From Calditrichia bacterium (lineage in GTDB: Bacteria > Calditrichota > Calditrichia > RBG-13-44-9 > J075): a stretch of 34,668 bases of DNA. Below the pieces are notes generated by a model, which saw nothing but the letters and a program-made list of their open reading frames with translations, searched no databases and was not told where the DNA came from. Below are positions 1 through 34,668 of this stretch, piece by piece. The DNA lies in NCBI GenBank assembly GCA_028284905.1, contig JANQQU010000009.1, positions 1 through 34,668 on the forward strand, in the 5' to 3' direction. A program made the translations under genes and the position numbers. Each line of letters begins with the position of its first letter. Position 1 is the stretch's first letter.

Positions 1-181
1 TGTTTCGCTTAATTGATCGATATATCTTTTTTTTCGGCTCATAATCAAAAATAATAGCTAAAACTTTTATTCAAAACTTATTTTTGTCCAAGCACTTACC
101 TCTTTAATTCATGAAAATCCGTGTTATCCGTAGCTAATTTAAAAAGCGCCCTCCAGCGCATAAGAAACAAGGATTTTAGCC

Positions 182-964
182 ATGGAAAAGAACATCCTCG
201 AAATAAAAAACCTCAATAAAACGTTTCCTGCCACTGTAAAAACCCAACCGGGAAAACCAGCGGTGAAGAACGTCTCGCTCAGCATCGCTAAGGGAGAAAT
301 CCTCGGTCTGGTCGGGGAAAGCGGCTGTGGTAAAACCACCCTTTCCCGCCTGGTTTTACAACTCAGCAAAGCGGACAGCGGTCAAATCCGTTTCAAAGGA
401 ATGCCGCTGGCCAGCTTCTCTCGCTCGCAGCGTCGTTATTTCCGCCGCTCGGTACGGAGCATCTTCCAGAACCCGGCAGCCGTGCTGAACCCCGGGATGA
501 AAATTAAAAGCATCCTGAAGGAGGTCTATCAAATTCACGATACCACTGCCGGAAAAGCATGGGAGCAGCGCACCCTCGCATTGTTTCAGGCATTGGGATT
601 ATCCGCCAGCCATCTGGAACGCTATCCTCATGAACTGAGCAGCGGGCAGCAGAAGCGCGTCGGGTTTGCCCGCGCCTTCGCGGTACCTCCCCAGCTACTC
701 CTCGCCGACGAGCCCTTTGCCGGCATCGATGCCTCCCGCATCACCCAACTGCTAAACTTTATTCGGGACGCGCAGGAAAAAAATCAGCTGAGCATCCTGT
801 TGATCTCCCATGATCTCCATCTGGTTAAACAACTCGCCGACCGCATCGCAGTGATGTATAACGGTGAAATTGTTGAATTAGCTGAACGGCGGGAAAATGG
901 CTTTCAGCAATTTGTTCATCCCTATAGCCAGAAGTTGTTTGCTGCGTATAACTTTACGGGGTGA
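182..964 (+). CDS. Oligopeptide/dipeptide ABC transporter ATP-binding protein (OppF/DppF type)
   Basis: This 260-residue protein is a complete ABC ATPase that would power import of peptides or similar solutes from the inner face of the membrane. Visible motifs are Walker A GESGCGKT (45-52), Q-loop IFQNP (94-98), signature LSSGQ (152-156), Walker B LLLADEP (172-178) and H-loop His210. Near the C-terminus is HPYS (246-249), a mark of the oligopeptide/dipeptide importer subfamily. The ATG follows AAGGA by about 9 bases. The gene ends in a double stop (TGATGA). No permease or second ATPase is in the window; OppF/DppF proteins normally sit last in an operon, so partners probably lie before position 1. 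Substrate cannot be told from sequence. Base composition resembles the T6SS genes rather than the AT-rich module that follows. Confidence 0.9.
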   Translation: MEKNILEIKNLNKTFPATVKTQPGKPAVKNVSLSIAKGEILGLVGESGCGKTTLSRLVLQLSKADSGQIRFKGMPLASFSRSQRRYFRRSVRSIFQNPAAVLNPGMKIKSILKEVYQIHDTTAGKAWEQRTLALFQALGLSASHLERYPHELSSGQQKRVGFARAFAVPPQLLLADEPFAGIDASRITQLLNFIRDAQEKNQLSILLISHDLHLVKQLADRIAVMYNGEIVELAERRENGFQQFVHPYSQKLFAAYNFTG

Positions 965-1289
965 TGAGGCGTCACCGCGAAATAAAGCTACAATAAAAAT
1001 CCGTTATGACAATTTTTCTGTTCCATGTTTGGCGGACTTTTATTATTTTAGATACGTTACACCTTAAATATTAGATAACAATTTTGAGTGCAGTAATTTT
1101 ACCGGTAATTCGCCATGAAGAACCGAGTAAATTAGCTAGAGCTGTGAAGACTTCTTGTAATAGCATTCTTCGATCATGCAGAGAGTGGTAATGTTATTTT
1201 ACAGGCAAGTCTCCAAAAGAGCAGACTATTCTACGTTGATTTACAAATTTGGAAGTGAATATGCTGATTTAAGGTTTGGAAGGTAAAGA
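965..1289. other. Intergenic region between ABC ATPase and conflict module
   Basis: This 325-base AT-rich gap holds no convincing gene. A short unbroken frame of about 35 codons near 1084-1190 encodes a VIRHE stretch also present in the AAA-WD40 protein, but nothing else matches and it is probably chance. The downstream end carries a possible promoter (1236-1265) and a good ribosome binding site, GGAAGG, 7 bases before the ATG at 1290. No clear terminator hairpin was seen after the ABC gene. Confidence 0.5.
1236..1265 (+). promoter_or_regulatory. Possible sigma-70-like promoter for the TIR/AAA-WD40/caspase set
   Basis: TTGATT (1236-1241) and TATGCT (1260-1265) are separated by 18 bases, and the ATG of the next gene lies 25 bases further on. 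The match is weak and the surroundings are AT-rich, so this is only a candidate. Confidence 0.2.
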
Positions 1290-3806
1290 ATGGCAAACAG
1301 TTTGTTCAATAAAATCGTTGATATATTACTGCCGTATATGGGGACAGAAACCGTTCGTCAAACCCGCCTAGTGCCAATCTTAAGCGATTATAAAGGCATC
1401 TATAACCGCATTGACTGGTCCGGTGATGCCAAAACCTTTACCGTGCGCCTGGTAAAACAATGCGAAGATTTTGGTGATGTAGAAGTAGGTAAACCAGCTC
1501 AGGCGCTCTTGCTGGAAGCTTTGCGTCCGGAGGTAGGGGTGGATATTCAGATGCAAATTGATGGTTTACTAGCGCAGTTGGTGGGAGGAAAAGTAGACGT
1601 CTCTAAGAGTAAGGTACAAATTATTATAAGTGGAGATATCGTACAGTATAATAAGACTATTAAAAACTCTAGTTTGATAACAATCTTAGCTTCGATTTTG
1701 GGCATTTCGAAAGATGCTATATCTATCTTGAAAGTAATTGAGGGTAGTATTAGGGTTATAATAGAAATGCCAACGCAAAGTGCAAATCAATTATTAAAAT
1801 TGTTTCAATCTTCCAATTCAAAATTTTCTATTTTATCTGATTTTTTTAATCCATTCTTGATACAGACGATTCAAGTAGCTTCAGATACTGAGAATGCTCC
1901 ACCGCTACCTAGACTGATTGATAATTCTCAACTTGTCAACGCATTGCTTTCTTGTCCAAGCATAAGTGACCCTGCAATGCGTGGTGATATTATCAATTTA
2001 TTGCCGAACGATATCCGAAATAATATCCCACGTCGCAGTTCTGCAAGGGCGGACGTAAGGAATATTGTTAAAACCTGTCAAGATTATTCTGGCGGTTTGG
2101 AGAAACTGCTGGAAACGATTCGTAATTTTGAGGGCAATTCCTTGCCACTACAAGAAGTTGAACGGCTTGTAGTTAAGTCTGGTGCGCAGACAAATTTTTC
2201 TTTGTCAAATAAACCGAATAGGCGGGTACGTGTTAATTTAACAATGTCTGAGAAAAGTAGATCGGATAAATCTTACAAAATATTCATGGCACATTCCGAA
2301 TCAGAGCTTGATTATTTGGTTAGTTCCGAATTGTCGAAATACTTAATTGAGAGTAACTGTAAGGTTGTACAAGAGCAGGAAATTCATCAATCAAAAAATT
2401 GGGGAAAAAAATTAAAGGGAGAATTAGAAAAAGCAGATTGCTTTATGATTTTACTTTCTGAAAACAGTTTGGAAAGCCAAGTATTAATGGAACAACTTGT
2501 AATTGCAAAAGACATCTCTTCTTACCGGCAAGGAAGTCCAATTATCATTCCAGTTCGCATTAATCTTCCTAATGACCACAGGTTACCATATCATCTTAGT
2601 GTATATCTTCGGGACATATTTCAGGAAGAGTGGAACGACGGTGAAAATATGCTTGAATTAGCACAAAGGGTGATTGAAAGAATTTCAACAAATAGCGAAA
2701 AAACCTATTTAGAAACTAAGGAAGATTTAGTTGTAAAAATTAAATCCGCGCATCCACAACCCTCAGCAGATCCCCGTAGTCTAATAGTTCCGGGAGGAGC
2801 AATCGAACTAAGTTCGAAATTTTATGTCCTTAGAAATTCTGATGAAAAAGCGTTAAAAGCAATTTATCGGCCAAGAGCCATGGTTAATGTGCGTGGGGCA
2901 AGGCAAACCGGAAAAACATCACTTATAATACGTTTATATCATGCAAATAAAAAAAGAAAAGCAAGTTTGAGATCTGTGTTTTTTGACTTTCAAGCGTTTC
3001 CCAGTTCCTATTTTCAATCCCTTGATTCGATTTGGAAAGTTTTAGCAAATATGTTGGCTAATCAACTGGCTATTAAAGATTGGGACAATACCAAATGGGA
3101 TAAGGACGGATTTTATGCTATAAATTTTACGAATTTTTTAAACGACTTCGTTTTTGATAGAAATAAAACCCCTGTATTAATATGTATCGACGAAGGCGAT
3201 CGTGTTTTCAATACACCTTTAAAATCGGATTTTTATGCATCTTTACGGTCATTTTATAATCAAGGTGCCATGGAAGAGTGCTGGGGAAAAATTCACTGGC
3301 TAATTGCTACTTCAACGGAGCCTAGTTTTTTTATTGATGATATTTCTCAGTCCCCTTTTAATATAGGAACACATGTTCAACTTGATCCCTTTAATATTGA
3401 TGAAATCAAATACTTTGCCAATCAGTATAAATTAAACCTCTTGAATTCTGAATTAGAAGCAATAATGAATTATACAGGAGGATTACCTTTTCTAGTTCAT
3501 CTAATATTGTTTAATCTCTCATCAAAGCTAAAAACGCTTAAACAATTATTAAATATAAAAACCGCCGGAGATGGCGTATTTCTTGACCATTTAAATCGAT
3601 TTCTTATTCAATTCCATCAGGATAAAGCGTTATCGCAGGCAATGAAAAAGATTGTTATACAGAAAGATCCCCAAAATGGAAAACTAGTTAACAGGCTGGA
3701 AGCAGCGGGTTTGGTAAAATTTGCAAAAAGCGAAAACGAGTTTCAAATTCTCCCTTTTTGTGATTTATATCGGGAATTTTTTAGGAGAGGGTTAATTAAT
3801 GAATAA
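1290..3806 (+). CDS. EAD2-TIR-AAA_35 ATPase conflict-system effector
   Basis: This 838-residue multidomain protein reads as an NTPase-regulated TIR effector. Residues ~18-96 resemble an N-terminal adaptor seen in other bacterial conflict proteins (motifs IDWSGDAKTF, EVGKPAQALL, VGVD). Residues ~105-195 form an unnamed alpha/beta module with GSIRVIIEMP. Residues 214-296 are an EAD2 adaptor, closely matching those at 6340-6585 and 12632-12880. Residues ~328-462 are a TIR domain (YKIFMAHSESE, FMILLSENSL); Glu401 in LMEQL sits where the catalytic NADase Glu is expected. Residues ~500-835 are a STAND-like AAA_35 ATPase, with Walker A GARQTGKTS (536-544) and Walker B VLICIDEGD (629-637). NAD cleavage is inferred from the TIR family. 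The stop overlaps the next start by 8 bases, so the two are probably translated together. Confidence 0.85.
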   Translation: MANSLFNKIVDILLPYMGTETVRQTRLVPILSDYKGIYNRIDWSGDAKTFTVRLVKQCEDFGDVEVGKPAQALLLEALRPEVGVDIQMQIDGLLAQLVGGKVDVSKSKVQIIISGDIVQYNKTIKNSSLITILASILGISKDAISILKVIEGSIRVIIEMPTQSANQLLKLFQSSNSKFSILSDFFNPFLIQTIQVASDTENAPPLPRLIDNSQLVNALLSCPSISDPAMRGDIINLLPNDIRNNIPRRSSARADVRNIVKTCQDYSGGLEKLLETIRNFEGNSLPLQEVERLVVKSGAQTNFSLSNKPNRRVRVNLTMSEKSRSDKSYKIFMAHSESELDYLVSSELSKYLIESNCKVVQEQEIHQSKNWGKKLKGELEKADCFMILLSENSLESQVLMEQLVIAKDISSYRQGSPIIIPVRINLPNDHRLPYHLSVYLRDIFQEEWNDGENMLELAQRVIERISTNSEKTYLETKEDLVVKIKSAHPQPSADPRSLIVPGGAIELSSKFYVLRNSDEKALKAIYRPRAMVNVRGARQTGKTSLIIRLYHANKKRKASLRSVFFDFQAFPSSYFQSLDSIWKVLANMLANQLAIKDWDNTKWDKDGFYAINFTNFLNDFVFDRNKTPVLICIDEGDRVFNTPLKSDFYASLRSFYNQGAMEECWGKIHWLIATSTEPSFFIDDISQSPFNIGTHVQLDPFNIDEIKYFANQYKLNLLNSELEAIMNYTGGLPFLVHLILFNLSSKLKTLKQLLNIKTAGDGVFLDHLNRFLIQFHQDKALSQAMKKIVIQKDPQNGKLVNRLEAAGLVKFAKSENEFQILPFCDLYREFFRRGLINE

Positions 3807-6297
3807 AGTAAACAGTAAAAAAAATATTAAGTCGAAAGAAGATTTTTTTCATACGTATGCGGCACTTAGTCCGGATGCCCCCAGCTATGTAACACGCAAA
3901 GCTGATAATGAACTCCTGGCAGCAGTAATTCGCCATGAAATCTGTCTGATATTAGCGCCCAGGCAGTCTGGTAAATCCAGCTTGGCAATGCACGCTATTT
4001 CTCAATTAAATAATCAAAAATTGTATCCCAATTTGTATGCGACAGGATATATTGATTATACCCAGTTGGGAACAAATAATAGTCAAAAAAGTGCAGAAGG
4101 TTGGTTTCGAGATTTAATTTTGATTATCGGAAAAAAACTCGAAATAGAATCGGAAACGAAAGCATGGCTTAAGGATAATGATTCCATGGGGCCAACACTG
4201 AAATTTGCTTCATATTTAAAAGAATTACTTTTGCAAAAGATTAGAAAAAATATCATTATATTTTTTGATGAAATTGAAACAGTGTTAAAACTTTCATTTT
4301 CAGATGACTTTTTTGCTACAATCAGGTCAATTTATATTGAAAGATCTGAAAGTACAGATAACATTGAGTTAAGCCGACTTACGTTTGTTTTTTTGGGAAC
4401 AACAACTGCCTCGGATCTGATTAAAGATAAAACAAGAACTCCTTTTAATATTGGTCGCGAAATCCAATTAACAGATTTTACTAAAGAATCTATTGCTCCA
4501 TATAAACAAGTCTTAGGTGAAGACAGTGACGATTTGATAGAACGAGTTTTTTATTGGACGAATGGTCAACCATGGATGGTTCAAAAACTTGCGAAAGCTG
4601 TATTTGATATTCAGCAAAAAAAATTAAAACAAAATAAAATTAATCAATTAACAATTGACAAGGAAGTTTCAGAAAATTTTTTAAATCAAAGAATTGAAAA
4701 TGATACGCATTTAAAGTTTATTCAGGATTATTTATCGCAAGACGAGGATAAAAAGAAATTTCGAAAAACTTTACAGTTATATCAAAAAATTTTAAAAGGG
4801 AAGAAAATTTCTGAAGATAAAGATTCACCTATTCAAACCAGATTGAAATTATCAGGTGTTGTTCGGGTTGAGAACGATCAGTTGGTTCCACGAAATAAAA
4901 TTTATGAAAATATCTTTAATCTCAAATGGGTCAGAAAGAAAACACCTTTGGATCTATCTAGGATATTACTCTCTTTAACGACTGTAATTTCTCTTAGCTT
5001 CGTTCTTTGGTTGCAATTTATTCAGCCGGAGTTTTTTCCCAGATTTATGAATTCTAATTTCGTAAAATCACAATTAGCAAGTCCAGACTCGTTAATTTAT
5101 CTAAAGTATGTCCAAGATCCAGCAGACTATAATATTCATGTGCCACGTGCAGATTTTGATGAAATACATTTTGATAATAAAAAACAGCCAATTATAAATG
5201 ATGAACCGATAGAAATATCACTGAGCCCTCAAACAGGTGAATCAAACCATGAGCTTAAACTTATAGGTGGTTTTTTTAGTAAAGAACGTAAAATACCTGT
5301 AAAAATTATTTATTATGAAAACTGGAAAATTTGGGAGTCTGTTGGAACCGATACACTTAGAAATGGAAAAATCAAAAGGAAAGATGATGTAAAGATTTAT
5401 GATGCAGCGTTTTCAAGTGATGAAGAATATATTATTACATCTGACAGTGATGATGAATTAGTGTTATGGAATGCAAAAAGTGGACAGCAATTGAAACGAT
5501 TTAAAGGGCATACAAGAGATATCTGGGGAGTTGATTTTCATCCGAACAGTAAGTGGGTAATATCAGCCAGTGATGATAGAACTATAAGATTATGGGATAT
5601 CAATTCAGGTGAAGAAATAAAAGTATTTCCCAAAATCCATAGAGGCCCAATTAATTGCATTGCCTTTTCACCAGACGGAAACCAAGTGATTTCCGGGAGT
5701 AATGATAAGAATCTTATTTTATGGAGTATTGAAAATGAAGATATCTCGTATGTGATATTAGGAGATGAAAGCACCAATCATAAAGGCGGAATTAAAGGAG
5801 TAGATTTTTCACCAGATGGAAAATGGGTTATTTCCAGCGGCTATGATAATAATATTAAGATTTGGAATGTTTTTAAAAGGGAATTACATCAAACTCTTAA
5901 AGACTCACCGCTTTTTTCCAGTCATGAAGGAACTATCAGGGGGATTTCCTTCTCACCCGACAGTAAAATGATAGTTTCGAGTAGTTATGACCTGAAAGTA
6001 AAAGTATGGATAAGTGAGAGTAATAACATTTTTCATCTCAAGAATGTATATCCGTCGTTTCATACTAATAATATCAAGGATTTAGATATATCTCCGAAAA
6101 GTAACGCAGGCGCTTCTGTTGGAGATGACGGAAAATTAAAATTATGGGATATTTATTCGGGAAATGAATTACGTGCATATCCGGAACAAAATTCCCGGAT
6201 ATTTAGTGTTGCCTTTTCGCCGGATGGAAAAAAAGTAGTTACTGGAAACGCTAGAGGAGAACTAATTTTGTGGTGGGCGGAAGTTGATGTGCAGTAG
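3799..6297 (+). CDS. AAA_35 ATPase-transmembrane-WD40 propeller protein
   Basis: In this 832-residue protein, residues ~20-375 are an AAA_35 ATPase with Walker A PRQSGKSS (54-61), Walker B IIIFFDEIE (152-160) and the family stretch TRTPFNIGREIQL (212-224). One hydrophobic helix (~388-410) could anchor it in the inner membrane. A linker follows, then seven WD40-like repeats from ~532 to 827, ending in blades such as IRLWD, LILWS, IKIWN, VKVW and LKLWD, which is enough for one closed propeller. If the helix spans the membrane, ATPase and propeller lie on opposite sides; the propeller may be a ligand or protein sensor. It has no EAD of its own but starts inside the TIR gene, with AGGAGAGG about 9 bases upstream, so it is likely the sensor or regulatory partner of that protein. 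Role is inferred; the architecture is clear. Confidence 0.87.
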   Translation: MNKVNSKKNIKSKEDFFHTYAALSPDAPSYVTRKADNELLAAVIRHEICLILAPRQSGKSSLAMHAISQLNNQKLYPNLYATGYIDYTQLGTNNSQKSAEGWFRDLILIIGKKLEIESETKAWLKDNDSMGPTLKFASYLKELLLQKIRKNIIIFFDEIETVLKLSFSDDFFATIRSIYIERSESTDNIELSRLTFVFLGTTTASDLIKDKTRTPFNIGREIQLTDFTKESIAPYKQVLGEDSDDLIERVFYWTNGQPWMVQKLAKAVFDIQQKKLKQNKINQLTIDKEVSENFLNQRIENDTHLKFIQDYLSQDEDKKKFRKTLQLYQKILKGKKISEDKDSPIQTRLKLSGVVRVENDQLVPRNKIYENIFNLKWVRKKTPLDLSRILLSLTTVISLSFVLWLQFIQPEFFPRFMNSNFVKSQLASPDSLIYLKYVQDPADYNIHVPRADFDEIHFDNKKQPIINDEPIEISLSPQTGESNHELKLIGGFFSKERKIPVKIIYYENWKIWESVGTDTLRNGKIKRKDDVKIYDAAFSSDEEYIITSDSDDELVLWNAKSGQQLKRFKGHTRDIWGVDFHPNSKWVISASDDRTIRLWDINSGEEIKVFPKIHRGPINCIAFSPDGNQVISGSNDKNLILWSIENEDISYVILGDESTNHKGGIKGVDFSPDGKWVISSGYDNNIKIWNVFKRELHQTLKDSPLFSSHEGTIRGISFSPDSKMIVSSSYDLKVKVWISESNNIFHLKNVYPSFHTNNIKDLDISPKSNAGASVGDDGKLKLWDIYSGNELRAYPEQNSRIFSVAFSPDGKKVVTGNARGELILWWAEVDVQ

Positions 6298-6321
6298 ACC
6301 TTTTTATTCAGGAAGAAAACT

Positions 6322-7458
6322 ATGGCCAATGAATTCTTAAATATCGTCGATGCTCTTCTCAAATGTCCTAGTATTCAAAATACCGACACTCGTAGCGATA
6401 TTATAAACTTATTACCGGATGATATAAGTAATAATATTGATTATCGTAGCTCGGCCCGTCCTCATGTGATGAGTATTGTTAAGACCTGTCAGAATTACGA
6501 GGACGGGTTGGAGAAATTACTAGAAGTACTCCGTACCTATGAAGGCAATTCTTTGTCGATGCAGGCTGTTGACGCTCTATTTCTAAATGCCGAACCTAAT
6601 CAGATTATTGAATTTCAACAAACTATACCAGAAACAAAAGATAATTTAACCTATCCAAAAGAACCAAAGCTGCAAAGAGATTTAGCTTCATCTAGCAGGA
6701 AGAAGAATCTAAGTAATCTTAATTCTGAATCGTTTGCAGAGCTAAAGGAGAAATCCTGGCAACGCAATCATCTTTGCCTAATTGCAGTACAAGATTATTT
6801 ATATCAACGCCCACTCAATTTTCCAATTTCTGATGCAGTTAGATTACGAGATACTCTAACCACATTCTATACTTTTGCCCCAGAAAGCATCACTTTTTTA
6901 ACTAACCCGACACGTACGGAATTATTGGCAAAATTAGAAGAATTGGAGCGAAAAATTGAGGAAGATGATAATTTACTAATTTTTTTTGCGGGCCATGGGG
7001 AATGGAATAAACGTCGGCGACAAGGTTACTGGCTGCCGAAAGATGCTGAAACGGATAACAAAGCTAATTGGATTTCCAATAGCGATATCAGAGACCAATT
7101 AAATGGATTTCAGGCCAGACATGTTCTATTGATTAGTGATGCCTGCTTTAGTGGTGGAATTCTCGATGTCCGTAAGTCCGGTAACTATCAGGAAAAAACT
7201 ATTCCGGAATTACAAAAAAGTTCCAGTCGTCAGGCCTTGACAAGTGGAATGAAGGAAGAAGCCGTATCGGATTACAGTGAGTTTATTAATTATTTAATTT
7301 TGCGGTTAACAGAGAATGAAAAAGATGCGCTAACTGCTGAAGAATTATATGGTTTGCTTCGCCATTCAGTGATTTACAATGCTGATAATAGGCCAGAGTT
7401 CGGTGTGATCCACAAAACAGGGCATGACAGCGGGGAATATGTGTTTTATCGACAATAA
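6322..7458 (+). CDS. EAD2-caspase-like (C14 metacaspase-type) protease effector
   Basis: Residues ~7-88 of this 378-residue protein are an EAD2 adaptor almost identical in pattern to those of the TIR protein and VMAP. A polar linker (~90-145) leads to a caspase-fold peptidase (~148-378). The catalytic pair is visible: His225 in FFAGHGEW and Cys275 in ISDACFSGG. A later SRQALTSGMKEE segment and the C-terminal SGEYVFYR are typical of bacterial caspase homologues. It should be a cysteine endopeptidase cutting after basic residues or similar, released or activated through its adaptor domain. It lies 24 bases after the AAA-WD40 gene, with AGGAAG before the ATG, so it probably belongs to the same transcript. 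Substrates cannot be read from sequence. Confidence 0.88.
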   Translation: MANEFLNIVDALLKCPSIQNTDTRSDIINLLPDDISNNIDYRSSARPHVMSIVKTCQNYEDGLEKLLEVLRTYEGNSLSMQAVDALFLNAEPNQIIEFQQTIPETKDNLTYPKEPKLQRDLASSSRKKNLSNLNSESFAELKEKSWQRNHLCLIAVQDYLYQRPLNFPISDAVRLRDTLTTFYTFAPESITFLTNPTRTELLAKLEELERKIEEDDNLLIFFAGHGEWNKRRRQGYWLPKDAETDNKANWISNSDIRDQLNGFQARHVLLISDACFSGGILDVRKSGNYQEKTIPELQKSSSRQALTSGMKEEAVSDYSEFINYLILRLTENEKDALTAEELYGLLRHSVIYNADNRPEFGVIHKTGHDSGEYVFYRQ

Positions 7459-7600
7459 ATATATTTCACTTGGTGTTTATCGAGCATTAAGAACGATATA
7501 TTAACCAACATTAAAAACATAATTATTTCACTTTTGCTAGATAAATCTGGCCTACATTTTTTTTACAACTTTTCGACGCTATTAATTTGATTATTTATCC
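7459..7600. other. Convergent intergenic region
   Basis: This 142-base AT-rich gap lies between the ends of the plus-strand effector set and the minus-strand ternary operon. A run of eight Ts occurs near 7557-7564, but no GC-rich hairpin precedes it on either strand, so I cannot name a terminator. Confidence 0.4.
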
Positions 7601-7990
7601 TTAATATTTCTCATAAGTCCGATGAGCTATAAGAAGGATTTCAGAAAATATTTCCTCACATTCGAAACAACTGTTTAAGTGTGTTAATAGTAAGGTAGAA
7701 TCTTTTTTAGTCAATTGACTTAAGAAAATAACCAATAATAACTTGTCGTTATTTAGTAATATGGATCTTCCTGGCTGGCAAATAGGACTTTGCAGTTCTT
7801 TAAGGGTTTCTTGTTCTTTATGATACACTTGTACATCACGATACAATTCTTCTAAATTTGATAGATATGTAGAGAGTTTCTGCCCTGGAGGACTTTCTCT
7901 ATATAATTGCTCTTCTCTGTCTTGTTTTGCTCTAAGTATACCTATTGCTTGTCCGAGAAGCTTCAAATTATCGTTCATTTTATTTATCAC
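7601..7990 (-). CDS. Small protein with C-terminal zinc-finger anti-sigma (ZAS)-like motif
   Basis: This 129-residue protein has a charged, probably helical N-terminal half (~10-65) and no membrane segment. Near the end it carries H-x3-C-x2-C (His104, Cys108, Cys111 in THLNSCFEC), preceded by LLLVIFLSQLTKKD. This layout matches the zinc-finger anti-sigma core (…L..YL.GEL…HL..C..C…), although in known ZAS proteins the motif usually lies near the N-terminus. It follows the vWA-sigma gene by 8 bases, which supports an anti-sigma or partner role. The first start is GTG at 7990, with an ATG four codons later (7978); neither has a good ribosome binding site, so coupling to the upstream gene is likely. 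Function is inferred from motif and position only. Confidence 0.55.
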   Translation of the reverse strand: MINKMNDNLKLLGQAIGILRAKQDREEQLYRESPPGQKLSTYLSNLEELYRDVQVYHKEQETLKELQSPICQPGRSILLNNDKLLLVIFLSQLTKKDSTLLLTHLNSCFECEEIFSEILLIAHRTYEKY

Positions 7991-7998
7991 TTAATTGA

Positions 7999-10389
7999 TT
8001 AACTCATTAATTCGTCTATAAAATCAGCATCATTTTTTATAGATGTACGTATTCGACTAACTATTTTGGATATTCTATTTTTGCTATACATTTCATTCTT
8101 CAAGGCTGGGTGAAAAAGAATAGTTTCTATTGATAAGCCCTTCATAGAATACAAGTAAAAAATATGAATATCTCGCTCAATATTTTCCCTATGGGAATGT
8201 TTTTCTCTTAAATACTTTACTAGAAAATCATAAACTTCGAAGGCAGCATTCCCTTCGATTTTTTTTTCAGAGAAAGGCTTGCCAGGTTCTGGTGGATCGA
8301 CCATCATAGCGATGTACTTCGGACGCATATACTGATGCACGTTTCGTCTGCAAATAGTTGCTAGGTAAGCGCGAAACTTAGCTTCACTTTCTTTTTCGAA
8401 ACGGAAATTACCTAAATGATTATAAAGAATTGTAAAAACATTCAGAACAATATCTTCGGTGATCTTATCCGGAACCCGGCGTGCTAAAGGATAATGATAT
8501 TGTCTAACAGCAGTGTTCACTTGCTTGTAAATAAATGGATTGTAAATTTCATAAAACCCTCGCCAGGCAATTCCATGGTTGGGCGATTCACGATCCACGC
8601 AATGTTTAAAGAGTTCCTCAGAATATTGAGTATATTTTTTCCGCCTTACAAAAATATTCTGGGAAAATTTTTGAATTTTATCTCCCCAACTAGTTGAATT
8701 TTCCTTTTCTTCTTGAACAATTAACTCTTCCCAAAAAGAATCATTTGAATCTTCTTGAACATCTTGATATTCTTCCTCTAATTTTTTTGCAATTTTTGAA
8801 TACTTACCCCCTAGGCATCGTAAAACTTCAGCTGAAAGAGTAGCAAATGGTTTAACTGTTTCATCTATATAAATTTTATCATCGGGATTTTTAATAAAAC
8901 TAACAAAATTAAACTTTTTACCAGCATATTGATTAATAAATCGAGAGACGAGTTCAAGTACTTCTAAACTCTCGCTAATTTGAGTGTTTTTTATCAGTAC
9001 TTTTCTGACACCTGGCAAAAACTCAAACTCAATATGGTCTGATCGCATCGTATAATATGTTTCACCAGGATATTTTAGATCGATGAGTCCGCTAAGTAAA
9101 ATTTCTGCTAAATGGGTTTGTTTTGCCTGTGGTAACATCACCTGCTGAATCAAGCGCATTACCGGAAAACTGAGCGGAGCAGCAGCTAAACAAAGGATTA
9201 ATTGATTCGCAATGGGGGAAGCGGTTGATTGAAAGCGTTTGACAAGTTCTAGAGGCTCTTTTTTTTCTTTCTCTTTTTTAATTCTGAGCGATAAGTTGTG
9301 ATTTTCATCAGTATCGTATTCTTTTTCATTATGCACATATGGCATAATAATGCCATTGATAAATAAATTGTTTTGAGAAGATAGTACGTTTGCCCATAAC
9401 AAAAGTGAATTAGGCGTTATATTAATAACAGGCACAGCAACTCCATTTAATGAGGTTTTTCGTTTCCATTCCCAGGGCGAAACTGATTTAAGTTTGGAAT
9501 TACTAGAGGCTGGTTTGTCACTAAATATTTTTACTGGTGGCATTTTTCCAAGAGATGTTCTGTGCCACATATATTGGGGCAACATATGTGCTATTGTCAC
9601 TGAACAATATTTTCCCCAGTTACCTATTGTATTGGAAATTTGTCCATTTCGCCAACCTGAAGAAACACAGTCACTGAAAACTAGTATAAGACGGCGCCCA
9701 TTTACATCGATTAATTCTTTAGGATTACGGCTTTGTTTATCCTGATAGCCCTGTTCGGAAAAAGTATAAAATTCTAATTTTTCATCAGCTCCAGACAAGA
9801 ATTCCCATACGGAGATATTGCGGAATGCCCCCTGCCTTTCAAGTAGTTTGTTAAATTCCTTAATGAGTGGACGCCAAATTGCCATTGTCGGTGAGTTTTC
9901 TATCACGAGTGCAATATCCAACCACCGCTCTTTTACAGGTGTTAATACAGGAGCCCAAATTCGTTCATTACTGATTCGTTCAACTGTCGCCAGTTCATTC
10001 ATTTCAAACTGAAAAGTTGAAGAGATATTCCGATTAAATGGACGTAATGAACGGCTTATTTCTAACTTTCCTGGAAGATTTGAAACGCCAGGTGTTCTAA
10101 AAGTTTCAAAAATACTGTCTTGAGAAAATGGCAGCGGTAATATGAGTTCAGCATTCTTATTTGATTTCTTCTCTTCGCTTCTAGATTTTTCTTCTTCGTT
10201 TATTTGATGTTTTACATATTGCTTTTGGGGACTTTTTTTGCTGTTATAAGAGTTTGCTGAATCCAGGAAGTTGGGATTGTTTATAACCGATTCATCGATA
10301 TAAGTGGCTAACCATAATACATCGGCCATTTCCTCTATCGTTAATTCCGAATCTAGATTTTGTAGCAAAATTGTGATCTCTTCGAGCAT
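7999..10389 (-). CDS. vWA (SAV_2336-type) component of ternary conflict system fused to a C-terminal sigma-70-like domain
   Basis: This 796-residue protein opens with a short helical SAV_2336-type start (IEEMADVLWLATYI, 18-31), then a polar linker. A vWA-like domain (~150-350) has the degenerate MIDAS ENSPT (164-168), a later Asp in VFSDC (D240) and the family string WRNG. Residues ~385-545 match the conserved middle of the family (ASPIANQLILCLAAAPLSFP, QTHLAEILLSGL, FLPGVRK). From ~605 to 690 it reads as sigma-70 region 2 (FYEIYNPFIY, ITEDIVLNVF, FRAYLATICRRNVHQYMR). Residues ~715-790 read as region 4, ending in a helix-turn-helix-like segment (IFYLYSMKGLS, NRISKIVSRIR). The start overlaps the MoxR stop (TAATG). 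The vWA call is firm. The sigma call rests on pattern and is good but needs a profile search. Confidence 0.8.
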   Translation of the reverse strand: MLEEITILLQNLDSELTIEEMADVLWLATYIDESVINNPNFLDSANSYNSKKSPQKQYVKHQINEEEKSRSEEKKSNKNAELILPLPFSQDSIFETFRTPGVSNLPGKLEISRSLRPFNRNISSTFQFEMNELATVERISNERIWAPVLTPVKERWLDIALVIENSPTMAIWRPLIKEFNKLLERQGAFRNISVWEFLSGADEKLEFYTFSEQGYQDKQSRNPKELIDVNGRRLILVFSDCVSSGWRNGQISNTIGNWGKYCSVTIAHMLPQYMWHRTSLGKMPPVKIFSDKPASSNSKLKSVSPWEWKRKTSLNGVAVPVINITPNSLLLWANVLSSQNNLFINGIIMPYVHNEKEYDTDENHNLSLRIKKEKEKKEPLELVKRFQSTASPIANQLILCLAAAPLSFPVMRLIQQVMLPQAKQTHLAEILLSGLIDLKYPGETYYTMRSDHIEFEFLPGVRKVLIKNTQISESLEVLELVSRFINQYAGKKFNFVSFIKNPDDKIYIDETVKPFATLSAEVLRCLGGKYSKIAKKLEEEYQDVQEDSNDSFWEELIVQEEKENSTSWGDKIQKFSQNIFVRRKKYTQYSEELFKHCVDRESPNHGIAWRGFYEIYNPFIYKQVNTAVRQYHYPLARRVPDKITEDIVLNVFTILYNHLGNFRFEKESEAKFRAYLATICRRNVHQYMRPKYIAMMVDPPEPGKPFSEKKIEGNAAFEVYDFLVKYLREKHSHRENIERDIHIFYLYSMKGLSIETILFHPALKNEMYSKNRISKIVSRIRTSIKNDADFIDELMS

Positions 10390-11396
10390 TAGTAATCCGA
10401 TGAGCTTAAGTATCTCAGGACATCATTAAGTAATTCTTCCTTAATGTTTTCATCTGTATGAAAGTCTATTCCTTTAGTTAAAAGGTAAATTGCATTCAAA
10501 AGTTGATCTGTTGCAAGATCTCCCCCCTCACGTTTTGCTAGAAACAAATTTACCAATTCATTTCTCTTTTGAATGAGAGATTTATCCAGGTCACCAAAAT
10601 GAGCATCGACAATTTTGGCGAGTTTCTCAGGATCGGGATCTGAAATATCCAAGCGTAAGCATCTCCTTAAAAAAGGAGGGGGCAGTTCACGTTCTCCATT
10701 GCTGGTTATAACGACAAAAGGAAAAGCTGCACAGCGAATTTGGCCTCTAATTATGGAAACTTTATCATTACCATCATGTGGAAATATTTTAACTTTTTCC
10801 TTATCTTCAGGCAGTCGAGCAAGTTCAGGTATTTCATACTCACCTTCTTCGAAGATATTTAACAAATCATTAGGTAAATCGATATCACTTTTATCAATTT
10901 CATCGATAAGCAAAACCCTTGGTTCTTTTGTGGGGAGTAAAGCAGTGCCTAATGGGCCTAATCTAATAAATTGCCCAATATCGGGCTCACTTTTTGTTAA
11001 GTTTGCTTCTTGCAAGCGGCCAATAGCATCATAGCGGTATAAGGCATCCTTTAAATTAGATCTTGAGGTAATGGACCAACGCAGTACTCTTCCGAGACCG
11101 AGCTCATGGGCAACGGCATAAGCCAGGGAAGATTTGCCAGTACCTGGTTTTCCTGTTACTAATAGTGGGCGGCGAAGATATAAAGATGTATTAACCAGGA
11201 TAATTTCTTTCTCGCTCGCTTGAAAAGTAATTCCACGTTTTATATGACCAAAGCGGCGTTCTAAGTGTGGATCTTCTTCCAATTGCCTGTCGTCTAAAAT
11301 TTTTCCGTCATACTGACGCCAACGAGGTGCTGGAGGCAACTTCTTTATACCTTGATGCGGTTTACCGATGCCCTTATAAATCCGCCATTTACTCAT
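10389..11396 (-). CDS. MoxR-family AAA+ ATPase of the ternary conflict system
   Basis: This 335-residue MoxR-type AAA+ ATPase has Walker A GKPGTGKSS (82-90), Walker B RVLLIDEID (160-168), sensor-1 Asn233 in VITSNGERELPPPFLRR and an arginine-finger candidate at 244-245. Proteins of this type remodel a vWA-domain partner; here the vWA gene follows at once with a one-base overlap, and VMAP precedes it by 14 bases. This is the fixed VMAP-MoxR-vWA order of ternary systems. The length suits the short members of the family without extra effector domains. AAGGAAAA lies about 9 bases before the ATG. Confidence 0.9.
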   Translation of the reverse strand: MSKWRIYKGIGKPHQGIKKLPPAPRWRQYDGKILDDRQLEEDPHLERRFGHIKRGITFQASEKEIILVNTSLYLRRPLLVTGKPGTGKSSLAYAVAHELGLGRVLRWSITSRSNLKDALYRYDAIGRLQEANLTKSEPDIGQFIRLGPLGTALLPTKEPRVLLIDEIDKSDIDLPNDLLNIFEEGEYEIPELARLPEDKEKVKIFPHDGNDKVSIIRGQIRCAAFPFVVITSNGERELPPPFLRRCLRLDISDPDPEKLAKIVDAHFGDLDKSLIQKRNELVNLFLAKREGGDLATDQLLNAIYLLTKGIDFHTDENIKEELLNDVLRYLSSSDY

Positions 11397-11410
11397 ATTC
11401 TTTTCCTTAA

Positions 11411-12901
11411 CTAAATAGCATGAAATTGCGTGTCAATTCGGTTGTCAAATTCTAATGGTAAGCGTTCAGGATCATCCCATAATAAAGTTAAATAATTTCC
11501 TAAGTGCTTTTCATTTCCCTTTACAGTTGCTTCAATGCGAAATTTTTTGGTCTCTTCTAAAAGGAAATTTAGTTTATTATGTGATAATAGTTTTGGAATC
11601 TCAATGTCTACAATATCTATCGCAATATAACTAGCCGCTTTTTTGCGTGGCCAAAGTGCAATAGGAATACCAGCACGAAGAATTGCACCGAGAATTGAGT
11701 AACCATCGTTATTATCTTTAGGGGTAAAGTTAAAGCCCAAGCAAGCAAGGGGTTCATTTTGAGTGATATTATAATAAAGTGCTAACGGCTCTTGTTGATT
11801 GTCAGATACAAAATCAATGGAATTAGCTATGGGAGCTAAAGTTTTATTATAACAAAGTTTTTTCCACTTTTTTCGCCAATACCCTTGCAGTTCGGGATCT
11901 AATGCTCTCTCTAAAGACCTAACAACAACCTTATGTTCATTGCCAATTTTTATTTTTCCTACGAATGTATCCTCTTTCATCCATTGGTCTACTTCAAGAG
12001 AGATAAGTTCTCTGGGTAAAAAAAATTCAATTATCAAATCAGTTATTTTATCTAGAAGAATCTTTGCTAATTTGTTGATATAAGTGTTAATAACCTTGGG
12101 AATATCATTTAAGAGATATAAATCATCCTCTTTATATAGATATCTGGTATTATCTTTATCCTGCCAAAGTGAAATATGCACTAAATATTTTTTATTCCTG
12201 GGACGTAGTTGATTGGCTTGATCTGGATGAATTTCAATTAACAAATATGGCCAGCTTGATGCTTCTAATTGATTTTTTTTTATCTTTTTAGTTAATGAGT
12301 TAAATTTAGCCTTCTCAATGCCCAATTCCTCGGCAATTAATGCATTCTTTTTCTTAAGTTTTTTGTCTATATCAGGATTCTCGGGTTTAATATATTCCGA
12401 TAAGTAATAAATAAAACTAATAATAGGGTATAAACCATCTTCTTGTTCTGGAATATCCCAAAGGTGATCCAACATTGCCCAAATAGATTTGCTATCCACT
12501 CGAGGAAAAATAGACTCTGGTAAACTCAATATATAGATATCTTTTACTTCATTTATCGTTAATCCTGCTCCACTAACGATAGAAAAAATTTCAAATTTGT
12601 ATTTTTGATCAATTATCCCGGGCATTAATTGATTACCAAGAAGGTTCTTTACTGCAAGAAATGCAATTGATTCACCCTCGTAATAATCTACAATATCAAT
12701 TAATTTTTCCATTCCATCCGGATAGGCTTGACAAGCATCAACAATATTTATAACGTCAGAACGGTTTTGGGGCCTTCTTTCAATATTGTTTTTGATATCT
12801 TCGGGAAGTTGTTTAACAATATCATTTCGAATGCCGGGATTACTGATGTTCTCGCATTGCAAAAGGGCGTTAACAATTTTTATTTTTTGACGGAAATTCA
12901 T
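11411..12901 (-). CDS. EAD2-VMAP protein (vWA-MoxR-associated protein)
   Basis: This 496-residue protein starts with an EAD2 adaptor (~8-90). A middle region (~95-205) follows, then the VMAP C-terminal domain (~210-490). Family hallmarks seen are WPYLLIEI (217-224), EFFLPREL (292-299), VDQW (304-307), VVVRSLERA (325-333), WRKKWKKL (342-349), AGIPIALWP (410-418) and LLWDDPERLP (473-482). VMAPs bridge the MoxR/vWA pair to effectors; the EAD2 is expected to bind the EAD2 of the TIR and caspase proteins on the other strand. It has no protease domain of its own, so the effector activity would have to be supplied in trans. It is the first gene of the minus-strand ternary operon, with 208 bases of AT-rich DNA upstream. 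Confidence 0.9.
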   Translation of the reverse strand: MNFRQKIKIVNALLQCENISNPGIRNDIVKQLPEDIKNNIERRPQNRSDVINIVDACQAYPDGMEKLIDIVDYYEGESIAFLAVKNLLGNQLMPGIIDQKYKFEIFSIVSGAGLTINEVKDIYILSLPESIFPRVDSKSIWAMLDHLWDIPEQEDGLYPIISFIYYLSEYIKPENPDIDKKLKKKNALIAEELGIEKAKFNSLTKKIKKNQLEASSWPYLLIEIHPDQANQLRPRNKKYLVHISLWQDKDNTRYLYKEDDLYLLNDIPKVINTYINKLAKILLDKITDLIIEFFLPRELISLEVDQWMKEDTFVGKIKIGNEHKVVVRSLERALDPELQGYWRKKWKKLCYNKTLAPIANSIDFVSDNQQEPLALYYNITQNEPLACLGFNFTPKDNNDGYSILGAILRAGIPIALWPRKKAASYIAIDIVDIEIPKLLSHNKLNFLLEETKKFRIEATVKGNEKHLGNYLTLLWDDPERLPLEFDNRIDTQFHAI

Positions 12902-12962
12902 CAGCCCACTTTGCTCGTTATCTCAGGTGAAATAATACTTAATTACTTATTTGTATGGAATT

Positions 12963-13012
12963 AGAAAAGAATAATACAAATTGAATTTATTTTACTAAAA
13001 ACAGAAAAGAAT
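12963..13012. repeat. Two 10-base direct repeats upstream of the VMAP operon
   Basis: AGAAAAGAAT occurs at 12963-12972 and 13003-13012, exactly 40 bases apart (about four helical turns). Each copy is followed by a CAAAT-containing stretch. The pair lies 60-110 bases upstream of the VMAP start and could be an activator, repressor or alternative-sigma recognition element. The DNA is AT-rich, so chance is possible. Confidence 0.25.
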
Positions 13013-13109
13013 TGCAAATCAATTAGGCTCTCTAAATGTTGTTTTTATTCAAATTCGTCAATACAGCCTGATGATTAGCAAGCAAAAATTTTTCATTGTA
13101 AAGGGTAGC

Positions 13110-13613
13110 CTACCCCACCCGAGTAAAAAACGCCTCTCCACTCTCCAGGTGTTGTTTCAGATGCACCGGCTCCGGCCAACCTTTCGTTTTCACTAATTCA
13201 TCAATAATCTCGCTGATCTTTTCCGGCGACAGGGGCTTCCCATTCATTTCTTCATGGAAAGACTTCTCTAAATACAGGGTGACCTCATTCCGGTACACTT
13301 TCATATAATTATATTTAAAATTAACTTCCCGCGGTTCCAGTTCGGAAAAAGTCGCTTTGGCTTTTTTGTTTTTAAACTGGTAAACCAGGTCCGCTGCAGC
13401 CGGGAGGTTTTCCCGCTTAATTACTTTCTCCAAGGTGCTCACCGCCACTTCTACACTTTGATTATCAACAATTCGATCGGTGAGTTTTTTATCTTTGACG
13501 GTGTGGTAGATTCTTTTCGAATCTGCTTCGTCGATCTGCGCGGTCACTTCGATCGGTTCGTAATAAAAATATTTTGCGGTGTACCTATCGGGAATCTGGG
13601 AATTGTCATGCAT
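13110..13613 (-). CDS. Hypothetical protein at the end of the T6SS cargo zone
   Basis: This 167-residue soluble protein was not recognised. It has no signal peptide, membrane segment or cysteine motif, and is rich in Lys and Glu. Notable stretches are YFYYEPIEVTAQID (near 15-28), a central basic segment FKNKKAKATF, and a C-terminal helical part LSPEKISEIIDELVKTKGW. GAGAGGG lies about 7 bases before the ATG, supporting real translation. It sits about 450 bases downstream of the PAAR/small-ORF cassette on the same strand, so an immunity, chaperone or accessory role for T6SS cargo is possible but unsupported by motif. Its codon use resembles the T6SS genes more than the AT-rich ternary operon that follows. 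Confidence 0.65.
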   Translation of the reverse strand: MHDNSQIPDRYTAKYFYYEPIEVTAQIDEADSKRIYHTVKDKKLTDRIVDNQSVEVAVSTLEKVIKRENLPAAADLVYQFKNKKAKATFSELEPREVNFKYNYMKVYRNEVTLYLEKSFHEEMNGKPLSPEKISEIIDELVKTKGWPEPVHLKQHLESGEAFFTRVG

Positions 13614-13707
13614 GATAACCCTCTCATATTGATTTAACTGTTTAAAAGTGTCATAGCAATTTTTTGAAACATTTAAATCTTGGTGAAAAGAGATGCTGCG
13701 GTGTTGC

Positions 13708-13727
13708 CCGTAAGAATCCCCTTACGG
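13708..13727. repeat. Small hairpin, REP-like
   Basis: CCGTAAG (13708-13714) pairs with CTTACGG (13721-13727) around a 6-base AATCCC loop. There is no T-run on either side, so it is not a standard terminator. It may belong to the same repeat family as 13968-14043. Confidence 0.35.
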
Positions 13728-13776
13728 CACACTTCGTTCTGCAGGGATTTCCCGGCGTACGGATACAAAACCTGTT

Positions 13777-13808
13777 GATTAATGGCTTTTTGCAAACGGC
13801 CATTAATC
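13777..13808. repeat. Perfect 10-base inverted repeat
   Basis: GATTAATGGC (13777-13786) and GCCATTAATC (13799-13808) flank a 12-base spacer. It could fold as a hairpin at the end of the 14367-14065 transcript or be a protein-binding palindrome. No T-tract follows on either strand. Confidence 0.4.
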
Positions 13809-13967
13809 CGAACAGATTTCTGTGAAACGATTTATAAGCGTATATTAGATAATAATCAGAGATTTTGGAAAATCCGAAAGATTTTGTGGACTTGCTTATG
13901 TTTGGTCTGTTCTGTTTATATGGCTCGATCAGTTCAGCATGATTGTAAATATAGAGTATGTAACGAA

Positions 13968-14043
13968 GGGATCGCTTCGTCGTTGCCCCGTAGGGACCCC
14001 TGGGGCACTCCTCGCCATAAGGTGAACCCTACGGGGCGATGAC
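13968..14043. repeat. Palindromic intergenic repeat, reversed and internally altered copy
   Basis: GGGATCGCTTCGTCG (13968-13982) is the exact complement of a segment at 30484-30498. It is followed by an 11-base perfect inverted repeat, GCCCCGTAGGG (13985-13995) and CCCTACGGGGC (14027-14037), and by GATGAC at the end. It is most simply a member of a dispersed REP/MITE-like family in this genome. Confidence 0.55.
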
Positions 14044-14064
14044 CGAGAAAACGACACTGTTTAA

Positions 14065-14367
14065 CTAACGGTCGTGTCTTTTCAGGCGGGGATTCCACCA
14101 AAAGAGTTGCCGCCATTTTGCCCGGACATCTTGTTCATTACCGGGAAAAAGGAAATGCGGCCCTTTTATTTTGTGGTGCCACACGTTAATATGGGCACCG
14201 GAGCGCTGGTCGAACTCGAGGCGATAACCGGAACCGCCGCCATATGTTTTCATCCCAAAGCCGTTCCGCGATTCGTATACTTCATCAAAATTGCTAACGC
14301 CATGTTCATTTAACCATTTCAATGCTGCGGTTATCGCTTCGCTATAGCTGTTGAATTGTTCTCTCAT
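14065..14367 (-). CDS. Small putative toxin-like protein downstream of PAAR
   Basis: This 100-residue protein starts 24 bases after the PAAR gene on the same strand. The N-terminal half is helical (SYSEAITAALKWLNEHG). The C-terminal half has GGGSGYRLEFDQRSGAHINV (43-62), then HHKIKGPHF and FPGNEQDV, with His59, His64, His65 and His71 clustered. The GAHIN…KGPHF pattern recalls C-terminal toxin tails of Rhs/polymorphic toxins, where such His residues can be catalytic, but I cannot name the family. A stand-alone toxin domain next to PAAR would fit a T6SS cargo effector delivered by non-covalent binding. It could equally be an accessory protein. No signal peptide is seen. Confidence 0.5.
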   Translation of the reverse strand: MREQFNSYSEAITAALKWLNEHGVSNFDEVYESRNGFGMKTYGGGSGYRLEFDQRSGAHINVWHHKIKGPHFLFPGNEQDVRAKWRQLFWWNPRLKRHDR

Positions 14368-14391
14368 TTTCGGTTCCCCTGGTTTCAGATC

Positions 14392-14712
14392 TCATCCGCC
14401 GACAATCACATCGGGACTGCCTTCAATCATCTGCCCGATGCCGCCGCAGTGTGTATCCATATCGCCGAGACGATGGGCAGGCAAAAAGTTGATCATTACG
14501 GTAGCGCTGCCTTTCGCTGCTACCCAAAGATTCGGGCCGCAACAAGCGATGTGCGTACCATTATCCCCGACCCGCAAGGCCGGCAGAAAATTGGCCTGCA
14601 CATTGGGAGAACCGGCAATCGCCGGTCCAGTAGCGCTATGCGGACAGGCCGGGCAACCATGAGCATCGACAGGCACCTGGGATTTATCGCCAAGTCTGGA
14701 AAGTGGAGGCAT
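14392..14712 (-). CDS. PAAR-domain spike-tip protein
   Basis: This 106-residue PAAR protein has the two characteristic repeats, PALRVGDNGTH (44-54) and PAHRLGDMDTHCGG (78-91). Gly-Ser turns (KGSATV, EGSPDV) and conserved His and Cys residues are consistent with a zinc site. PAAR proteins cap the VgrG needle and carry effectors. This one is a bare domain with no C-terminal toxin, so it would recruit separate cargo such as the gene just downstream. AAAGGA lies 7 bases before the ATG. A chaperone-like gene precedes it by 99 bases. Confidence 0.9.
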   Translation of the reverse strand: MPPLSRLGDKSQVPVDAHGCPACPHSATGPAIAGSPNVQANFLPALRVGDNGTHIACCGPNLWVAAKGSATVMINFLPAHRLGDMDTHCGGIGQMIEGSPDVIVGG

Positions 14713-14750
14713 GGTATTTCCTTTCAGTGTATGAGTCCTGTTTTAAGACA

Positions 14751-14811
14751 AGTAGCAGTAGCAGTTGGCAGTAAAAAAGACTGCTACTGCCACTGCCGAC
14801 TGCCACTGTAT
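14751..14811. repeat. Low-complexity GGCAGT/AGTAGC tandem repeat with hairpin
   Basis: Tandem hexamer-like units (AGTAGC, GGCAGT) run on both sides of a short A-tract. The inner arms AGTAGCAGT (14757-14765) and ACTGCTACT (14780-14788) are perfectly complementary. The block lies between the chaperone-like gene and PAAR and looks like an expanding simple repeat rather than a regulatory site. Confidence 0.45.
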
Positions 14812-15237
14812 TTACTCTATTGTTTGAAACGAGCGAAAAATCGATTCAACTTCATCCTTAACTTCCTGGAAAACATCAGCCGCCAGGGAAGTCATCAGGA
14901 TAAAGGCATTGGCTTCCTGCACGACGATTAATTGATATTGATGGAATCGCTTTCCCGCTTTATCCGGCCATTGGGTGTGGATGGCAAATCCAGTGCAATT
15001 TTGGAGCGAGAGCAGTCCGCTGGAGAGCACCTCCACCGGGTTCTCCGCTGCGGAAAATCCCGCCAGTATTTCCTGGCCGAGGCTTTCTGCCGTTGCCCCT
15101 TCAGTCGCTGTAACCGTTTTTATGCTAACGATAAATGGATGTGCGCTGCCCGCCGGTCCGCTGAGTAGGACGGTACTGTCTGGCGCCCATGCATCCGGTA
15201 GGCGGCAGAGATAGTTATTGGTGGCTAAGACGTTCAT
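14812..15237 (-). CDS. DcrB/EagR-like (DUF1795) T6SS effector chaperone
   Basis: This 141-residue protein has the general pattern of the DcrB/DUF1795 fold. It starts with a beta-rich segment (YLCRLPDAWAPDSTVLL) and has a middle stretch, SLGQEILAGFS, typical of the helix after the first sheet. It then continues with GFAIHTQWPDKAGKRFHQYQ and a C-terminal helix, FQEVKDEVESIFRSF, followed by the end of the chain. EagR/DUF1795 proteins bind the hydrophobic segment of PAAR-linked effectors and help load them on the spike. Its position just before the PAAR gene fits this. There is no signal peptide, which separates it from the periplasmic DcrB lipoprotein. The assignment is by pattern and context. 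Confidence 0.65.
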   Translation of the reverse strand: MNVLATNNYLCRLPDAWAPDSTVLLSGPAGSAHPFIVSIKTVTATEGATAESLGQEILAGFSAAENPVEVLSSGLLSLQNCTGFAIHTQWPDKAGKRFHQYQLIVVQEANAFILMTSLAADVFQEVKDEVESIFRSFQTIE

Positions 15238-15254
15238 CGATTATTCCCTTCGTT

Positions 15255-15650
15255 TTAGCGAACCCCGGTAAGGTAATTCATTAACCAGTTCACACCTTCC
15301 GGGGTGTTTATTGCCCGATAGGTTTTTTCCGCCTGGTAAATACCGCGGGAAACTTTTTCTGATATCTGCCCGCCTTTCACCAACAAAAATTTGGTAGAGC
15401 GTTCGCCAACCTCTACAGCGATATTACAACCGAGCTCCGCGGCACTTTTTATTAGTTTTTTTCCGCCGGCTGTTGTCGCCCATTTCCCGACAGCCGTGGC
15501 CGCTGCAGCGGATCCACAAACCAATGGTGTGGAAGCGGGGAAATAGACCCCACTGACAGTGCAAATATAGATGCCCGGCACAGGCGATTTGCCCATATAG
15601 GATAATCCCTCAACAGTTACAGCTGCCAGTACTTTACAGGAATCCGACAT
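15255..15650 (-). CDS. Hypothetical protein in the VgrG/PAAR cassette
   Basis: This 131-residue protein was not recognised. It is Gly/Ala/Val-rich in the first half (CKVLAAVTVEGL, YICTVSGVYFPAS, CGSAAAATAVGKW) and helical and charged towards the end. Three cysteines (5, 29 and 45) recur in short hydrophobic contexts. A strong GGAGGT lies 8 bases before the ATG, and the next gene starts 17 bases after the stop, so it is expressed with the chaperone and PAAR genes. It may be a spike accessory, adaptor or cargo protein; nothing visible decides between these. A repeat fragment lies between it and vgrG. Confidence 0.65.
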   Translation of the reverse strand: MSDSCKVLAAVTVEGLSYMGKSPVPGIYICTVSGVYFPASTPLVCGSAAAATAVGKWATTAGGKKLIKSAAELGCNIAVEVGERSTKFLLVKGGQISEKVSRGIYQAEKTYRAINTPEGVNWLMNYLTGVR

Positions 15651-15749
15651 ATTTCAACCTCCATTTTTGAGATGCGCATTTATAGATTTTCTGTTTTTGG
15701 CACTATAAAATATGGTAGTGCTACATCGCTAACGCTGAATGTTTTTTCG

Positions 15750-15787
15750 CTGTCATCGCGAGGAGTGCAGCGACGAAGCGATCTCTC
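15750..15787. repeat. Half copy of the dispersed palindromic repeat
   Basis: This stretch begins CTGTCATCGCGAGGAG and includes CGACGAAGCGATCTC (15771-15785), matching the left half of the element at 30463-30556 with two or three differences. The right half is absent. It lies in the 165-base gap after vgrG. Confidence 0.6.
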
Positions 15788-15815
15788 TGTAAATACTCAT
15801 ATAGATCTTCATAAT

Positions 15816-17684
15816 CTACATCTTCCCACTTTTCGTTCCATCATCGGCAATATCCGGTGCTTCCGGTGCGGTGGGGGCCCCGGCAGCGCCGCCGCTGTTC
15901 AGGTAAACCATCTGGCCATTGATATAAACCCCGGCCGGGCCGATGCTGATAAAATTGCCGGAAGCCTTCAGGGAAATTTCCATGCCGGCTTCTATGACGA
16001 TTTTTTGTCCGGCTTTTATGGAAATGGTTTGCCCCACTTCTTCATTGCGATTGCCCTCTACTTTCAGGTGTTTATCGCCCTTTACCGCTTCTTTCTGATT
16101 TGCCTCTACTACCAGATGCCGCTCGTTGCCGACCCATTCCCGTGCGTCATTTAACACCCGTTGGTCAAAGTCGTGCTGGGCATGGATGAAGATCTGCTCA
16201 CTGCCTTTTTTATCTTCAAAACGCAGCTCATTAAAACCACCATGTCCTTTCGAGCTATCCGACTTGATCGCACTTTTCGTCTGTTCGGCGGGCAGCTCGT
16301 AGGGCGGCATCTGTTGAGCATTGTAAACCCGCCCGGTAATGATCGGCCGGTCCGGATCGCCTTCGAGAAAATCAACAATTACTTCCTGGCCGATGCGGGG
16401 AATAAAAATCACGCCCCACTTTTTCCCTGCCCAGTTTTGGGAGACCCGCACCCAGCAGGAGCTGTTTTCATCGGATTTTCCTTCGCGGTCCCAGTGAAAC
16501 TGCACCTTTACCCGCCCATATTGATCCACCCAGATTTCTTCATCGGACGGCCCAACCACCACCGCTGTTTGTACACCACGCACAAACGGTTTTGAGGTTA
16601 AACTGGCCGGCCGGTACGGCACTGTAAAAGGAATACAGGTAAATTCATTCCGATAGGAAAATCCATCCCCAAAAGGATTAGCGGACGGGGCATAACTGTT
16701 TTCCAGGGCAACATGACGGATCGCCGTGAGCAGGTAAGTCGCATTCATGTCATTGCGGTAGTGGTCGAACAAGTCGAAGCGATAACCGGCGCTAAACGCC
16801 CGGCAATTGCTGCTGCCATTGATAGTTATCCCCGGTGCTTCTGTTTCTTCTATTCGCACCTTAATCAGATTATCCCCATCGGCTTTTTGTTGATAATTCC
16901 CGGGATAATCATAAACCTCGTATTGACTGTTATTGCTGCCAGTACCGGTAATATTAGCCTGCAGTTTATTGGTGGGCATTTCGAAGTTATAATCCCGCAA
17001 AGCTATTTTTCCAGAGCGCATGCTCTGCAATATTTCCCAGCCCTGAACCACATCTTCCTTTAATGCGCCATCCCCGCTAGTTTGATAACGGGCCCGGGGC
17101 TGCCCGTTGCAGGGCTGATGGATGTTCGGCGAATTGGCCAGCACCATAATATGTTTATCAGCACTATGCTCAAAAAAATAGTAAATGCCCTCTTCTTCCA
17201 TCAAGCGGGAGATAAAATTGAAATCCGATTCCCGGTATTGCACGCAATAGTCTCGTTTACGAAAGCTGCCGTGCAGTTCATTGCGAAAATCACTAAAGCC
17301 CATATCGGAGAAGACTTTCTCGATAATGTCCGGTGCAGTCATTTTCTGGAAAATGCGACAGTTGGCATTGAGGGTCAGGAACCAGGTCCAGGGAACCATT
17401 TCTGCAGTGTAATGGGTGAGTTCCTGATTGCTGCCGCCCTGGGTAAATCGACTGATAAAGCCGTTAAAAAAGCGTTGACTCCCATCATTCAATTCTACGG
17501 TAATGGTTACATTCTGGCTGAGAATGGCCGAATAATCTATTTTCGGATTTAAGGACAACAGGTCCAATTTGAAATTGAACAAATGAGAGATGGCTTCTTC
17601 GCCATTAAATCCTTGTAGCAACAAGGTGTCTTTTCCCAGCGGGGTTTTTATTTTAATAAGACGGGTTTCTTGAGTATAGTTCAC
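15816..17684 (-). CDS. vgrG: VgrG spike protein (TssI)
   Basis: VgrG forms the trimeric spike at the tip of the Hcp tube. I chose the GTG at 17684 (622 residues), because AAGGAGAG ends about 4 bases upstream and the protein then begins VNYTQETRLIKIKTPLG, the normal VgrG start. The longer frame would run 80 bases into the preceding gene. From this start, residues ~1-350 are the gp27-like part (ESDFNFISRLMEEEGIYYFF near 152-171). An OB-fold follows at ~387-450 (YGRVKVQFHWDREG; CWVRVSQNWAG; GVIFIPRIGQEVIVDFLEGD). A repetitive beta-needle runs from ~480 to 590. The chain stops about 35 residues after the needle, so this VgrG has no toxin extension. Confidence 0.95.
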   Translation of the reverse strand: MNYTQETRLIKIKTPLGKDTLLLQGFNGEEAISHLFNFKLDLLSLNPKIDYSAILSQNVTITVELNDGSQRFFNGFISRFTQGGSNQELTHYTAEMVPWTWFLTLNANCRIFQKMTAPDIIEKVFSDMGFSDFRNELHGSFRKRDYCVQYRESDFNFISRLMEEEGIYYFFEHSADKHIMVLANSPNIHQPCNGQPRARYQTSGDGALKEDVVQGWEILQSMRSGKIALRDYNFEMPTNKLQANITGTGSNNSQYEVYDYPGNYQQKADGDNLIKVRIEETEAPGITINGSSNCRAFSAGYRFDLFDHYRNDMNATYLLTAIRHVALENSYAPSANPFGDGFSYRNEFTCIPFTVPYRPASLTSKPFVRGVQTAVVVGPSDEEIWVDQYGRVKVQFHWDREGKSDENSSCWVRVSQNWAGKKWGVIFIPRIGQEVIVDFLEGDPDRPIITGRVYNAQQMPPYELPAEQTKSAIKSDSSKGHGGFNELRFEDKKGSEQIFIHAQHDFDQRVLNDAREWVGNERHLVVEANQKEAVKGDKHLKVEGNRNEEVGQTISIKAGQKIVIEAGMEISLKASGNFISIGPAGVYINGQMVYLNSGGAAGAPTAPEAPDIADDGTKSGKM

Positions 17685-17687
17685 ATT

Positions 17688-17695
17688 CTCTCCTT
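17688..17695 (-). promoter_or_regulatory. Ribosome binding site that fixes the vgrG start
   Basis: Read on the minus strand, this is AAGGAGAG, followed by AAT and then GTG at 17684. It overlaps the stop codon of the upstream gene by one base. It is the best reason to prefer the GTG over the ATG at 17774. Confidence 0.7.
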
Positions 17696-18264
17696 TATAC
17701 GGTATCCACACGCAAAAACTCGATACCATTATCGTCAAAAGGTTTGGAGAAATCCAAATGTCCCCGATCGGCAAATGCTTCTAGATCTGCGCTGCCTGGC
17801 TGAATGAATAGATCAAAAGGAACTGGTCTGCCTGGAATTCGTTCTAGTTTACGTTTTGCGATGATATTACCATATGCGTCAAATTTGCAAAGTTCTTGTT
17901 GCCAACTGACACCTCGATTTCCCAAACCAATAGACATGGTACCGCGTGAACGATTGCCGTTTCGATAACCCCTGGTTTTTATTTTGACAAAAATTGCATA
18001 ATGGCCAATGTACCTAACATAAATTAATTGCCAGCCGCCTTCGGGGCCATATGGGTGTTTTTCTGCTAAGAGAAATCGCAACCTTCGCAAAGCGTGATTC
18101 ATATCGTTTAAGTCAGAAAATCTTGGGGCTCCGGTTGAACGGTTAATTATTTCCCCTAATAATTGAAACCGGACAAATCGTTGGGCTCGCTCCAAATAAG
18201 AAAATTCTGGCCCGTTACCTTCTATTATTTTCGGAGTCCATTTCCGTGAGGTTTCTTCAGACAT
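17695..18264 (-). CDS. Hypothetical VgrG-linked protein, possible cargo effector
   Basis: This 189-residue protein ends 10 bases before the vgrG start. The family is not recognised. It has an N-terminal helical part (LERAQRFVRFQLLGEIINR; NHALRRLRFLLAEKH). A beta-rich basic core follows (WQLIYVRYIGHYAIFVKIKT, GYRNGNRSRGTMSIGL). The end contains GHLDFSKPFDDNGI. The core and the His/Asp-rich end resemble the layout of polymorphic-toxin tails, but no catalytic set can be named. The gene looks somewhat AT-richer than vgrG, as is common for exchangeable cargo. It could be an effector or an adaptor. No secretion signal or membrane segment was seen. Confidence 0.6.
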   Translation of the reverse strand: MSEETSRKWTPKIIEGNGPEFSYLERAQRFVRFQLLGEIINRSTGAPRFSDLNDMNHALRRLRFLLAEKHPYGPEGGWQLIYVRYIGHYAIFVKIKTRGYRNGNRSRGTMSIGLGNRGVSWQQELCKFDAYGNIIAKRKLERIPGRPVPFDLFIQPGSADLEAFADRGHLDFSKPFDDNGIEFLRVDTV

Positions 18265-18310
18265 TTATTATCCTCTATTTCTATCTATGGATTTTTTTAA
18301 AAATGAAAAA

Positions 18311-18709
18311 TTAGTCACCGCGATACTTCATCCACCCATGGGTGGCGTTAATCGACGCACCTAAGCCTGTTGACCAACCTACACCATTAATTTTCAAGCC
18401 TGCAGCCGGACCAGTAATGAAGTCCATATCCATCCCACCGACACCAACGACAAGATTCGCCGATGCAGCTTTAACTATGACATACCCATGGAAGTCTTTT
18501 ATGCTAGCATTTGACTGAAATGCCGTCCAGCTGGAAACGCCTTGCGCACCACCTGCTTTGAAACCCACGCCAAAATCTGCGCCAAAAAGGGTGTAGTAAG
18601 CACTTGCCCCGGTATCAATTTCCTGGATTTCGAAGGTTGTTGCACTACCACCGACAAATACTGAAAGCCCACCTGCCGCGATTGTTCGAATTTGATATTT
18701 CTTCTTCAT
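18311..18709 (-). CDS. Glycine-rich hypothetical protein between clpV and vgrG
   Basis: This 132-residue protein is unusually rich in Gly, Ala and small residues. A short basic start (MKKKYQIRTIAAGG) is followed by alternating beta-like segments (LSVFVGGSATTFEI, GADFGVGFKAGGAQGVS, ANLVVGVGGMDMDF, GVGWSTGLGASI). It is not a clear signal peptide, because no long hydrophobic run or cleavage site is seen. AGAGGAAG lies about 6 bases before the ATG. Position between clpV and vgrG suggests spike-linked cargo or an accessory protein. The pattern would also suit a beta-barrel or membrane-inserting protein, but that is speculation. Confidence 0.65.
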   Translation of the reverse strand: MKKKYQIRTIAAGGLSVFVGGSATTFEIQEIDTGASAYYTLFGADFGVGFKAGGAQGVSSWTAFQSNASIKDFHGYVIVKAASANLVVGVGGMDMDFITGPAAGLKINGVGWSTGLGASINATHGWMKYRGD

Positions 18710-18726
18710 AAATCTTCCTCTGATAA

Positions 18727-21351
18727 TTATCTGATTTCAAACTGAAATGAATTTTCATTTGAGATAGAAACATGAACCGTGGAAATTGATTCTCCTTCAC
18801 CGAGCTTCGCCAGAAATGCATCGGAAATCTCCGGAAGTAAACTTCGTGTGAGAATATGATCCACATTCCGCGCACCAGTTTCCACCTCCGTGCAGCGGGC
18901 AGCGATCAGATCGGCTACCGCATCGTCGTAGCTAAATTCGATCTGGCGGTTCTCCAGAAGGCGTTCGCGGATGCGTGCCAGCTCCAGATGAGTAATTTTT
19001 TTCATCACATCATCTGAAATCGGAAAGTACGGGACGACATTCAGGCGACCGAGAAAGGCCGGCTCAAAGACTTTCAGTAAATCCGGACGGATAATCTCCG
19101 CCAGTTTGTCGGCTGGTGGACAGGTGCTTTCGTCCGCGCACAGCGTCATGATTTTATCCGAAGCGACGTTAGAGGTGAGAAAGATGACTGTATTCTTGAA
19201 ATTAACCAATCGTCCTTCCCCGTCACGCAGTTCACCTTTGTCAAACACCTGGTAGAATAGTTCCCGTACATCGCGATGTGCTTTCTCGATTTCATCGAGG
19301 AGTAGGACGCAGTAGGGATTACGTCGCACCGCTTCCGTCAGAATGCCGCCCTCGCCGAAGCCAACATAGCCAGCTGGCGCTCCCTTCAGGCCGGAAACGG
19401 TGTGCGCTTCCTGGTATTCGGACATGTTAATCGTGACCATCTTCCGTTCCCCGCCGTAAAGCACATCCGCCAGTGTGCGGGCGGTGAGGGTCTTGCCGGT
19501 ACCACTCGGGCCAACCAGCAGAAAAACGCCGACTGGTTTGTTCGGATCTTCCAACCCTGCCCGGGCAGTGCGGATCGATTTTCCGATTAGTGACAGCGCA
19601 GCGGACTGCCCGACAATACTGGCTTCTAAACTACTTTGTAATTCGAGCACTGACTGCACTTCGTCCCCGAGCATCTTACCGACCGGAATACCGGTCCAGT
19701 CCGAAATAATGTCGGCAACAATGCCTGCATCCACATGGGGATACAGCAGCGGTGTTTCCTGCTGGGCCGCTTTCAAATCAGTCGATAGCGTGCTGAATTC
19801 ATTTTGCAAAGACGCTGCTGTTGGATCATCTGCATTAATGGTTTCTATTGTCTCTCGCTTTTCCTGCAGCACTTCGACGAGTGATTTCTCTGTTTCCCAC
19901 TGACTATTCAATGTCGTTAACCGTTTTTGCTGCTGAACTTTCTCCGCGGCGAGGCTATTCAGGCGTTCCCGGTGATCGATGCCGGTTTTACTTTCCCGTT
20001 GTAATATGCGGGTCTCTTCCGCGATGCGATTTAGCTGCCGCTGACAGTCTTCAATCGCCGGTGGCGTAGCGCTATGACCTACTGCAACCCGGGCACAGGC
20101 TGTGTCCAGCACGCCCAAACATTTATCCGGTAACTGGCGACCGCTAATGTAGCGATGGGAGAGTCGGACAGCTGCTTCGACCGCTTCGTCCAGTACTCTG
20201 ACCTGGTGGTGTTTTTCTAGGGTGAGTACCAATCCGCGCATCATGCCAATCGCCTGTGTTTCGGAGGGCTCGGCCACTTTTACCGGCTCGAAACGCCGTT
20301 CCAGGGCTGGGTCTTTCTCGATATACTTTTTAAACTCTCCCCAGGTGGTGGCGGCAATGGTGCGCAGCTCGCCACGCGCCAGCGCCGGTTTCAATAAATT
20401 CGCAGCATCTCCCTGCCCGGCCTGCCCGCCGGCACCTATCAGCGTATGAGCTTCGTCGATAAAGAGGATCACCGGTTGCGGGGAAGATTTCACTTCCTGA
20501 ATGACCGATTTCAAACGATTTTCAAACTCGCCCTTGATGCCGGCACCTGCCTGAAGCTGGGCGAGATCGAGAATGCGAATGAGCACGTTCTGCAAGGCAG
20601 GCGGTACATCGCCTTTGGCGATCCGGAGTGCAAATCCTTCCACTACCGCGGTTTTGCCTACGCCGGCTTCTCCGACCAGAATAGGGTTATTCTTCCGGCG
20701 GCGGGTCAGGATGTCGATCATCTGCCGAATTTCCCAATCGCGCCCTAACACCGGATCGATTTCTCCATTCTGCGCGCGGAAAGTCAAATTGATGGTAAAT
20801 TTATCTAACGCCGGTGTTTTTCGGCTGGTGCCGGCCGGGGCGGTTTCATCGCTGGATGCTGTTTCAGCAACGAAGCCCTCTCCGGAGCCTTTCACAATTT
20901 CGAAAAACTTATTCTGTAAATTCTCAGGCGAGATCAAGGCAAATTCTTCGGAAATTTCCCGGGCGATGCGCTGAAATTTCCCTTCCGTCAACAAGGCAAG
21001 AATGATATAGCCGGAGCGAATTTCATCGCTATCGTAATTAATCGAAGCGGTTGTCCAGCTTTTTTGAATCAATTCCGGAATCCGCGGGGAAAAAGCCGGT
21101 GTGCGGGAGTTGCCGGTTTTCAGGCGATCCAGGGCATTCTGCAAGTCCTGCAACACCCGGGAAGCATTCACCCCAAAATGATTGAATATCAGGGTGATAT
21201 CCGTCAGGGGATTTTCAAAGAGCTTCATGAACCAGTGCTCTATTTCCACATCATAATGGGTGCGGCTTAAGCAGAGACCGGCGGCCGATTCCAGGGATTG
21301 CCGGCAAGTGTCGTTTAGTTTTCCGATTAAAGCTTTTAAGTTAATATTCAT
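18727..21351 (-). CDS. clpV: T6SS AAA+ unfoldase ClpV (TssH)
   Basis: ClpV takes apart the contracted TssB/TssC sheath so the machine can fire again. The 874-residue protein has the full layout: ClpN-like N-domain (~1-155), first AAA+ domain with Walker A GEAGVGKT (227-234) and Walker [10 protein letters not shown] (294-302), middle coiled coil (~430-505), second AAA+ domain with Walker A GPSGTGKT (614-621) and Walker [11 protein letters not shown] (681-690), and a ClpB D2-small C-terminus. Length fits ClpV rather than a general ClpB. It is preceded by tssG with a 128-base gap and by GGAGAG before the ATG. The longer gap suggests a separate ribosome loading or promoter site. Confidence 0.96.
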
Positions 21352-21479
21352 ATCTAAACTCTCCGTTTAGCGAAACATTGTTTTTTATGCGAGGCTGCCT
21401 GCCAGCAAAATCCAAAGACGGAGTTTCCATCACGTAAACTGGCAAATGACAGTTAAATGCTATAGGGCGTTAGCGGGAA

Positions 21480-22502
21480 TTATCTCTCAACTGAAAAAAT
21501 AATATCTTGAACATCTTCTTTCAGCGGCCGGGTTTTCAACCAGGCGTCTCTGCCCAGGCGAGGATGCATATTGCTCCCTTTATTAAGGATACACAGCGGC
21601 ACTTCGTCTCTTTTAAGAATGAGTTGAATGTCGAAGGATAATTCCTCCCCAACAGCAAAACGGGTGATATCGACAAGCGATTGATAGTACTTTCCCTGCG
21701 GCATCAGGTCGTTAAATTGCTGTAAATCTAGCGGACCGAAGATGATCCGGAATTTGGACTGAATATGCCAGGAGGCGTTGCCGAGCATCATACCATCTGC
21801 CAGGGACTCCCCGGAATTGCCGCTGTCTAACCCCGATTGGGATGCCTGCGCTAACGTTAACCACTGACCGCAAAACTGCTGAATTTTTATCGGCAGCTGA
21901 AAAACTTCCCGCAGCAGATATTTCAGGGAAACCGCTGAGCGAGGCTGCCGGGCCAGTAATCCGGCAAAAAAGGGCAGAATTTCATCGGGAATCACCGACC
22001 TTTTCTGGAGGCCCGGTGTACCGAGGCCGATTAAAGAAAATAGCGCCCGGGAAGCAGGTTGACCATATTTTTCATCCTCGCCATAATGCAGGTGATTTTT
22101 TAGCCAGGCCCGGTAAAAAAACGATACCAGGCGATGGTTAAATACATCGAGAAATGCCTGCAGGGCATGATCCCTGTCCCGCCGACGTTCCTGTAATAAT
22201 GCGGTGTAGTGCAGCGGCAAAGCCCCGGCGATCCCCGTTAATCCGAGAAAATTAACCAGCAGCTCTTTTTGCCCGTCTTCAGTCTCGGCAATCTCATAAA
22301 TTTCACTGGCCTGGAAGTCCAGGGTGGGGCGGGTTTTAAAGCGGATCGCTTCCCGCTCCGGATTGTGATTACTACCAACCGCTTCCCGCTCCGGATGTAA
22401 CGCTTCCAGCAGGCGAATCGCCTGGAAAAAACGAAACCGGGGGCTGTTCCGATATAATTCCTTTTTTACAGGAGGATTTTTTCTCCAATGCGTGGCGACC
22501 AT
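21480..22502 (-). CDS. tssG: T6SS baseplate protein TssG
   Basis: This 340-residue TssG (ImpH/VasB, DUF1305) is part of the TssE-F-G-K baseplate wedge. The family start PRFRFFQAIRLLE is at residues 21-33. The conserved LPLHYTALLQERRRDRDHA, FLDVFNHR and FFYRAWLKN strings follow. The ATG lies inside the end of tssF (37-base overlap), which is common for this pair and implies translational coupling. Both reading frames keep family motifs through the overlap, so neither end is likely to be wrong. Confidence 0.94.
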   Translation of the reverse strand: MVATHWRKNPPVKKELYRNSPRFRFFQAIRLLEALHPEREAVGSNHNPEREAIRFKTRPTLDFQASEIYEIAETEDGQKELLVNFLGLTGIAGALPLHYTALLQERRRDRDHALQAFLDVFNHRLVSFFYRAWLKNHLHYGEDEKYGQPASRALFSLIGLGTPGLQKRSVIPDEILPFFAGLLARQPRSAVSLKYLLREVFQLPIKIQQFCGQWLTLAQASQSGLDSGNSGESLADGMMLGNASWHIQSKFRIIFGPLDLQQFNDLMPQGKYYQSLVDITRFAVGEELSFDIQLILKRDEVPLCILNKGSNMHPRLGRDAWLKTRPLKEDVQDIIFSVER

Positions 22503-24307
22503 ATCTTTAACGGTCCTTTCTTTTGAGCGTTGCGCTGTTTACTGGTGACGGCCAACTGGCAAAAAGAATTGATGGATACATACAGGCTGAGAAAACGGTT
22601 CAGCACCGAAGCAAATAAATACATCCCGCTGCCGACAAACATCTCTTCATCCAAAATCAAGTCCACCCCAAGACCGCGGGCGATTGCTGCGCCATTTTCG
22701 GTCATTACCCGGTGTACCACCGGTTTACTGTGGATGCCGGCAATACCGGTAATTTGCTGTTGGGTAATTGCCGAATCAGTAAAGTCATACAATTTCAAAA
22801 TTTCCTGCAAAGCATGCTTGCCATCTTCGCCATCTGTCAGGGAGAGGTAGTTCAGGGAAAGATGGGAAATCAGTTTCCATTGTGCGGCACTGCCCAGCGC
22901 GGGCCGGCGGGTTGGTGTCGGTTTGCTGACGCACTGGATTCTCGTCACCGGCGTTGCCCCTTCCAGTTCGAAATCTCCCTGCGGATCCTGGAAAGGTAGT
23001 AATATGGGTAAATCGCGATTGGTGCAGGTGGTTTCTACTGTTAAGGTCTCCTCGGTGATTTCGGCTGTTTGAAAATCCAGGTTCACCAGGGAGAGGAAAA
23101 CATCGCTGCCGCTTAAATTTGCCACAGTCACCGGTTTGCGCACGGCATGCCAGAATACCGGACTGCTTAAGCCTGCATCATCAAAAGTATGGCGATAGGC
23201 GTAAAAAGGAGGATACTCGCGTGGCGTATCCAGGTAGGGCGCGCTGCTGGTCACCCGGTCGATAGAATAGATCTCCATCGCTGGTTGCCGCCGCAGATCC
23301 GCAATCAGCTGATACTCGGACTTGGTGTGATCGACATTCACCGGCTCAGCAATTTTTTTAAATAGATTGACGGCCGGTACGCAATTGAGTTGAAACTGCG
23401 CTTCGCCAATATTGCCATCGCGGGGCAGCGGCCGGTCGAAGTAAAAGATCAGTTCGCAGTGCGGTGATTCTCCAAAAGTCGCCGGCCATTGCGGTAGTCG
23501 ACAATCGAGGAAGAGAAATTTTTCCGGAAATGTAAAATATTCCTGAATCAACCGGTAACCGGGAAATGAGTGCCGGGGATAATCCAGTAAGCCCTCATCT
23601 TCGCGGAATCCCACCGGTTGCAAACATTGCTTATTCAGAATGACTTTTTCCCGGGCATCATTCTCCGCGCCATTGCTGAATTCTACCCGTACAGTGTTGT
23701 TAAACAGCATCTCGTATAAATCGTATGCCAGGTGGGTGTCGCTGCCGAGATAAAACCGTAAGTTTTTAAGAGAGAGCTCGGAAAAATTGCTGCCGCCGAG
23801 TGACTTTAAATTTATTTTTAAGGCGGACTGCGCATGGGAGGGCCAGCGGGTTTGCCGGCTCGGTTCATGTTTGGATACGCCTGCCACCTCAATCGGCCAG
23901 AGTGTGGTCGGATAGGCGGTGCGGAACTGGCAAGGCGTTCCATTGATCGGTTTGGAATATAATTGACTATGGCGATCGATGGTGTATCCGCTGGTGAGCA
24001 TCCCCTGGTCGGGATCGGCCTGAAACTGGACGATGGTCATCGATGGCACCGGGGCAAGGTAATGGGGGTACAAAACACTCAGCAAAGATTCGGTGACCTG
24101 CGGATAACCATCATCAAGCTTCCGATGAATGCGGGCCGCCAATAATGCAAACCCCTGCAGTAATCTCTCCACATGGGGATCCTGACTGCGTTCATTCTCC
24201 AGGAGCAGGCGGTTGGCGATTTTCGGATATTTCTTAGCAAAATCTTTCGCCATGTGGCGGATATAAGTCAATTCTTTTTCATAATAAGGCAGTAATTCGC
24301 TTAACAT
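22466..24307 (-). CDS. tssF: T6SS baseplate protein TssF
   Basis: This 613-residue TssF (ImpG/VasA, DUF879) has the typical start LLPYYEKELTYIR (residues 5-17), DPHVERLLQGFA, YPHYLAPVPSM and a C-terminus of WSPRIGEKILL. TssF forms the body of the baseplate wedge around the hub. Its ATG overlaps the tssE stop by one base (TAATG). Length and ends match the family; nothing appears to be missing. Confidence 0.95.
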   Translation of the reverse strand: MLSELLPYYEKELTYIRHMAKDFAKKYPKIANRLLLENERSQDPHVERLLQGFALLAARIHRKLDDGYPQVTESLLSVLYPHYLAPVPSMTIVQFQADPDQGMLTSGYTIDRHSQLYSKPINGTPCQFRTAYPTTLWPIEVAGVSKHEPSRQTRWPSHAQSALKINLKSLGGSNFSELSLKNLRFYLGSDTHLAYDLYEMLFNNTVRVEFSNGAENDAREKVILNKQCLQPVGFREDEGLLDYPRHSFPGYRLIQEYFTFPEKFLFLDCRLPQWPATFGESPHCELIFYFDRPLPRDGNIGEAQFQLNCVPAVNLFKKIAEPVNVDHTKSEYQLIADLRRQPAMEIYSIDRVTSSAPYLDTPREYPPFYAYRHTFDDAGLSSPVFWHAVRKPVTVANLSGSDVFLSLVNLDFQTAEITEETLTVETTCTNRDLPILLPFQDPQGDFELEGATPVTRIQCVSKPTPTRRPALGSAAQWKLISHLSLNYLSLTDGEDGKHALQEILKLYDFTDSAITQQQITGIAGIHSKPVVHRVMTENGAAIARGLGVDLILDEEMFVGSGMYLFASVLNRFLSLYVSINSFCQLAVTSKQRNAQKKGPLKIWSPRIGEKILL

Positions 24308-24816
24308 TAATTGGCTCCCTGCACTTTATATGTGCCGCTATCCAGTTCCAGTTGCGTGTCGAAAACCACTCGTTCCGGTGCCGGTTCTATCATTAAAACG
24401 CCTTCAATGGTAAACTGCATGGTTTTGCGGTGGCCTTCTTCAACATCAGCTGTTGAGACAAGGACCCGCACCTGCTTTAAGCGTGGCTCAAACAAACGAA
24501 TATTGTCTTCAATCATCCGGGTTAAACGGTTTTGGTCGAAGCGGTTCTGGCGGTTGAAAACACTCAAGTCCGGCAAGCCATAGGCGAGAATCGATTGCCG
24601 TGCTTCCGGGTAGATTTCGGGAATTTCCTCGATAATATCCCGGCGGTAATTCAGCAAATCTTCCAGATCCTGCCGGATTAATTCCAGATAAGCGGGGAAA
24701 TCGACTGCTTTTGCTTCCGCTTCCCAGGAAATATCCGGTTGATCATCGATCAGTCGATCGAGCACCGAGGGCAACAGTTTCTTTTTGACGGCGGTTTTCA
24801 GCATAAGAACTTTCAC
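24307..24816 (-). CDS. tssE: T6SS baseplate protein TssE (gp25-like)
   Basis: This 169-residue TssE joins the baseplate to the sheath and resembles phage T4 gp25. Family features seen are QDLEDLLNYRR (49-59), where the Glu is the conserved sheath-initiation residue, YGLPDLS (79-85) and FEPRLKQVRVLV (109-120). Its stop overlaps the tssF start. It follows hcp by 64 bases that contain a hairpin (24847-24866). Confidence 0.94.
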   Translation of the reverse strand: MKVLMLKTAVKKKLLPSVLDRLIDDQPDISWEAEAKAVDFPAYLELIRQDLEDLLNYRRDIIEEIPEIYPEARQSILAYGLPDLSVFNRQNRFDQNRLTRMIEDNIRLFEPRLKQVRVLVSTADVEEGHRKTMQFTIEGVLMIEPAPERVVFDTQLELDSGTYKVQGAN

Positions 24817-24846
24817 AGATTGTTAGTATTTAAATATTTCAATTCC

Positions 24847-24866
24847 CGGAGAGAATGCACTCTCCG
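24847..24866 (-). terminator. Hairpin downstream of hcp (attenuator or mRNA-end stabiliser)
   Basis: CGGAGAG (24847-24853) and CTCTCCG (24860-24866) form a perfect 7-base stem with a 6-base loop, 15 bases after the hcp stop. In the direction of transcription it is followed by AT-rich DNA without a clean T-run, so partial termination or 3'-end protection of abundant hcp mRNA is more likely than full termination. Confidence 0.4.
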
Positions 24867-24880
24867 AGAATCGCAATGGA

Positions 24881-25378
24881 TTAACCACCAGCGTTGGTGT
24901 GCAAATCCCAATAGGCAGCAACATCACCTTTGGGGGTACCGGCTTTGTGGTCCATCTCGGTGTACGTCCACTCAATTTTACCATAATTGAGAGAAACTTC
25001 TTCCAGAGGCAGGGTTTCATTCCCCTTGGAGCTGCCACCCGGTCGCACACTGGTAATGATGACATCACTTAATTTGTATTGCATATAGCGCTGCTTGTCG
25101 CCGCCAGCCCGGCACAGATCCACCAGCACTTCCGGGATATGAGTACCGTTGCAACAATACAGATTAAGTTTCGGGGTTGCTTTATCCAGCGTTTTCACAA
25201 TGGAAAACTCCTGATGCTCGCAACGCTCCGCAGAACGGGATCCGCCACTGCTGACCGAGCCGCTGCCGGGCTGAAAAACACCGTGGCTATAGGACAAAAT
25301 CTCAATCCACTCGGCATGCTGGTCATCAGTACTTTCACCTGTGATATCCTGGATTTTGACAAATGCATCAAAGGCCAT
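24881..25378 (-). CDS. hcp: T6SS tube protein Hcp (TssD)
   Basis: This 165-residue Hcp stacks as hexameric rings to form the inner tube. Family features are AFDAFVKIQDITGES at the start, the Ser/Gly-rich loop GSGSVSSGGSRS, EFSIVKTLDKATPKL, MQYKLSDVIITSVRPGG and LEEVSLNYGKIEWTY. It has a near-perfect AAGGAGGT Shine-Dalgarno about 6 bases before the ATG, the strongest in the window, which fits the high output needed. A 119-base gap separates it from tssC upstream. Confidence 0.96.
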   Translation of the reverse strand: MAFDAFVKIQDITGESTDDQHAEWIEILSYSHGVFQPGSGSVSSGGSRSAERCEHQEFSIVKTLDKATPKLNLYCCNGTHIPEVLVDLCRAGGDKQRYMQYKLSDVIITSVRPGGSSKGNETLPLEEVSLNYGKIEWTYTEMDHKAGTPKGDVAAYWDLHTNAGG

Positions 25379-25497
25379 GGGATACCTCCTTGTTAATTTA
25401 GTGATTGGTTATTGTATCCGTTTAATTCGGACAAACTGACACGTCTATTTAGTTTTAGTAGGGACGCATTCATTTTATTCTCTCAATGAAACCGGAA

Positions 25498-26997
25498 TTA
25501 TTTTGCCGGCTGCGGGAGTTCCGCTACCAGACGCAGCGAAATCGTCAATTCTTCCAGCTGATAATGCGGACGGAGGAAAGCGACCGCCTTGTAAGCGCCC
25601 GGTTTGCCGGGAATATCGACGACATCGATCCGCGCTTCCCGCAAGGGCTTGCGTGCTTTTGCTTCCGGCCCGGCATTGTCGTCCAGCAAGACATACTGGG
25701 AGATCCAGCGATTCAGATAATCTTCGCAATTTTTCCGGCTCATAAAGCTGCCAACCTTATCGCGCATCATCGATTTCAGATAATGGGCGAAGCGGGAAGT
25801 GGCGAATATGTACGGTAATTGCGCCGACAGCCGGGCATTATCGTTCGCGGAAGTCAGGTCATATTTCTTCGGTTTATTCACCGATTGACCGCCGATAAAT
25901 GCCGCATAATCCGATCCTTTACTGTGGATCAGCGGAATAAAACCGAGGTCGGACAGTTCTTTCTCCCGGCGATCGGTGATGGCGATTTCCGTCGGGCATT
26001 TTAAGGCGACATCGCCTTCATCGGTGCGGAAGCTGTGCGTCGGCAAACCATCGACCAGTCCGCCGCCTTCCACGCCGCGGATAGCGGCACACCAACCGAA
26101 TTTCGCAAAAGCATCGGTTAAGCGGGTGCCATAGGCATAAACGGCGTTGCCCCAGAGATATTTACCGTGATCCTTACCATCGACGTCTTCTTCGAAATTG
26201 AAGGATTCGGTCGGTACAGTATTGCTGCCATACGGTTCGCGCAGGAGAATATGGGGCATTACCAGGCCGACGTAACGGGAATCATCGGAGTCCCGAAAAG
26301 AGCGCCATTTGATATACTTCGAGTCCGTGCGGGAATCAAAAATCTTGGCAATATCCCGTGGTTTGTCGAGGTCGGTAAAGGTATTCAGCCCAAACAGGCC
26401 GGAATTGGCAGCTCCAATGAAAGGCGCATGAGCTGCCGCCGCCACATTGGAAAGCTTCTCCAGCAGACCGATATCCTGGGTCAAGGCCCCGAACTCATAG
26501 TCACCGATCATTGCTCCGAAAGGAGAGCCACCGAGAACGCCATATTCTTCTTCATAAATCTTCTTAAAAAGTGCACTCTGGTCGAACTCTACCGCTTTCT
26601 CCATATCTTTCTGCAGTTCTTTTTTCCCGGCATTTAAAACCCGGATTTTCAGCATCTCCCCGGTTTCACTTTGGTGGACGAGATAGTGTAGTCCGCGCCA
26701 GGAGGCTTCCAGCTTCTGGAAGTCAGGGGCATGCATAATCTTGTTCAGCTGTTCGGTAATGATCTTATCCAACTGCCCGATCCGGGTGTTGATCATAATT
26801 TCGATATCTTTCGATACCACGTTTACTTTATCGAGTACCTGGTTCAGCACCAGATCGATCATTTTCAACGCATCTTTTTCCTGCTCTTCGTCCTTGACGT
26901 TCATCCCGTCCCGGATCATCTGATCGAGAATGCCCGGGGATTCCACGGTCTGTTCCGTCGCCTGAGCAGTTGCCTGAGTTGCATTTGCATCAGCCAT
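25498..26997 (-). CDS. tssC: T6SS sheath protein TssC (large subunit)
   Basis: This 499-residue TssC pairs with TssB to form the contractile sheath. Family strings include LEASWRGLHYLVHQSETG (96-113), LFKKIYEEEYGVLGG (143-157), FGAMIGDYEFG (160-170) and a long conserved C-terminal half (CEDYLNRWISQY; RPHYQLEELTISLRLVAELP). Its first 20 residues are Ala/Thr/Gln-rich and probably flexible. AAGGAGAG precedes the ATG, and the gene follows tssB by 19 bases. Confidence 0.97.
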   Translation of the reverse strand: MADANATQATAQATEQTVESPGILDQMIRDGMNVKDEEQEKDALKMIDLVLNQVLDKVNVVSKDIEIMINTRIGQLDKIITEQLNKIMHAPDFQKLEASWRGLHYLVHQSETGEMLKIRVLNAGKKELQKDMEKAVEFDQSALFKKIYEEEYGVLGGSPFGAMIGDYEFGALTQDIGLLEKLSNVAAAAHAPFIGAANSGLFGLNTFTDLDKPRDIAKIFDSRTDSKYIKWRSFRDSDDSRYVGLVMPHILLREPYGSNTVPTESFNFEEDVDGKDHGKYLWGNAVYAYGTRLTDAFAKFGWCAAIRGVEGGGLVDGLPTHSFRTDEGDVALKCPTEIAITDRREKELSDLGFIPLIHSKGSDYAAFIGGQSVNKPKKYDLTSANDNARLSAQLPYIFATSRFAHYLKSMMRDKVGSFMSRKNCEDYLNRWISQYVLLDDNAGPEAKARKPLREARIDVVDIPGKPGAYKAVAFLRPHYQLEELTISLRLVAELPQPAK

Positions 26998-27016
26998 ACG
27001 ATCTCTCCTTTATGGT

Positions 27017-27619
27017 TTACTTGTCTTTTTTCTTTTTCGATTTTTCTTTGTCTTTCTCCCCATCCTTCTCCGGGGCGCCATTGCCTGCGGTATCATCGCC
27101 ACCGGTGAAGGCACTGTTGGCGGCTTCTGCCTCCTTGCTCAACGCTTCCCGCGCTTCGGTATTGTCGATCACTGTTTCCCAGAGGTCGAGCAATTTTTCG
27201 TTCCCGTCCATGCGGGCGAGGAAATCCGATAAGCGGGCACGGACGTCCATCAACTCCTTCAGCGGATTGACCTGCTTTACGACATTCTCCGGATGGAAAT
27301 CATCGATGCTTTTAAAGCGCAGCTCCACCGGCAGCTTGCTGTCCGGTTCGCCGGTCAAGGTGTTTTCCACCATGTATGCGAGGCGCGGCTTCATGCCGGC
27401 GAGTACATCGTTGAAATTATCCCGGTCGATTTCGATAAATTTACGGTCCTTCAGCTTCGGTAAGGCTTCATCCGGTTTCCCGGAGAGATCGCTCAATACC
27501 CCAACAACAAAGGGAATTTCTTTTAATTCGATCGCTCCGTTCACTTCCACATCGTAGGTGATGTGAACCCGGGGGGGCCGTACCCGGCTGAGTTTTTTCT
27601 GAGTACTTTCTCTACCCAT
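27017..27619 (-). CDS. tssB: T6SS sheath protein TssB (small subunit)
   Basis: This 200-residue TssB carries the family core VRPPRVHITYDVEVNGA (13-29), IPFVVGVLSDLSG (35-47), LKDRKFIEIDRDNF (56-69) and PRLAYMVENTL. The core ends near residue 165. The last ~20 residues form a Lys/Glu tail (DGEKDKEKSKKKKDK), which many TssB proteins lack; it would project from the sheath and is probably flexible. AGAAGGAGAAA lies before the ATG, and tssA is 28 bases upstream. Confidence 0.96.
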   Translation of the reverse strand: MGRESTQKKLSRVRPPRVHITYDVEVNGAIELKEIPFVVGVLSDLSGKPDEALPKLKDRKFIEIDRDNFNDVLAGMKPRLAYMVENTLTGEPDSKLPVELRFKSIDDFHPENVVKQVNPLKELMDVRARLSDFLARMDGNEKLLDLWETVIDNTEAREALSKEAEAANSAFTGGDDTAGNGAPEKDGEKDKEKSKKKKDK

Positions 27620-27647
27620 TGTTTTCTCCTTCTATTAAGAAAGTGGT

Positions 27648-29573
27648 TTATGATTTGCTGATGCTAAATGCCTGTCCGATATCCAGCTGGCAAAGTTTGC
27701 GATAGGCCAGCTCTTTGGTATATTTGCTATCCGCCGCATTGGCCTCAGCGGGAAAGCATTGATAGGCCGCCCGCCAGAAGCGGATATTCAGTGCCCGGTC
27801 TTCCCAGCTCTCCAGGCGATGCTGGTCGATCATTGCCGTCAGCTCGATTAACACCGGACGGGCGAGGTCGGTTTTTTGGGCAAGAACACATAATTCCGAC
27901 ATCTGCAGCTTCAGTAGCCAGCGTTCCCGTTCGCAGTTTGCGGTGCGATAGGCTTCCTGCAGAATGGAAAGTCCCTGGGCAAACTGCCCGGCCTTTACGA
28001 GCGTTTCGGCTTGCGTAAAAAGATCCACTGTCACTACCGCTGCTGCTGAACCATCTTCCTGCGATTTTTTCTCTTCCCTGATTATCCCGTTTTGCTGAAA
28101 GAATTCCGTTGCCAGCCATTGCCGGGTAGCGTTGCTCGTCGTCGGGGTGCTGTCGCTAAATTCCATTTCCGGCAGCTTCGGTAAATCGCTCAATTGAGCG
28201 CCAAGCATCGCCCGCACCGCCGCGGCAAAACGGGTGAAGTCGTTTCCGGATTTTTCCAGGGCGACGAGCAAATAACGTTGCAGGTCGAGCCAGCCGCTCC
28301 CGGTTTCCTGCAATGCGGTTTCGATTTCCGCCCGTAACGCTGGCCAGTTTTCTTCGTCATACAGTTTTTTCAGAGACTGACGGATTTCGCTGGAAGGAGC
28401 GTCAACTGCCGGGGTTTCCGCATCCAGCGCATTCTCGCGCATCGTCCCCCAACGAATGGCCAGCAAGGCCAGGCAGGGCACTGGGCTATCCGGGGCAAAC
28501 TCCCGCAGATAGGCGATCGATTCGAATAACCATGCTTCCGCTTCTTCCCGGTTTTGCGGGGTAGTATCCACCACCACAGGTTCAGGAGGAGGGACGCTGC
28601 TGCCGTTTCCCTGCGGGGAATTAAGAGCTGGCGCCGGCTCGTTTTGGGGGGTAGGTTGAGCCGGCACCAATCCCTCCTTAAGAGATTCCGTGTTTGTTGC
28701 TGCTGGGTCTGAATTGCTATTATTTTCGCTGCTGCCATTTTCCGCTTCTAGCGGAGAAGCAACCGGGGGCGGTGGCGGGGCCGGTTTGTCTTTCAGGATC
28801 CGCACCACTTCGTCCCGGTAAGCGGCGAGGACGTCTTTCAGTTTCGTAAAGCCCGGTGCGTCCTGTATGCCGAAATGTTTCTCCGCACTATCCTGCAGGT
28901 TGATTAAGGAGGTTTCACAGTCATCTAATTCTGTTGATAAGGTCTCGTAAAATGAGCGATTCGTAGTTTCAATCGCCTTCTCAATACTTTCCAGTAAAGC
29001 TTGCTCGATTTCATCGTAGGCTTTCCAGGCTTCTTGGGCATCTTTCGTTTTGTTGTTCTTAAGGTTTTCGATCTCCCGAGCCTTCTCCAGATTGCTCAAA
29101 TTGTAAGCGTCGCCGGAACGGGCATCAGCCAGGGGAATTGCTTTTAGGAGCAGGGGGAGTTTTTCGTTCATCCAAACCAACGGTCCGCTGCGGAAATCCA
29201 GGTCACCGTCTTCCTCGATTTCCGGATAAAGCGTGTCCCAAAATTGGTTGAGCAGTGCATCGAGCAGGCGCAATCCTTCACTAAACCCGGCGAAGCCATG
29301 CTGCGCGGTTAAGGCTTCACTTAGCCAGACGGCGATGGAAACATCTTTCGTTTGTTTGCTGAGCGTCTCATTGCTGAGCCGGATCACTGTCGGCCAATCG
29401 GCAGATTTCAGTGTGCGGTCCCAGTCGCCGCGATGCAGACCGTCATCCGCTTTCCGGGCATTGGCAATCTGATCGTAAACAGGTTCGTAACGGAAATTTT
29501 TGCCGGAGGGATTCTCCCCGGAAATCGGCGTCAGTAATGCCTCAAAATCAAGAAATTTACTATCCTTATCCAT
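27648..29573 (-). CDS. tssA: T6SS protein TssA (long form with VasJ-like C-terminus)
   Basis: This 641-residue TssA has an ImpA N-terminal domain (~8-140; LLTPISGENPSGKNFRYEP, TKDVSIAVWLSEALTAQHG) that binds the baseplate or sheath end. A Pro/Asn/Ser-rich linker runs from ~263 to 338 (KPAPPPPPV, EPAPALNSP), then a helical C-terminal half carries LFTQAETLVKAGQFAQGL and WLLKLQMSELCVLAQ. The class of C-terminal domain decides whether TssA acts at the baseplate or caps the growing sheath; this one looks VasJ-like, but the assignment is approximate. The length is above average because of the linker. AGGA lies about 10 bases before the ATG. Confidence 0.9.
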   Translation of the reverse strand: MDKDSKFLDFEALLTPISGENPSGKNFRYEPVYDQIANARKADDGLHRGDWDRTLKSADWPTVIRLSNETLSKQTKDVSIAVWLSEALTAQHGFAGFSEGLRLLDALLNQFWDTLYPEIEEDGDLDFRSGPLVWMNEKLPLLLKAIPLADARSGDAYNLSNLEKAREIENLKNNKTKDAQEAWKAYDEIEQALLESIEKAIETTNRSFYETLSTELDDCETSLINLQDSAEKHFGIQDAPGFTKLKDVLAAYRDEVVRILKDKPAPPPPPVASPLEAENGSSENNSNSDPAATNTESLKEGLVPAQPTPQNEPAPALNSPQGNGSSVPPPEPVVVDTTPQNREEAEAWLFESIAYLREFAPDSPVPCLALLAIRWGTMRENALDAETPAVDAPSSEIRQSLKKLYDEENWPALRAEIETALQETGSGWLDLQRYLLVALEKSGNDFTRFAAAVRAMLGAQLSDLPKLPEMEFSDSTPTTSNATRQWLATEFFQQNGIIREEKKSQEDGSAAAVVTVDLFTQAETLVKAGQFAQGLSILQEAYRTANCERERWLLKLQMSELCVLAQKTDLARPVLIELTAMIDQHRLESWEDRALNIRFWRAAYQCFPAEANAADSKYTKELAYRKLCQLDIGQAFSISKS

Positions 29574-29581
29574 AGCTGCAC

Positions 29582-30397
29582 TTATCCTGCTGTTTGCTCA
29601 ATGGAAACTTCGTGAATGGCCAGCAGCGCCTGAACATTGTCATCGACCAGAAACATGCGCTGCCCATATGCCAGATTTAAATCTTGCTCGTTTAATTGCC
29701 ACTCGGTCATCCGTCCCAGCTTAATCTCGTCATTTTCCATGCTGGCGGAGCCGGCGTAGCGGGTCGGGATTAATCCGCCCAGCGCCCGGCCGTCAGTTAA
29801 TTCGAAGCGGGCAGTGGTCCAGAGTAAATCCTGAATTTTCTGCGGAGGTTCAATGCTCATTTCCTTGATCTGTTCGAAGGGGAGCCAGTAATAACTATCG
29901 TGCATAAAGACCTCTAAAAATGGTTTCAGTAAATCGTGCGATTCGCAGAAAAACTGCACGGGGGTGCCATTTATTGCCGTGCTATTAGTGTTAGGTTGCC
30001 ACTCACTAATTTCTCTCAACGCCGCTAATTTTTTTTCCGGCGTGTTCTCTGGCCCATTTGCCAGGGCGGTTAAAAAATGCGCCGCATAGCCGGGTGGATT
30101 GCCCATAAACGCCGGCATCTCCAGGCCATTCAGCACCGCCTGGCGCTTCTCTTCCGCGTTAAGAATCCCCTGGTAAAGCTGCATTTCAGCAGCGGCTTTT
30201 TTCTCGGCAAATGCCAGTGCAGCCAGCTGTGTTTGCGCTTTGCGAAAATCTTCTTTGAAACAATAGAGGCAGAAGAGCATAAAGCGCAGATCGGCGCTGC
30301 CGGGATTTTCCTTCACTGCTGCGGTAAGTGCCGCAATGGCATCGTCCAGCTGGCCGGCCTGGTATAATGCCAGCACGTTTTCCGGTATTTGATTCAT
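29582..30397 (-). CDS. tagJ: T6SS accessory protein TagJ (ImpE family)
   Basis: This 271-residue ImpE/TagJ protein begins with a TPR-like helical part (ALYQAGQLDDAIAALTAAVK, NPGSADLRFMLFCLYCF, KAQTQLAALA). The conserved ImpE C-terminal domain follows (WLPFEQIKEMSIEPPQKIQD, LWTTARFELTDG, PTRYAGSASMENDEIKLGR, GQRMFLVDD). TagJ proteins can bind TssB and may guide ClpV to the sheath; they occur in only some T6SS classes. GAAGGGA precedes the ATG. It lies 8 bases before tssA. A repeat element separates it from tagF. Confidence 0.92.
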   Translation of the reverse strand: MNQIPENVLALYQAGQLDDAIAALTAAVKENPGSADLRFMLFCLYCFKEDFRKAQTQLAALAFAEKKAAAEMQLYQGILNAEEKRQAVLNGLEMPAFMGNPPGYAAHFLTALANGPENTPEKKLAALREISEWQPNTNSTAINGTPVQFFCESHDLLKPFLEVFMHDSYYWLPFEQIKEMSIEPPQKIQDLLWTTARFELTDGRALGGLIPTRYAGSASMENDEIKLGRMTEWQLNEQDLNLAYGQRMFLVDDNVQALLAIHEVSIEQTAG

Positions 30398-30462
30398 GAT
30401 TGTATCCCTTCTTTATGTCAGTTGATAAAATTGGTAGTGGTTATTAGTCAATACTACATGGA

Positions 30463-30556
30463 CTGTCATCGCGAGGAGTACAGCGACGAAGCGATCCCTT
30501 TGTTGCATGCACCCAATGAGATTGCTTCTCCCGGCAATCCGGGATCGCAATGACAG
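30463..30556. repeat. Complete palindromic REP/MITE-like repeat inside the T6SS operon
   Basis: The 94-base element begins CTGTCATCGCGAGGAG and ends ATCGCAATGACAG, so its termini are inverted copies of each other. Internal segments CGACGAAGCGATCCC and GAGATTGCTTC also form partial inverted matches. It fills most of the gap between tagF and tagJ. Partial relatives are at 13968-14043 (reversed) and 15750-15787. It encodes nothing. It could fold in the operon mRNA and lower or stabilise downstream expression. Confidence 0.7.
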
Positions 30557-30568
30557 CATCTCCAAACA

Positions 30569-31555
30569 TTACATACATAACTCGCCAAACTTTTTAGTAG
30601 CGATTTTTGCCAGCAGGTTGTCGAGAAACAGCCGCGGCGAATCAAAAAATGCCTGTAGCGCTTTATCCGGGAAGTGCGTTGCCGGTTGTCCGTCCCGATC
30701 AACCACACAGAGCCGGTCATCATCTGCCGCAGGATTGAGCAAATGCCAAAAGTGATCCGGCGCGGGAGGCTGCAGAAAGAGCAACAGTCCTGGTGGATGA
30801 TCATCGCTTCCCTTGTTCCAAAAGAATACCGGATGATCGAGCGGCCGCCCGAGAATCGCGCTGACCAGGTCCAGCCAGAAGGCGACTTCATAAGCGACAA
30901 AATCTTCCCGGTAGCTCAGGGGAATTCTCATACCCAGTGAGATGGGAAATTTCCGTTGTCCCCGCAGCGGCAGAAGAATGTTCAATAGATTCTGCCAGGT
31001 GAGGCTTTTCGGATGCTGATAATCGATGCCCCATAGATGCGTGGCAAAATTCTCAAAAGTGGTGTTCTGCAAAAAGAGCTGATAGCGCTTCTGCAGATGG
31101 AGCACTTGATTTTTCGTAATGCTGAAAGCGGGCAGATCCATTCGCTGCGTGCCATTCATAGAATGCCCGCTGAGCATTTGCAGCACATACTGTAAGTGGA
31201 TATTCATCCGGGGAAAGAGCAGCGGATAATGGGCGTTTTCCAGGCGGGAAAACTGCTGCCATTGCCCATTGAGAAAAAGGCTGATCGGATAAAAACGGGA
31301 TAACTTATCCGCACTGGGGCGCAGCATACCCATGATTATCCGGCGGCTTCCCCGGGCGGAAAAGAGGAAATAATATGGAGGCAGCTTCCCGCTAAGCGCC
31401 GCCCACTGCGGTTTACAGCGGGACTGCACCTGCGCAACGCCGGTATAGAGCCATTCCTCAAAAAGCAGACCGGGACCATCACCATTGTTGTGGCGAATAA
31501 AGTCCCCGTACTGAGGAAGCTTGCCAAATATGGACAGGGGGAGGCGCATATTCAT
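30569..31555 (-). CDS. tagF: T6SS regulator TagF (ImpM family)
   Basis: This 328-residue TagF has the ImpM start FGKLPQYGDFIRHN (10-23), PYYFLFSARGSRRIIMGMLRPS and RFYPISLFL. A C-terminal part contains FVAYEVAFWLDLVSAILGRP and GSDDHPPGLLLFL. TagF represses T6SS activity after translation, usually by binding Fha, and works with the PpkA/PppA phosphorylation switch; none of those partners is in the window. The ATG lies 3 bases after the tssM stop, with GGAG inside the last tssM codons, so the two are translationally coupled. The protein is longer than minimal TagF forms. Confidence 0.88.
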   Translation of the reverse strand: MNMRLPLSIFGKLPQYGDFIRHNNGDGPGLLFEEWLYTGVAQVQSRCKPQWAALSGKLPPYYFLFSARGSRRIIMGMLRPSADKLSRFYPISLFLNGQWQQFSRLENAHYPLLFPRMNIHLQYVLQMLSGHSMNGTQRMDLPAFSITKNQVLHLQKRYQLFLQNTTFENFATHLWGIDYQHPKSLTWQNLLNILLPLRGQRKFPISLGMRIPLSYREDFVAYEVAFWLDLVSAILGRPLDHPVFFWNKGSDDHPPGLLLFLQPPAPDHFWHLLNPAADDDRLCVVDRDGQPATHFPDKALQAFFDSPRLFLDNLLAKIATKKFGELCM

Positions 31556-31558
31556 TGC

Positions 31559-33424
31559 TTACTCCGTCCTCAGCTTTTCCCGGGAATTGATATTTGCCGC
31601 AAGCAGCACCCCGAGATTATCCACGAAAAAAGCGATCTGTCTTTCCAGTAATCTTCGCAAATCTGTCGGAATTGCCTGCTGGCGCAAAACGATCAGTAAT
31701 TCGTCTTTCAGCAAGGAGCGCTGGGTGGATTTGGTTAACTCCTGCAACTCCAGGTTTAGCAATGCAAGCACCTGTTGGCCATTGGATTGCCCCTTCAATG
31801 CCGGTAGTAAAAATTGGCGGACAAACGGGCGGAATTTTTCGTGAAAGAGCAGCCGCGCCGGAAGATGCATCTCCGCACTGCGCTGATATCCCCAGGACCA
31901 GCCAACCCCGGCAGCCATCACTTCGATCTGGCTGCGCAGCTGATCCAGCTGGCGAAAGTAATTTTCTTCCAAATGGCCATCGAGATGGCGCGCCTGTAAA
32001 GCGAGCGCGTTTTGCTGGATGCTTTCCAACTGATGCTTGCTCTGCATAAACGAGCGGGAAGCACTCAACACAAAAAAGAAGAGAATCACCGTTAAACCGC
32101 CGATGATCACCCTTTCCTTGGTGGTCAGTCGTGGTGGCGCCAGCGGGCGGGCAAGCTTCTGTGCCCCGACGATTACGCGGGTAAAGAGCTCCCGCAGGAA
32201 AAAACTTTTCGGCTGGTCGAGCGGCACGGTTCCACCCTCGCTGCCATCCGCTGCCCACTCCGCTTCCTCCGGATTTGTTTGTGCGACCGGCTGGGTGCCG
32301 CTGGTGAAGTAAAATCCCCGGAAAAATGGGGTTTCCTGGTATTCATTCGGCTGGAAGAGTTTATCGGTGAAATAAACCAGCTTCTCCTGCAGCTTCTGAA
32401 AATGGAGCGGGAAGCGGTAAATTTTCCCGGGCAGATGTCCTTTGATATTGCCGTCCATACGGCTGAAGCGGCGCTCGAGCAATACCCGGTAAAGGCGATT
32501 GTATTCCTCCCGGAAAACTACCGCCGGGGGATGACTCGCCCATACTTTCTTCGGGAAGGAACATCCCCAGACCTGCTGCTGCTCATCGCCATTGAGATCT
32601 CCGAAAAAAGTGGTGAAACCGGGAATCAGATCGCATTTCGTGAAGAGCAGAAAGACCGGAAAATCGAACTTCAGCTTGCGAATCAATTCGTCGATGCGGC
32701 GGCGCATCCGGAAGGCATGTTTTTCCAGCGCTTCCTCATCTTCCCGCAAGAGATCTTCCAGGCTGACAGTAAGGATCACCCCGTTAATCGGCTGTTCCCG
32801 GCGATGGCGATTTAATAGCTTGAGAAATTCCGTCCACTCCGCCTCGTCACTTTGCTGCTGGGGAACGGTGTAGCGCCCGGCGGTATCGAGAAAGATGCCT
32901 GCATCGGAGAAAAACCATTCGCAATTTTTGGTGCCACCGAGGCCGCCCAGCTGTGGCTTGCCGTAGGGGAAGCGCAGTCCGGATTTCAGCAGAGCGGTGG
33001 ACTTCCCCGCGCCCGGTTTCCCGATGAGCATAAACCAGGGCAGTTTGTAAAGCGCCGATTGGGCATTCCCCGATTTTCCCAGCTTCGATTCGTTGAGAAT
33101 CTTCACCGCTTTCAGGAATTCCCGCTTCAAGCGTTTGATCTCCCCGCGCTTATGCGGGCGGGTATTGAGGATCTGTTGATCGGCCTGGTCGGTAAAGGAT
33201 TTCTCCAGGTGCTCCGCGCTTTTTTTCGCCTTGATGTGCTCGTAAACCACCAGGGCGACCAGCACCCAAACGAAGAGCACAATGGCGATGACCAGCAAAA
33301 GGGTGTTAATTTCCCAGTTATGACCGAGAATGCTGACGGTGGAAAGGGAGGCGATCCCCCCGCCGTGCACGCGTCCCAGGCCGCTTTTCCAGTAGTCGAG
33401 GGTAAGGTATTTTTCCAGGCTCAT
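31559..33424 (-). CDS. tssM: T6SS membrane protein TssM (IcmF family), short form
   Basis: TssM is the inner-membrane ATPase of the TssJLM anchor. This protein is only 621 residues; family members are usually about 1100-1300. One N-terminal membrane segment (~41-61) replaces the usual pair. The NTPase domain is intact, with Walker A GKPGAGKST (135-143), LDTAGRY (179-185) and a TKCD base motif (262-265). A second membrane segment spans ~438-455. Only about 165 residues follow it, so the large periplasmic domain that contacts TssJ is missing. No frameshift is evident: the stop is followed after 3 bases by tagF with an embedded ribosome binding site. Its start overlaps the tssL stop by 4 bases. 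It appears to be a natural short variant rather than a broken gene. Confidence 0.9.
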   Translation of the reverse strand: MSLEKYLTLDYWKSGLGRVHGGGIASLSTVSILGHNWEINTLLLVIAIVLFVWVLVALVVYEHIKAKKSAEHLEKSFTDQADQQILNTRPHKRGEIKRLKREFLKAVKILNESKLGKSGNAQSALYKLPWFMLIGKPGAGKSTALLKSGLRFPYGKPQLGGLGGTKNCEWFFSDAGIFLDTAGRYTVPQQQSDEAEWTEFLKLLNRHRREQPINGVILTVSLEDLLREDEEALEKHAFRMRRRIDELIRKLKFDFPVFLLFTKCDLIPGFTTFFGDLNGDEQQQVWGCSFPKKVWASHPPAVVFREEYNRLYRVLLERRFSRMDGNIKGHLPGKIYRFPLHFQKLQEKLVYFTDKLFQPNEYQETPFFRGFYFTSGTQPVAQTNPEEAEWAADGSEGGTVPLDQPKSFFLRELFTRVIVGAQKLARPLAPPRLTTKERVIIGGLTVILFFFVLSASRSFMQSKHQLESIQQNALALQARHLDGHLEENYFRQLDQLRSQIEVMAAGVGWSWGYQRSAEMHLPARLLFHEKFRPFVRQFLLPALKGQSNGQQVLALLNLELQELTKSTQRSLLKDELLIVLRQQAIPTDLRRLLERQIAFFVDNLGVLLAANINSREKLRTE

Positions 33425-34149
33425 GGTAAGTAGTCCTTCAGGGCAACGATGCCGTTAATGGTGTTGAGGGTTCCGTCGCTTAAAACCGCTATGGCGTAAT
33501 AGAGGCCGAAATAGAGCAGAATGCCGAACGCGCTGATGGTGAGGTAATACATCCACACCGGCACCTTGTAACTGCCGATGGTAATCATCGCGGTTTCCCG
33601 TGGCGCCGGGGGCAGCACGCCCTGCGGTGAGAGGCGCTGCCCGGGATGCTCAAAAACCTGCTGCAGCTCCCGGTGCACGTCGCTAATCAGCAGACGGCGC
33701 TTTTCTTCCTGCGTGCGCATATACTGACCGCGAAAGCCGAGCACCAGGCAGAGGTAGTAGACTTCCAGCACTTCCGCTTCCGCGGCCGGCCGGCGGAGCA
33801 TTTCTTCCAGATGAGTGTAAAATTCTTCCCCGGCGTTGAAATTCTGGTAGCGTTCGATCTGCAGGGGATTTTCACGCCAGACGTGCTTCTCCGCCCAGTT
33901 CGCAGAAATGATTGTTTCGTCGAGAAAAGCGACCAGGGCAAAAAGCGCCTTGTTGATCGATTTTTCCCGGTAACCGGCCGCCGCCGCGGCCTTTTCTATC
34001 TTTAGCAGAAATTGTTGGATACGCTGGCGCAGCACTTTGGCAGCGCCAAGATTGCGGCCGCTCTGCAGATTGAGCACCAGCATAAAGCCGGGGGTGAAAT
34101 ACTCCCCAAGACGTTTTCCATTGGCAGTATTGACGGTAGTGCTTGGCAT
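33421..34149 (-). CDS. tssL: T6SS membrane protein TssL (DotU family)
   Basis: This 242-residue TssL is the inner-membrane partner of TssM. DotU features are FALVAFLDETI (70-80), WRENPLQIERYQNFNAGEEF (91-110), EVYYLCLVLGFRGQY (129-143) and a single C-terminal membrane helix (~199-222). There is no OmpA-like peptidoglycan-binding extension; the chain ends 20 residues after the helix. GAAGGGGAAA precedes the ATG at 34149. It is the first T6SS gene in the direction of transcription within the window; tssK and tssJ, often nearby, are not seen. Confidence 0.93.
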   Translation of the reverse strand: MPSTTVNTANGKRLGEYFTPGFMLVLNLQSGRNLGAAKVLRQRIQQFLLKIEKAAAAAGYREKSINKALFALVAFLDETIISANWAEKHVWRENPLQIERYQNFNAGEEFYTHLEEMLRRPAAEAEVLEVYYLCLVLGFRGQYMRTQEEKRRLLISDVHRELQQVFEHPGQRLSPQGVLPPAPRETAMITIGSYKVPVWMYYLTISAFGILLYFGLYYAIAVLSDGTLNTINGIVALKDYLP

Positions 34150-34356
34150 AAATTTTCCCCTTCTGATCGATCAAGGATTAAGAAACTGGCGCATCGCAGC
34201 ATGGCTCGAAAACATGCCGGCAGCACACACCCCGGACCATCTTCAATGGGCCGGTTGCACAGAATAGGGGATGAAGAATAAAAATCTCTCAGTGGTAGGG
34301 AATTTTTTTAGGAAGGATAAAAATGACGTGGTAATGAAATTACAAAAGCATTTTCA

Positions 34357-34489
34357 GTCCTGTAAGGACGACACAAACTAGCCTGGGACGTTCACTCCCG
34401 GGCGGTCGTCGATAAAATGTTTGCTTCTGTCGGTGTCGCCCGCCCGCGATGAATCACAGGCTCATTATCGTAAGTCCGATGAATCGGAC
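34357..34489. repeat. Hairpin-rich structured intergenic element
   Basis: Three stem-loops lie in a row. The first is GTCCT/AGGAC (34357-34361 and 34365-34369). The second is CCTGGGA/TCCCGGG with one G-T pair (34382-34388 and 34396-34402). The third is GTCCGA/TCGGAC (34474-34479 and 34484-34489). Stretches of this kind are often dispersed repeat elements in environmental bacterial genomes. It could also be a structured leader RNA for the T6SS operon, although it lies more than 200 bases upstream of tssL. Confidence 0.4.
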
Positions 34490-34587
34490 AATTTATTAGA
34501 CGCCGTTCCATCATAAAATTCCATAGGGAGAATGAATTCCTTTGGAAAACCTCTGCTTTTGAATATCCAATATTGTTATGTGTTGTT

Positions 34588-34623
34588 AAGTCGTACCCCC
34601 AAAGTATCATAAAGTCGTACCCC
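34588..34623. repeat. Repeated 12-mer, possible insertion-sequence end
   Basis: AAGTCGTACCCC occurs at 34588-34599 and 34612-34623, 24 bases apart. Closely spaced repeats after a TGT are characteristic of IS21-type element ends, so a mobile element may begin here and continue beyond the window. No transposase gene is visible to confirm it. Confidence 0.3.
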
Positions 34624-34668
34624 TCTTAGCAGGTGTAATAATTTGTAATTTTCTCCAATCATTATAAG

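Follow-up and report, generated by a model that had tools for sequence, protein, structure and literature searches.

A subtype i T6SS with a conserved short TssM and no TssJ

The T6SS encoded in the window, which is the whole of contig C8 (34,668 bp), is a variant of subtype i whose membrane complex has undergone a conserved reduction: TssM stops about 550 residues before the end of its full-length relatives and TssJ has been lost with the missing part, in this genome as in that of a second genus; a further group of bacteria offers a parallel in part. In the genome concerned (G000; 8.55 Mb in 93 contigs, estimated to be 100% complete), the T6SS genes lie on the (-) strand in the order tssL, tssM, tagF, impE/tagJ, tssA, tssB, tssC, hcp, tssE, tssF, tssG and clpV, followed on the same strand by vgrG and small genes:

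33421..34149, (-) strand: tssL (DotU), 242 aa; PF09850, E=5e-51
31559..33424, (-) strand: short tssM, 621 aa; ORF, PF14331 (E=3.7e-73) and TIGR03348
30569..31555, (-) strand: tagF; PF09867 and TIGR03373
29582..30397, (-) strand: impE/tagJ; PF07024
27648..29573, (-) strand: tssA; PF06812 and PF16989
27017..27619, (-) strand: tssB, small sheath subunit; PF05591
25498..26997, (-) strand: tssC, large sheath subunit; PF05943 and PF18945
24881..25378, (-) strand: hcp, tube; PF05638
24307..24816, (-) strand: tssE, baseplate; PF04965
22466..24307, (-) strand: tssF, baseplate; PF05947
21480..22502, (-) strand: tssG, baseplate; TIGR03347
18727..21351, (-) strand: tssH/clpV; TIGR03345, above cut-off
15816..17774, (-) strand: vgrG/tssI, start codon uncertain, profile matched from residue 40; TIGR03361
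14812..15237, (-) strand: small DcrB-like protein near vgrG; PF08786, E=5.7e-06, slightly under cut-off

G000 thus encodes the subtype i components TssB, TssC, Hcp, VgrG and TssH, the baseplate proteins TssE, TssF, TssG and TssK, and TssL; all core ORFs of the cluster other than tssM are intact, and TssK is full-length elsewhere in the genome. No family besides PF09850, and no peptidoglycan-binding domain, was detected in TssL. The DcrB-like protein near vgrG is possibly an effector-loading chaperone. The roughly 500 bp between tssL and the contig end (34150-34668) contain no clear gene, and the cluster may continue beyond tssL on an unlinked contig.

The tssM gene is a single intact ORF of 621 codons, whose ATG overlaps the tssL stop codon and whose own stop is followed after four bases by the start of the tagF ORF at 31555. 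Alignment and hydropathy place the following features within it:

33245..33301, (-) strand: membrane helix, residues 42-60, counterpart of TM2 in full-length relatives (hydropathy, alignment)
32996..33022, (-) strand: Walker A of the NTPase domain, GKPGAGKST, intact (alignment)
32057..32113, (-) strand: membrane helix, residues 438-456, counterpart of TM3 (hydropathy, alignment)
31562..32050, (-) strand: residues 459-621, first helical segment of the periplasmic domain, kept (alignment, identity with the second genus, G006)

IcmF-related_N (PF14331) was the sole family detected in the protein, and full-length relatives additionally have PF06761, PF21070 and/or PF06744. The full-length TssM model TIGR03348 (1168 positions) aligned residues 42-496 with its positions 34-490 at 383.7 bits, barely under the cut-off of 388.15. 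An alignment with 16 relatives revealed that homology extends beyond the second helix up to where the first periplasmic helical segment ends. Past the end of the short protein, the full-length relatives continue for about 550 residues, which make up most of the IcmF-related part, the IcmF helical domain and the C2-like domain that binds TssJ. The short TssM therefore departs from the subtype i architecture of an NTPase domain, three helices and a full periplasmic domain including IcmF_C. An earlier note, made from the letters of this DNA, had described a TssM that lacks its periplasmic domain and ends about 165 residues after its second membrane segment. The length is borne out, with 163 residues counted past residue 458, and most of the domain is indeed missing, but a stretch of ~160 residues from its start, corresponding by homology to its first helical segment, is kept.

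The same note had seen only one N-terminal membrane helix, and hydropathy agrees: the short TssM has two clear membrane helices (42-60 being the N-terminal one) versus three in the full-length TssM of G008, a genome of the same order, and the segment aligned with TM1 of full-length relatives is not hydrophobic, with a Kyte-Doolittle peak of 0.94. An AlphaFold2 model (pLDDT 74) has a helix at residues 15-36, where TM1 is expected, although the prediction at this stretch uses relatives that have TM1. TM1 has probably been lost, judging from G000 as the one genome informative here, the G006 tssM being N-terminally cut. The best matches in a structure search with the AlphaFold2 model included GTPase-fold proteins, in agreement with the NTPase domain, and nothing informative for the periplasmic part.

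Among 80 named TssM relatives, the 72 with complete ORFs are all 1070-1763 residues long, none of them short, and the few shorter ORFs run off contigs. In a sample of 385 genomes (threshold E<=1e-30), the TssM N-terminal matches beyond G000 and G006 lay in frames of 804-1448 residues, the shortest of which (804) is near a contig edge. The exact short form was seen in these two genomes only, and TssM or TssK was found in 3 of 40 genomes of the phylum. Searches of the open-access literature turned up no T6SS described with such a short TssM.

The missing part of TssM was sought throughout G000 with three profiles: PF06744 had no match, TIGR03348 matched the short tssM only, and a profile built from the periplasmic domains of nine full-length TssM proteins had no match at E<=1 in either G000 or G006 (its controls, G008 at 3.4e-222 and G048 at 4.7e-148, both contribute rows to the profile). 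These searches exclude a split TssM with the missing part as a separate gene, which the earlier note had named as an outcome that would overturn its reading. That the TIGR03348 search is capable of finding such a gene is evident from G021, a genome of the same class, in which it detected a 361-residue protein that stands alone and has a single membrane helix, IcmF_helical and IcmF_C (contig C20; L133:7563-8648). This gene adjoins one for a small membrane protein, and neither TssK nor the TssM NTPase domain was found in G021.

The absence of tssJ that the earlier note had remarked on extends to the whole genome. PF12790 revealed no TssJ in G000 at E<=10 and none in G006 at E<=1, and a ten-row TssJ profile built from neighbouring full systems (controls at E<1e-34) gave nothing in G006 and, in G000, just one 12-bit stretch, a chance match within an RND-adaptor-like protein, which argues against a TssJ too diverged for Pfam. 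By both profiles, the outer-membrane lipoprotein of subtype i systems is absent from G000. The losses of TssJ and of the TssM C-terminus fit together, since TssJ binding in EAEC is confined to the C-terminal end of periplasmic TssM, namely the last ~200 residues (931-1129) of its 744-residue periplasmic domain (PMC3213119).

A genome search for tssK, which the earlier note had called for, located the gene outside the cluster, alone on contig C79 (60303-61668, E=7.6e-116), and the G006 tssK is likewise alone (G006:C144:470-1861; L099). Each genome has one TssK, and no other TssM or TssK was found in G000. A kinase-like gene and conflict-type genes lie next to tssK in G000, versus secA and a PqiA-like gene in G006, the two surroundings having nothing in common besides tssK itself. 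Both T6SS places of G000 neighbour genes with a shared N-terminal module of about 80 residues (e.g. 'LLxCPSIxDPxxRxDIINLLPxDIxNNI'): it is common to the large genes at 1290-12901 of the window and recurs at L004:2075-5735, adjoining the orphan tssK. By appearance the module is fused to TIR-like, caspase-like and AAA/WD40 parts, and we take these genes to resemble described conflict systems of multicellular bacteria.

We give about even weight to the reading that this is a real, conserved T6SS that docks at the inner membrane by TssL and the trimmed TssM, without the standard outer-membrane channel. On this preferred reading, TssL and TssM, through the NTPase domain, the membrane helices and the first helical periplasmic segment, would provide the TssK/EFG baseplate with a platform at the inner membrane; the sheath would assemble there and, the standard TssM/TssJ channel being absent, would drive its tip across the outer membrane of the cell itself. 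The gene content, the truncation and its recurrence in a second genus, the accompanying loss of TssJ and the presence of an outer membrane are observed; we infer both that such a machine functions and that it crosses the outer membrane without a dedicated channel. The suggestion of the earlier note that the trans-envelope anchor may be built differently here gains support from a short TssM common to G006, the loss of TssJ and a missing part that is not encoded.

A credible, if lesser, prospect is that the outer-membrane anchor has been rebuilt from an unrelated protein that homology searches would not recognise, encoded elsewhere (a lipoprotein, a porin-like or a peptidoglycan-binding protein) and docked on the helical stub of TssM, such that the complex spans the envelope differently. 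Known systems offer precedents: Acinetobacter without TssJ uses genus-specific proteins, Agrobacterium secretes Hcp without a TssJ homologue and Bacteroidota employ the unrelated TssNQOPR. Moreover, as tssK is dispersed, another component could be so as well, and the conserved segment following the second TssM helix must have a partner or a role. However, the G000 and G006 clusters share no lipoprotein and no additional gene, and the tssK neighbourhoods, as noted, nothing but tssK. A crude lipobox scan for a lipoprotein substitute revealed none on the cluster contig of G000 and none beside either tssK, and in L009 it picked out a short ORF overlapping clpV and nothing else.

In G006, which belongs to another genus of the same family and was separately assembled, TssM stops at the same homologous place within a T6SS cluster of the same gene order, again with TssJ undetected by profile searches. 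The truncated ends of the G000 and G006 TssM proteins are 37-39% identical. By region, identity is 45% across the matched cytoplasmic part, 33% over residues 459-545 and 47% over residues 546-605 near the C-terminus, and this rise toward the new C-terminus points to a functional terminus, unlike decay. G006 is a draft, 88% complete, in which tssM runs into a contig edge at its N-terminal end, and the N-terminal remainder was not found elsewhere in that genome. The alignment with related genomes that the earlier note had proposed thus yields a shared short end in G006 and a full-length protein in G008, whose 1180-residue TssM is encoded with TssJ lipoprotein, tssK and tssL genes adjacent and whose TssB and TssC are identical to those of CP070707.1.

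A degenerate system, in which TssM and TssJ are decaying and secretion has been lost, is improbable. The lost parts are essential in model systems and tssK has split from the cluster, as such a process might leave them, but every other core ORF is intact, the operon overlaps are retained, and the truncated end is common to two genera and as conserved as the NTPase part. A frameshift, a stop-codon error or an assembly deletion might be suspected in a contig from a 93-contig assembly, but we regard it as ruled out for practical purposes by the same short end in the independently assembled G006; moreover, tagF within four bases of the stop leaves no room for ~550 residues, and no TssM remainder lies anywhere in G000. 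The coupling to tagF, which the earlier note had used as an argument against a frameshift, is therefore upheld, and the combination of full-length TssM in close relatives with an error here, on which it would have given way, is not what the same-family G006 reveals. Least probable of all is an organism with no outer membrane and hence no need of an outer anchor, which would account for TssJ and the C-terminal part of TssM having disappeared together, but G000 has 14 Omp85-family matches above cut-off, as has the full-TssM relative G008, and thus has an outer membrane.

Short TssM forms also occur in a second group. In the phylum of G067 (195 genomes), ORFs of 486-617 codons whose match to TIGR03348 is confined to positions 77-452 occur in 7 genomes, which carry a full TssM in addition. 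The tree places the full TssM of short-form genomes beside a named Polyangiaceae sequence, which, among other indications, suggests that these genomes are Myxococcota. The five loci that we inspected (L161:8924-19998 in G473, L157/L158 in G483, L159/L160 in G444, L162 in G475 and L163 in G448) each encode a T6SS with tssK, tssL, short tssM, tssA, tssE, tssB, tssC, hcp, tssF and tssG, and no match to TssJ was detected in the inspected stretches of these five clusters. Like the G000 system, the second T6SS of these probable myxobacteria therefore has a short TssM and no TssJ in the cluster, with baseplate and sheath otherwise complete. Unlike in G000, its TssM is even shorter (433-477 aa), has one membrane helix and none N-terminally, carries Arg in place of the Walker A Lys, has a periplasmic tail rich in Pro in which [FW]DDAPPPP is repeated, and is accompanied by a full TssM elsewhere, these genomes having another, full T6SS. 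T6SSs whose TssM is trimmed and whose cluster lacks TssJ thus occur in no fewer than two distant groups, and it is a tentative and rather doubtful extension that they may constitute a class of contractile injectors that dock only at the inner membrane and pass through the outer membrane of their own cell with no channel across the envelope.

Trees of the sheath and of TssM disagree about the origin of the G000 cluster, which therefore looks mosaic. The TssB/TssC tree unites the G000 sheath with those of Nitrospirales, many Pseudomonadota (Acinetobacter among them) and the short myxobacterial systems in a clade distant from G008, whereas the TssM tree puts G000 and G006 together with G008, Aminicenantes, Rhodothermota and Ignavibacteriota. 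With a sheath from another T6SS lineage, the G008 system is not simply the full-length ancestor of the G000 cluster, and simple decay of a G008-type cluster is unsupported. A single clade of short forms was not rejected by the AU test (p=0.43 for TssM, p=0.47 for TssB+TssC), and the trees show none either. Systems with related sheaths (Granulicella, Azospirillum plasmids) have full-length TssM; the T6SS on the Granulicella tundricola plasmid pACIX901 (L164) combines two tssK genes with a full-length TssM, and no tssJ is annotated in it.

In subtype i T6SSs, the core that spans the envelope is taken to be TssJ together with the periplasmic channel of TssM. A conserved system lacking these outer parts, yet retaining the baseplate, TssL and the NTPase domain of TssM, separates baseplate docking from the crossing of the outer membrane, two functions that otherwise mostly go together. 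Such a system offers a natural test of whether firing depends on a channel through the outer membrane and of what portion of TssM makes up the minimal docking platform.

Compared with the known subtype i systems (TssJLM; EAEC, Vibrio, Pseudomonas), G000 shares TssA, B, C, E, F, G, K and L, Hcp, VgrG, ClpV and the TssM NTPase domain with its membrane helices, but its TssM is short by ~550 C-terminal residues and probably TM1, TssJ is absent and tssK is outside the cluster. The Acinetobacter T6SS, whose sheath is of the same broad lineage without being the nearest relative, likewise has no TssJ, but has a full-length TssM with a Gly/Ser linker near the C-terminus and builds its membrane complex with TsmK and other genus-specific proteins (PMC10564176); in the alignment, the linker-bearing region of TssM does not exist in G000. 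Agrobacterium secretes Hcp without a TssJ homologue and, as far as reported, without a trimmed TssM (PMC3702570). The CTS1 system of Citrobacter rodentium resembles G000 in that a TssM without its TssJ-binding domain contributes to the machine, but this form, cut at residue 807, supports secretion only alongside the full-length form, which is also made (by transcriptional slippage), both being required (PMC4256274), whereas G000 does not encode the missing part. Subtype iii of the Bacteroidota, like G000, has neither TssJ nor a TssM channel, but its unrelated TssNQOPR membrane complex comes without TssL and TssM (PMC10781749), of which G000 keeps TssL and the TssM NTPase domain. As far as reported, a trimmed TssM is the sole TssM in none of these four. 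Considered together, Acinetobacter and Agrobacterium indicate that TssJ can be missing, the Bacteroidota that the membrane complex is replaceable and C. rodentium that a truncated TssM can serve in the machine, there alongside the full-length protein.
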